64,000 nucleotides of DNA, taken from positions 53,148,093 to 53,212,092 of the forward strand of contig OX637392.1 of the NCBI GenBank assembly GCA_951799425.1, in the 5' to 3' direction. Position numbers and translations under genes: made by a program. This document shows positions 1-64,000 of the stretch, one piece after another; within the stretch, counting starts at the first letter, position 1; each line of letters begins with the position of its first letter. Under the pieces are notes generated by a model, which saw only the letters and a list, made by a program, of their open reading frames with translations, searched no databases and was not told the origin of the DNA. This stretch comes from Ilex aquifolium. Lineage: Eukaryota > Streptophyta > Magnoliopsida > Aquifoliales > Aquifoliaceae.

Positions 1-660
1 GTTAAGGAATGCAAATGGTGCCTGGAAAAGGCGTCGGGGAGTTATGTCAAGAAGGGCCAAGTATGCCCCCCAGAGCCTAGTATTAAAAGGGATCTGATAG
101 CTCACTAATGGGGTCTTGAGTGACTATAGTAGAGCCATTAATGAGTGTCCAAGTCCTCGAAAAATGCAAAGACAGTCATCATTACAAGGCATTAATGGTC
201 ATTACGCCGACTTGAAGTCATCGGTAAAACCCGAGGGTGCTTATTCCCGAGTAGTGAACACTCGGGCGTAGATGTCAAGCACCGAGAATAGGTATTTAAT
301 GACCGGGGGATGGGCCATGAATGCTCGGCAATTCCCGAGCAAAGGTTCACTCGCCCGAGGAGATTAGTCATGAGTAGATTTGATGCGATGGCACTCATGA
401 TGCCAGGATATGAGTGTAGACCATTAAATTCTGGGATGGGACTCAAAGGCATGAACATCATTGCAAACTCATGTATAAATACTACTTAAAAAGCTGGACC
501 AAGGTACGCAATTTAAAAAATAAAAAATATATTGTGCTCAGAACTCCAATGCCGACTAACTTGAGTTTCGGAGGGGATTAGCCGGGTACATACCCGACCC
601 CCTTTTTTAATCTTTTGTTTCAGGTTCATCATTCAGGATCGTTCCACGCATCGCTATCTC
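1..660. mobile_element. LTR-like retrotransposon remnant (U3/R/U5-like)
   Basis: The left edge is outside the window. The sequence has a TATA box (TATAAAT, 474-480), an AATAAA-like stretch near 518, and then GC-richer DNA of the kind seen in plant R/U5 regions (ACTTGAGTTTCGGAGGGG near 560-577). Upstream, the hexamer CCCGAG or its complement recurs at least five times between 225 and 360, like U3 enhancer repeats. No primer-binding site, gag/pol or partner LTR was found, so it could be a solo or truncated LTR. The family is not identified. Confidence 0.4.
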
Positions 661-1802
661 AATTAATTGCAGTAAATCACATGTGCATACTGTATTTCTT
701 TTTTAATTCCAATGATTGGATTTCTTTTCCGATTCAATCCATACACACGTAGACTTCAACACAATCCCAATATATATACACACACCAACATAGACACAAA
801 ACACATACACAAACACACCACACACTGAGAGACCCACACAGTACTAACACATAGACCCACAACACCACATTGGACATAGACCCACACACACCGACACAGA
901 CCCACTCACAAATCTATGACTAGATCTCAATATATATGCAGATCTATGCCCATATATATACATATATATACATAGATCTATGTATATAGAGAGGGTTAGA
1001 GATAGAGTTACCTTTTAGAGAGGGTTACGAAGAGAGAGTTTGATGGAGATGGAGAGACGAGTAACAACGTCGGGCTTGAGAGAGATGAGTAGCTTCACCG
1101 TTGGGTGAACGTAGAGCTTGACAAGTAGCTTCAACGGAGTTTTCACAAAGAAAGAGAAAATTGACGGACGACAGAGAGGGTTTCAATGAGGAGATCGACG
1201 AACAAAACTTGGACTTTTTATACTTCCAATAGAATGCCCCAAATTTGTTGCCAATGGGGTTCGAAGGCGAGACCTCATTAAACAAGGGCAGGCGCGCGTG
1301 TTATTTCTGAGAATTTTTTTTTTTTTTTTGACCTTGTTTTCAAAAAAACTTATCTTACAAAAAACAGAAACACATTCCAAACATATATTTTTTTTTTTCC
1401 AAAAAAATGAAAACAAAAACACAAAAACACAAAACAAAACATGAACCAAACGACTCCGTAATTTTTAAGGGTTTTGGAGTAAAATAAGTTAGGTCCGTTT
1501 AGATTTTTGGTTTTTTTACCAACTTTTATGCAGCAGCTTTTTGGACCCAAAAAACTTATTTAGGCTGATTCAAGAAGCTAATTTTATGAACTTTTATTTT
1601 GATTTTTTAGAGTTTTGTTGCGAGTTCCACAAAATTTTTTAGTTTATTATATTCATAAAATATTATTAGTAACATAAAAAATTTTAAAATTCATATTTTG
1701 GGAACTATTATGCATAATCTATACATACATGAATTTTTTTTTGACACAAAAAGCTGGAAAGTAATTACAAACGAACTTTTCCAACTTTTTCAGTTTTTTA
1801 AA
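661..1802. other. Intergenic, low-complexity DNA
   Basis: No gene is supported. 770-905 is a degenerate ACACA/GACCCACA-rich tract, 940-990 is TATA/ATAGATCTATG-rich and 1,310-1,450 is T- and A-rich. The short minus-strand ORFs here have compositional sequence only. Confidence 0.5.
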
Positions 1803-2020
1803 GAATGAGTAGCTCAAGTGATAATAAAGACGAACTGTAAAGTCAACTGTCATGAGTTCGAATTTTGGCAACTCCTTAAGGCCAAACCATAAGAAATTTA
1901 TCCCTCATGAATACTCTAGTCCCGACGTGAATCACCTACCTTTGATTAGACCAGGGATGAAATTAATTGAGACGCGTGTAAATTGTTTCGGACACCCTTG
2001 ACTGTTAAAAATAAAAAAAT
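1803..2020 (+). repeat. tRNA-derived SINE-like element
   Basis: An A-box-like TAGCTCAAGTG (1810-1820) and a B-box-like GAGTTCGAATTTTGG (1854-1868) lie about 34 bp apart, as in tRNA-type pol III promoters. The body ends with a GGACACCC-containing segment and an A-rich tail (about 2005-2022), a common plant SINE layout. It does not fold as a usable tRNA and has no anticodon arm. No clear target-site duplication was found. Confidence 0.55.
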
Positions 2021-3671
2021 TTGAGATATTTTTTTGTGAAGCTTTTTAAGCCACAACTTTTTGTCTAAGTCACTTCCAAATAGCCCAAATTCAAGCTCAA
2101 ACGAAGTTCCAGATTCAACTCAAACTTATTTTACAAGTGAGCAAGCTCGAACAAGTCGATCTGGAGTTGTTGAGAAACAAGTTCAGTCTATTTAAGTCCT
2201 CTTTTAATATTAATATTCCTTGAAGTGACAACTAACTAAGATGCTCCTTAAAGTAAGTCAAACCAATACTAACCTTCCATTTGGTCGTTCGTCAACTCTG
2301 TCTGATGCTGTCTCTATTACTTGTTAACGTTACACCTGGCGTCCTTCTCCTTTAATGTCATTAAAATAAAATCTCATTTTATTTTAATATAATTTTTTTT
2401 CCAACATTACAAGTTTTCATAAAACCAAAAAAAGAAAAAAAAAAGAAAAGAAAAAAATAACACGTAAACAACCCGATATTAACACAAATGGAAAGACTCC
2501 AATATTTTGATAGTGTAATATCTCGAGGTTATAAGCTCAAGCCTCAACCTACTTCATTCTTATTTTGTTGATATTGTAATGGGTATCTATAATTTGGGTC
2601 ATTCTTCGTTGTCAACTATAAAAATTTGATCTATTTTTGAATACCCATCTTCTTATGAACACAACTGTTGATAGCTAACGTCATATTATATTTATCGATT
2701 TTTAATTTTATGGTCAATGTTGTTCGGATCAATTTACGCGTATCTCAGCTAATCTGTTTTTCAATTCGGTTAAAGGCAGGTCATTCACGCCGGAACTACG
2801 GTATTCACGAGGGTCCCAAGAAATTACCAATATTCGAATTCAAGACGTCTGAATTTATGACTCGTCTTTGTTTCCAATTGCACTACCCCTTAGGGTTTTT
2901 TAGCTCTATTTATACCCATTCAATTATAGTTTTTTATAACCAAATTTTTGTTGTATCAGATTTTTATTGTGTAAAATTTATGCATGATCTAGCTCGTGTC
3001 ATCTATAAATCAGTGCATGTATATCATTTTGTAATGGATTTAACTCATCAAATTGTTTATATTCAAATTTGTTTAGAATAAATTCATATAATTATTTTGA
3101 TTTTTGTGTTTAGTTGATTGGATTACATTAAAAAAAATAGCTAAATAAAGCAAATAAAATTAATTATAGAAATATGAAATAACCCATGACCGGTCTTCCA
3201 CGGCGGATTAAATTAAACAAATACAATTTCCCAAGCAAGTCATGGGAACCACAACTCTCTAAAAAACCAGGCCCAAATCCGTCATTTCACAATGAACGAC
3301 CCCCACCAATTCCCGGACAGAAAAGTCACTTTATCAAACCTCCGAGGACATTTAAGTCTTTTCGCTAACTGTCCCCACCACAGTAATGATCCTTCACACA
3401 GAATGGCTTGCAGAGTTGGCAATGTCTTCTTCGTTTTGCCCCCTTCTCTCTGTCTCTCTCTGTCTCTCTAATAGGAAAAAACATAAGCACATGTCACTTT
3501 CCCTCTCTACATAGCTCTCAGTTTCTCTCTCTATATCGCTCTCTCAGCAGTTAAGCGGCCCCAATCGCTTCACCTAATCTTTCTCTCTCATCGTTCCTTC
3601 ATTTTGTTCATTCTTCCCTCATTCATTTGATGTACTAGTGAAAATCTAGAAAAGAGACGGTGTGTAGGGTT

Positions 3672-3674
<3 letters not shown>
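2021..3674. other. Intergenic DNA upstream of SCAR gene
   Basis: AT-rich, with no coding region or RNA gene that can be supported. The part next to the gene (about 3430-3660) is pyrimidine-rich (CTCT runs), as is common in plant 5' leaders. Confidence 0.5.

Positions 3675-3717
<43 letters not shown>
3675..3717 (+). repeat. (GA)n microsatellite in SCAR 5' leader
   Basis: A nearly perfect GA run of about 43 bp ends 5 bp before the SCAR start codon at 3723. GA runs in plant leaders can bind BASIC PENTACYSTEINE factors, but binding here is inference. Confidence 0.85.
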
Positions 3718-3721
<4 letters not shown>

Positions 3722-3722
3722 T

Positions 3723-6700
3723 ATGCCTTTAGTGCGTGTGGAGGTGAGAAATGAGTACGGACTGGGAATGCCCGAGCTGTACAGAGAACCGAACACAGAA
3801 GATCCAAAGGCCGTGCTTGACGGTGTGGCTGTGGCTGGTCTAGTTGGGATCTTAAGGCAATTGGGCGATCTTGCTGAGTAAGTGAACACTTCTGTTCTTC
3901 GTTTTCTGCTTTTCTTCTTCTTCATTTTCTCTCCTTTTTCCTAAGTTTTTGATTTGGCTCATTCTTCGTTTTTGTACTGTTTGTATTTCAATTTGTTGGT
4001 TTTCCAGATTTATTTTAGGTGCCTTTTGCTTGTTTTAGTGTTGTATAGAGCTGAAAGTTATTAGATTTTTTAAAATTTTGGGTGTTTAATCATTCTGTGA
4101 GGCCATAACTTGTTTACTTTGAGGAATTAGGCTTAAATATAGGCTTACAGCTGAATACAATTGCTGAATCAACTGCTCCTCCAGAATGGCTAGTAATACC
4201 ACTTAATGGCGGATAGACCATATTTATATGGGTGTGTACGAACCTAAGAAAATATCATGGTATTATTCGTACACTTATTTTTGAACATTGTGTATTGTAG
4301 CTTTAATCAGATGTATGATGATACTTAGAGATTCTATAATTGTCTTCTTGTTAATGGTAGGAAGGGAACAAAAAGAACTTAAGTCAACTTCGAACTTGTT
4401 TTATTAACTGGGAATGCCAGTAGATTATTGAAAAGCAGAATGTTTATCCAATCAATAATTTCAGTCTTAGTTTTGTTACCATATTGATTACACTTGTTTT
4501 TGAAAGGTTTATAGTTTTTAGATTTCAACAATAAGGTCTAAGGTTGTACAATGACAAGGAACTTGTAGTCTATGTTAATGGGAGATTTTCCCAAGGTCCT
4601 TTACAAAAAAACAAAAAAAAAAAAAAAAAAAAAAAGGAAAAGAAAAATCATGCACTTCTAGTTTCACACCCTTATTATTATCATGGTCTTGATCAATGAA
4701 ATTCTCCCTCTCTAGCCATTTCCTGATGTTTGAATCCTAGAGATTTGGGGGTTGATTTTTGCTAGGATATGGGATACAATATGGACACTGTTGGAGTCAT
4801 CCAATCCAAAACATATTGATAATAAGTGCACACATCCCCCAACAACAAAACCATCCTTCAGTGGCTCTAATCTTTTCGATGCAGGGTACAAGTTCTCTTC
4901 ATATCCTCTTTTATGTGTGACCCCAGTTCATACGTGAGTTAGCAAGTTAAACTAAAAAAGGCAGATGAACATAATGGAAAATTTAAATGGGTGAGAGAAT
5001 TGACCCACTGACCACATGAGGCATAGCTCTGATACCATGTTCAGCGCATAAACGGTACAACACAAAACCAATTAGCATTGAGTGGGAAAATTCCTCTATC
5101 ATATCAATCAATCTTGAGTGTCCCAGCCTTAATTTATCAGTCTAGGATACAAATTCTCTGCACAGGCACATCGACACAAAATTGGTCAAAAAAATTGGAC
5201 ACGAACACTGACACTATATTTTTAAAAAAGTAGGATACGGACACATCGTAGGCACGCTACAAATAATTGTATTCTATATATGAATTCTATCATTTATTGC
5301 AAACATAGTGATAATGATATATTGTTCATAAAAAAATAAGCTTTATGATAAGTAAATGTTATGTCTAGTTGTTATCTAGTGTGAATTTTTATACTAAAAC
5401 ATCATAATGGTCAATAGTCATCAATTGTTTTTTATAGACAACTTGTGTTCAACATATATAATTTAAATGATTGCTTTTATTTTCTCAATTCCTCTTTTTT
5501 AAACCTTTTATGAATTTTTTGCTTTTATTATTATCTTTCGAGTACTGCTGTAACATGTCTAGTATTGATAATTATATGTTATCTCATATTATAAGATACT
5601 TATTAGCCAAATTTTTAAGTTTTGTTAATCACGTGTCAACACATTTTTATTGTTTAGTAATAGACACGGTTCAAAGAAGTGTCGGACACTTGTCCAACAT
5701 TAAAATTTTATTATTTGATTATGGGCACAGGTAAAAGAGTATGAGACACATGTTCGATAGTGTTCGAGCCTCGAGGAGTATCGATATCCGATACGGATAT
5801 GTCACTTTCTCGAGAGTTTCTGTGCTCCATATATCTAGTTTAATCCTTATATAAACATTTTGGTATTTTATAATTCATGTTTGACCTTGGTTTTTCCCAA
5901 AGCATAAAAAAGTGTCCTGAATGGGTCCTCAATGTGTTATGACCTAGGGTGTCCACAATGTCTCCCCAACAGGCCCGAAATTGAAAAACATGTAGGGAAC
6001 TCGTTGCATGTCAGTGTACTCATGTTGCTTATGCATCCCCTAAATTTAAGGCACCAATATACTAGTCTAAGAAAGGTTTGTGCTTTCTAGCTCAATACCA
6101 CTATAATGTTGTCCTGTTCACAAATTCTGCATCTCTTGCAATAGGGCAGCCACTTTATGTGTCAAATCCACTAAAAGCTCGTCTTTCTTTCTTTCAATCA
6201 GCTATCCTCTTCTCACCATATGGTCTGGAATCTGGATAAGTTCCATGTATTCAAAAGGGTATTGAAAACCTGCTCTGATGCCTAAACTGTACATGTAGAT
6301 AAGAAACGAAGAAAGAAACAACGAGCAGCACAAATTACATCAGATGTGTTGACATATAATATTACATACGACATGATGGGTACTAAGTATACCTCTTGAA
6401 GAACTCAAATTAAACCGTATCGTCACTTCTTGTTATTGTCTAAGCTTCCTTTCACATCCGGATCACATACATGGTTGAAGAAGTGGCTACTAGAGTCCCT
6501 TCTTGATTTCCCAGACTCACAAATCCAAGGTTGTATGGTGTTAACCTAAAGAGCGTGCAAAAAGAGATTATGTGGAGAGGAAGAGTGGATCTTGCAAATT
6601 GCTTGTAACATCTTAGGAATTCTGCAGAGAATTATTTAAATATGCATCACTAAGTGGAGGTGACTAAGGTAACTTCCAAATAACCACCCCGTCATGGGGC

Positions 6701-9700
6701 ACTATGATAACCTCCGTGTAGTGGGGTAGTTATATTTGTAACTGCTACAAATCACCGAGGTTGGGATCCATTTGTCCATGTGGGCGGATCTCGATCCAGG
6801 TCCTATGACCCATCATATATTAACAAGATGCAACTCCTAAAGCATAATAAAATGAACACAACTAACTGCTGGTCCTATTCTGTCCTTGAACTTCAAGGGC
6901 TTCCAGCCTTCATCATCAATACCTGTAAGGCAGGAAGTAGCATAGAGAGACGAGCTGAAACTCAAAAAATGCAAAAATACCTGAGAAACCTTGGAATCTT
7001 CCTTCTATGTACGATGTAATTGTTTCTCACTAATATCTAGTGGGTAACTTGTAAGGCAGATTTTAGATTGATCCTGTAGGTTCAGCTGTGAATATTGTTA
7101 TGGGATGTACACTTCCTATCGTTCAAAAGGCTAAAAGATGTAAGCCTTATACCACCGGGCTTGTATCGAACTGATTTATTTTGAGTTCAAGCTTTACAGC
7201 ATGATACTAAGAGTCAATCCTCTACATTTGGTAGATTTGCAGCAGAGGTTTTTCATGGCTTACAGGAACAAGTGATGAATACATCTTCTAGAAGCCATAA
7301 GTTGATGGTTCACGTACAGCACATTGAAGCTGCTCTTCCTCCAATTGAGAAAGCTATACTGGCCCAAAAGAGCCACTTACACTTCGCTTACACGACTGGT
7401 ATGTTCAAGGACCTGTGGTTTAACTTTTTCAAGATTTCTATCTGTTAGGCTTAGCTAATATACATTTCTTTCTTCCAGTAAACCGATGATAGCATGAGCT
7501 TTAACTTTTGACCAGATTTGATTCCAAGATCAACTCATTCCCTTTCTGTTTCCCTTTTTGCCTCTCTGATTTAAATCAATATCTCCAGACTCGTGCACAA
7601 GTGCCTGTTTAGCAATTTTTTTATCTGACTTTTACTGTTCCTCCCTTAAGACACCGCTTGGGAGATCTAATACTAAATGTTGAGGTGCAAACTTTATACT
7701 CTGGTTTAATTCTGGTTCCTATGCTTATTCTGATTATATTTAGGCTTAAACTGATTTCTTCTGAATTATTTATTCATGAAGTTAAGTATCCACACTGGTC
7801 TTGCCAGTATTTCAAGATCAATTTTTCTTAATGGAAAGCAGTGGCTTTGCAGGTTCCAACTGGCATGCCCACATCCGAACGGAAGAAAACCACTTTGTCT
7901 ACAATGACTTGCCACGATTCATCATGGATTCTTATGAAGAATGTCGTAGCCCACCACGTCTGCACTTGCTAGACAAGTATAGTCTGCATTTCAATTTCTA
8001 TCCTATTTCTAGTTTTACTACTCTATATTGTGTACCTTAAGAGCATCTCCAGCTGTTACCCTTTTTAGTACCCAAATTTAAATTTGGGTAACAGGGTCTA
8101 AAATGCTTCTCCAATGCTTAGACCCATACCCATACCAAATGAAGGGAAACCCTTTTTTAAACCCAAATATTTAATGGTGAGATTACACCCTCCTTTAAAG
8201 ATCCAATGGTCATATTTTACCCTCTTTTAAATTTGGGTTTCTCCATTAGAGATGTTTATATCAAATCAAATTTTTTACCCTTTTTATTTTACTCAAATTT
8301 GGGTAAGAGTTTGGGTTTTCATTAGAGATGGTCTAAGCTTCAGTTTTCTATCAGATTTGACCCGGGAGGTCCTGGATCTTGCTTAAAGAGATATTCAGAT
8401 CCTACCTTCTTTAAGAGAGCATCATCTAAATCGAATGAAGCGAAGGTGGAGAAAGTCCCAAGAGATAAGAAGGCTCGTAGAATCAAGGTATGTTGTGACA
8501 CTTTTGGTTTGAGACAATTCAGAAAGTCAATGGCAATATTTAGCCATTAGGGAAAAGTCTATCCCTATGGCCTATGCTATATACTATTGATTCGATGATG
8601 AATTACTCATTGAATCCATGGTTACAGTCAACTAAACTGCTTTTGTAGAGTTCCTCATTTGCCTCCCAGGTTTTCTTCGTGTATAGGCTTGCATTGACAT
8701 GGAATAATTTAGTCAAATAAGTTCCTTTACAATGGTGTCATTAACCCTTGTCTTTGCTGTATTATGATACTGCATATTGGAATTTTATTCTGATAAGTGC
8801 CAATAATTTAGCAGAAAAAAAGAACACGGCAGCGGAATGAAGAAGTATCACATGGTGCGTCAATATCCAATTATAGTGGCAGGTACGCTGTTTGTATGCT
8901 AATGTGTGTATTGATGTGACACACCAAAATATGTCTGGTGTGTGTGTTAGTAGGTGGCTGCAGAAAATGGCCAGCGTGAGAAAAGATTCCTGGCATCTGG
9001 TTTTGGTTATGTACTCTAAGATGGTAACTGATTTCTGTTTGTGGTCTTTATCAATGCAGAATGCAACTTACATCCCAAAATGCTGATGAGCTGATGTCCC
9101 CTACTCAAACTGTCTCCACATTTGATGCTGGATTGAAATCAGACCAGGGAGACCAATCAAATTCTTTTGATTCCAGAACTGCGTCAGGCTACATAGAATG
9201 TGTATTCCATCCAAGTTACTCTAGTCAACCTGAAGAACATGAATGTAGGGAATCCTCATCTTCTCGGTTACCAGTGCACAAAGATGAGATCCTTGATTAT
9301 GCTTTTCTGGACGAAGAAAGCAGAGTTGTAGATGATGATATTCAAAAAAGTTTTACACAGGAGCAAACTGGCTGCAGTTCTTCTTGTGTTACTTGGGATG
9401 AAAAGATAGAAATAGAGTCTTTGGGACAGCAGTATGATCATGATGAAACTTCAGAGATGCTCCCCACAAGCTTTGATCTGAATATGCAGGAGACACAAGC
9501 TGTTAATTTTAGAATAATGGATGAAGAAAGCAGGGTTGTAGATGATGATATTCAAAAAAGTTTTTCACAGGAGCAAACTGGCCGTAGTTCTTCTTGTGTT
9601 ACTTGGGATGAAAAGATAGAAATAGAGTCTATAGGACAGCAATATGATCATGGTGAAACTTCAGAGATGCTCCCCACAAGCTTTGATCTGAATATGCAGG

Positions 9701-12700
9701 AGACACGAGCTGTTAATTTTAGAACAATGGATCAAAAAGATTTACAGTTTGATGATAAAAACATGCCAACATCGATCTATGGCGGTGACAAGCTTGATGA
9801 TATTGAAAGCGAAACAGAAAATTATATGGATGCACTTAACACCATCGAATCAGAGTCTGAAATGGATTTTGACTGCCATACAAAGCGAGAAGTCGAGCAG
9901 TACTCCAATTTGAACAGCAAAGCAGTAGATGATGGAATAAGTAGGCTTACAGCAGAGTGTTCAGACCATCATTTATCGACTTTCGAATCTCATATTGCTG
10001 GCCCCAGTTATCCAAACAAAGATGCATCCAGGGACATCTCCAACCCCGGGTCCCCAGAATGTCATACAGCAATTCTGCCTTCCTCAAACGTTGGGAAATC
10101 TGATGATAAATCTGACTCAGTCTCTTCAGAGTATTATGTCAACCTTCCATCGCCTGAAATTGCTGGGAACTTATCGACTCCCTTCAGTTCGCCGGACATA
10201 GTGTTATGTGGAAATGCTAATATTCATGATGGTCCCAGTTCAGAATCTGTTGTCAGCAGTGCATCACCTTGTGACTCCAGAGAAACCAATATTCAGGATC
10301 AGGTAAGTGAAAAGATCATAAACAGTCCTAGTGACTCTCAAAGACCTCCTGAACCTTCTAGCATCAGCTCAGTTACGTTTTGGACAAATGGTAGCCTGCT
10401 AGGACTTGAGCCGTCAAAACCACCGGATTTCAGTTCCTTAAATACTGTCAGACACGAGTCTACGACCAATTGTAAAGATGACATAATTGGACCAATACTT
10501 CAAAGTAATGCTCTTGAGGGTGTTGGGTCTGCAGGAAAACCAGATGTATTGATCAATAGCTCCAGAATCATTGAAGAAAGTCCAAGTTCTAAATGCTCTG
10601 CACCATGCCATGATGATCAAGAACATAGTATGTCTATTAAGAGAAGAATGTGGAGGTTTTCACCAGCTGATTTAGATGTCAAACTTGAGAAATCTAGCGA
10701 CTTCAAGAAGAGTTTCAATAATTCCCAGGGCCATGGTTTGAATGAAACTAGTACAGTTACATCTGGAACTGAGAGGCCATTCGGTCCAGATGTCCAATCT
10801 ACTAATTCATATGAACAGAATGGCAAAAATACATCTAGGATGTTTGAATTCAGCAACAGCTTACTTGTAAATGGGTTTCAAAGGACACTCTCACTTGGGG
10901 CTAACTTTAACTCTGATCCTGCCTTCTCTCTGAATACTGGTGGTTTTGAGCAAGAGACCAGGCGCCGAAGTGCTTCACATCAAACTTTCTCCGGTAGGAC
11001 TAGAGAGCAGTTTGGAAGTGCATTTCCAGTCCTGTCCCCTTCTTCTTCACCACCACTTGAACATATGAAGATATCATTCCAGCCTATAGATGGCTTTGAG
11101 GCTTCCAAACTGAAATTGAAATTCCCTAATGGGAGTAACAGTTGTGACAGTAGCAAAGATATGTTTCCTTCATTTCAGTTGGTCCCAGAGCCTGCAAGCT
11201 CTCGTCATGACTTTGGTTCAGAGTCTGATGATGACACATTCTGTAGATCATCTCCTTATATGTCAGATGATTGCCTTAGCGATAACTCTGATTCAAATTC
11301 TGAGCATTGGGAATCTGGCGAATCTCCCAGTAGCAAGGACCATGAATTATATGATGCTTTCTGCAGAATCTCATCAGCAGAGTCTGCTTCAAGCTCTGTG
11401 GGGATTGGGGGAATTGCCCAGGGAAGCATCTGCGATAACTATGGATTTCAAAGTTCATATGCTGAAAATGGTGCAGAACTTTCTCACTCTGGTGGTTTTC
11501 TTGATCTTCCAAGCTTGGATACCCTGAATCGTTCAGTTATGCCAAAAGTAGAAAACAATTCTGATGGAAAAGATGTTCTAGATTTCTGCTCACCTAAGGA
11601 GCCTACGCCACTGCCTCCACCTCTCCCTCCATTGCAGTGGCGGGCTATGAAACCTCATTCAGATGTGACAGAAGATAAGCAAGATACTGTATCTGATGCC
11701 CTAGGTTATGCATTTGATCTGAACCTTCTGAGGACTACTATCTCTCAGCAACCTAAACCAGCTCCAGTTAAGCAAGATCAATTTATTGACGCTGCATATA
11801 CCCTGGATATCAAGGTACTCATGCTAGTTACTGTTTCCTTTTTTTTTGTCCGTTCAATTGATCATGACTTAAGTAGAGACTGTGACATGTAATAACTGAC
11901 TGTGTTACATGCTAGCAGCCAGACTTACAGAAGCTAAATGGACAGACAGAAGTTAAGCAGCCAGACTCGCAGAAGCTAACTTGGCAGAAAGAAGGGATGG
12001 ATGAAAAGGAAGATTTCTTGCATCAGATTAGAACAAAAGTGAGTTGCCATTAACCTTTAGACTTTGGTATATTTTCTTACTCACCTGAATTTGAGCCCAC
12101 TTTGCTGTGAGGTTGGTTAATGATCAGAAAATTTTCCAGTTTAAATACTGTGGTTTCCATATGAGTTAGTGTCTGTAATCATTTGCTTTGCCTACGACAC
12201 TATCTAATTTATCCACTCCATTTTTTTTTATCTTAGGATTTTACTCCAGAATGGGCTGTATTATTTCATTTCTTGCCCTGCAGTTTTTTCTATGTTCATT
12301 CTTATGCATTTGCTCTTCTGGAAAAAAGTAAACATGTAACAAGGTTGCACGGGCAGGAAAGTATTAGAGCTTATCTCATGTCCGTAAAATAACACCTCTC
12401 AATCCATCATATGAATCTTGTGTATGAAAAGTAGCTACGTAGTTCATAAGATCCACATTCCCAGGGGACGTGTCTTTCACTGGTAATATGTTGTTACGGC
12501 TGACTAAAATTCAGTTCAAGTCATCCGCTCTAACTAAGGAAATGACTGATCTCATATTACCTTCCACAATAAATGCTCTGCAAGAAAATAATGAAGTATG
12601 ATTCTTGCTGATCTGGGCTTCCACCTTTGTTGTTCCATTTCAGTCATTCAGTTTGAGACGCACTGTGACAGCAAAACCAACCCATACACCAGACCCCCCT

Positions 12701-12759
12701 TCAAATGTCTCAGTTACTGCGATCCTGAAGAAGGCAAATGCAATCCGCCAGGTTTTCTA

Positions 12760-12795
<36 letters not shown>

Positions 12796-12886
12796 ATTAT
12801 ATAACACCATCAATTTTTACTGAACTAATTGGCAGGCTGTTGGTAGTGATGATGGCGAAGATGACGATACTTGGAGCGACACGTAA
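3723..12886 (+). CDS. SCAR3: SCAR/WAVE protein (SCAR1/SCAR3 clade), nine exons
   Basis: SCAR/WAVE is the subunit of the WAVE regulatory complex that activates ARP2/3 to nucleate branched actin at the cell cortex. The exons read by eye are 3723-3877, 7235-7398, 7853-7976, 8355-8487, 8815-8882, 9060-11814, 11919-12038, 12644-12751 and 12836-12886. All have GT-AG junctions and stay in frame, giving 1,225 residues (Arabidopsis SCARs run about 800-1,400). Exons 1-4 encode the SCAR homology domain (start [15 protein letters not shown]; later [20 protein letters not shown] and [17 protein letters not shown]), followed by a basic patch (KKARRIKKKRTRQR). Exon 6 is a long acidic, Ser-rich region with a poly-Pro stretch ([11 protein letters not shown]). 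Exons 7-9 encode the C-terminal WH2/acidic module ([16 protein letters not shown], then [10 protein letters not shown] and the DDDTWSDT end). N-terminal wording resembles SCAR1/SCAR3 more than SCAR2/4. Exon 6 has an internal 210-bp tandem duplication. Intron 1 is 3.4 kb. Confidence 0.93.
3878..7234 (+). other. SCAR intron 1, large
   Basis: A 3.36-kb intron with GT-AG ends. It holds a poly-A/A-rich patch (about 4600-4640) and a degenerate dispersed repeat at about 5150-5830 rich in GTGTCGGACAC-like palindromic words. No internal gene is supported; the ORFs inside it are compositional. Confidence 0.6.
8041..8333. mobile_element. MITE (GAGCATCTC ends, TAA TSD) in SCAR intron 3
   Basis: The element begins GAGCATCTCCA and ends TAGAGATGGTC, giving short imperfect TIRs, and is flanked by TAA at 8038-8040 and 8334-8336. 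The 3-bp TWA-type duplication suggests a PIF/Harbinger (Tourist-like) MITE. Together with its TSD it makes up about four fifths of the 378-bp intron 3. A related copy lies at about 32,222-32,549, sharing AAAGATCCAATGGTCAT and TATCAAATCAA. Confidence 0.75.
9310..9729 (+). repeat. In-frame 210-bp tandem duplication in SCAR exon 6
   Basis: Two adjacent 210-bp units (9310-9519 and 9520-9729) encode two near-identical 70-residue copies, each starting [15 protein letters not shown] and containing [14 protein letters not shown] and [13 protein letters not shown]. The copies differ at only a few residues (for example T/S, C/R, L/I, D/G, Q/R), so the duplication is fairly recent. The reading frame is kept. 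Confidence 0.95.
12770..12793 (+). repeat. (TC)n microsatellite in SCAR intron 8
   Basis: An uninterrupted TC run about 40 bp upstream of the exon 9 acceptor, adding to the polypyrimidine content of the short 84-bp intron 8. Confidence 0.8.
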
Positions 12887-14207
12887 TCTTCTTTGTACTA
12901 ATTTAGCAGCCTTTCTAATAGTATTCCAACAGTTGGGTGAGCTGTATTATATGTATGTGAATAATCCCATTTCCCTTTGTGTAATTATTTTCTGGGGCTC
13001 CTCTTGTATCTCCCATGAGGTTATTTGCTTTGATAGCTTCAATTTTTGTTCTAAACGTTGTATCAAAACACGAACTCTGAGCAAGTATTCTTGTCCTCGA
13101 TGCAGTTATTTATACATAATGTCGGAGAGTACTATGATCTGTGCTCGGTTGTAAATTCCATGTTTTGGTGATTCTTCTTATTTTTTTCGATTGTTTCTCT
13201 ATCCATGCCAATTATTGCAAAAATGTTGGCATCTTATATGCAAGAGTCCTCTAATGTTGGCATTTAACTAGGCTACCAACCGGAGGTGGATGGTGTTGGT
13301 TAAGTTCTTGATATTTTTTTTAATCTTTCGTCGATGTTAGGCTGTTTTGGTGGTTTGTAAGGCTAGTTATATATACCTAATGATTAAAATTTGATTTCGG
13401 TGCATCCTTTCTATCAGCACGAGAATGGTAATGTTTCAAAAATATTTTGGAACATTGGCTGAACATACTAAAATAGCTTGAAATATTCCGTAACTCTTCA
13501 AAGTATACGAATTTCAATATTTAATACTGGTTCTTCTATGATAAAAAACAAAAAAAATATTGGTTCTTCTTAGTTTTATGAAAAATCGAAATATTTTACT
13601 CGTTCCGGCAGAAACAAAATGAAATTTCTTTTCTTAATATAACTTGTTAACCATGACATGATATTATGATATTGATTGAAGGAATAGTTGATTTAGTTCA
13701 CAAAAAGATGCAACATTGAGGAAAGGACTTTGCTCTATTGTTTTATAAAAATTTAAAGCAAATAGATAATGAGCCACAGCAGCAAGCAACATGATGCTTC
13801 AACTTTCCAACCCACCCAAAAGTGATTTTAATTGTTTGAGGGCCCCTCTTACTGAAATATTCATGTACATGCATGGAGTAGGCAATACCTAAACTAAACC
13901 AAAATGCTAATCATTAATTGTAATGAGATTAATGTACTAGCTAGCTTTAATGATACAATTTTAAGGTGGTGGTTTTTTTTTTTTTTTTGTCATAGGTTGG
14001 AGGAGGAACAAACGATATTAGACTAATCATACTTCTTTCTTCATTTTTATCCAATTTTCAAAAGAAATAGCCTACTTATTTCTCGAGAAGAGAGGAGAAA
14101 CATGACCAATATTATTTGATTGAACAGCTGACCCGAACCTTTATTGAACCATCCACTCCATTTCAATTGGTGTTTTTTTCATAAAAATTCTAAGATCGTA
14201 AACTGTG

Positions 14208-14246
<39 letters not shown>

Positions 14247-14891
14247 TTGTGTATCTAGATGTAGCCATACCACCAAAACTTTTTTTATGTGTTATTTTTT
14301 AAAATTCATAAGAGACCCTAAAGAAAAGTGCATCTCTTTTCAACTAAAAGATAGGAAAATGCTTCTTTGTCTTTGATTTTATATTTTAAAAAGTTGTTGG
14401 AAACAAGGTTACTTTTTTCATTTGAAAAAATAAAGATATACCTTTATTAAAGTAATTCCCCTATCCAACTCTTCTTTGCACTAATTTAAAAGTCAAAAGC
14501 TAAAAGGACCACAACATTAAAAACTCTAAAAGAAAGACTAGAACCAAAAAGGAATAGCATTTCCATAACAAGCATCCAGCTTTAAGGATCAATTCATCCT
14601 TTTTTGTACATTATAAAAGTGTGTTATGGGGACACTCATGTTTCTTTTATGCATTTCTAAGTAATTTGTGATATTTTTTTTCCGGATCTAGAGCAAGCTA
14701 CTTTATACATGAAATTAGAATTAATAATTTCTAGAACGACTTGGATATCATTATATAAATCAGCTTCTACATACATGATTTACACACGGTACAACATGAA
14801 TCCGACTGTATATAAGTTGTGTATTGGTTGATAATTTAACAAAATACGATGACTTAAACGTGAATACCACAAGGAAACACTTGCTAGCAGT
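12887..14891. other. SCAR 3' flank and intergenic DNA
   Basis: The first few hundred bases are probably the SCAR 3' UTR (polyadenylation site not determined). The rest is AT-rich. There is a compound TA/TG microsatellite at about 14,208-14,246 and a poly-T run near 13,973-13,989. No gene or RNA is supported. Confidence 0.5.
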
Positions 14892-15221
14892 TGGAGGTGC
14901 AACTTGGGCGGGCTAACCCGAATTCAACCCGAACCCAATCTAAAAAAAACAGGATTTGAATTGAAGTTTTTAATAATTGGGTTGGGTCTGAGGAGAAAAA
15001 CACTATCCCAAATTGAATTCGGGCAGTATCCGGGTTGAGGCCTCATGTTACCGAATTCAACTCGAGCCTGCCCGAATTAATCCTGAGCAATACTCGACTT
15101 TATTACCTTAGGTTAAGGTCGGGTTAGGATTAAGATAAAAGTTAGGGTTGAGAATTATATACTTAGAGTTGAGTTTGAGTTGATCCTTCAACCCGCCCAA
15201 CCCACCCGAATTGCACCCCTA
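14892..15221. mobile_element. Small hAT-type non-autonomous element
   Basis: The ends are inverted: the left starts TGGAGGTGCAACTTGGGCGGG and the right, read in reverse complement, starts TAGGGGTGCAATTCGGGTGGG. The flanking octamers CTAGCAGT (14884-14891) and CTAACAAT (15222-15229) match at 6 of 8 positions, an aged 8-bp TSD. The inside is rich in CCCGAA/TTCGGG words and has no ORF. Confidence 0.7.
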
Positions 15222-15829
15222 CTAACAATCTTGCGTTGAATTCAAGAAGACAAAATTCAATTGAAATTCAAAATGATAAGCGGTGTGTACCGGATATAGG
15301 CTTAACACACTCAACGTAAATCTGATTAAACATGATCATAAAATAAATTGATTATAAATTATATAAATTTAAATACACGAACCCTAATTTTAGTTATCTT
15401 TTCCTTAAAGTATTGAGTATTCTCTTTCTTAATAGATCCATATCCATATAACTTCAGCATTACGATAAAACAGCATGAGCATGATGAGGTGTCAACATAA
15501 TCTTAATCTAGAAAAAGATTATCGACCAGATATTAATCAACTGAAAAGGTCTACCTATTAGCTTTATCTCTTTTATCTTTATGCTCCCACTTTCAATTTC
15601 TTTATACGCAACCTACCTGGTGTAGGACCCCACTCTTACCTAGACTTTGTAGTTTCTAGTTCTACACAACAAGATGATCATGACGTTGAGTAATCTTGTG
15701 GACAAAAAGCTCAGCATCAACTTTTCTTTCCCCACTCCCCCACCTTGTTCTAGGCGGCTCTCAATGTCAAAGGTCTTATGTATATGCACTTTTTATGATC
15801 TCTCTCTATCTCTCTCTCCATATATATAT
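15222..15829. other. Intergenic DNA between two transposons
   Basis: Apart from the TSD copy of the preceding element and the 9-bp TSD of the next (15,821-15,829), nothing recognisable is seen. 15,800-15,829 is CT- then TA-rich. Confidence 0.5.
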
Positions 15830-16129
15830 GGGTAAATTACACGGACACCCCCTAACTTTTTGATTTATTACACGGACACCCCCTGACATTTGACAAATGA
15901 CACTCGGACCCCAATGACGTTAGAAATGAAACGTTGCTAACAGAAAATGCAAAATGACAATCTTACCCTACTTTTGTTATCACAAAAAAAAATAATTGAT
16001 AATTCAGTTCAAAATCAAAATGACTATTATAGCCTTGTAAAATATCTTCGTACTGAACCAAAACACCATTCGTCACATCTAGAGAGAAGGCAAGAGAGAA
16101 CCCAAATCAGAAGAGAGAATCGATTCAAC

Positions 16130-16530
16130 CCCAAATCGTCTTTGACAGATTCATGCGTCGATTCAACCCCAAATCGTGCATACTCCACTCTAAAATCAGA
16201 GAAATCCAAACCCTAAACCACTATCACCATACTTGAATCAGAGAAATCCAAACCCTAAACCACTTTCACCATGCTTGAATCAGAGAAACCCTAACCCTAA
16301 TCCCCCATCGTTTTTACCTGTTTCAAAAACCCAAATCTGTAAGCCACTCTAATGATGTTTGGATGTAGATCAAACAAACCTTTAACCTAACCTAGAAAGG
16401 GCGAAGTCTGGATTTGGCTCTCCATCTTCTACGAAGCATCTCGTTTAAGACATCTTGGCTCTTCATCTTCTACAAAGCATCTCGTTTAAGACATCTTCTA
16501 CGAAGCATCTCGTTTAAGGCATCTTCTTCT
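16130..16530 (+). promoter_or_regulatory. Repeat-rich leader of the MULE transposase, with telo-box motifs
   Basis: AACCCTAA-type motifs (telo-box or interstitial telomere-like words) recur near 16,208, 16,250, 16,286 and 16,292. They lie in repeats of about 46 bp that start with CTTGAATCAGAGAAA. Just downstream a 28-bp unit containing GAAGCATCTCGTTTAAG or a close variant occurs three times (about 16,430-16,525). Telo boxes occur in promoters of growth-linked plant genes; a promoter role here is inference. Confidence 0.45.
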
Positions 16531-16859
16531 GACTCTTCAATCCATCACAGGTTTGGCACATATTTAGATTTGTCAGTGAAATTTACCCATTTAGATTTGA
16601 TCTTGAGCCTCATTTTTCATTATGCTGTCATTTTTTGGCACATCTCTTTTTTATTTTTCATTATGTTGGCACATCTCTTTTTCATGTTTTAGTCACCCAG
16701 TAAGAGACATTGTTGTCCATCACTCCTTCCTCATATATTTTCATTGTTTGGCCATTTAAATGTTCTACAGAAATGGATTAGCAGAAGCATGACATTGTTG
16801 TTCATTTTAACAACTCTATTTTCATCATTAATAGGGTAGACCTTGATAGGTATTGTTGT

Positions 16860-19643
16860 ATGGATATGGTAACAGATGTTGCAGAAGTTACCAATGTTTT
16901 TATGGGCGATAATTTATCGAAGGTAATGATTGCTATTACAGTTGATAGGTCAGATGGTAGTGGAAAACTTGTACTTGATGGCGATGAACAGTTACAGGAA
17001 ATGTTTTCTTTGTATAAAAATTGTAAGGAGATACATGTATTTGTGAATGTTGAAGTTGGGTCTCAGGTGAGACTCCCACCTCCACCAGATGTAGGAATAG
17101 GTGAAGAGCCTAATGTTGATGACAATGAACCTAATGTTGAAAATGATGACAGAGATGCAAATAGGCATAAAGTCGATTATGTAAATGGGGATGAACATAC
17201 GGGTGGTGGTGGTGAAAATGATGACAGTGATGCAAATAGGCATGAAGTTGATGATGTGAATGATGACAATGTTTATGGTTTCAGTTCTGAGGATGATGAC
17301 TGGATAGTTGATGGTGATGATGCCCCCAATGTTAGTTATGAGTACAATGATGATATCATCAACACACAATTAGATGAAAACAGTGACGATGGGTTTTCAG
17401 ATTATCAATCAGGGGATGAAGGATATTTTAGTAGTACAGATTCTGAGGAACTCGAGGCTGAAATGGATGAAACACATAGAAGGGTTAGGAAAAGAAAGTG
17501 CAATGTCAGTGATAATTCAAGATTTGGAGTGGAATTTAATGTTCCTAAAGATGAAAACACTGATTGAGACTTTTGTGTGGGGATGTTGTTTGGAAATGTT
17601 GACTTGTTTAGAAATGCATTGAAGGATTATCTAATAAAGACAGGGATAAAAGTAATAAGGAAGAAAAATGAGAGGACTAGAGTTACCGTTGAGTGCGCTG
17701 CTGCGGGCTGCCAGTGGAGGATTCATGCATCTCCTTTACCAGATCAGCCTACTTTTAAAGTAAGGACTTACAGTAAAGATCACAATTGTGTCAGGTATAG
17801 GAAGGTGCCTGAAGCAAACTCTACTTGGATTGCTAAAAATTTTAGAAGGGAGATAAAAAATAACCCAACGATGACCCCAGAAACTTTACAATATGAGTTG
17901 CAAGATAAGTGGGAGATTGAGACCAACCCTAGTCAGTTATATAGGGCTAAAAAGAGGGCTATAGAAGAAATAGAGGGCCATCATGGAAAATCTTTTGGAT
18001 TACTACCAACATATGTTAGGGAAGTAAGGAGGAGTAACCCTGAGAGTGTTATTAAACTTGATTATTTCAAGAAATCTGTGAGTGATAACCCATTGTTCAA
18101 GGGAATCTTCATTTCTTTTGCTGCACTGAAAAATGGTTTTAGGGTAGGTTGCAGACCTTTTATTGGGGTTGATGGTTGTCACCTAAAAGGTGAATTTGGT
18201 GGAGTTTTGGTGGTTGCAGTGGCTCTTGATGGGAATAAAGGTTTGTTTCCAGTGGCATATGGAATGATTGAAAGTGAAATGACAGAAAGTTGGGGATGGT
18301 TTCTTCAAAATCTACATGGTGTCATTGAAGCAGCGGATATGACCAAATCTTGGATCTTTATCTCAGACAACCAGAAGGTATGCTTCTAACTTGTAATTTC
18401 TTAGCCATTTAGTTTCATTTTAATGTCTTTTCTGATTTGTCGTTATTGTTTCTTGTTTCTTGTTTTGGTTGGGGTGACACTCTAGGGATTAGATAAAGTG
18501 TTTGAGAAAGTGTTTCCTAGAAGTAAACATAGAAGATGTTGTAAGCATCTCTATAACAACTTTAAGCCCAAATTCCCAGGGTTACTACTTAGGATTTATT
18601 TTTGGAAGGCAGCTAGGGCTTATACTGAGATGGAGTTTAGGGAAACCATGGATAAAATGAAAGATTTGAATTGTGATGCATATGATTGGCTAATGAATAT
18701 TCATGTACTCACATGTGCTAAGCACACATTTAACCATACTGTTAAGAGAGACAACATAACCAATAATTTGTGAGTCATTTAACAACGGGGTTGGTTTACG
18801 TAGATAGAAACCAGTTCTGATACTGTTAGAGGAAATAAGGTGCAAGTTAATGGTGAGACTGCACAAAAGAAAAATGAAAGGGAGTCTTTGGGAAGGTCTT
18901 GTTACAAAGAATATTAGACAAAAACTGAACTAGGTGGTAAAGAAAAACATGTAGTGTAATGTGCTTTGGGCTGGAAACTTGGAGTTCGATATTCATCACA
19001 AGGAGACAACATACCTTGTCAATTTAACCACCAAGGAATGTGCTTGCGTAGAATGACAGATTACTAGGGTCCCCTATGTTCATGCAACAGCAACAATAAG
19101 TTCTCAACGGGAGAATATTGAGATGTTTTGTGATGTTTATTTCACAAAGAAAAAATATATGTTGGTTCATGGGGATATCATACATCTAATTACTGACCAT
19201 AAGTTGTGGGCTCCAACTAGAGAAACTCTTCATCCACCACCTCTACGCAAGTTACCTATAAGGCCTCGAAGCAATCGAAGAAGAGCTACAGATGAACCAG
19301 TAACTGACACGAGTGAAATGAGAAGGGGGCAGACAATTAGGTGCCAGATTTGCAAGCAACTAGGTCACACTAAACGAACTTGCCAAAGAACACTTGTCAA
19401 AGGAAAATGTGCAGCTCAGGTAATTTTTAATTATGTCCATAACAAATGACAATTTTGGTCCAACAATTTTTTATGTTTATGTATTTATGTATGCAGCAAA
19501 CTGTACCAACACCACAATCACAACAATGCTCTCAAGCTGGTGAATTTGGAATTTCTATATCACAAGAAGGATTGATAATCCTGTTAGGGGAATTGGGACA
19601 GACACTCAGGCCAGTGAAGGAGCAGACACTCAGGCTAGTGTAA
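16860..19643 (+). pseudogene. MuDR-family MULE transposase, disrupted
   Basis: The order is MULE-like: an acidic N-terminal region; a MuDR/FLYWCH-like zinc domain (about 17,560-17,790; CVGMLFGNVDLFRNALKDY); a MULE transposase core with the DDE Asp residues in FIGVDGCHLKGEFGG (about 18,160-18,205) and SDNQKG; a SWIM finger; and a C-terminal zinc knuckle (CQICKQLGHTKRTC, about 19,340-19,385). An intron at 18,375-18,485 (GT-AG) joins NQK to GLDKVF, and another probably follows 19,418. Lesions: an in-frame TGA at 17,565-17,567 where the family usually has Trp; loss of frame near 18,770 in the conserved ESFNN block (TGTGAGTCA is read out of frame); and a damaged SWIM finger (TGA after CACVE, and Tyr for the expected Cys before VHA). 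The protein cannot be made intact. Confidence 0.9.
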
Positions 19644-19675
19644 GGGCAGATGTGAATGGAAGCTGACTTCTTCTA

Positions 19676-19830
19676 GAATGTGAATGGTGCCTTTTTTTGT
19701 ATGACATTTTGGATATTGACTTGTGAATGGTGCACATAGCTAGCATAGGAATGTGAATGGTGCCTTTTTTGTATGACATTTTGGATATTGACTTGTGAAT
19801 GTTGCACATAGCTAGCATAGGAATGTACGT
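19676..19830. repeat. 73-bp tandem repeat in MULE
   Basis: A unit of about 73 bp starting GAATGTGAATGGTGCC occurs twice (19,676 and 19,749) with a third partial start at 19,821. It sits between the transposase stop and the convergent GRF ORF. Confidence 0.85.
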
Positions 19831-20126
19831 GGTGCACATGACTTTTTTGACTTATTAGTCCTATTAGTGTTTTTTTGAGATTCCGATGGCAGTTTTTGGT
19901 TAGTGTACTATGTACACAAACAACTATTGTATTGATGCTATTACAATGTATTGAAGCCACTACATAGTTAACATAATTCCAAAAGCCAGTACATATTTCA
20001 TAATCTTGATTTCAGCTCATTACATATTTAGCACAACTCCAAAAGCATACTTAGGACATATACACCGCCTACATAATAGGTAAAACACAGCCTAACATTA
20101 CAGATAGGACTACATCACTGGAATTT

Positions 20127-20573
20127 CTAGTTCTTGCTCATAGACATGACCATATCAAATAGTTGCATTACAAGCACAACTAACACTGCAACGATGAGGG
20201 CCTTCAAAGGTGCATGTGTGTCTTGGGCGTTATGACCCCTTTCTGAGCTGGAAATTCGTTGTAATCCATAACCATGTTTAGCACATGGAGACATTATAGG
20301 TAACTGGGGATAACACCAAGCAAATAACCTGCACCCCCCTTTCTCACAATTGAAATACAATCTCCCTTTTGATGGCTTCTTGGTTTCCACTATCCTTATT
20401 GCTGTCTTCTTCCCGCAATTACATTATGTTCCAACGAACCTTAAATCCAACATCTCATGTCCTCCAAATCCTTCTCCGTTTCCACCTCCAAATCCTCCAA
20501 ATCATTCTTTGTTCTCACCTCCAAATCCTTCTTTGTTCCCACCTCCAAATCTACTGTTTGAAGAAGATGACAT
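20127..20573 (-). pseudogene. GRF-type zinc-finger ORF inside the MULE, disrupted
   Basis: Read on the minus strand from ATG at 20,571-20,573, the frame gives a Ser/Gly/Phe-rich leader (repeated GFGG), a GRF-type zinc finger (CNCGKK..., then SKGRLYFNCEKGGCRLFAW) and a C-terminal hydrophobic segment (LIVAVLVVLVMQLF) that looks like a membrane anchor. That order matches the small plant GRF-finger proteins of the At4g04775-like group. Two in-frame stops interrupt it: a TGA in the Gly-rich leader (about 20,498) and a TAA at 20,424-20,426 just before the first Cys. It converges with the transposase and lies wholly inside the TIRs, so it is element cargo or a second element gene. Homology is by motif only. 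Confidence 0.75.
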
Positions 20574-21574
20574 GTTTTGTGCCTATAGTTATTGCATACA
20601 ACAAAATACAAGTCATATTATGTCAATGACAGACACATCCCTTGCCTTTTTACATAACAACAGAAACACCCCTTCTGATAACACTTGCTATAACAGTGAG
20701 ACCCCATCCACATCTAACACAGACAATGCATATATATATTGTTGTTATATGTGTATATGTATATCCATTTATAACTATATACAAAAAAAATAGATGGACA
20801 TAGAGATATAGAGGTAAAGAGATATGGAGGAAGATAAAAAAATAAGAGAACCCTTACCTGCCGAATGAGAAGCTTTAGGAGAGGAAGATGGGTTTTTAAA
20901 TGAAAAGGAAAGGGTAAAATTGGCATTTCAATAATCACTTTGAAGTACAATGATTTTGTAGACTTTGACTTTCACGACATGGGGGCATTATTGGAATTAT
21001 AATAGATTTTTTGGCTGATGTCATTATATTCCGTAAGCATGTCTAACGTCTGTCAAAAATAGGGGGCTAGATGTAATGAATTTCAAATGTGAAGGGGTCC
21101 GAGTGTCATTTGTGAAATGTCAGGGGGTGTCTGTATAATAAACCAAAAAGTCAGGGGGTGTCCGTATAATTTATCCTATATATATGTATGTATGTAAAAT
21201 ATGTGAATATCTAAGGCCTACACCATCAAATTTAACCCTACTCTCAGGTAATTTTTTCTGTTGCATAGATGTACAATTATATATCAATCTATATGCATTT
21301 TCAAGGTTTCTATGTCGATATATAGAGATAGTATTAGATTGACTAAAAATAAAACTTAAAATATAAATGTTGTAATGTGGTTCAGTACGCATTTGAAATT
21401 GAACTTTGTTTGTCATATCAGCGCTGTATTATTTGATTCTAGTTTTATGTCCTAGATTTTATTCTGTGTAGCATTACCCAAAATATAACATCTTTCCCTC
21501 TCTTCTAAACATATCCATCCCCTCTCTCTCTCTCACTTTTTCCAGCTCTATTCATTGACAACCCAATGTTAATC

Positions 21575-21582
21575 TATATATA
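21575..21582 (+). promoter_or_regulatory. Candidate TATA box of the Dof gene
   Basis: TATATATA lies 117 bp before the Dof ATG, leaving room for a leader of about 90 bp. It is in AT-rich DNA, so support is modest. Confidence 0.35.
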
Positions 21583-21639
21583 TGTGAATCTCCAAAGTCT
21601 CTACCACCAAACCTAAACATTTTCCTCCCACTTCTAAGC

Positions 21640-21640
21640 A

Positions 21641-21695
<55 letters not shown>

Positions 21696-21696
21696 A
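21640..21696 (+). repeat. Compound (CT)n(CA)n microsatellite in Dof 5' leader
   Basis: A CT run followed directly by a CA run ends 2 bp before the ATG at 21,699. Length variation here would change the leader. Confidence 0.9.
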
Positions 21697-21698
21697 AC

Positions 21699-22172
21699 AT
21701 GGCTGATATTCAAGATGATCATGGAGCCCCAGGCATCAAGCTGTTTGGCACAACAATTGCAGTGCAAGTGAGACAAGTAAAGGATGAAACAAACGAATCT
21801 GATCAAACTAGAGAAAAGAGGCCGGACAAGATCATACCATGCCCTAGGTGCAAAAGCATGGAGACCAAATTCTGTTACTTTAACAACTACAATGTTAACC
21901 AACCAAGACACTTCTGTAAGGGCTGTCAAAGATATTGGACAGCCGGTGGTGCCCTTCGGAACGTGCCCGTAGGAGCTGGTCGCCGGAAAACTAAGCCGCC
22001 ATGTCGTGAGCTCGCTGGGTTCTCAGAGGGGTGCTTGTTTGATGCTTCTGGGGTGCAACATATTGATTTTGATGGGGTGTTAGAGGAATGGCACATGGCG
22101 GAGCATGGTGGTTTCCAAGATATTTTTCCGGCTAAGAGGCGGAGGACCACCTCAGGTGGCCAAACTTGTTGA
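21699..22172 (+). CDS. Dof zinc-finger transcription factor (DOF1.5/CDF-like)
   Basis: Single-exon, 157 residues. Dof proteins are plant-specific nuclear factors that bind AAAG sites. The one-finger Dof domain lies at about residues 46-101, with CPRC, then [19 protein letters not shown] (the C-X2-C-X21-C-X2-C zinc ligands), then [20 protein letters not shown]. The N-terminal GIKLFGTTI block resembles the conserved start of the CDF/COG1 (DOF1.5) group. The short C-terminus with [11 protein letters not shown] and a basic KRRR patch also fits the small DOF1.5 type rather than the long CDF1-5 proteins. The protein lacks an extended FKF1-binding-like tail. Light or clock regulation would be by analogy only. 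The start is the first ATG after the CT/CA leader. Confidence 0.9.
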
Positions 22173-23581
22173 CTCTCTTCTTTGTCTTTTAGTTATAACA
22201 ATGCCCAAAAAAAATTGAGTTTGGAAAATATTGGAAGCTAGCTAGCTTGTGTCTTGTTGTACATATCCAAGCTGTTTTCAATTAAATTAATAATAGGTAG
22301 TCCATCATTATTGAAATTATCTATTGATGATATGAATATTAATCATGTGGATAACAAGTCTTACAGATAATATTTTCTAACTTTAATCCACCTTAACTTT
22401 TCTCGGACGACAAGAATGCTTATGTATGTGTGTGGATTGGGTTTTGTCAGTCTGTTATGTTTTTCTCCTTTACTAAATGGGGTTCTGATGAGAAGCTAAT
22501 GCCAATAATAAACAAAATTAAAAAAAAAAATTGTAATACCAGGCAAATTGCATATGATCTCTTGCAGCATACTTGATTGTGGTCGCTCAAAAACGTCATT
22601 GCCTATGACTTTGGTAACATCTTACTTGCCCGGTTTCAATTAAGACTGAATTATATGAACACATATACTAAACTTGTCTGAATAATGTGAACGCATGTAC
22701 TAAACCTATCTGCCTGAAAATTAGACCAAGGAAATCTTCTCATACATTGAAAAAAACAACAAGAATTAGGACCACCTTATCATCATAAAGACTATTGGAT
22801 CAAAAATTTGAGGAAAAAAAAAAAGTCTTTCTTGCAATAAAAAAGTAGGTTTTTTTGATATGAATATATGGGAAAATAAAACTTTAGGTTAAAAAATACA
22901 ATAGAGTGGAATCTGATACAGTGTTTGAACAGAATTTTAGAAGCAGATTAGAGTGGAATCTAATGCAGTGCTTGAACAAAATTCTAGAACAAGTATCTGG
23001 GTAATGAAATAAGTACTTAGCACACTGAGAATATATGGTAGAATAAAGTGATGCCACTATAAATACAGAAGAATGAGCAGTAGTACTGCTGGGCATATCT
23101 AATCTCACTCATTTGATCTTTCAAGTATGCTTGCAGACCTTAAAGTATTTGGCACCCTCCCCTTTTGTATATCACTTTACAATATGAAAAGAGGAGAGAG
23201 AAAAATAGACCAATACCAAGCACAAAGCTTGTGCCGTTTCATAAGCTTTTTGTAAGTTTTTTTTTTTACATTTTTTCTGAGGAAAGTTTGTTTTCTTTTT
23301 CCATTTATGCATTTTTATTTTTATTTTTTTTTCATTTTTTCATCCCTGATTGCTATTTTCCTCTTAAGTTTAATCGCATGCGAGAGGAATCCACTATTTG
23401 ACTAAATAATAATTTTAATTGGACTAAATTTGTTTACTAAATCCACCTTTGGCGTTACCATAACAATTCATTAATGTCAATTCAACGATAATATATAATA
23501 TATATAATCATGAAACATTAAGCCGTATATAATTGCTTTTCACTGTTCTTTTTTTTTTTTTGTTGGTGGGGATAAGGTAGG
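22173..23581. other. Intergenic DNA downstream of the Dof gene
   Basis: The first 150 bp or so is the likely 3' UTR. The rest is AT-rich with short duplications (for example AGAGTGGAATCTRATRCAGTG at about 22,905 and 22,950). No gene is supported. Confidence 0.5.
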
Positions 23582-23707
23582 TAAGAGTTTTCTATTTTTA
23601 TTTTTTTTGGTCAAAAACTATTACACGGAAGAGCGACGATGAGATTTGAATCAACGACTTTAAGATTCAACAGTGGAATGATAACCATTACGCCAACGGC
23701 GAACCTT
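23582..23707 (-). repeat. tRNA-derived SINE-like element
   Basis: On the minus strand the head has an A-box-like TGGCGTAATGGTTA and a B-box-like GTTGATTCAAATCTC (plus 23,641-23,655), followed by a body that ends in an A-rich tail (plus-strand T-rich 23,590-23,610). It is too degenerate and too long to be a tRNA gene. Confidence 0.6.
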
Positions 23708-24139
23708 ACTAAAAGGATTATTCCACCCGGGTGGTTTTGGGTGACCTTTAAATGATTCACTCTCACTCCTCATGTCATATCTTCGGTTCAAATCCTTTTT
23801 ATGTATTAAAACTTAAAAGGCTAAACTGTTTGATGTTCATATTTCAACAGCCTATGAATTGATAACTAGGACAAACTTTTTTTTTGGAAGGTAAATAGTT
23901 TATTGATCCAAAAATATAAGATGTACAATAAAACTTAAAACACGTTTAGAAGAACACACGGATTAGCACTCGGAAGAGTCTATTCCACACAAAACATAAA
24001 CCTAGTCCAAGGAAAAAAAAAAAAGAGAGAGACTAGGTAGGAACTTGTCTATTCAAGCAAATCTCAATGTAACCCAAGGCAATGCACAAACTTCCTTCAT
24101 AACACAAGGGAGTAAGTATAATCACTGAGGAGGTTTGTC
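23708..24139. other. Intergenic DNA, nothing recognised
   Basis: AT-rich sequence with a poly-T run near 23,877 and a poly-A/GAGA run near 24,015. No ORF with family resemblance. Confidence 0.4.
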
Positions 24140-24428
24140 CTCATAAATTTTGGCTTGCTCTTTTTTCTTAGTTGAAGGAGGGCTATACACCACTTGCTTG
24201 AAAGAGCTAGAAGTCCCTCCTTTTGCACGACAATCTCTTTCATATGTTGAATCCTCTCTTGAAGACTTCTTCTGTCCTCATCCTTCCATGAAGATTCACC
24301 AACCCTTAAGTTGTTGGAAATCTCTCATCAATTCCTTCCTCACTACTCCCCTCATGATTTACATTGATAGAGAAAGAAGATGAGACATCCTTTCCTAGTT
24401 AATTTGTTGCTTTCCATATCCGCAAGAA

Positions 24429-24463
<35 letters not shown>

Positions 24464-24800
24464 GTCCTTCAGAAACCTCTTTCCCATTTTCTATCAAAGC
24501 TCGTTCTTCTTCCCTTTGCATTCCTTTATGTCCATTGTCCTCCTTTTTCCTCTTCCACTTGGAAGAAATGGATTTTGGAGATAAAGTACATCTTAAAGAG
24601 GAATAACCAAAGAGTTTGCAATGATTACATTTACAAGATTTCCATGGAGCAACTACATTAATTTCATGAAGTATATCACCTCAAGTTTAATTTTGAAGGA
24701 TTTTCTTTTTCGATTCATCCCTGGAGTTGAATATCTCATTCAAGAATTGTTTTTGATTCAATCCGTATCTTAGATAGGTCTTTGGTTTAAGTTTAACTAG
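24140..24800 (-). mobile_element. LINE ORF1-like fragment (zinc-knuckle region), degenerate
   Basis: Read on the minus strand from about 24,660, a frame gives a knuckle-like CKCNHCKLFGYSSLRC, resembling the zinc knuckle that follows DUF4283 in plant L1-type ORF1 proteins. A Lys/Glu-rich stretch and then poly-Pro encoded by the 34-base G run follow. Several stops break the frame, and no RT domain is attached. The assignment rests on one motif. Confidence 0.4.
24429..24462 (+). repeat. 34-base poly-G run
   Basis: Uninterrupted G at 24,429-24,462. Such homopolymers are rare in plant DNA and prone to length error in sequencing and assembly. Confidence 0.9.
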
Positions 24801-25058
24801 AACAAACTTGTTCATCTCAAAAAGTGATCAGAAAAAAGAAAAAATTATTGTTGACATCCAATCTTCTCAAATATGCATAATTCCTTGTGGGGAGGTACTT
24901 ATGCCTCTCACTAATTACATTGTAAAATTAACCAATACAATGGTAATCAAATTCCTATAATCAAAAGGGTATAGCCTCAGGCTAACAAAACCTGACAAAC
25001 TCTCATTATGTGTAAAGATAAGGACCCAAACAACTGTTTTCAAAAGTCTTGATCTTAT
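24801..25058. other. Intergenic DNA downstream of the Ole e 1-like gene
   Basis: Probably includes the 3' UTR of the minus-strand gene. Nothing else recognisable. Confidence 0.4.
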
Positions 25059-26416
25059 TCAAATTTCAGGAGGGATCATATCCAATTCCTTAAAGACCTC
25101 GCCGCACGCGGGTTTAGCTTCCTTGGTCAAGAACCCTAGAGGGTTGGCATGGCGAACCTCCGAGGCAATGCCACTATTGTCTGTGAGGGTGATTCTGGCT
25201 GCTTGTCTTTGCCATCCCTCCGGGCCGGATTCCGAGCACTCCAGCTTGCCGCTTTTCACGAGCACAATCTCGCAGATGTCTTCCTCGTGTTCGCCCTCCA
25301 CCGGTAGGCTGTAGGTGCCGGATTTATCGGTTACTCCCTCAATGCTGTATGTTAATTGCCCACCTTCATGGGCTCTGCACTCTAAACGCACCTTTGCACC
25401 TACAACCATGGAAATGTGTTACAAACTTTCAAAAAATAAGACAATTGTACCTTGGTTTGTGTAGTAGGATCACATTAAATGCATGTCAATAGTTTGTCAA
25501 AAGTTACTTTAAACTGTTGTTTCATAGTGTTTTTAGGTGTAGAGCTGAATATGGTTTGTATGTGTAGAGTTCATGCTGTGTCAAAATTTTCTTGACTCAT
25601 AACTAATCTACTTATAGCTGTTTATGATCGGGTTCTGTTATCTTGGGATTTTATGTGATACATCGCGTTTTTAGTCAAATTCTTGTTGTATTTGGTTGGA
25701 TTGTGTCGTGTTTAATTGGGTTTTTACGGACTCAATTGTTAAGTGAATATACGTTAATTTGAGACCGAATAATTATATATTGAAATCATGTGGAATATGT
25801 CTAAGCTTGTTTGCCCTACCTAGAAGCAACAATAACGAATATGATAAATTATAAAGAAGGAAAATGTTACATAACCCAAACCCAAAAATTAAAACTTAAA
25901 TGCATATTATCTTTTGGATGAGTGTGGGATGAGTGGACCCACTGAAAAAATTGATGGGACCCACTCATCCAATGGATGATATGCATTTGGGTTGTAACTT
26001 TTTAAATTTCAATTGAATTTTGGAGCATTGCTCTATAAAGAAACCCAACGGATTTACAAGTTGATCAAGGGCCTACTTATAAAGCTCAAGATCTTGACTT
26101 TGAGTCTCCAATTGGTACCACTTCTTAAGGTTTATCCTTCTAATTACCATTTACCAGGTTCATATAAAATGGAGGGAGGACATATATCCCGAAAGATTAG
26201 TCAGGTATTCTAGAAGAACATATATAGCTACCTCCTAGTTTGTCTCGTACCTGGCATGAACTCGCTGAGTCTAGTCATGAACTGGGCACGGCATGGGTCA
26301 CAATAAACCTGGCCCTCGACAAAGAAGTGAGCATTATGGCATTGAACAATGCCAATAAGGGAAAAGAAACAAAGAGCAGTGGTGAAGAGAATTGCAGTTT
26401 GAACAGTTTTCGCCAT
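25059..26416 (-). CDS. Pollen Ole e 1-like secreted protein, two exons
   Basis: Exon 1 is 26,416-26,251 and exon 2 is 25,399-25,059 (GT-AG, frame kept), encoding 168 residues. The start MAKTVQTAILFTTALCFFSL begins a clear signal peptide ending near IVQC, so the product is exported to the apoplast. The Ole e 1 domain follows: FFVEGQVYCDPCRAQF, LECRAHEGGQLTYS, a DKSGTYSLPV strand and conserved Cys residues in YCDPC, LEC, DIC, LEC and PAC. Ole e 1 family members are small cell-wall-associated glycoproteins, many in pollen or pistil; the biochemical role is mostly unknown. An upstream in-frame ATG (26,518) lies 5' of the TATA-like box at 26,490-26,497, so the ATG at 26,416 is chosen. Exon 2 is GC-richer than its surroundings. 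Confidence 0.92.
25862..26002. mobile_element. Short hairpin MITE inside Ole e 1-like intron
   Basis: A foldback: AAATGCATATTATC on the left pairs with GATGATATGCATTT on the right, with outer ends ATGTTACATAACCC and GGGTTGTAACTTT and inner GGATGAGTG/CACTCATCC. It lies within the single intron (25,400-26,250) of the gene. Confidence 0.65.
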
Positions 26417-26489
26417 TGTTTTTCTTTCTTTTTGTTTTCCAGACAATGTAATACCAAATTCTAGGAAGATGTAAGAGATAGAGGGCTCT

Positions 26490-26497
26490 CTTTTATA
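26490..26497 (-). promoter_or_regulatory. Candidate TATA box of the Ole e 1-like gene
   Basis: TATAAAAG on the minus strand, 74 bp before the chosen ATG, leaving a leader of about 40-50 nt. Confidence 0.6.
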
Positions 26498-26626
26498 AGA
26501 GGAAATGATTGAGACCATTTGTTATGGCAGTTATTTTTGTGAGGTTGGTGTTTACCTTTGGTCTCTTGTGGCTTATAAAAATTATTTGACTCGCTCTTGT
26601 ACAATTTCTTTTCTAAGTTAAGACCA

Positions 26627-26628
<2 letters not shown>

Positions 26629-26681
<53 letters not shown>
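26629..26681. repeat. Compound (CT)n(CA)n microsatellite
   Basis: A CT run followed by a CA run, about 210-265 bp upstream of the Ole e 1-like start codon. Confidence 0.9.
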
Positions 26682-27835
26682 GCTGAAACTTTCTTAACCC
26701 GTTATTATGATATTTTAAATAATAAAGTTGCTATATACAATCAACAATGGTTCAAAAAGTGATGAACTCTATTTAAAAAGTGGAAAGTGAACTCAAAAAA
26801 TGGTAAGTGAAAATTAAAAAGTGAGTGCACTTCAAAAATTAGTAAATCCCACCTAAAAAATGGTATAAATACCTAAAAAAGTAATAAGTAGTACAATATT
26901 GGGAAAAAAGAATTTGATACCTTAGTCATACCCCTATATATCGAGAAAATATTCAGTACTTATCAAGCACCGCATGACAGTGTCATGTGATGTACATCAC
27001 CCATAAAATATTATACATATTCAATTAATTGATGTCACTTGTAAAGTTGTCAAAATTTTTCATTAGATATGAGTATCACTTGACATTGTCACGTGGTGTG
27101 CTATAAGCACCAGAAATTTTCTCGTGTAATGCTATTTAGAGATCTAAAAATTTGATATAATCTGTTGATTTAATGTTGTGATTTTATCATAACTATTTGA
27201 TTAACAGTAAAATCAAATGTTTGATGAACTTAATATAGTAAATTATGTTAATAAATTAAATTGGAATAACATTATTCTTTTTCTCATATATATCAATGAG
27301 CAATTGCAACTCTCACCCTGAAACATTCAGCTCACAGAATCAGTAGTCCCTTAATGTAGTAGAATTGTTCAATTCTCTCTCAATTGTATGTTTGTCTGTA
27401 TCTCTCTCACTTTTTCCCATACTTTCCTTTTGATGGCACAGCTCTCCTTATCCTCAGGAAACTTGTCTTATATGCAGAGGCCAACTTCCTTCAATCTTTT
27501 CCCAGGGATAGGTTTCAGATTGTACAGTCAGTTGTCTTACATGGGAGCAATTCAATGATATGCTTACCATAATTTTTATCAAATTTTAGATATTAAACAA
27601 TTTATTAAATAAATAACTATTGAATAATTAGTGAAACCCACTGATGAAACCAGCTATATTAATTTACATTGTTTTGGGAACTTTGCTTCGGCCCATATAT
27701 ATGTGCCGGTGTGTGTATGCGTGCACGTGCAATTTCTTTTATTTACTTTGGTCAGGAAAAAACTAGTTTATTAATATCATAGTAACTTCTACATTTTTGG
27801 TATACCCGCCCGCCCTATTTCACTTCTAGCATCTT
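26682..27835. other. Intergenic DNA with a MITE
   Basis: Apart from the MITE at 26,942-27,124, AT-rich DNA with no gene. 26,750-26,890 contains repeated AAAAA-(T/A)GG-(T/A)AA phrases of low complexity. Confidence 0.45.
26942..27124. mobile_element. MITE with long TIRs (about 183 bp)
   Basis: The left end CGAGAAAATATTCAGTACTT and the right end in reverse complement CGAGAAAATTTCTGGTGCTT match through about 50 bp, including GTCATGTGATG/GTCAAGTGATA, so the element can fold into one hairpin. TSD not resolved. Confidence 0.65.
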
Positions 27836-28115
27836 TTTTTTTTTTTTTTTTTGACTAAGACATGCACATATAACACACAGAAAATCCACACATCAAAGCA
27901 ACTCAAGCACACTGACCAGGAGAGAGACCCACCAACCAATTCCTCTTAAAAGAGGAACTGGGAGTAGGCCACATATACTCCAGTCTTTGGTGTTGAGCAA
28001 GCGATGTGGGACACACTTAGTTTTTTTGGATTAAGGCATGCACATATAACACACAGAAAATCCACATATCAAAGCAACTCAAGCACACTGACCAGGAGAG
28101 GGACCCACCAACCAA
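27836..28115 (-). mobile_element. Retroposed dimeric sequence with USE/TATA promoter
   Basis: Flanked by a 12-bp repeat TTCTAGCATCTT (27,824-27,835 and 28,116-28,127), with a poly-A tail on the minus strand (plus-strand T run to 27,852); together these are the marks of retroposition. On the minus strand a unit of about 85-90 nt starting TTGGTTGGTGGGTC and ending near CATGYCTTA, then A-rich, occurs twice. Between the units lie TCCCACATCG (28,002-28,011), identical to the core of the plant snRNA upstream sequence element, and TATATGT (27,971-27,977), with 24 bp between them, the pol III (U6-type) spacing. The second unit starts about 30 bp after the TATA, where a transcript would begin. The RNA is not identified. 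Confidence 0.6.
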
Positions 28116-28127
28116 TTCTAGCATCTT

Positions 28128-28630
28128 GCCTAACAATATTTTGACGAGCCCAGATTCATACCAGGGCCCAGTTAATGGGTTGAGCCTAAATCATCAAAAG
28201 GCATATCAGGCTTAGTTCGTGGCTTCGGTCCAATCTAAAGTTCAAAAGTCCAGAAAAAGTCAACGCATGTGAGAGAACAATCATTGGGATAGCCATTACA
28301 TCAAGATAGTGTCTATCCCCAACTATAGCTATCCTCCCTGATAAATTAGTAGTTTGACCTTCATGTCACCGCTACAGTTAGAACTCTGTGCCTATAAATT
28401 GTAAATCCCCTAGATGAGGAGCAGAGATTTCACACACCTCACTTTGAGCGTACTCTTGCCCTCTCTCTCTCTCTCCCCCTTACCTACTACTTTATTCTCT
28501 CCTTAATAAAATTCTCCGGTCACCGTTACCGCCTTCAGTGGTTAGGTTACTTAAGCTTAACCACTCAATCTTTGTCTTTTACTGTTAATTGCTTCATTAA
28601 TTACCTTACATCATACACTCAACTAATTTG
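28128..28630. other. Intergenic DNA between two retroelements
   Basis: Mixed-composition DNA with a CT-rich patch near 28,460-28,490. It may be part of the adjacent LINE 3' region or an unrelated element. No gene is supported. Confidence 0.35.
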
Positions 28631-30060
28631 ATTGTGCATTACTTATTGTGTGCATCATCAATATTCATCACAGAGGGAGGGAGACTATCCTCCCATTGAA
28701 CATTAACTCTCTCGTTCCTAGTACGAACTGCAAGCATATAAGCAGCTTTGTTATGAGTCCTTCGTGTTGCCTGGAACTTCACCACAGGGAGTAATTGAGC
28801 ATGGTTCCATATATCATGTTGTGTAGATGCAATCCCTTTCAAAGTATCCCCATTATCCCCAATAAGAGAGCTAATGAGTTGCTTTGAGTCGGATTCAATA
28901 ATGACTGCACCATAACTTTGTTTCATAGCAACTTTGCATGCTCGTCTGACTACATAAGCCTCTGTCATTAGTGCATATGATGCTACCACAACTTCAGCCT
29001 CTACCATAATAGATCTCTCTTCATGATCTCGAACTATGATACCATATGCTCCCTCCTTTACCTTTTCCACCCAAGCTCCATCACAGTTTATCTTCAATAC
29101 CCCATGAGGAGGCGATTACCATATCAAACTCACTACAGGAGTTCCCACCCTTTATAGGTATACGTTTGCTATTGTTTAGCTCTTCCATTGCTATTACAAC
29201 ATTTGTAATGACAGTTTTACTACGTTTTTGCTTGTGATTAAACACCCAATCATTTTTAGACTTCCATATGAACCAACATAAGTATATTAGCAGAGCTTGG
29301 CCCTCCTACTCTCCTTCACCACACACCTTGCTGATTTGTAGTTGTAAACCAAGTCTCAAATCTACTAATGTCATACCTGTATATCTTTATGCTTAAGGGG
29401 CAAATCTTCCACATCTTTTGCACCCATGGACAGAGGAGGAACAGGTGTTCAACAGTCTCTTCTTCCTCCCTACATATTGGGCAGGTTGGTGATTTTGAAA
29501 ATTTTCTCCTCCATAGCTCTCATTTAGTTGTTATGGCTCCATTTGCAACCTTCCACATGAAAGCTTGTATTTTGGGGTGAACCTTACTCTTCCATATATT
29601 CCTTCATAAGCCATCTAGAGCTTGATAAGATGAGGAAGCAATGACTCTGCCCTGAGGTGCCTGAGCTCTTTGTGCTTGCATATGCTGTCCACTCTTCACA
29701 GAATAAACTCCATTATTTGTAAAATTCCATCTGATTCTATCGACCTGGGATGTTTCACTAAGAGGGATAGCAAGTATTTCCTGAGCAATTTTTGGTGAGA
29801 AATTTGCATTAGGTGAATGAGTTCCCGGACTAGTTGTATTTGGCTTTGTTGAAAGTTGAGAGTAATTCTGTGTCCAGAAATCCATACATCCTCCCAGCAT
29901 TTTACTTGACTATCATCTCTTATTTGCCATAAATGTCATTCTCTAATTAAATCCCTCCCAACCAATAGACTATTCCAAATCCATGAGCTTGATTGCTTGG
30001 AAGAAACTCTCCAGAAAGATTGGTTAGGAAAGTACTTTGCCTTTAAACTTGCACGAGTGA
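28631..30060 (-). mobile_element. 5'-truncated L1-type LINE (RT tail, zf-RVT, RNase H), degenerate
   Basis: Read on the minus strand: the end of the RT region (SSWIWNSLLVGRDLIRE near 29,990 and CWEDVWISGH near 29,880), the zf-RVT segment (IRWNFTNNGVYSVKSG near 29,720; CPICREEEETVEHLF near 29,470), then an RNase H-like domain (28,639-29,100: INCDGAWVEK, AYGIIVRDHEE, IIESDSKQLISSL). Stops and frame changes break the segments, so it is dead. Truncation at the 5' side is usual for LINEs. No clear poly-A or TSD was found. Confidence 0.8.
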
Positions 30061-32221
30061 GTGTGTTTTGAAAGACTACAAGAATATTATGATGAAAATT
30101 AAAAAGAGAAGACTACAATGCAAAAAAAAAATAAAAAAAATAAAAATGCCTCCGCACGTCCATGTTTTATAGTTTTTGTGGATTTTGAAAAAAAAATTTT
30201 AAGTTTTTTTAATAATTTCTTTAAGTCATGTTACAATTTTTAAAGTTTAAGTTACAAGTTTTTTGGGCCAAGTAACTTCGATTCTGACATTTTTAGAAGC
30301 GATTACAAGTTACTACAAAAATTATAAAAATATCACAAAATTTATAATGGTTGTACGGTACCTTTTTTTTTAATGTTGCCCAACAAAAACTATGCATATG
30401 CTACTATCACGTAATCATATATCGTATGAACTGGCTCACAATAGTGTCCTGTTGTGTTCGGGTTCATAGGGAGCATCGGGGTACTATTTTTTCACTAGAA
30501 AATGAAAAAAATCTCCAAAAAAAAAAAAAAATTTACCCTTAAATTTTGAGTGCTAAGTGAACCCAAAAAATAAATAAATTCCCAAAATTAATAAACTTCA
30601 CCCTTATGTATATTTAAAATAAGAAAAGAGGAGGGGTATTGTAGGTATTTCAATTATGAACACTCAACTTTCCCCTCTTACCCCTTTATTAGTAGCATAT
30701 ATATTCATTTCTTCCCAAATAATCACTCATAACTTCCTCTTTTACCACACTTAAAGTAGCTCTTCAACAAAAATATTACTATTACCCCATTTATTTCTGA
30801 ATAACCGCCTGTAATTTTTTATTTACTAACCTAAATTTTCTCTTTAACCCCATGTATTTTCAAATAACCACATGTAATATTTTATTTATTGACCTAAATT
30901 TTCTCTTTAACCATCTATTTATAATATATACTATGAGAATTAATTTAAGAGAGAGGATGCTTAAGAAGTTTTTCCTCCCTAAATCATAATTTTTCCTAAT
31001 TTTGAATTATTTAATAATAATGCATAGGCCTCCTCCAATTGAATTTTTTCAATTTGGTTTATTTAATCACTTCCAACTTTTTGGATGACTATTTCACTGA
31101 ATTCTTCATTATTTTTATTAACTAATTTTCTTCTAAGTTTATTTAAAACATCAATTTAATATACTAATAAATATTTTTCTAATCATGTTGGAATGGGATT
31201 AGGGCATTGGACAAAACAACATTTTTGGATCAAAAATCTAATTTTTTGTCGATTTTGAGTTTAAATTAAAGTGGGACTCATGCGTCGTTTTAAGAAAATT
31301 TTTGTGTGTTTGTGTTCTACTCAATGAGGACAATACCGTCATATATTCTCTTCCTCAAATCGAGTAAAAGATCAATGAAAAAACAAGCTTCAAAGTAACC
31401 GCTTGAAACATAAAAATAGAGTTTGATATATGTGGGATTAATACTAATCCCATATTGGCTGAGAAAGAAAAATTTAGTGAGCATATATATAAACTCAAAG
31501 TTTGCTCTAAGGGTTAGGCCCCAAGGGACACCCCACTTTTGTACACTGGAGAGGACCTAGATGTGCTTAGATTCAACCACGCGCATATTGACCACCTCGA
31601 GTGGGCTAGGCCATCCCACCTTATCTTTTTAGGTACAATTCGTTTGTCAATTGTGTCTTTAATTTTTTTAACCTAATTTTGAATATCAGTCGTTAAAATT
31701 CAAAATTTTACGCCAATTGTAGTGTTGTTTTCTATTTGTGTTTATCATTGTATTTTGGGAGATAAACGCTAAACAATCCATAAGAATCGGAGTGAAGGGA
31801 AAACTTGTCTTAAGGACATAGTGTCAAAACACCAACCTTGATCAAATTCTTTAATAGTCTTTATACGATAATCTAATCAGTTTATATGTATTACAGTTTA
31901 CAGGATGACACTTATGGTGGGATGGATTGAGATATTCTCTATTACTTTTTCACATTTCTCATTATGTATTTACATGAGACTTATTATTTATATGTGAACT
32001 CTTTACTCATATACGGTGGGTGATCTGACATTAAATCTATAATATAAAACATGACAAATTTTAATAAACTAATTCGACGGTTTCAAATAAATTCATCTAA
32101 CGGCCACCAATATCTTTCTCAAAATCATTCATATTGTACAGTACCTTAAGACACAAGTTAACTCTAGTAAAATTATATGAAAAAGTAACGAGGATGGTGT
32201 CGGATTTGGTATGGTTCTGTC
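30061..32221. other. Intergenic AT-rich DNA
   Basis: No gene supported. About 30,783-30,905 holds two copies of a 62-bp unit (each ending CCTAAATTTTCTCTTTAACC). 31,430-31,640 contains a USE-like AATCCCATATTGG followed by ATATATATAA about 35 bp later, a possible degenerate relative of snRNA-promoter repeats; this is too weak to call. Confidence 0.4.
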
Positions 32222-32549
32222 GAGATATTACTCAAATTTAGACTCAAATTTAAATTTGAGTAAAAAAGTCTAAAAAATTTGTTCCAACCCTTGACTCAAA
32301 CTTATACCAAATCAAGGGAAACTCATTTTTTTACTCAAATCAAGAGAGACTCAAATCTTTCACCATCTTTTAAAGATCCAATGGTCATCCTTACTCTCAT
32401 TTAAATTTGGGTTTGCCCTCATTTAAATTTGGGTCTCTCCTTCTTTAAATTTGAGTTTGTCCATTGGAGTCTTTTATATCAAATCAAGTTTTTTACTCAA
32501 ATGTTAATTTAAATTTGAATAAAAATTTGAGTCATGATTAGAGATGCTC
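32222..32549. mobile_element. MITE, second copy of the GAGCATCTC family
   Basis: Shares AAAGATCCAATGGTCAT and TATCAAATCAA plus the AAATTTAAATTTG palindrome with the SCAR intron 3 element. The right end is clear (GAGATGCTC followed by TTA). The left end is degraded, so its boundary is approximate. It lies about 260 bp upstream of the esterase start. Confidence 0.6.
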
Positions 32550-32777
32550 TTACAAATTATTTATTTTTCTTACACGTGTGTGGACCACCTCTGGTATTTA
32601 TAATCCAGACGTCATGAATTTACTGAGTAATAAGAGCAGGGCATGGCGACTGGCGTCTACCCCGTTAGAGAAAAAAACAAAGAGCAAGGCATGGGCTTGC
32701 CGTTACCGACACTGCCTGGCATAACATACCAGTTACGCATCCCTCTCTCTAGATTGGCTTTGCCCATTTCGATTTAC

Positions 32778-32785
32778 TATAAATA
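32778..32785 (+). promoter_or_regulatory. TATA box very close to the esterase ATG
   Basis: TATAAATA ends only 21 bp before the ATG at 32,807. The usual plant TATA-to-start spacing of about 30 bp would place transcription at or after that ATG, so either an upstream site is used or translation can begin further in. Confidence 0.5.
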
Positions 32786-32806
32786 CCCTCTTGCGTGTAC
32801 CTGTAT

Positions 32807-35800
32807 ATGGCATCATCAGCACCTTTGCTTCATTATTCACCCATATTTACCATCAGAAATGGAAGCTTAGCCTCCAATTCTACTCCTTCCTCTTCTTCGT
32901 CCTCGTCGTGTTCGTCTTCGCCTTCTTGTTCATCGTTCGATAATCGGCAGGGTTTTAATTGGAGTCTCTGCAGTTTTTCTGGTAAACAATCTCTGTTCCC
33001 TTTTTCATTGTCTATCGCGCTATCTGGGTTCAGTTTTGTTTTGAGAATTTGCAGTATTTGAATCCAAGGGCATCTTATAACTATGCCCATTAAATGCATA
33101 ATCGTGCTTACAGTCAGTTCTGCCCTGTTATGGTTGTGTTCTTAAATATCTTAGACTCATTGTGATTAATTTCTTAATACTGTTGTTTATTTAGATTATA
33201 ATACATGATAATAAGGACATCTTCTAATTAATATTCAACAAACCTATAATACTGTCTGTTGTAGTGGTGGTTTCTCATATCACTAATGAGAAGAACAAAA
33301 GACCCATGATTTTTTTTTTAACCTTTCTTTTCCGGTTGTTTCTGGTAATCAGACCAAAATTTTCCTTGTGTGACCTAATTGGCATTCCTGCTCATTAAGT
33401 AATGGTGCTTTAACCTGCATAAACACTTGGGTGAAAGCGAAAACCTTTGATGGATTGCTATTAAATTCAACAGGGCAAGCAAAATGATATTCACTTTTCT
33501 GATAAAACTCCTTTCGTTTACTATGTTACAATTTTAGATTATGGTAACAGGTGACCAGCCACAGCTGACATTTGTCTATATTCTTAGGTTAGTTGATAAT
33601 AGTGAACAAATTTATTTGGACACATGACCCTTCTGCATTAGTCTTAACAGCCTCTGCCTCTTGTCTATGTTCCCACAGCAATCATCAACCATTTATGCCG
33701 TTCTCTTGGGACATTTCTTCGAACTTGCATTTTGTCAAAAAGATTGTTACTCTGAGGATAATGTATAAATTTGTTCTTTCTTTCGTTTGGCTTGAGGGTG
33801 TGCCTAAATGATTTGCAGGCATATCCAACATCTGGAAGCATCAAAACCTTAGAGCCCACGCTATGAGTACAACCCAAGGAAACGTTGCCTCACCAAAGGG
33901 GATTATAAATGTGAAAGATGAACCTGACCATCTTCTTGTTCTTGTTCATGGCATTTTGGCAAGGTATATATTTTCTTTAGTTCAAAATAGGAAGGAATTA
34001 GGATTCTGGCCACGTACTTGAGGATTGAGACTATCTGCGTAGTATAGCTATCTGGGTGCTTCCCAATTAGAAAAGAGAAATTCACAATGAAGAAAGAAGA
34101 AAGAAGCAGAAGTGACTCGGATTCTCAGAAAGAGGAAATAACGAAAACTCAAATGCTTGTACTTTGCATGATGACTGCTTGAACAATTATTATACCATTG
34201 TGCACGCACATGCGTGTGTGTTGAGTTGCACCTATAACACATACATATCTATTACAAGTAGCCTCCTTTTATTTTATGTGTATGCTCTCACGTTTTGCAA
34301 GTTGCAACGTTGGGATCTCTGGCTCTAAAAGACCTCTGCATGTAATAAGGGCTTTGGCTTCGTTAGAAACTTGACAAAATATTTGGGCCTATATGCTTTT
34401 ATGTTGCTTGGATAAAATTATCATGGCCAAATTACTGTTATGTAACAGAACAGTGATCCATGCTGAGGTCAACCCCATCCCTGCCAACCTTGTATAATAA
34501 ACCACTAGTTAAGATCTGACCGAACAAATGAAGATTTTTTTGGGGTGATAGTAGGTACCGCAGCATATGCCTTAGCATGTGTAGATTCAAGGGGTAAAGG
34601 GTTACACTTTATCCAGTCTTTGTGTTGGTAGCTGGTAGCAAGGGCGAAGGCAGCCATGTTCCAAGGTGGGCAAGTGCCCCCCCTCAAATTTTTTATTTAT
34701 TTATTACTTAGGTATGTATATTGTATATTTGTATAATATATTATTTGTGTCCACCCAAAATCAAAGGCAAAATTATTAATGTACACTTATATCAAATGAA
34801 TAATTTTAATTATGTCCTCCCTATTTTTTTGGCACATCAATTAGTGTATATTTATATCAAATGAATATGAATTTTTTGACAAATTTTGGGCTGGTTATGT
34901 ACCTATCTAGATAAATTTTTAATATACTATAATTATTTTATATTTTCTAAGACTAAAAAAGACATGATATACATATTCGCTAGTTTACTTGTGATTTTGG
35001 CATTTATTTTTGCTAATTATGGTAAAAATTATAGAGTGCACATTAAACTGCATAATCGATCAAATGATTTATAAATACCAAAGTGATAACATGATTATGT
35101 ATCTAAAGAATAATAAAGTTGTTATTCAACGTTTTAAAAGTACAAAAATTCATCGAAATCAATTCTAAATGATTTTAATTAGTTAATATTTTGTAAAAAA
35201 AAAATGTTATCGTTTGTATATACTAGGCTTACCAAATTTCGGTATGGTGGGTTTAATGAACTTTTAAGTATTAAATAGGATGTAATTAAATAAATTATTG
35301 TCCTATTTCTATCAATTGTAAGAAAAAAATAATAATTTGTTGAAATATTCGTGCCCACCCTGACACAATTTTCTGGCTCCGCCCCTGGCTGGTAGTATTG
35401 CTATGCAAGCATATTCATGGTTCAAAAGCAGAATTTCGTAGAATATGGTGGTAGAAGTGGTACTACTAGCATTTTACTTGGTGTGTGGTTAGCACCTTGT
35501 TGATTGGTTAGATGTAATTATTCCTCTCTCTCTGAAAGCCATTCCAAAGTATCTTGGCAGTTCTTACCACCAGCTGATAGCTTAAGCATTATCACTAGCC
35601 ACACTCACAAAGGGTGAGGTAAAAGGTTTAAATCTTGGTCTTGACATGGTTTCATGAGTTGCATATCAAACAGCAAGATGAAACCTAATAAAATTGTTGG
35701 GAATTCAGTCTGTTTACATCAGTTTAGTTTTCATTGTGTTTCAAACTTTGTCACACTAGACGTCTAATATTTGCTTGACAAACGGAATTAATAATTTAGG

Positions 35801-38800
35801 TTCATGGGTGCTTTGGCTCTTATTTATAATATCGAGCTGACTGAGCTTCTATATAATGCAGCCCTAGTGACTGGACCTATGTAGAAGCAGAGTTGAAGAG
35901 GCGTCTAGGAAGAAACTTTTTAATCTACGGTATGGACATCTAAGAAAATTGTCATACTTCCATGTTCATATTAGTTATTTGTGAAGTTATAATGGCCTTT
36001 TATTTTTCTAAAAATGATATTGTTCTACTAAGGATAAAACAGGGAGGATGATATAGTATTCTTTATTGTGTTATCAAATAGGGGTTTAACTTGTTTATTT
36101 TTCACAGCAAGTTCATGTAACACGTACACTAAAACATTCACTGGGGTTGATGGAGCTGGAAAACGATTAGCAGATGAAGTAAGTATTCAAATATATCTTT
36201 TATGTAATGGCATGTCTTTATGTACACCTTCAATTAATGTGTAGATTAGAGGCCAGTGTGTGGTACAGTGGCAAAAGGTTATGCTGTCAAGCATGAATGG
36301 TTGGTTGGCCTGAAGGCAGTCACATGGAGTGAATAAGCCTGAAGTTATGTCTATAGTCACATGGAGTGAATAAGCCTGAAGTTATGTCTGTACTCGGTTT
36401 ACCGTCCCAGTACCCCATCTTCACTATATAATTGCCTTTTTCCTTCTCTTTTCCCATTTTTTTGGTACTTTAAATACTTTAACTTGTGGCTGTGGTAGGA
36501 AGTTACTTGAGCCTTTTATATTTTGTTAACTTCTGTTATGAACAGGTCATGCAACTTGTTAAAAAGACTGGGAGCCTCAAAAGGATATCCTTTTTATCCC
36601 ATTCTCTTGGTGGATTGTTTGCCAGATATGCAGTTGCTGTTCTTTACACTCCAAATGCCTCAAGTAGTAATCCGTTCGATGATCTAGCTACTTCTGCAAA
36701 TGCAATCTCTAAAACAACATGCTCTTTTAGTCGAGGTATGATTGCTGGTCTGGAGCCGATCAATTTTATTACCTTGGCGACACCACATTTAGGAGTGAGA
36801 GGGAAGAAGCAGGTTTGTCCTTGTGGGAATAGCTTGTGCTGATTTCATTACCATATGATTGTTATTTAATGTTGACACTCTTCTTGGGTTTCACTTATAC
36901 ATCTTTTCTCGAAAATTTCTACAAGTTACACATTTGTAACATTCATGTGTTTTATCCTCTTAATAAAAAAATTTAAGTTTCTTCATACTTGGATGCTTCT
37001 GATGAAAAAAGAAAACTAAGTTAACATTTTTTCACTGGTTGTCATTTTGTCCAATTGTTTGGTCCTAGTGTTATATTTCTTCAAGAATAGCCAGCTAATC
37101 CCTTGTGAATTCCGTTTGTATTGGTAAATAGTTGTTTGACCCAGGTGAAGTCACCTAGTTGTTTAATCATACGTTTGTATGTTAGTTCATGAAAACCTTA
37201 CACCCGATATTGGATCCTTGTGACAATTGGGAGTCTTCAGTGGATTTAATTGGCCCAGGGTCTTTGATATAAATAACTTGTGCAATTGTCCTTGGTGTAC
37301 AATTCATGGCATCAGTTTTGTAGTACCTTTCATACAAGCCAAATTTTTTCTCTTGCTTATGATTGTTGAAGCATAGATATGAAGTTTTGAAACTTTCTCC
37401 TGATTTTTGGGGAAAACGCACTTTAAGTTGACATGTAACTGCTATGGATTTAGAGTTGGTGTAATTCAAACAAGTCATAGTTGAAAGGTTTAAGTTGGTG
37501 TACAGGTCACGATGCATATTGCTAAACAAACTGGGAGAGAGAATGAGAGAAAGTGAAAGGAAGGAATTTTTTTGGACCTTGTGTAAACAATAATCCTTTC
37601 ACTAATTCATGAAACAGTAGGAAGCTGTAATCTAGGAGATGTGGATGTTCCTACTTGGGTTTATTTTTCCTGTGGACACATGAACAGGCATGCATAGGAC
37701 AGTATTGTTTAATCTGTAGTTGCGTGGCATTTTGGGTTTCGAAGTTTGTTTGTTGGGACATGGTGCACTTATTTAGCTGCTAATGCACTGAATATGGTTA
37801 TTCATTGAAGCAAAATCTTCCCTTGCTCTGAGTTAGCAGAAAGGTCCACCCAATTGTCAAACGCTTGTTGATAGCAACACCGAGATACCTACTGCATACT
37901 TCTTTCAAACCAATGCCTATAAGTTGATCCTCTGAGGCATCAGTCTCTTTATTCTGGCTACTTGAATTGTTGCAGTTTGCTTCTTTTTTTTTTTTTTGGC
38001 ATACAAAAACATGTGATATGTTGCCAATCTCATAGGGCTTTACCCTGAACTTACTTTAAGTGGGTTATCCATTGTTTATTAATTGCTTAATTACTGCCAA
38101 CAAAGTTTTGCGATCTGAACGTGGACTTAGGGTGAGTAGCAGAGCCTTTCTAGTTATCTTCGCCTATGTCTTTGCAGGTGAATGATACCTCTTGTATATA
38201 GGAGGGGGGAAATGGTTTGTGAACACTTTTGGTTGCTTATAACAGTAATCTTAACTGGAGCATTGGTCTTTTTAGCAATATTTGGTGAAAGGAGAGAGTA
38301 TTGTGAGGCAAAAGAATCTGTTTGCCGCCTGCACCCAAAAAATGAAAAGAGAATAAGAAAGCGAGCAAATTTAAATGGGTAAAGTTGGATTAAAAGAGGA
38401 AAGAATATGTCTCTATTTTTCCCATCCTCCAGAATCGGAATCGCATGTGACCTGATTGTGAGCATGTAATGGGCTATTCAAGTCATAGCCCTAGGCGCTA
38501 CGAGTTCCATATTAAAAAAAATGTGGGGAATGACGGGATGGTATAAACCATTTGCCTTTGTGTTGTGGAAATCCTTTCCAATGGGCTTGGCTTGGTTTGG
38601 TGCATGGTTCTGGATTCCCACATTGCTTGGTGTGAACATGTAATTGGCTATTTAAGTCTAGCTTTAGTCCTTCTCATTAAGGTTTCCCTTTCAAGGGAAA
38701 AGGTGAGATGCAACATTATTTGCCTATAACTGTTGCATCCTAAATTACTGTTGACCAATCAGTTTACGTTGAAAGCAGATTTTGATATTTTTGCCATGAT

Positions 38801-40904
38801 AACTAGGAAGTGCATCTCTATATATTACATTGCTGACAAGGATTCCAAATTGTGTAAAAACTGAGTTAAAGCTCATATGATTGTACATACAGTTAAATTT
38901 CATACTTGTACAATTTATTTCAACTAATTGAATAGTTTTCTGTAATTATGGCATTTGGATACATTATTAAGCAGCAACTTCATGAATACTTAATGTTTCG
39001 ATGAGACTACATCAATCGTTGGAGACTTACTATCATGATGTTAATGCTTCCACACTGCTGCTTATCGAAAAATATGTACACACACGCACATACACTCTCT
39101 TCCAAAATGAGTTTTAAGCATCTGTCTCTCATCTTTAGTACTGATCATCGCTTATGCTCATGCTTCTTCAGTTCCTTAGAGAGTATATATCTGCAATAAA
39201 GACTAATTCACAATTGCCAGTGATTATGATAGTGGAGGAACTGACCCTCAGACAGTTGATTTGTCCTTTTTGATTCAGCTTCCATTTCTTCTGGGAGTCC
39301 CCATTTTAGAGAAACTTGCTGCACCAATTGCTCCAATTTTTGTTGGTCGAACTGGTAGTCAGCTTTTTCTCACTGATGGTAAACCCGAGAAACCACCTCT
39401 TCTATTAAGAATGGCATCTGATTGTGAAGATGGAAAATTTATGTGAGTAGAGAGATATCTCTGACCATTCTTGAAGGTAACGCGTCTTTGCTTATCCGTT
39501 CTAAAAATACTTATTTGCTTCTGTCTTGCAGATCTGCCCTCGGTGCATTCAAATGTCGAATTATTTATGCAAATGTCTCATATGACCGTATCCTGCTGCA
39601 TATTCTCATTTAATAAGCATAAGTGGCCATCATGCTTGTTCTCTATCGTGTTTTTTTTCTCCCTTTTCTCAAGTTATTTGTCCTATATACTTAACACTAC
39701 CCAGATATGGTTGGTTGGCGCACATCCTCAATAAGAAGGGAGACAGAACTTGTTAAGGTGATTCACCTCTTTCATATCCTTAACTGCTTATCATTGTTCA
39801 TTCATCAAGTGTTTTAGATGTGAGCATCAGTTAGAGAATTAATGAGTAAGGACTAAATTAGGGCTTTTAGGTTTTCTCTACCTTATTAAACAACTTATTT
39901 GGTCCAGGTCTAAGGTTTTGAATTTATGGAGGGCGATTATTTAAGTTTCGATGTGGTACTTAATCCACTCCTCCAAGCATCTCGTTCTTCTAGTTGAACA
40001 GTTTTTGTTCTTATTTTCAGTTACTTTGAGAGGTAATCTGAATAGAGCCCATTGATTCTTTTAATTGTGGTGTGTCTTCATGTGTTTGTGTGTACTGCTG
40101 TATGTGTAAGGAAGGTAGTGAGTATTATTTTGGCTAGAAATTAAGAGTCATCCCGTGACCTCTTTGTCAGTGGGTATATACTTCAGGTTTAGGTAGAAGC
40201 TTAAATGTACAAGCTCATGCAACTACTAAACCTGTCGCGTATGGGGTATTCGAAAGCTCAATACAACAGTTTCTCTCATTGTATCCAATTAACTCCATGA
40301 TGTATGTATCAAATCTGGACTCGACTTTATGTTTCTTTACACACTTGAATTTGCAGCCCTCTCGGCGATCTTTGGATGGTTACAAACATGTTGTAGATGT
40401 GGAGTATCATCCACCAGTTTCAACTGAGGGTCCTCACTTCCCTCCAGAAGCAGCCAAAGCAAAGGAGGCAGCTCAAAATATGCCCAACACGGAGAATACA
40501 GTCGAGTATCATGAAATCATGGAAGGTACTGGAACTTGTTATCCGATGATGCTTTATTTGTTGTCCCTCAACAAACAGTAATGACAGACTTTGTTTGTCA
40601 ACAGAGGAAATGATACGAGGCTTACAATGGCTGGGATGGAAAAAAGTCGACGTTAGCTTCCACTCGGCGTTCTGGCCCTTCTTTGCCCATAACAACATTC
40701 ATGTATTGATTCCTGGAAAACTATCCATCTTTCTAATGTTTGTCTGACTCATTCGTGTTTCCAATGTGATTGTTGATTTTAACACAGGTGAAGAATGAAT
40801 GGTTTCATAATGCTGGAACTGGAGTGGTTGCTCATGTTGCAGACAGCATAAAGCAACAAGAAAAGCAACAGGAATGTTCCTCATACATTGCTGCTAGCTT
40901 GTAG
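32807..40904 (+). CDS. DUF676-type serine esterase/lipase, eleven exons
   Basis: Exons by eye: 32807-32981, 33819-33963, 35862-35929, 36108-36178, 36546-36812, 39279-39442, 39532-39587, 39705-39757, 40357-40525, 40605-40702 and 40788-40904. All are GT-AG and in frame, giving 460 residues. It belongs to the plant putative serine esterase group (At4g25770/At5g51180-like alpha/beta hydrolases); the substrate is unknown and a lipid or acyl ester is likely. The core starts HLLVLVHGILASPSDW (oxyanion-hole HG), then the nucleophile elbow FLSHSLGGLFARYAVA with Ser in SHSLGG, then ITLATPHLGVRGKKQ. The general Asp/His are not pinned by eye. The first 75 or so residues are Ser-rich and low in acidic residues (SSSSSSSCSSSPSCSS), like a plastid transit peptide; relatives usually start nearer the in-frame Met encoded in exon 2. 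Intron 2 contains a hAT-type element. Confidence 0.9.
34639..35387. mobile_element. Non-autonomous hAT-type element in esterase intron 2
   Basis: Perfect 8-bp TSD GCTGGTAG (34,631-34,638 and 35,388-35,395). TIRs: left CAAGGGCGAAGGCAGCCATG, right in reverse complement CAGGGGCGGAGCCAGAAAAT; both continue to AGGTGGGC/AGGGTGGGC. The 749-bp inside is AT-rich with no transposase. Confidence 0.85.
36322..36392 (+). repeat. Short tandem duplication in esterase intron 4
   Basis: A unit of about 35 bp, CACATGGAGTGAATAAGCC plus AAGTTATGTCT, occurs twice in a row. Confidence 0.8.
36813..39278 (+). other. Esterase intron 5 (2.5 kb)
   Basis: GT-AG intron, the longest of the gene. No internal gene or clear transposon was identified; a T run lies near 37,985. 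ORFs within it have no family resemblance. Confidence 0.6.
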
Positions 40905-41021
40905 CTATGAAGTATATACAAGCAAAGCCTTCAATTACTGCCCGGTGGCACACTGGCGTCTTCCATGGCCATGCAGCTAGGGAATTCTTGGGTGGGCGTG
41001 AAGGAAAAGAAAAATAGGGTA

Positions 41022-41045
41022 GGGGGGGGGGGGGGGGGGGGGGGG
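41022..41045 (+). repeat. 24-base poly-G run in probable 3' UTR
   Basis: Uninterrupted G following a GGGTGGG/AGGGTAGGG-type G-rich lead-in, so a G-quadruplex in the transcript is possible. Length may be affected by sequencing. Confidence 0.9.
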
Positions 41046-41672
41046 TTGTAACTGTGTAACTGACCAACGAAAACGTATACGAGAACTTTGAGAGATGTAC
41101 TACTTAATGGAGCATCATATGAAATGAAATTATGTTTCGTCATAAACTGTTTCCCTTTCCAATTCACTTGGAATCATGTAGAGCCAAATACAGAACATGT
41201 CAACTTCATGTCGTCGTGTTCGTGTTGCCCCCAATTTATTAGATGGGTTTAGCGAGTCAATCTAGTCATGAGGTTTAGCTCATACTCAGTAACATCCTAT
41301 CCATTTCATATCAGATTAATGTATCGTGTTCAGAATTGTCATAATTTTCGTCATACGCCCAATACATAAGAACTGACAGATGAAAGGCACATGTAAACAA
41401 AATTTGCAAAAAAAAAAAAAAAAGCCATAGAACACAAGAAAGAGGCTTCAAAGCAGACAAATGCTACACGATACACAGCCTAAGGTGATTCCCTGTTAGC
41501 AGAAACAAACTAGTCTATCTTCTCCTTGGAAATGCGGCATTTATCAGGAAAGGAATGACAATACGATGAGGCCTTCGATGAAAATAAGGATATTATCAAT
41601 TTTGGTGGTTAATACAAAGCTACTAGCCTTGGTTTCTGCATTGAATTTGTCTCATATTTGCACTCACTCAGG

Positions 41673-41680
41673 TATAAAAT
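41673..41680 (+). promoter_or_regulatory. TATA box of the DUF538 gene
   Basis: TATAAAAT lies 60 bp before the ATG, predicting a leader of about 35-40 nt that includes a short GAGAGAGAGAG. Confidence 0.7.
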
Positions 41681-41740
41681 AAAGCTCTACTAACCTCCAA
41701 CCATCAAGTAAACAACTAGAGAGAGAGAGTTCTATCAGCC

Positions 41741-42151
41741 ATGGCAGAGAAGGAAGGAGGAATTGTCAAGAAGGGTCACCAAGAGGGGACAAAAATGGCG
41801 GTCGCTCTTCTGGAAGAGTTCGGACTCCCATTGGGACTGCTCCCTCTCGCTGATGTGATCGAGGTCGGTTTTGTGAGGAGCACCGGCTACATGTGGATCC
41901 TGCAAAAGAAGAAAGTAGAACACAACTTCAAGATGATAAGCAAGCTTGTGAGTTATGACACTGAAATAACTGGTTATGTGGAGAAGAAACAGATCAAGAA
42001 GCTCAAAGGAGTTAAGGCCAAGGAGCTCGTGCTATGGCCTCCAGTCAACCAGATAACCATCGATGACCCACCCACCGGAAAGATTCAATTCAAGAGTCTT
42101 GCTGGAATCACCAAGACTTTTCCGGTTGAGGCATTTGCTGCTGGTCAGTAA
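41741..42151 (+). CDS. DUF538 family protein
   Basis: Single exon, 136 residues, the usual size for the cytosolic-type DUF538 proteins without a signal peptide. Family blocks are present: LLEEFGLPLGLLPLADVIEV at the start of the domain, then GYMWILQKKKVEH, LVSYDTEITGYVEKKQIKKL and the end block VEAFAAG. The fold is a small beta barrel related to lipocalin/BPI-like folds. Function is not established; several members respond to stress, and chlorophyll-hydrolysing activity has been proposed for some. The start is the first ATG (CCATGG context) after a clear TATA box. Confidence 0.93.
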   Translation: MAEKEGGIVKKGHQEGTKMAVALLEEFGLPLGLLPLADVIEVGFVRSTGYMWILQKKKVEHNFKMISKLVSYDTEITGYVEKKQIKKLKGVKAKELVLWPPVNQITIDDPPTGKIQFKSLAGITKTFPVEAFAAGQ

Positions 42152-45100
42152 TACAAGAAGCCTATATTAAGTAGTCCAGGGTCCACCAGGCATGACAAAG
42201 TGTCTATGTCAAAGTTGATCATTTCTATGTATTTTTGTCTTCCATATTTACATGTTCTTCTACTAAGTGCTTGTTATTATGGAGTTTCCAAAACTGTTGG
42301 GAAATAAAATGAACTTCAGTGATGCAAGACATCAGAGGTTTTAGTAAGCATAAAATTGATACAAGCAGTGCATATTGAATTACTGTGACAAAGAACATGA
42401 TGCATACCAAATGAGAAATTTCTTCTCCTTGAATCACAAACAAAGGAGAATCAATAACCGCAAAACAGACCAACAAAAGAAACACTCAAAAGGAGGCTTA
42501 TAAGGGGAGAATCAAATGCTGTCAATCCCTTCAAAAGCGCACACGCAAACGCACACAGTTCTCACGTCTATCAAAATTGAGGAGCTCTGTTTTACCTTCC
42601 AATGCAAGGGCTGCTACAATGGCAGAAGACACAAGCTTGGAACTTTTCAACTTTCTTTGGAAATGGGAAGGACAATAGGCTACTTGCTTCCCTGAGAGCA
42701 CCAAGAACTAATTCGACCTTGCAAGCATGTCAGGTACAAGTGATAAGTAAATTGTCTAGGTAAATCATGCTTTTGTCACATTCAAGAATAGAAATGTTAT
42801 CCTAATAATGAATTACAGACCAAAAACAATCAAGGCACATCCTCAAGGTTTGACCTACTCTTATGTGAGTGTGGTACATGGAAATCATTTGGTCAGTTAT
42901 TCCATATGTGGTGAACAATATCAATCTTGAGCAAAAAGGAAGTATAGATGTCTCAATCCTCTATGTAGCAAATTATTAGCATGAAATTCAGTAAGCATTA
43001 GATCAAATGTACTGGTGAAAACAGGTTCATAAAGATACCCCAAATATAAAGCAATCTCATGGAAGATAAACCACATTTTCATTCACATTTCAAAGTCCTG
43101 AATCCTGGGATTAGCCCTGATCACAAGAGGAAATCATACCTTCAAAAGAAACAAGGAAATCATACCTTCCAAAAGAAACGAGGAAATCATTTCTGTGACT
43201 ATCGAATTGACATCGCAATCCATAAATCAAATTACATCAGAAAGTGTAAGCACCTCTGCGAGTGCCAAAACTTTTTAATTATCAAGTTTCTTGTCAGCCA
43301 AAGCAATCTCTAAAACAAATAAAGTCAAAAAAAATGAAGTTTTTCCGTCATTTAGCAGTAGATATTGAACATGAAAACAGATTAGTCCTTCCAAACTACA
43401 AGAACAGAAACAATCTAAAAAGAGTATAGTAGAAAAGAGAGGCATGTGAGGAAAAAATGTCCCCTAGTGTTAATAGAATGGGAACGTATATTGTAAAACA
43501 CATTTACTATACTAGTTGATGCATATGTGCGTTGCACATGGATTGTTTTGGAAGTCAGTTTTTGGACTTTAGAAGGACTAATCACAACAATTTACCTCTA
43601 ATAAGGCTTAAACTAGGGATCAATATTTCAGAAGGGATTCAGAGAAAGTAAAAGCTAAAACATATATCATTTCTGACTTGTATCTGAGAATGAAAACTTG
43701 CACCTTGTTGAGAACTTGAACATTTGCATCATTTTCTTTTGACACAACACCCCATTGACAACATATATCTGTTAACATTGCATGTCTTCTGTCTTGTTAA
43801 ATACAGACTATCAAAACAGAGGCCCATCCTATTGATCAAAGATAGCTTTTCAATTTCTTAAGCTCCCATAAATTTTGGGAATTTTTGAATCATGCGGCTA
43901 ACTACAAGAAAAAAAGTTTCACTACCCAAAAAACTGCCTCGACAATGCAAAACTGACGTCCCCAAAAGTGTCAACTCTGACATTTCTCGCGACATTAAAA
44001 TTATTGATGCAGAACCATATTTGTGTCAGCAAGGTGCAGACACAAATAGTGAAAGTTATCTCTGATGTCCTTCAACTGTCACAAACGATATATTTTTAAG
44101 AAAAGAGAACATTTTGCATCAATGTTTTACCCTATACCCTATTCATGCATAAATGTCCAATTAATTTCACAAATTAACCTGATTTGTACAAAAATTATTC
44201 ATATACACAACAAAAGCCAATAAAAAATGACGGCTCAGTGCAGAAGACTCTCCCGCCACTGCAAAATTTGAGGAGGGCCAAATATAAAATATTCAATATC
44301 CATAAAAACATAACATCCGTATTTTTTTAGAAGCACAAAATATTTCAAACTACATGGTAAAAGTATGTATAAATGATCAAATGTCAAACATCTATTCTTC
44401 CAATGCAAGGTTTACTCTCTTCGTAAGCATCATCTACTCTCTACTTAGCACCTGCAAACATGCGAATTTTGATATTAATACTGCTCATTATAGAGCGACA
44501 CTAAATATATAGCTGCGTACAGAATCCAATTAAGATGCAATATACATCAACAGATGGACAAACAACACTTCATTCAACCACTTGTTCATCTATTAGTTCA
44601 TTTCGAAGAGGTCTTATCAAACAAGCATTATGAAATCACATAACTAACTAATTTGTCTAGCACTCAAATGAACAATGATCAAACAACTTCCAATAACAAG
44701 ATGTCAAGAAAATCCCAATAGTATCAAGCACCATCTATTTTTCATCTCTATAATATAAAGAGGGAATGGTAATAAAGATCTGTATGCACAAATGAAGGAA
44801 TGTGATCATATGGGTTAAGAACAAGCAATTGAAAGAAATCTGTGTGCAGAAATGAAGAAATGTGATCATATGGGTTAAGAGCAAGCAATTGAAAGAAATC
44901 TGTGAGTTGTACTAAATTTCCCCAACCACATAGGACAAAAGAAAAGAATGGTCCTGTGGAGAATAAGTTGCCCATGAAAGAATAATAATTGTCTTTTAGC
45001 CTTTCCTAACCCATTGATCAAGTATCATTTTTTTGTTCCCTTCTATTTATCCCAACTTAAGATTACTATCAGCAAATAAAAGCAACTATTTCTATAACAA

Positions 45101-46468
45101 CTAAGGCCAACAATACATGTCTAGTCATAAACCAATGGCTTCACCACATCATCAAAAACTAATTTCTACAAGACGTCGATCAATCCAGCGCTTCTTCTAT
45201 TTTCCCCTGCCTTTGGCTGGGCAGTGCGCTTAGTCTTTGGTCAGTACGGTAAGCCAAGAAGGCGAGTAGTTGTAGGTACGCTTGAGTGAGTGTGCCTGGT
45301 AGGAAGAGAAGGTCTGCTAGCGGTTCTGGTGGTGAGGGAGTAGGTTCGGGTTCCCTTCTTTCATTATAGTAGTAAAGAGTCAGATTTTTTACACAGATAG
45401 TAAGCCAAAGGCTAATATCCGAGGGTAAGCCTTTAGTGCGTAGGTGCGGAAGTGCGCAAAGCCGTAGTCCTTCTTGTTCTTAGGTGCGGTGCCCTCTGGT
45501 TCAAGATACTCAATGAAATAAAAACCAATACAAGCAAACTGTAAGAACATTACTTCTGATGAGTTGAACCAGAGTGCTGCGGCAATAAAACGCATGAACC
45601 AGCAACTACTAAAAGTGCCGTCTTCCACCCATAATCATACAACTTCGAAAGACAACACTACTGCATTTTACTTCCTTTTGAGCCAATTGCACATGTCAAA
45701 TTCAATTGAAACAATTCACTTGTTTGAATCTTTCTATTGGTAGCCACCAGGCCTTGACTAAAAACAACTGGCTCCATCGAACCTTTCTTTATTTTTCATT
45801 TTCATGTCTTGGCCATGATAAAGTGTCAAGTACTTGAAGAGTCGGTGCAGGCGAACGAAACACACGAATTGGGAATGTGACAGACCTTTTAGAAATTCTC
45901 ATAATGCACTGTCTTCTCCGCTCAATGTTTCAACCAATATAGTTTGTGAATCATTAATCAATTTTCGGGTTTGCTTGATTATATACATTTCTGAAAGCAA
46001 AGATATGTACAAACGCATAAATGCCAACATATCTTTACCTAAACTATTTTGATCAGCTATGAGGAACAATAGCAATGGCATTGGGTGGTTGCAATACGGC
46101 AGCAGAGCAACAATAGCATAGATTAAATTTTCCTAATAGATGGCTTTAGACTTACTGAAAATACAGAAACATATTTCATTGAAACCAAAAAAAAATCAAG
46201 ATGAAAGCCAAACATTTTCATTGTAGGAATGCTCACTGCATATTAGGCAGAGCAACCATTGTTATTTAAATTTAATTGAAGTTTTGAGGAATAGATGACA
46301 TTTAGAAGTAAGTATATAGATAATTATGCACATCCAATATTTTGTAACAAAAATACATAATCTTATGTCAAGTTACAAAGTGTCAAAATTCTTCTGTATA
46401 AGAGTTTAATCAAACATCTGCCAAAACCTCCAATGGTGCTCAACTCTTCCATGCTTGAAGCTTGTAAC
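42152..46468. other. Intergenic DNA between convergent DUF538 and PTF2 genes
   Basis: 4.3 kb without a supportable gene. 43,130-43,190 has a 27-bp AAGAAACRAGGAAATCAT-type unit repeated. 43,900-44,120 has CTACAAGAAAAAAAG and GTGTCAG-type subterminal words like a CACTA-element end, but no partner end. 44,778-44,897 holds two copies of a 60-bp unit. 45,180-45,640 is GC-richer and contains a 79-codon minus-strand ORF (45,389-45,628) of unknown origin. Confidence 0.45.
44778..44897. repeat. 60-bp tandem duplication
   Basis: Two near-identical 60-bp units, each containing AATGTGATCATATGGGTTAA and ending CAATTGAAAGAA. Confidence 0.9.
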
Positions 46469-48058
46469 TTATTCACAGCTCCCAGAGTCAAAGACATACA
46501 AGTCCAGTAAGGCATTATAATGTCCTTTCTCTATTTCCTCCTCCTTCACTTGATGAAGCAGCAGGGTTTCAATAATAAAATCTTCCCAATCAATTTCAAC
46601 TTGCATTTTTCTTTTCTTTTTCTTCCCAGCGTATGTGGATTCCAAATGGTCAAGTTCAAGCCCATAACACCCACCATTAGATGGACACATAACCTTCTCA
46701 ATGCGCAGCTTTGCAGCCTTGATCTTTTCTCTTCTCCTTTGATATGCTAAGCATCCACGATCAAATGAAGGTGGCGTGGCATTCAAACCTACATCTTTCT
46801 CCAAAATTTGCTTAAGAAAAAGCTTTTTGCTCAATTCTGATTTGCCTTTCCACCACTCTGTACACTCAAGGAAGTCATACCCTCTCCTCCTTTTCCTTCT
46901 ATTATCCTTACCATCTATTGTTGACTTAGCATTGGAAAACTCATTCAAGAACTTCGAATAAATCAAGGACAAGCATTCATGTGAAATCTTAAACTTCTCC
47001 ATATCATCAACACTCAATTGTGGAGAATGTTCTAACTCAAAATACTGAGAATCAATTTTTGTGCCATAGCCATCAATACGATATCCAGTTTCATTGCTCA
47101 AACAGTCACCAACCAACTCATCCAAATCAAACCCCCCATCCTCCAAAGCCTTCCTCTTATCACCACACTTAGCCATCGACTTCAACTCCATATACTGAAT
47201 CACAAATGGTGCATTCTTCACTACATTTTTAACAGTAATATCCTTCCCCCACGGCAACAATTTTGCAACTCTCACTAGCCTCTCCAAAAGCTCTTTATAC
47301 CTCAAACGACATGTAACAACTGCCACATGCAATTCCTTCGCCACGACCTCAATATTGACCTCAACTTGATTCAATTCCGCAACAAACACCAACACTGCCA
47401 CCACGACTGGCATTGGCCTTCTCCCAGTCGTCAAAAACCACTTAACCAAACAATTCATCAAAAATATCCCTTGCTTCACCATCCTTCCCGTTTTATCCTC
47501 CGAAACATCACTAAAACTCGGGCAAGTCCTAATTGCCCGTTCAAACGAATTCACAATATCAAACTCAGGCAATTTCAAATCTACAAAACTTACAACCCGA
47601 TCAATCATTCGACCTAATTCATAAATCTCACGTCCAATTACTGCCGAGATTTCTACAAGAGGTAACGTTTTATTGTCTTTCCTCATTACAACATAAGCAC
47701 AAGCACCTACAAGTATCGGAAACCAATTACCCGTCCCATACTCTCCCTCAGTAATGGTCTCTACAAGAACTTTGACCTCATTTGATTTTGGACCCGAAAT
47801 TCCTAATCTAAACATGAAATCCGCGATCAATTTTTGGGCTTCGTAGATTTTAGTCTCTTTATAATTATAGACACTGCCGGACCCTGCAGTGCCAGTGCGA
47901 ACATAAGTGCCGGCAGGGCCTGTTATGCCGCCGACATGAGCTTGGTAATTTTCGTATTCTTGAACACCCCCACACGACTCGCAGACCAAATTTCCGGTGA
48001 CTTCATCAGGGACTATAGTTCTCTCTCTGCAATATTTGCATGGGCGAGAACTCTCCAT
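46469..48058 (-). CDS. PTF2: Plant-specific TFIIB-related protein PTF2
   Basis: Intronless, 529 residues, close in length to Arabidopsis PTF2 (At4g35540), which is needed for pollen development and germination. The N-terminus has the TFIIB zinc ribbon, C7-X2-C10-X15-C26-X2-C29 (CKYC ... LVCESC). Two cyclin-like repeats follow: about residues 70-160 (AQKLIADFMFRLGISGPKSN ... GACAYVVMRKDNKTLPLVEI) and about 185-285 (MVKQGIFLMNCLVKWFLTTG, PMPVVVAVLVFVAEL). The C-terminal half is Lys/Glu-rich and plant-specific, with KRRRGYDFLECTEWWKG. It is expected to act in the nucleus with TBP at RNA polymerase promoters. The start ATG at 48,056-48,058 immediately precedes the zinc ribbon. It converges with the DUF538 gene 4.3 kb away. 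Confidence 0.88.
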   Translation of the reverse strand: MESSRPCKYCRERTIVPDEVTGNLVCESCGGVQEYENYQAHVGGITGPAGTYVRTGTAGSGSVYNYKETKIYEAQKLIADFMFRLGISGPKSNEVKVLVETITEGEYGTGNWFPILVGACAYVVMRKDNKTLPLVEISAVIGREIYELGRMIDRVVSFVDLKLPEFDIVNSFERAIRTCPSFSDVSEDKTGRMVKQGIFLMNCLVKWFLTTGRRPMPVVVAVLVFVAELNQVEVNIEVVAKELHVAVVTCRLRYKELLERLVRVAKLLPWGKDITVKNVVKNAPFVIQYMELKSMAKCGDKRKALEDGGFDLDELVGDCLSNETGYRIDGYGTKIDSQYFELEHSPQLSVDDMEKFKISHECLSLIYSKFLNEFSNAKSTIDGKDNRRKRRRGYDFLECTEWWKGKSELSKKLFLKQILEKDVGLNATPPSFDRGCLAYQRRREKIKAAKLRIEKVMCPSNGGCYGLELDHLESTYAGKKKKRKMQVEIDWEDFIIETLLLHQVKEEEIEKGHYNALLDLYVFDSGSCE

Positions 48059-49304
48059 GTTTTGAAGGAAAACTTAAGTTGGGTCTTCTGGGCTTTGTCT
48101 GATGATGTTTGAATAACGGAAAATTTCAGTGTTCAGAGACATTCCAGGAAAATTGTTGTTGGGTCAGCGAATTTTAGGGTTCGGAACAAAATTTGAACTG
48201 GGTAGTAGAGATTTTGTTTGGCCATGTTCGGATGATGAGAAAAAACAGAATTTTCCCTGAAAATTTATTGGAAAAACTCGCAGGGTCTGCGAATTTTAGG
48301 GCTTTGAACAAAATAGGAAATAGATTTTTGGGTTTTCATATGGGATTTTGTTTGGTTGATTGGAAAATTGATGCGACGATTATTTAGTAGAACTCGGGTA
48401 TATGGACACAAGAAGGTATGGAATTTCTGGTGAAAAGCGTTGCAATAGTTGAACGACAGGAAAAAATTTTGTAACTTGGTAAAGCGAGCTGGGCTTTCAG
48501 GAGACTTCGCTAGGGTTTTGATCGAGAGAGAAAGAGAGAAAGAGAGAGAGAGACAGAGAGAGATGCGAGCTGCGTTTAAAGAACAGCAGATTTTGCTGTT
48601 CCATTTAAACGGCGCCGCTTCATGCTTTACAAAATTCAAACACCCCCCGATTTGATTATTTTAATGCTAGTTCCAGCAAAAAAAGGGTTAGGGCGAATTG
48701 TAGTTTTCAATCTAAAAGATTTAAAAAAAATTATTTTATAATTTCAAAGATTAGATTTTTTATATTGTAATTTTAATGTGTTAAAAGTATTATAATATTA
48801 CCTTTTTATTAGTTTCTATTACTTATTCCATGAACATAAATGGGATGATGTTTTACCGAATAAGTAACGAAAGTCAAATGGTAATATTTTTAATATTTTG
48901 AGAGTATAATATAAAAAAATTAATTTTTTGGGTATAAAATAAAAAAATTTAATCTTTCAAGATGCAAAGACAAATTCCCCCAAAAAATTAACTTACTATA
49001 CTTAAAAATAAAACAAACCCTCTCTTTTTCTCTCTAAATAGATGTCGGTGTTTGAAAATTTATCACTCCCTCTACAAAATTGTTTTGATGAATTTTAGAT
49101 ACGAGTGACAATTATGTCACATTAATTCATGTTTTTGTTGTATTAGCTTGAACTCGTAAGTGAAAATTACTTAATTCTAATCTAAGTCTTTTTTAATTAT
49201 GTCAAATATATTAACATTGATTTGACCTGTATATTCTCATGTCATATTCGGGTTGAGATGTATAACCCGCAAATCAACAATCTAAAAACTAAGAATATTA
49301 TGCC
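48059..49304. other. PTF2 5' flank and intergenic DNA
   Basis: 48,059-48,600 is the probable promoter/leader of PTF2, with a GA run at about 48,521-48,562 (TC on the gene strand, about 460-500 bp before the ATG). The rest is AT-rich with no recognised feature. Confidence 0.5.
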
Positions 49305-49735
49305 TAGGGATGTCAGTAGACCGAAGCGGGGGCGGGGGGTATAGTATTCATCCCCGTACCCGCTTAAAAAAACTGCGTTCATCCCCGTTAACGGAGATAA
49401 TTTTCATCCTCATCCCCGTCTACGGGTAAATTTTTAATCCCCGTCCCCGTCGCCGCTTCTCCCGTACCCGCCCAAGCCCAAGCCAAAGCCAAGCCCATTA
49501 CACAATATAAATAGTGAAAATTGGAAGTGAGTCCCCCTAGATGTACTTGTTTGGAGATGAGTCCGGCAAGGAAACTTATAAGGGGCTAAGTCCATATTTA
49601 AAATTATATGTAATGACTTAAGTCCACTTTTTTTTTTTATCTCAAAAATACCCTTCTTTGAAAGGAAGTTAAATTAATTTCCTATTTTGGAAATTGTTAT
49701 CCCTTAATTCAAGGTCAATTAAAATATGCTAATAA

Positions 49736-49768
49736 AATCTCCATCATAAATTTAAAATTCAAATTCAA

Positions 49769-49865
<97 letters not shown>

Positions 49866-49917
49866 CTCCATCATAAATTTAAAATTCAAATTCAAAACTC
49901 TCTCTCTTTCTCTCTCT

Positions 49918-49950
<33 letters not shown>

Positions 49951-49959
49951 AATTCAAAA

Positions 49960-49992
<33 letters not shown>

Positions 49993-50039
49993 AAATCTCC
50001 ATCATAAATTTAAAATTCAAATTCAAAGCTCTCTCTCTT

Positions 50040-50070
<31 letters not shown>

Positions 50071-50082
50071 CAAATTCAAAAC

Positions 50083-50133
<51 letters not shown>

Positions 50134-50138
50134 CAAAT
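49736..50138. repeat. Compound tandem array of (CT)n(TA)n units
   Basis: A unit AAAATCTCCATCATAAATTT + AAAATTCAAATTCAAA + (CT)n + (TA)n occurs three times in full (starting near 49,736, 49,860 and 49,993). Shorter versions beginning ATCAAATTCAAA are interspersed. The longest TA run exceeds 50 bp. Confidence 0.9.
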
Positions 50139-50139
50139 T

Positions 50140-50564
50140 CATGTTACTATTTTTTTTATTATGTTACTGTTCATGTTACTACTTTTGTTGAGTATGTTAC
50201 TGTTCATGTTCCTATTATTTTGAGCATGTTACTGTTTTTGTTGATCATGTTACTACCATTATTTTACTAAATATTAATATTAAATGTTACTATTTGTTTT
50301 GTTTTTGAATATTACTATTTTTTGTATTTGAATGGTACTATTTTTTGCGTTTGAATTTGAGAGAAATAATTATTGTTAAGTATGTTACAATTTTTGTTGA
50401 ACATGTTACTGTTGTTATTTTTTAAAAATATTAATATTGAATGTTTCAATTTTTTTTTTTATGTTTAAATGTTACTATTTTTTTGTGTTTAAATGTATTA
50501 TTTTTTGTATCCAAATCATAACTTTTTTTTGTATTTGAATGTTACTATTTTTTATTTTTAATGT

Positions 50565-50612
<48 letters not shown>
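50140..50612. repeat. ATGTTACTRTT repeat tract and (TA)n
   Basis: The word ATGTTACT or close variants (ATGTTACTATTTTT, ATGTTACTGTT) recurs more than a dozen times between 50,140 and 50,567, followed by a TA run at 50,568-50,610. Confidence 0.85.
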
Positions 50613-50614
<2 letters not shown>

Positions 50615-51383
50615 CTAACCTATATATGGATATATATAGATAAGAGAGAGGGAAAATTTTAATGTTAGTCAATCTCTTAACCTATATTTGGATATAGATA
50701 GATATGAGAGAGAAAAGATTTTAATGTTAGTCAAACTCCTAAGATTTAGGAGTTTTTAATTTTTAGTTTTATTTCACTTCTAAAGGGAAGGGATAATATG
50801 GTAAAATTGACAAAAAACGGACTTCATAACAAATAAGTTTCCTTGACGGACTTAAGTCCAAACAAGTCCATATAGGGGGACCGGCCTCCAAATTTCCCAT
50901 ATAAATAACATAGCTAAAGGGCAAACAGGTTCTGAAACTATAATCGAATTCAAGTGATGACTATATACTATGCAATTGTATGCACATAATGACAAGAAGA
51001 GAAAAACTTGGGCTTTCACAAGAGGAGAAAAACTTTGCAACACACTATCTATAATGGTTGACCAAGCATAAAAAGTGGTAATAGAGTCCAAAAGTTTTTT
51101 AAGAAAACATGATCACATGCCTTCAGTGAAAAGCATTAGGGCTTTTAGTTTTAACTGGGTGTTATTTTATTTATATATATATTTAACGGGTATAATGGAG
51201 ACAAGGACAGGGAGGGGCGGGGGTAAAGGTAAGTACATCTCCGTCTTCATTCCCGCACGGGTTTATATGGGTATTCCCGTATACGTCCACCGTCCAATAC
51301 GTATAGTCCATCCCCAGTCCAAATGGAACGAGTTTGGACGAATACCCGTTTTTTCCCGGTCCATTGCCATCCCTAATTATGCC

Positions 51384-51915
51384 TCAACTAAACTCACACT
51401 AATAATTTTATCATAAACTAAAAATTAACTAAATTCATATATTTATAGAAAAACAAGTAATAAAATCCTATTATTTTATCAGGGTCCATGTGAATATTTA
51501 AACAAAAAATGATACAATTATGATATTTTATTCAAACAATATTCATTAAATGTTTAAATCATGTCAATTTTAATTTATTCGGGTTTAACATTTATTCGAT
51601 CTGTTTATTACTAGTAGGTATATGTTTAAATCAATTGTTTTAGATTTGAGTATAATTATCATCTATTTGTCCTGATATCTATATAATAAAGTACAATACA
51701 ATTCAAATCTCAAAAGATAAACAAAATGACTTTTACTATTCGCGGTTGAGATCTTTTTCAATTTTACTTTTAAATTAATCCGACGGCTAATATTAACACT
51801 CTAAATTTAATAGGAAAAATAGGTCCCTAAGGGTGTGTTTTGGATGACTTTTTAAAAGTGTTTTTAATGCTTATAATTTATTATAAATACTTTAAAAAAT
51901 AAAGTAGTGTTTGGA
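51384..51915. other. Intergenic AT-rich DNA
   Basis: No gene. At about 51,828-51,910 is one arm of a GTGTGTTTTGGATGACTTTT-type MITE; the partner arm is not seen, so it may have been cut off by the adjoining CCA tract. Confidence 0.45.
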
Positions 51916-52560
51916 ACCATCCCACCATCACCATCACCCCATCGCCCCACCACCACCACCACCACCACCACCACCACCCACCACCATTACCACCGCCACC
52001 CAACCCCACCACCAAACTACCCCCCCCCCCCCCCCACCATCATCACCACTACCACTACCACATTTACTGTCGCCACCCCACCACCACCACCCCACCCACC
52101 ACTACCATCACCCCCCCGCCCCTTACCACCATTATCGATGTCGTCACCATACCACCCTCTACCATCACCACCTACCACCCCACCACCACCATCGCCCGAC
52201 CACCACCATCCTCATTACACTCGACCACCACCATCCCCATTATACCCACTACCACCACCGTCACCTCCACCCTACAACCACCATCACTGTCCTACCACTG
52301 TCGCCGCCACCCCACCACCACCTCTGCCACAACAATCGCCACTGCCCCTACTATCACTATCGTCACCATTACTACTGTCGCCGCCCCACCACCACCCCTA
52401 CCACCCGACCACCCCAACCGTCACCTCCATCTCTCCACTGTTCAACCATCACTCTTACCCCTATCACCTTACCACCACCCCCTCACGACCAACACCACTG
52501 GCATCGCCACCATTGCCACCCCACCACCCACTACTACTACCATCGTTCACTCCCACTATA
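51916..52560 (+). repeat. (CCA)n-derived C-rich tract, 645 bp
   Basis: Almost only C, A and T, from degenerate CCA/CAC trinucleotides with TCACC, GCC and ATC variants. It includes a CCACCA run (51,946-51,978) and a 15-base C run (52,021-52,035). Two overlapping frames stay open for more than 210 codons and give Pro/His/Thr-rich strings, a result of composition, so it is not called a gene. Confidence 0.9.
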
Positions 52561-52572
52561 ACCGATACTTAA

Positions 52573-53243
52573 ATTTTTTTCTCTCTTCTATATTTGTGAT
52601 TTAATTTAAAATATGAATATAAATATATTTATTATTGATTATTTTTTTATTAGTATGTGCCTTCAGGCATAGGCAATATATATTAATATAATTGGTTTCA
52701 AATTTTATTTTTGTTCTAAATCTAAAAATGTTGAGCCAGAGTTATTTGAGTTTGAGTATACATGGATTTAAACCCCAACCCCCTCCTCCTTCCCCTTCTC
52801 TCTCATCTTTTGAAAAGGAAAGAGGCATGTCTGAATTTGGATCCGTTCCAATAAATTTTCTTCAATTTCTTTCAATAGTAAATCATTTGTCAGAAATTTA
52901 AGTGGAACTCACGATTTATAACTTGCTCCCCCGCCAAAACACAACGAAAAATCTACCATTGAAGAAAATTCAAGAAAAGTGCATTAAAAAAGATCTAGAA
53001 TCTATATGTACAAGAAAACCCAAATGAAAACCTGAAATGCAGGGAAAATACCTCTTGTGCATCAGCAGATTTACATCAAACTAACATTCTTATCAGAGTT
53101 CATTCTCAAAAAATTCAATCATCCAAACATACTGAACTCTTTACACTAAAGTGATTAGTGCCTAAAGGCAATGCAAACCCAAGGACTGATTTTGCACAGT
53201 GCTAAAATTTCTAAACATAATTATTCAATAACAATGGCATGGC
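52573..53243. other. Intergenic DNA, nothing recognised
   Basis: AT-rich; the last 100-200 bases are probably the 3' UTR of the minus-strand DUSP-like gene. Confidence 0.45.
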
Positions 53244-53722
53244 TCATAGACTGCATTCATCCATACGACTTTTGTGCAGTTGAAATGCGGGATTAACCCA
53301 AGCTCCACAGTTGCACTGCATTCCTGCCCAGTTGAAAGAACCCAATCGAGCCTTGCAACCCATGCACTGAAGCTTATCTCCGACACAACCTTCTTCAACT
53401 GCCAATTCAGAGTTTGAGTCACATTAAAATGTTCGGAAGAAGAATAAACTATTGTAAAACATGGTGGTTATGGTTTTTTTGACTAACCTGATTGCATCCA
53501 CTTCATGGGCTCTACAAATATGGAGGAGCATTCAGGTGGCTCTTTCTCCATTTCCAATGGATCGTTACTTCTCTTTCTCCATTTAAAGCATTTTTGTCCT
53601 TCCCCACGCTTGTGAGGAATTATATGTTCATGTGAAGCAACAATTCTTCGACATTTTTTGCAACGATATAGGACTTGGGGTTTTGGATCACATCCCAAAT
53701 CAGAATTATTAGGTTCTTCCAT
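53244..53722 (-). CDS. DUSP12-like zinc-binding protein lacking phosphatase domain
   Basis: Exon 1 is 53,722-53,488 and exon 2 is 53,398-53,244 (GT-AG), encoding 129 residues. It matches the C-terminal zinc-binding domain of DUSP12/YVH1-type phosphatases: VLYRCKKCRRIVASHEHIIP, a segment ending SSIFVEPMKWMQ, then GDKLQCMGCKARLGSFNWAG and CNCGAWVNPAFQLHKSRMDE. Cys pairs CKKC, CMGC and CNC are the zinc ligands. The catalytic HCX5R domain is absent, and Arabidopsis has the same short form (At4g18593, annotated as probable inactive). In YVH1 this domain, not the phosphatase, is what ribosome biogenesis needs; extending that role here is inference. The exon 2 frame differs from the longest open frame in that region. 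Confidence 0.88.
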
Positions 53723-55864
53723 TGCAGCGGTCTTTGGATGCTTCAGAGTTCAGATATCCTATGCACTGCCCAAAAGTTCAGAGTTCAGATATCTATAGAG
53801 CCATCGAAAAGCTGTTCCTTGGAGTGTGAAATAGAAAAGTGCTTCAATGCAATAATTGGAACATATAAACATTAATAACAAGCAAAAGATGAATATGCAG
53901 TGATTGTCCGCTTCAGTCCGGCTCAGTCTTTCATAAAACAATTCTCATTTTTGTGAAACTTTAATAACTATATCAATATTGTCAGAAAAGAATGCCGGTG
54001 AGCAGCAAATGAACTTATAATAGCCAAGAACATTTCATGCCAGGATTCAAGACATTGAACTTGTTTTTTTTTATCGCCATAGGGAGACATTAGATAGCCA
54101 ACTTCAATGTATTTTCCGGAAAGGCACAAGTTTTTGTTGAGAGCAAAAGCTATATGACTTTTGTCGTCATAGACTGATGCATAAAGATTTTTGATTAACC
54201 AAAAAACAAACATCAAGAGTTATTTAATGCACAATGATATCTGGCAGACTTTTATCAGGCACATCTCACTGAAAGTACAAATTAAATAATATTAAATATG
54301 GGATCTACCTTGTACCTTGGTAACATTCTAAATCTCACAAGTGAAATCTTCTGGTTGCTAGTGACCATCATTGGTCACTTCTAGTATCATCTATCCCAAT
54401 GCCTCATATTGAATGTAGTCTTTGGTCCTACAAGTAGCACTTTTCCAAACAAGAAACCAAGCTGGGAAGGTAACATGAAAACAAAGGAAAAGACACATTT
54501 TGAGGCAAACTATTTACTCACAAGGAAAACAAAGACTTGCTCATGGACACATTCAAGCCCAAGATCATGAAATGCATTCCAAAAATTAGGAGCCTTGAGC
54601 TCTAATTCATCAATATCATTTCATTTTTTGGTAAGTATTGCCTAAAATTCCTTAATGATTGCATTGACACTCAGACAAAATCGCTTGGAATTGATCCATA
54701 AGAACACACTGAGGATGCCAGCCTAATGACACTTCCATATGAAAACAATTGGCCATATTGTTTTAAAGTCTCCAGTAGAGAAAGATGTAGGGAGATTGGT
54801 AAACCTATCAGCCACATGGACCTTAAGGAATGACTTAAAATAATGCCTTACACATAAAGGAATTGCTCGGTCATGATGGGAAGGGCTATCTCTACCATCA
54901 ACCCACAGACAGGTGTTTTCGGTATCCTAGGCTCCCACCCCATCCATCAATGTATAGAAACCTTGAAAATCAAGATGCATGGCTGGCAGCAAAAAGAAGT
55001 CATGAAACACTAGATCTCCTAATGAAAGTAAATCTACTGATTTTCCTTTTCCTTCTAAAGAGCTAGCAATATATAAGAAACTATGTCCCGGTCAAAGTTT
55101 GGATCGTGCATCGCTTTTTCTAAGTGAGCCAGGAGGCATCACTTGTGCTAATAGTTGTTATGGGAATCAATATGTTGAGTATCTCTCAAACCTTCATTGT
55201 TGAAGTGCCTTCGATCCTGACATCAACAACTTAAGGTTGCAGATGATTGCAGAAAACAGATACCTGAAGATCAGCATCCATGGCTATTGGAAGCCAAAAA
55301 ATTACAGAAGAAACCTTATATCCCTGAAATTCAGGTTTAGTAATCAACGATTCCTACCATAGACGAGCCAGAGACTAGTTTTTTCCTTTTTATGTAAGTG
55401 AGACTAGGTTTGCAAGCTCCAACAGAAACTTGACCACCTAACACAGGGGTTATAGATTTTGACCTGTTGGATTAGAAGCCAGGGCATATAAAAAAATAAA
55501 AACAAGACGTAGAAGACAAGGGGCACACCATCATAACTCATGGCAATTAGATTCAATATCTACTCCATATATTGAAAATCAATATCCATTTCAGTCCTTA
55601 TTTACATGGATGAAGAAGAACACTAGAAATCTAGATGCCCATGAATAAACTTCTAAAGAATATTTCCTTAATAAGCACAAAGGAATTTCATACTCCATGT
55701 AACCAGTCCTTATTTTCAAATGTCTCTGTCGATGATCACAAAAATGCAGAGGGAGGAGATGTACTGGATGCAGCAGTCACGGATCAACTGGTTAAGGTAT
55801 GGAGACCAAAATACCAAATTTTTTCACCTGACCACGATCCAAAGAAAGCAAAGAAACTAGATAC
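53723..55864. other. Intergenic DNA, nothing recognised
   Basis: About 2.1 kb with no supportable gene. The final 200 bp or so may already be LINE 5' sequence, but no frame is recognisable before about 55,865. Confidence 0.4.
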
Positions 55865-57122
55865 TCGGACTGAAATCCACAGAAGGAGAATGGATCATGG
55901 AAGATGAAGCCCTAAACTCCCGTATTTCTGATTATTTCAATTCTCTGTTCTCAACTATTGGGGTTCAGAATTTTAATGAAGTTCTAGAAGTGATTCCTCC
56001 CTTGGTTTCTGGCGATATGAATGCAATACTACTGAGCCCTGTTTCTGAAAATGAAATTCTAAGAGCTACTAAATAGTTGGGTGACCTCAAAGCTCCAGGC
56101 CCGGACAGATTCTCTAGTATTTTTTATCAGAAACATTGGCATATCCTTAGGGCGGAAGTGTGTAAAGTCGTCCAGAAATTTTTCACAGAAGGCATGATGA
56201 TTCCGGAGTTGAACAGAACTAGCTTTAGTGCTTATCCCCAAAGAACCTACACCGGAATCACTTTCCCAATTCTGCCCCATAGCTCTATTCAACTTTCTTT
56301 ACAAGATCATTTCTAAAGTACAAGCAAACAGGTTGAAAAGTATTCCTCGACATCTGGTCACCCCCAACCAGGCTGCTTTTGTCCCTCACCGCCAGATCCA
56401 GGACAGTATCCTCATTGCAAATGAAGCTTTTCATGCCCTGAAAATTAAAATGCGCAAAGAGAAGATGATGGCAATTAAGTTAGATCTCAACAATGTGTAT
56501 GATACAGTCGAGTGGGACTTTCTGGAATCAATCTTGAAGAGGCTGGGTTTTAATGTTTCTTGGATTAACCTTCTCCTCCAGTGAGTTACTACGGTGAATT
56601 TCGAAGTGATGATCAATGGGGCTGCTACATGTGAATTCACTCCGCAAAGGGGTCTAAGACAGGGCGACCCAATCTCTTCCTCCTAGTTGCGGATGTTCTA
56701 TCTAGGCATATATACAAATATCTGCACGAGGGGCGTCTCTGGTATGCGAATTAAAAAAAGAAGCCCTACTCTATCCCATCTATATTTCGCCGACAACTCC
56801 CTTCTTTTCCAGAGGGCCAACGAATAGGAGGATTGTCACCTAAGGAGCACTTTGTCCAGATATTGCGAGGCATCAGGGAAACTCATAAATTTTCAAAAAT
56901 TGGGAGTGCTATTTTCCAAAAACACACCCTCGAATGAAAGAGTTTATCTGTGTGAAAAATTGGAAATTGAAGCCCTCCCAAGAAACAAAAAGTACATAGG
57001 TATCCCTTCCTTTTGGGGTCGTTCTAAAGTGGAGACCTTCAACTACCTAGTAGAAAGAGTTATGAGGAAGATTCAAGGGTGGAAGGAAGCGTACCTGTCC
57101 CAAGCTGGTAAGGAGGTTTGAT
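55865..57122 (+). mobile_element. L1-type LINE, RT portion (left half), degenerate
   Basis: Successive frames give the pre-RT segment (RISDYFNSLFS), the RT core (KAPGPDRFSSIFYQKHW, PNQAAFVPHRQIQDSILIAN, AIKLDLNNVYDTVEWDFL, GLRQGDPIS), then LSQAGKEV where the sequence stops at the hAT insertion. The catalytic YADD-type motif near 56,790 reads YFADNS, with Asn for the second Asp, so RT activity is lost even without the frameshifts (near 56,225 and 56,690) and stops (near 56,074, 56,582 and 56,826). Confidence 0.88.
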
Positions 57123-59372
57123 CAGGATTACTTGGATCACGGATCGCTTTGGTACGAATACGGTTGTGGGGTACGTTATTTTCTCGATACGATAGGGGTA
57201 CATTCAACCGATAAGCTAATTGGAGTCGTGGTTCGTTTGGAAATTTTAATTGGTTCGTTTATAATATTGTAAGAAATTATATATATGTATGCATCTATAC
57301 ACACATGGTGAACTAATATTTATACATGTGGCAATTTTTAATATTATTTTAATTATATGCATACACACATAATTAATTAATATCTATTTCGTTTTTATTT
57401 TAAAAGAACCAACGCGAATCAAGATCCAAGACCCATAACAACATACCATCTAATAATCGTGAATAAGAAAAATAATGGTTGAATATTTGTATTATGGGAA
57501 AAATCAAATCACAACAAATATAAATTTAAAGATCATTAAAACAAAAGAAATAAAGTACAAGATAGTAATTAAGTAGCTTCCTACTTGAACAGATAATTAA
57601 AAATCTTAAATAATTAACAGTCTTCAAAATAAAATAATTGAATAGTAAAAACATTTGAATCAAAGTACTTAATTTTCAACTCTTTTCTAAGTCTGATGTA
57701 GTCCAGTACGTTGGGGTGATGGCCTACTAGAACTAGTTGATGAGCCAGCAATAGAAGTGGGGATAGAAGCATGGGATGTCGCTTCCCAGTCTTCCTCGGT
57801 GGCATGGCAGAAAAATTAATACAGTCATCGTCCAAGGATTTCAACCACAAGTCCTCCCATTGTACAATAGAATCATCTATATGGGTATGCTTCGGATTGA
57901 TTCCCCATTTTTTAAAAATTCCATCTTTATAACTTGTAGTAAAACGTGATTAGAGATGAATATTGGAATGAATGAATACTAGCTTGTCAGCTCTTGTAGA
58001 GTTCAACCTATTTCTCTTGACATTCTGGATGAATGAATATGCACTCTAATTTCTTTCAGTTGGTGAACTTGTTATTGGTTGAAATAATATCTATTAGAAA
58101 GAAAAAAATAAAAACAAATAAATAATGGTAAATAATAGTAAAGTCAAACTTATACCTTTTTAGCAACATCTGCCAAGTTTGGAGTTTTTGAACTATATGT
58201 TGACCACCAATCAACAACATATATAGTTACAACATCTGTTTGAGCAACTGCCATAGCATAAAGGTCTTTTCAAGAATGAAAAAAGTTATATATTCTTCTC
58301 TTAATATTTTTGTTTCTTGGTCATCTTCAACTATCTTTCCAAATGCTTCCATAACACCAATGATCACCTCCTTGTCTTGATTAAGCTCTTCCTTATTGTG
58401 CCACCCGATGCTAGCTTAGCTAGATATTGAGTATCATAAAATCATGGGTTAAGTGCAAATCCAAAACCATGCATGCGAATATTCATCTTCTCCCCTCTGT
58501 CGAGCACAATTTTTTCCATCTGGGAAAACTTTTCAGTATGTTTTTCACCTTTCATAGTATCTTTAATTTCACCAAGCATATTGTCTATTCTTTCATAAAT
58601 TTTACCCATTTTTTTACCATCACCGTCACAAAATTTAATTAAAAGATACACCGGTCTTGTGATATTTTATTATATGCTCTATATATCTTTATTTTTCATA
58701 GTTTCCATAACTAGGGCACTCAACTTCCTTGTATGTTCATCTTCAGTTTTCAACCATTTTTTCCAGGTTTTCAGAAAATAATAGCTGCAAATGACTCTCT
58801 AAAGTCAATAAGTTGACTCAACAAAATATAATGTGAAACGAACCTCATTTTTGCCACATTTAATAGCTCCAATTTGGATTGACCTAAAAAACATAGCCCA
58901 AGCATGAGTATGATTAATGAAAATACTTCAAAATTATTTTCCTCTTCTATAAGTATTTATGAACCATTCAAATTCCTTTGCAAAGTCTTTGAAAATAAGG
59001 TTCAAAGTATGAACAACACAAGGACACCAAAAGATGTGTTTGTGTATATTCTCTACATCTTTATCAACAAGCTTGCAATTTACTGCGTTGTTGGTTATTA
59101 CTTGAAGAACATTGGATGATCTCACGTCTTCAATTGCTTTCAACAAAAAATCAACAATTTCTTTACCTATTTTTTCTATCCCCAAAAAATCATCGGCATA
59201 TAAGAACATAGCCCCACGACTATTTGCCGCAATGATATTAATTAGCAGTTGATGCTTGACATTCGTCCACCCATCTGACACAATAGATACCCCGTGAGAA
59301 AACCATGTATCTTTAATCGGGAACAAATCTTTTTTCACACTTCTTTTACACTAATCCAATAAAACAGTTCTT
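57123..59372 (-). pseudogene. Left-arm hAT transposase remnant
   Basis: On the minus strand: DUF659 block (DTWFSHGVSIVSDGWTNVKH, MFLYADDFLG, VLQVITNNAVNCKLV, FWCPCVVHTLNLIFKDFAKE; 58,934-59,338), a middle segment (MGKIYERIDNMLGEIKDTM, near 58,600) and the start of the hAT dimerisation region (NWWSTYSSKTPNLAD, near 58,200). The 5' third and start codon are missing and the frame is broken several times. This arm keeps the longer DUF659 frame. Confidence 0.85.
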
Positions 59373-59683
59373 GCTTTTTACACCCATCCAATAAAAAGCT
59401 TCTTTTACACCCATCTGACACAATAGATACCCCATGAGCCTTGTACTCTAAAGTCCCTATTGAATGCATCTACATTGATGAAGCGACAACCTTCATCAAC
59501 TTCAAGGCCAATTGAAGATGCATTCAAAATTATAGATAGAGATATGATTGATATGAAGGTGATGAGAGGTTTGTATGTTAATGGAATTTCATTTAATGTG
59601 TTGAGAAATTCTCAATTTCATGAGATGATTTCAACAATAAATAGAGGACCTAAAGGATACACGACTCCTTCCTATGAAAAAAC
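59373..59683. other. Loop of the hAT palindrome with patchwork duplications
   Basis: The loop contains a displaced copy of CCATCTGACACAATAGATAC (about 59,410-59,440), whose source lies in the left arm near 59,270-59,295, and a second copy of CTTCTTTTACAC (about 59,399). These short out-of-place pieces suggest template switching. The right part encodes the unique N-terminal hAT segment. Confidence 0.7.
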
Positions 59684-61450
59684 AAGAACTGTTTTATTGG
59701 ATAAGTGTAAAAGACGTGTTGAGAAATATTTGTCCTCGGTTAAAGATACATGGTTTTCTATTGTGTCAAATAGATGGATGAATGTCAAACATCAACCACT
59801 AATTAATATCATTGCTGCAAATAGTCGTGGGCTATGTTCTTATATGCTGAGGATTTTTCGGGGATAAAAAAAATAGGTAAAGCAATTGTTGATTTTTTGT
59901 TGAAAGCAATTGAAGATGTGGGATCATCCAATGTTCTTCAAGTAATAAACGACAACCCAGCAAATTGTATGCTTGCTGGTAAAGAGGTAGAAAAGGTACA
60001 CAAACACATCTTTTGATCTCAATGTGTTCATACTTTGAACCTTATTTTCAAAAACTTTGCAAAGGAATTTGAACGGTTCAAAAATACTTATAGAAAGAAA
60101 AAATCAATTGTTAAGTATTTTCATTAATCATACTCATACTTTGGCTATGTTTCGGGATCAATCCAAATTGGAGCAACTAAAAGTGGCAAAAACTAGGTTT
60201 GCCTCACATTATATTTTGTTGAAACGACTTATTAACCGTAGATAGTCACTTGCAACTACTATTTTCTGAGAACTTAGAAAGAATAGTTGAACATGCAAGG
60301 AAGTTGGGTGCCCTGGTTATGAAAACAGTGAAAAGTGAAGAGTTTTGGGATGATATGGAACATATAATAAAATATCACAAGGCCGATATATCTTTTAATT
60401 AAATTTTATGACGGTGAAGGTAAAAAATGGGTGAAATTTATGAAAGAATGGACAATATGCTTGGTGAAATTAAAGGTACTATGAGAGACAGAAAACATAC
60501 TGAAAATTTTTTCCAAATGGAAAAAGTTGTACTCGACAGATGGGAGGAAATGAATATTCGTATGCATTGTTTTGGATTTGCACTTAACCCACGATTTTAT
60601 GATACTCAATATCTAACTAAGCTAGCATCGGGTGGCACAATTAGGAAGAGCTTAATCAAGACAAAGAGGTGATCATTGGTGTTATGAAAGCATTTGGAAA
60701 GATAACTAAAGATGACCAAGAAACAAAAATATTAAGAGAAGAATATGTAACTTTTTTCATTCGCGAAAAGGCATTTATGCTATGACAATGGATGCTATTG
60801 ATTGGTGGTCAACATATGGCTCAGAAAATCCAAACTTGGCAAATGTTGATAAAAAGGTATAAGTTTGACTTTACTATTATTTACCATTGTTGTTATTTAC
60901 CATTATTTATTTGTTTTTATTTTTTCTTTCTAATAGATATTATCTCAACCAATAAAAAGTTCATCAGTTGAAAAAAATTAGAGTACATATTCATTCATCC
61001 AGAATGTAAGATAAATCGGTTGAATCTACAAGAACTGATAAGCTGGTATTCATTCATTCCAATATTCGACTCCAATCACGCTCAGTACAAGCTACAAAGA
61101 TGGACTTTTTAAAAAATGGGGAATCAGTCTAGAGCAAGCACATATAGATGATTCTATTGTACGATTAGAGGACTTGCCCTGGAGGATGATTGAATTAATT
61201 TTTCTGCCGATGGAATCGAGAAAGACTGTGAAGCGACATTTCATGCTTCTATCCCCACTTCTAGTCCAGGTCCACCTACTAGTTCTAGTAGACTACCACC
61301 CCGACGTATCGAACTACATCAAACTCAAGTTTTTAATTTTGCAAGAGGAGGGAGCACTGCAAAAGATAAAGGAAAAAAAATTGAAAATTAAGTACTTCGA
61401 TTCAAATGTTTTTACTATTCAATTATTTTATTTTGAAGACTGCTAATTGT
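59460..61450 (+). pseudogene. Right-arm hAT transposase remnant
   Basis: Begins with a segment absent from the left arm (about 59,460-59,683: GLYVNGISFNVLRNSQFHEM, TTPSYEKTRTVLL), then DUF659 (59,730-60,060), the middle region (60,427-60,670), the hAT C-terminal dimerisation block (DAIDWWSTYGSENPNLANVD near 60,790-60,855; LSQPISSSSVEKN after a probable GT-AG intron at about 60,858-60,938) and an Asp/Glu-rich tail frame to 61,446. Stops and frame changes occur throughout, so it is inactive. Confidence 0.85.
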
Positions 61451-61931
61451 TATAATTATCTGTTCAAGTAGGAAGCTACTTAATTATTATCCAGTACTTT
61501 ATTTTTTTTAATGATCTTTAAATTTATTTTTATCGTGATTAGATTTTTCTCGTAATACAAATATGCAACTAGTATTTTTCTTATTCACAATTATTAGATG
61601 ATATGTTTTTATGGGTCTTAGATCTTGATTCGCTACGGTTCTTTTAAAATAAATATGAAATATATATTAATTAATTATGTGTGTATGCATATAATTAAAA
61701 TAATATTAAAAACTGCCACATGTATGAATATTAGTTCACCATGTGTGTATAGATGCATACATATATATAATTTCTTACAATATTATAAATGAATCAAATA
61801 AAATTTCAAAACAAACCGCGACCCCAATTAGCATATCGGTGAACCTACCCCTATTGTACTGCGTACCGATAAAATAACGTACCCCTCACCTGTACCACAT
61901 ACCAAAGCGATTCGCGATCCAAATAACCCTA

Positions 61932-63395
61932 TGCTAGACCATCATGGATGTGGAGCATCCTCCTATTGGGTATGGAACTGCTAGAGAAAGGAGTTCGTTG
62001 GCGAGTCCGTAGTGGTAATGGGATCAACTTTTGGGAGGATAAATGGGTTTCCACTCTTCCAAACTACAAAATAGCCTCTATCAAGCCCAAGGACTGAGAT
62101 TAACTTGGTGGAAGACGTTATTTCTAAGGAAACAAGGGTATGGAATGTTGCTTTCATAAAGCCTTTGTTTAGGACAGAGGAATGGAAAGACATTATTAAT
62201 ATCCCAATTGCTAAACTATCTGGTTCTGACCAACTAGTTTGACACCCCAATCCCAATGGAGTATATTCTGTTAAGTCGGGCTATCCTTCAGCCAGAGAGG
62301 ATAAACACTTGAAGACAAAGAACCAAGGGTGCTCCTCCAAAAGTTTACATCCAAGACTTTGGAAGCTAATCTGTCAGCTAAAAACTATCCCGAAAGTGAC
62401 GCAATTCTGGTGGAATGTAGGCTCCAATGCCTTGGAAACCCAAGAGAATATGTTTAGGCGCAGCTGTGTGTTTTCCCCAATCTGTAGGATCTGCAACACA
62501 GAGGTTGAATCAGTGGAACATCTGATTTTTTCTTTTGGATGGACTCAGAGTGTGGTTTGGGTGTGAGTTGGTGATTAGAATGGGTCATCAGAGTGTCACC
62601 TCTATTCAGAAATGAACCTCAGATCTAGGGGATGCAATGTTAGACTACAAACAGGCTGTAGATGTTTTGAGCAAAGTTGCTTTTGTTGAGCGGACCATTT
62701 GGAAAATAAGAAATGAAGCTATCTTCCAACACCAATAACCCAACCCAATGACTGCAATCAACAGAGTCAAATTGGGTTGGGAGAATATTGTCACTCTAGA
62801 ACTCTCTAGTCCAATAGCCTACCCAAACCTGACTTGTAGGATTCCTTACCCGCCCCTCGCTAGCTCCCCCCAATTGAGAATTATATAAAATTCAACTGTG
62901 ACAGTGCCTTTAAACCAAGCATCTCTAGAGCTTCTGTGGGAGTTGTGTGCAGAGATGCCAATGGGGTTCTTCTTGATGGGGTTACTCTTTCAATTCCAGC
63001 AGTTTCGAGTCTATACTCTGAAGCAGTTGCAGTTTGTGAAGCTTGTCTCATGGCCCTATCTTTGCAACTACAGTAAGCCACAATTGAAAGCGACAGCCAG
63101 TCACTCATTCTGTTGGGCACAGGAGAAGACACTACCCCATGGGAAATTGCTGCATTCATAGAAGACATCAAGACTTTTGCTGCAACTTTAGATCTAGCTC
63201 TCAAATACGGGTCTCGAGCTACCAATATGGTAGCTCCCTAGGTGGCCAAATCTAGACTTTATCACCCTTTACCTCAGGACTAGGACTAGGTGGTTAATCC
63301 ACCACCTGAGCTTAGGGGTCTATTTTTTTTTTATTGCTATCAATCTTTTACTAGTTAAATGAAAGATTCTATCCTTTTCTGATCAAAAAAAAAAA
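61932..63395 (+). mobile_element. L1-type LINE, zf-RVT and RNase H portion (right half)
   Basis: Continues the same LINE: RPSWMWSILLLGMELLEKGV and NGINFWEDKWVS (61,935-62,070), zf-RVT (PRLWKLICQLKTIPKVTQFW, then CRICNTEVESVEHLIF; about 62,350-62,540), RNase H-like (NCDSAFKPSISRASVGVVCR, then ATIESDSQSLILLG; 62,893-63,235), a short 3' UTR and a poly-A tail at about 63,385-63,395. Stops and frameshifts are present. Between the halves, about 170 residues that normally link LSQAGKEV to the W(I/M)W block are missing. Confidence 0.88.
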
Positions 63396-64000
63396 TCCAT
63401 GAATTCTTGGTGAAAATTAAGCTGAGACTCTCAAGGTATGTTTGGATGACAGCAATCTTAATTAGGAATGGGTATCTCATTCCTCATTCCCAAGTTTCAA
63501 TTACCACAGTAATCTTGTATTTAGTGTTTGTTTATTGGTAGTAATCTAGTGTAAGAATTAATGTTATTGCCAAATTGTTTTAGGAAATAATTTGATTTTA
63601 GGAAGGAGATTGATTATAGGAGAACTTCATTTTTTAAATGAAGTTAATTTTAAGAAGCAGTGTCATTTGAGATTTTTATTTTTTTTATAGAATATCTAAT
63701 CAATGTAGGTATGAGATTACCACTATTATTGGGAATTAGATTAAGGTAGTAATCTTATTCCCGAATTAGATTACTGAATAATTGACTCTCCAAATGTGGT
63801 AATCTAGGATTTAGGAATAAGAATCTCATTCCCAATTAAGATTACCGCCAACCAAACAGGGCCTCTAAGTAAACAAGTTATTCTCCACATATGCTTCAAT
63901 CCCTTGAACCTACATCTGCTCTAGGATTTCAATTATACATATACTATGACGACTTTGTAAAGGATGTAAATAACCTTGCCTTGTTTAAACTGCGAAGGTA
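63396..64000. other. LINE 3' flank, MITE and window end
   Basis: After the LINE poly-A comes a 37-bp spacer, the MITE at 63,433-63,864, then 136 bp of unassigned AT-rich DNA. Confidence 0.5.
63433..63864. mobile_element. Foldback MITE (about 430 bp)
   Basis: The left end AAGGTATGTTTGGATGACAG and the right end in reverse complement AGGCCCTGTTTGGTTGGCGG continue into matching AATCTTAATTRGGAATG and CTCATTCC words on both sides, making TIRs of about 55 bp. No ORF; the TSD is unclear (CTC/CTA). Confidence 0.7.

Follow-up and report, generated by a model that had tools for sequence, protein, structure and literature searches.

Does a large palindrome of transposon sequence in the genome of Ilex aquifolium silence the family it derives from, or is it what insertion and deletion have left behind? 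The question is raised by a stretch of 64,000 nucleotides (hereafter the window, C2:53148093-53212092 in the genome searched, of 800 Mb and 103 contigs), in which an earlier note had seen two facing hAT arms with the architecture of a hairpin-RNA silencing locus. The answer suggested by this work is that the palindrome is probably a passive relic of two nearby and opposite hAT insertions, fused by a deletion, and that it most likely does nothing.

The palindrome at 57123-61931 is real and far beyond chance. Local alignment pairs an inverted arm at 57124-59379 (2256 bp) with another at 59677-61930 (2254 bp) over 2340 columns, of which 1927 are matches, 243 mismatches and 170 gaps (25 gap runs), which corresponds to 88.8% identity over ungapped columns and a K2P distance of 0.123. 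The longest perfect arm-arm stretch has 63 bases, and stretches of at least 21 bases number 25 and cover 710 bases. BLASTN of the window finds the same structure as a collinear pair of inverted matches, 1719 and 571 columns long (83.5% and 87.4% identical with gaps counted, E 0.0). With the low-complexity filter on, these are two of the three inverted pairs in the window at E <= 1e-10, the third being a pair of 94 bp only (15819-15912 and 21094-21186). Thus the alignment of the arms confirms the inverted repeat with coordinates within 7 bp of those first given, and the divergence first estimated by eye, one in eight to ten bases, agrees with the ungapped identity. Palindromic joins do occur in assemblies, but the chance that this is one is practically negligible, as the arms differ by 11% and by all those gap runs, the sequence contains no N, and the flanks follow each other in order within a single LINE. 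The parts of the locus, with what identifies each, are:

57123 to 59379, minus strand: left hAT copy, 5′-truncated, from the arm alignment and the matches of relatives; element 3′ end at 57123, the terminus compared with relatives
59469 to 61931, plus strand: right hAT copy, 5′-truncated, from the match starts in relatives and the terminus; element 3′ end at about 61931
59380 to 59468, no strand: junction of both copies, a filler made partly of re-copied element pieces, from matches to the left arm and relatives
58934 to 59350, minus strand: what remains of DUF659 in the left copy, 138 aa between stops (PF04937, E 3.8e-32)
59427 to 59867, plus strand: what remains of DUF659 in the right copy, 146 aa between stops (PF04937, E 4.4e-07, under the Pfam threshold)
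60716 to 60859, plus strand: what may be the first half of the right copy's hAT dimerisation region (PF05699, E 0.039, below cut-off)
56078 to 57122, plus strand: LINE part left of the palindrome, from the LINE relatives L023, L025 and L027; RVT_1 at 56213-56584 (E 9e-13)
61932 to 63000, plus strand: LINE part right of the palindrome, from matches to L022-L027; zf-RVT at 62243-62566 (E 3.6e-12); 63000 is the end of the query, not of the LINE

No stop-to-stop stretch within the palindrome exceeds 146 aa, and the right-copy frame of this length has its first codons inside the filler. Of the transposase domains first read in the arms, DUF659 is found in both, although in the right one it scores 30.1 bits against a Pfam cut-off of 34.7, whereas the dimerisation region is only marginal in the right arm.

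The genome holds at least 70 matches to the left arm and at least 72 to 59373-61931, and the best 40 of 133 and of 143 candidates, respectively, were scored. Two complete relatives with hAT-type ends were delimited: one of 3998 bp (C2:47783829-47787826) with the target duplication GTTGAGAA on both sides, and one of 4182 bp (C8:36669131-36673312) with an 8-bp duplication, TTCCAGAG / TTCTAGAG, bearing one mismatch. Two other relatives, L014 and L020, are also flanked by 8-bp target duplications. The termini of the relatives read (C/T)AGGGTTACC...GTAACCCTG, and the two marks of a hAT element, the 8-bp target duplication and terminal inverted repeats of the (C/T)AGGG type, are present together in these four (C2, C8, L014 and L020); for Ac, the available text of PMC3260210 gives an 8-bp duplication and a 5′ end of C/TAGGGATGAAA. 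The dimerisation region PF05699 is found at E 3.1e-06 in L014 and at E 1.9e-06 in L020, in the former in a second frame besides the one, open for 626 aa, that holds DUF659 (E 3.1e-43). L014 (C8:31591326-31595856) appears to have been mobile recently, since it has a near twin on C3 that is 97.2% identical.

Because the relatives carry hAT-type ends and 8-bp target duplications, both arms can be identified as hAT copies and, judged by comparison with them, are 5′-truncated with their 3′ ends outermost. The left arm begins at about base 1672 of the 3998-bp relative and base 1865 of the 4182-bp one, and the right copy at about bases 1480 and 1657, so that roughly the first 1.5-1.9 kb is absent from each. 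The terminal sequence noticed earlier at both outer ends is indeed the same, namely the 3′ end of the element, and it is the only terminus that the window copies retain, without a matching target duplication. Whilst the relatives resemble the hAT superfamily (Ac/Ds-like, with DUF659 transposases) in termini, 8-bp duplications, DUF659 and C-terminal dimerisation region, the truncated, broken and fused copies in the window are remnants, not elements.

How these remnants came together is best read from their surroundings. Both flanks of the palindrome belong to one decayed LINE, with RVT_1 on the left and zf-RVT on the right. When the genome was searched with the right flank, 17 matches and 10 loci were obtained, and six of these loci (L022-L027) were compared. 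L023, L025 and L027 span both sides, with left homology ending within 57114-57127 and right homology starting at 61932 or 61933, and they possess 324-326 bp of LINE that are missing from the window between the outer ends; L022, L024 and L026 gave no match to the left flank. The octamers at the outer ends, GGTTTGAT and TGCTAGAC, are unlike, with no matching 8-bp duplication around the whole, and in L027 the octamer TGCTAGAC is part of the ordinary LINE sequence. An element that was palindromic beforehand and inserted as a unit would have hAT 3′ termini at both ends, just as the window does, but the unlike octamers, the LINE gap and the lack of a second copy of the fused structure among the listed genome matches (those best 40 from each search) make this hardly credible.

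Instead, the 3′-terminus junctions, the unlike octamers and the LINE gap argue for two opposite insertions and a subsequent deletion. Two copies of one hAT subfamily would have entered a single LINE at sites separated by a few hundred bp, oppositely oriented so that their 5′ ends faced each other. A deletion would then have taken about 325 bp of the LINE together with the 5′ ends of both copies and their inner target duplications, and the break would have been closed with a short filler, partly copied from the element. The resulting head-to-head palindrome, with its 3′ ends outside, would later have been eroded by point changes and small indels. This order of events and this kind of repair, like the lack of function, are what we infer from the remains. 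If such reading is correct, the locus shows how a large palindrome of designed appearance can result from a deletion that follows two insertions close together.

The centre of the palindrome is smaller than it had seemed. The earlier note placed a 311-bp loop there, yet 34 of the 72 listed matches to 59373-61931 start at window position 59469 (query base 97), which means that most of the supposed loop belongs to the right copy and that only 89 bp (59380-59468) are left without a straightforward counterpart. Filler bases 59408-59438 are identical to left-arm 59268-59298 at 30 of 31 positions and to the C2 relative at all 31, and a second piece, 59376-59404, is 79-86% like the relatives over 29 bases. 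Filler of re-copied pieces is commonly left where a break has been repaired with templated insertion. A date for the fusion, sought in the one difference among 31 filler bases, was dropped, the sequence being too short.

The kinship of the arms complicates this history. They are sisters in a tree of 12 copies (support 100/99) and again in a 3′-end tree of 17 (100/97), where none of the 15 others joins their clade, and their K2P distances to five relatives (0.154-0.169) are above the arm-arm distance of 0.133 in the same comparison. In the 12-copy tree, the end branches of the arms (0.074 and 0.064) are the longest of all, compared to 0.010-0.050 in the five relatives and 0.005-0.013 in five members of the next family; in the 17-copy tree, three of the 15 other copies equal or surpass the arms in end-branch length (0.087-0.11). 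One copy, C15_211, is 87.1% identical to the left arm over 412 columns, on par with the right arm (86.5% over 577 columns). At 63 sites the arms share a base unlike that of five agreeing relatives, the outgroup siding with the relatives at 26 of these, with the arms at 16 and being undecided at 21; private changes amount to 94 in the left arm and 85 in the right, and three indels are common to both arms and absent from the other ten copies. The first impression that the palindrome is either old or built from two family members holds insofar as there are two copies on long branches, but these are mutually the closest kin among the copies sampled.

Sisterhood is what an inverted duplication of a single hAT copy, through a faulty transposition or repair event, would produce, and the three private shared indels and the absence of any other sampled copy from the clade are in keeping with it. 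Two separate insertions would require a local hop to yield the same kinship, which counts somewhat against them. However, the outer 3′ termini abut LINE positions about 325 bp apart and the arms carry no LINE sequence, while a simple foldback would presumably copy the flank too. Sister arms seem compatible with both histories, the flanks favour the local hop, and an inverted duplication is in our opinion unlikely. The history of the arms need not be uniform in either case, which is a further reservation about the two-insertion reading: sister support falls to 82/81 in the inner third, and shared and private changes are unevenly distributed along the arms (p 2e-06), so past recombination or conversion is possible. 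Arm-arm similarity, like the sister support, is uneven along 57123-61931 and may record such gene conversion or recombination.

Two other candidate signals in the changes of the arms were considered and set aside. One was a strand bias of private changes, with plus-strand G>A at 58 against C>T at 31 (unweighted p 0.0055; site-weighted p 0.085 for the left arm and 0.095 for the right). The other was a sign of past methylation, in form of an excess of C-to-T at CG/CHG, with 23/102 against 52/462 in the left arm (p 0.006) and 18/101 against 54/463 in the right (p 0.10).

Close inverted pairs of this family are found elsewhere in the genome. On C13 two 1227-bp non-autonomous relatives lie inverted, 1281 bp apart and 99.8% identical; this pair (L050, C13:25681500-25689000) has its copies at 25683378-25684604 and 25685886-25687112. 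Their target duplications are separate, ATTCACAT being exact and GGCTTGAC having one extra base on one side, and since each copy has its own, nearby opposite insertions do happen. Inverted pairs are also present on C6 (93.6%) and C5 (92.3%, with 572 gap columns), both identities being over ungapped columns. Among the three, own target duplications are shown for the C13 pair; in the C6 pair the inner octamers differ, and the outer 5′ ends were looked for and not found. The spacers of the three pairs match neither each other nor window 54001-64000. Random placement of 125-143 copies would lead one to expect 0.015-0.019 inverted pairs within 1.5 kb, which the observed pairs exceed, so the copies cluster. 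All three are tail to tail, whereas the window pair is head to head, and this may be held against the two-insertion reading. As for a precedent, the accessible part of PMC8225341 reports that Ac moves often to closely linked sites and describes one allele with two ends 331 bp apart. The nearby Ac/Ds pairs of maize that undergo alternative transposition have adjacent copies as the window locus does, but their ends are active and rearranging, whilst those in the window are fused and decayed (PMC8225341, same part). With close inverted pairs at no fewer than four places (the window, C13, C6 and C5), raw material for hairpins arises repeatedly, and the young C13 pair, with its 99.8% identical arms, is a better candidate for hairpin small RNA than the window locus.

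Could the fused relic nevertheless work as a silencer, in the manner of Mu killer, with a read-through foldback RNA giving small RNAs that silence related hAT elements in trans? The long duplex envisaged by the earlier note is borne out by prediction, as both strands are predicted to pair the arms nearly end to end, with 1986 in-register arm-arm pairs (-2824 kcal/mol) on the plus strand and 2014 (-2919 kcal/mol) on the minus strand. Such folding, of about 2000 pairs on either strand, would be expected for any inverted repeat of this size. Of 2237 distinct 21-mers in the left arm and 2443 in the right, 228 are common to both, which is likewise in favour of a hairpin. Mismatches need not be an obstacle: the available text of PMC9263138 describes mismatched hairpin transgenes that function and resist self-methylation, and that of PMC7649420 presents long inverted repeats as probable small-RNA precursors in rice. 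The rice loci resemble ours in having two kb-scale arms and a short centre, but are linked to small-RNA levels by genetics (PMC7649420, same text), whereas the window locus is known from sequence alone.

Against a silencer, few exact 21-mers match the relatives: each of the five closest copies shares 31-150 with the left arm and 58-107 with the right, the corresponding numbers being 0-3 and 4-26 for each of five members sampled from the younger family, and 3-6 and 6-20 for the three pair loci. Since both copies lack the 5′ part, the element has presumably lost its own promoter, and the flanks are a dead LINE; among the frames scanned, the nearest with a Pfam match that is not a transposon, a TFIIB/BRF-like frame, lies at 46472-48073 on the minus strand. 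Moreover, a pair of relatives at K2P 0.028, shorter branches and the 99.8% identical C13 pair point to later movement in the family, though whether this came after the fusion would depend on the age of the latter, so that it argues against a silencer only weakly.

The comparison with Mu killer itself goes only part of the way. As far as the accessible part of PMC3440606 goes, Mu killer has its TIRA (transposase-adjacent) ends outside, the flanking gene amy4 provides read-through, and short antisense transcripts are proposed as a new model. The two loci are thus alike in having the same element end on both outsides and truncated, inverted transposase halves in between, and in both a foldback RNA is conceivable (PMC3440606, same part). 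They differ in that Mu killer is a Mutator derivative, not a hAT, and silences MuDR genetically, nothing of the kind being known for the window locus, and in that the outer ends here are 3′ ends within a dead LINE in place of TIRA (PMC3440606, as above). A literature search, mostly outside subscription journals, found no plant hAT hairpin silencer. Mu killer-like silencing is not favoured for the window locus, and we regard it as very unlikely. Slimmer still is the chance of a more specific variant, a candidate mismatch-rich hAT hairpin in which divergence would evade self-methylation, read-through would supply the transcript and the closest relatives would be silenced in trans. If the locus did act as a silencer, it would represent a natural counterpart of Mu killer among hAT elements. 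On the preferred reading of a passive relic, any small RNA from the palindrome would be ordinary transposon-silencing RNA.

Elsewhere in the window, short direct repeats and self-complementary ones are clustered at 49732-50610, among them perfect self-inverted matches of 42-54 bases. A unit of about 220 bp stands twice side by side at 9308-9739, its copies 94% identical, within a 954-aa open stretch (9028-11889, plus strand) that has no Pfam match. A frame with a Dof domain, as suits plant DNA, is found at 21588-22169, and a MULE transposase fragment at 17568-18386.
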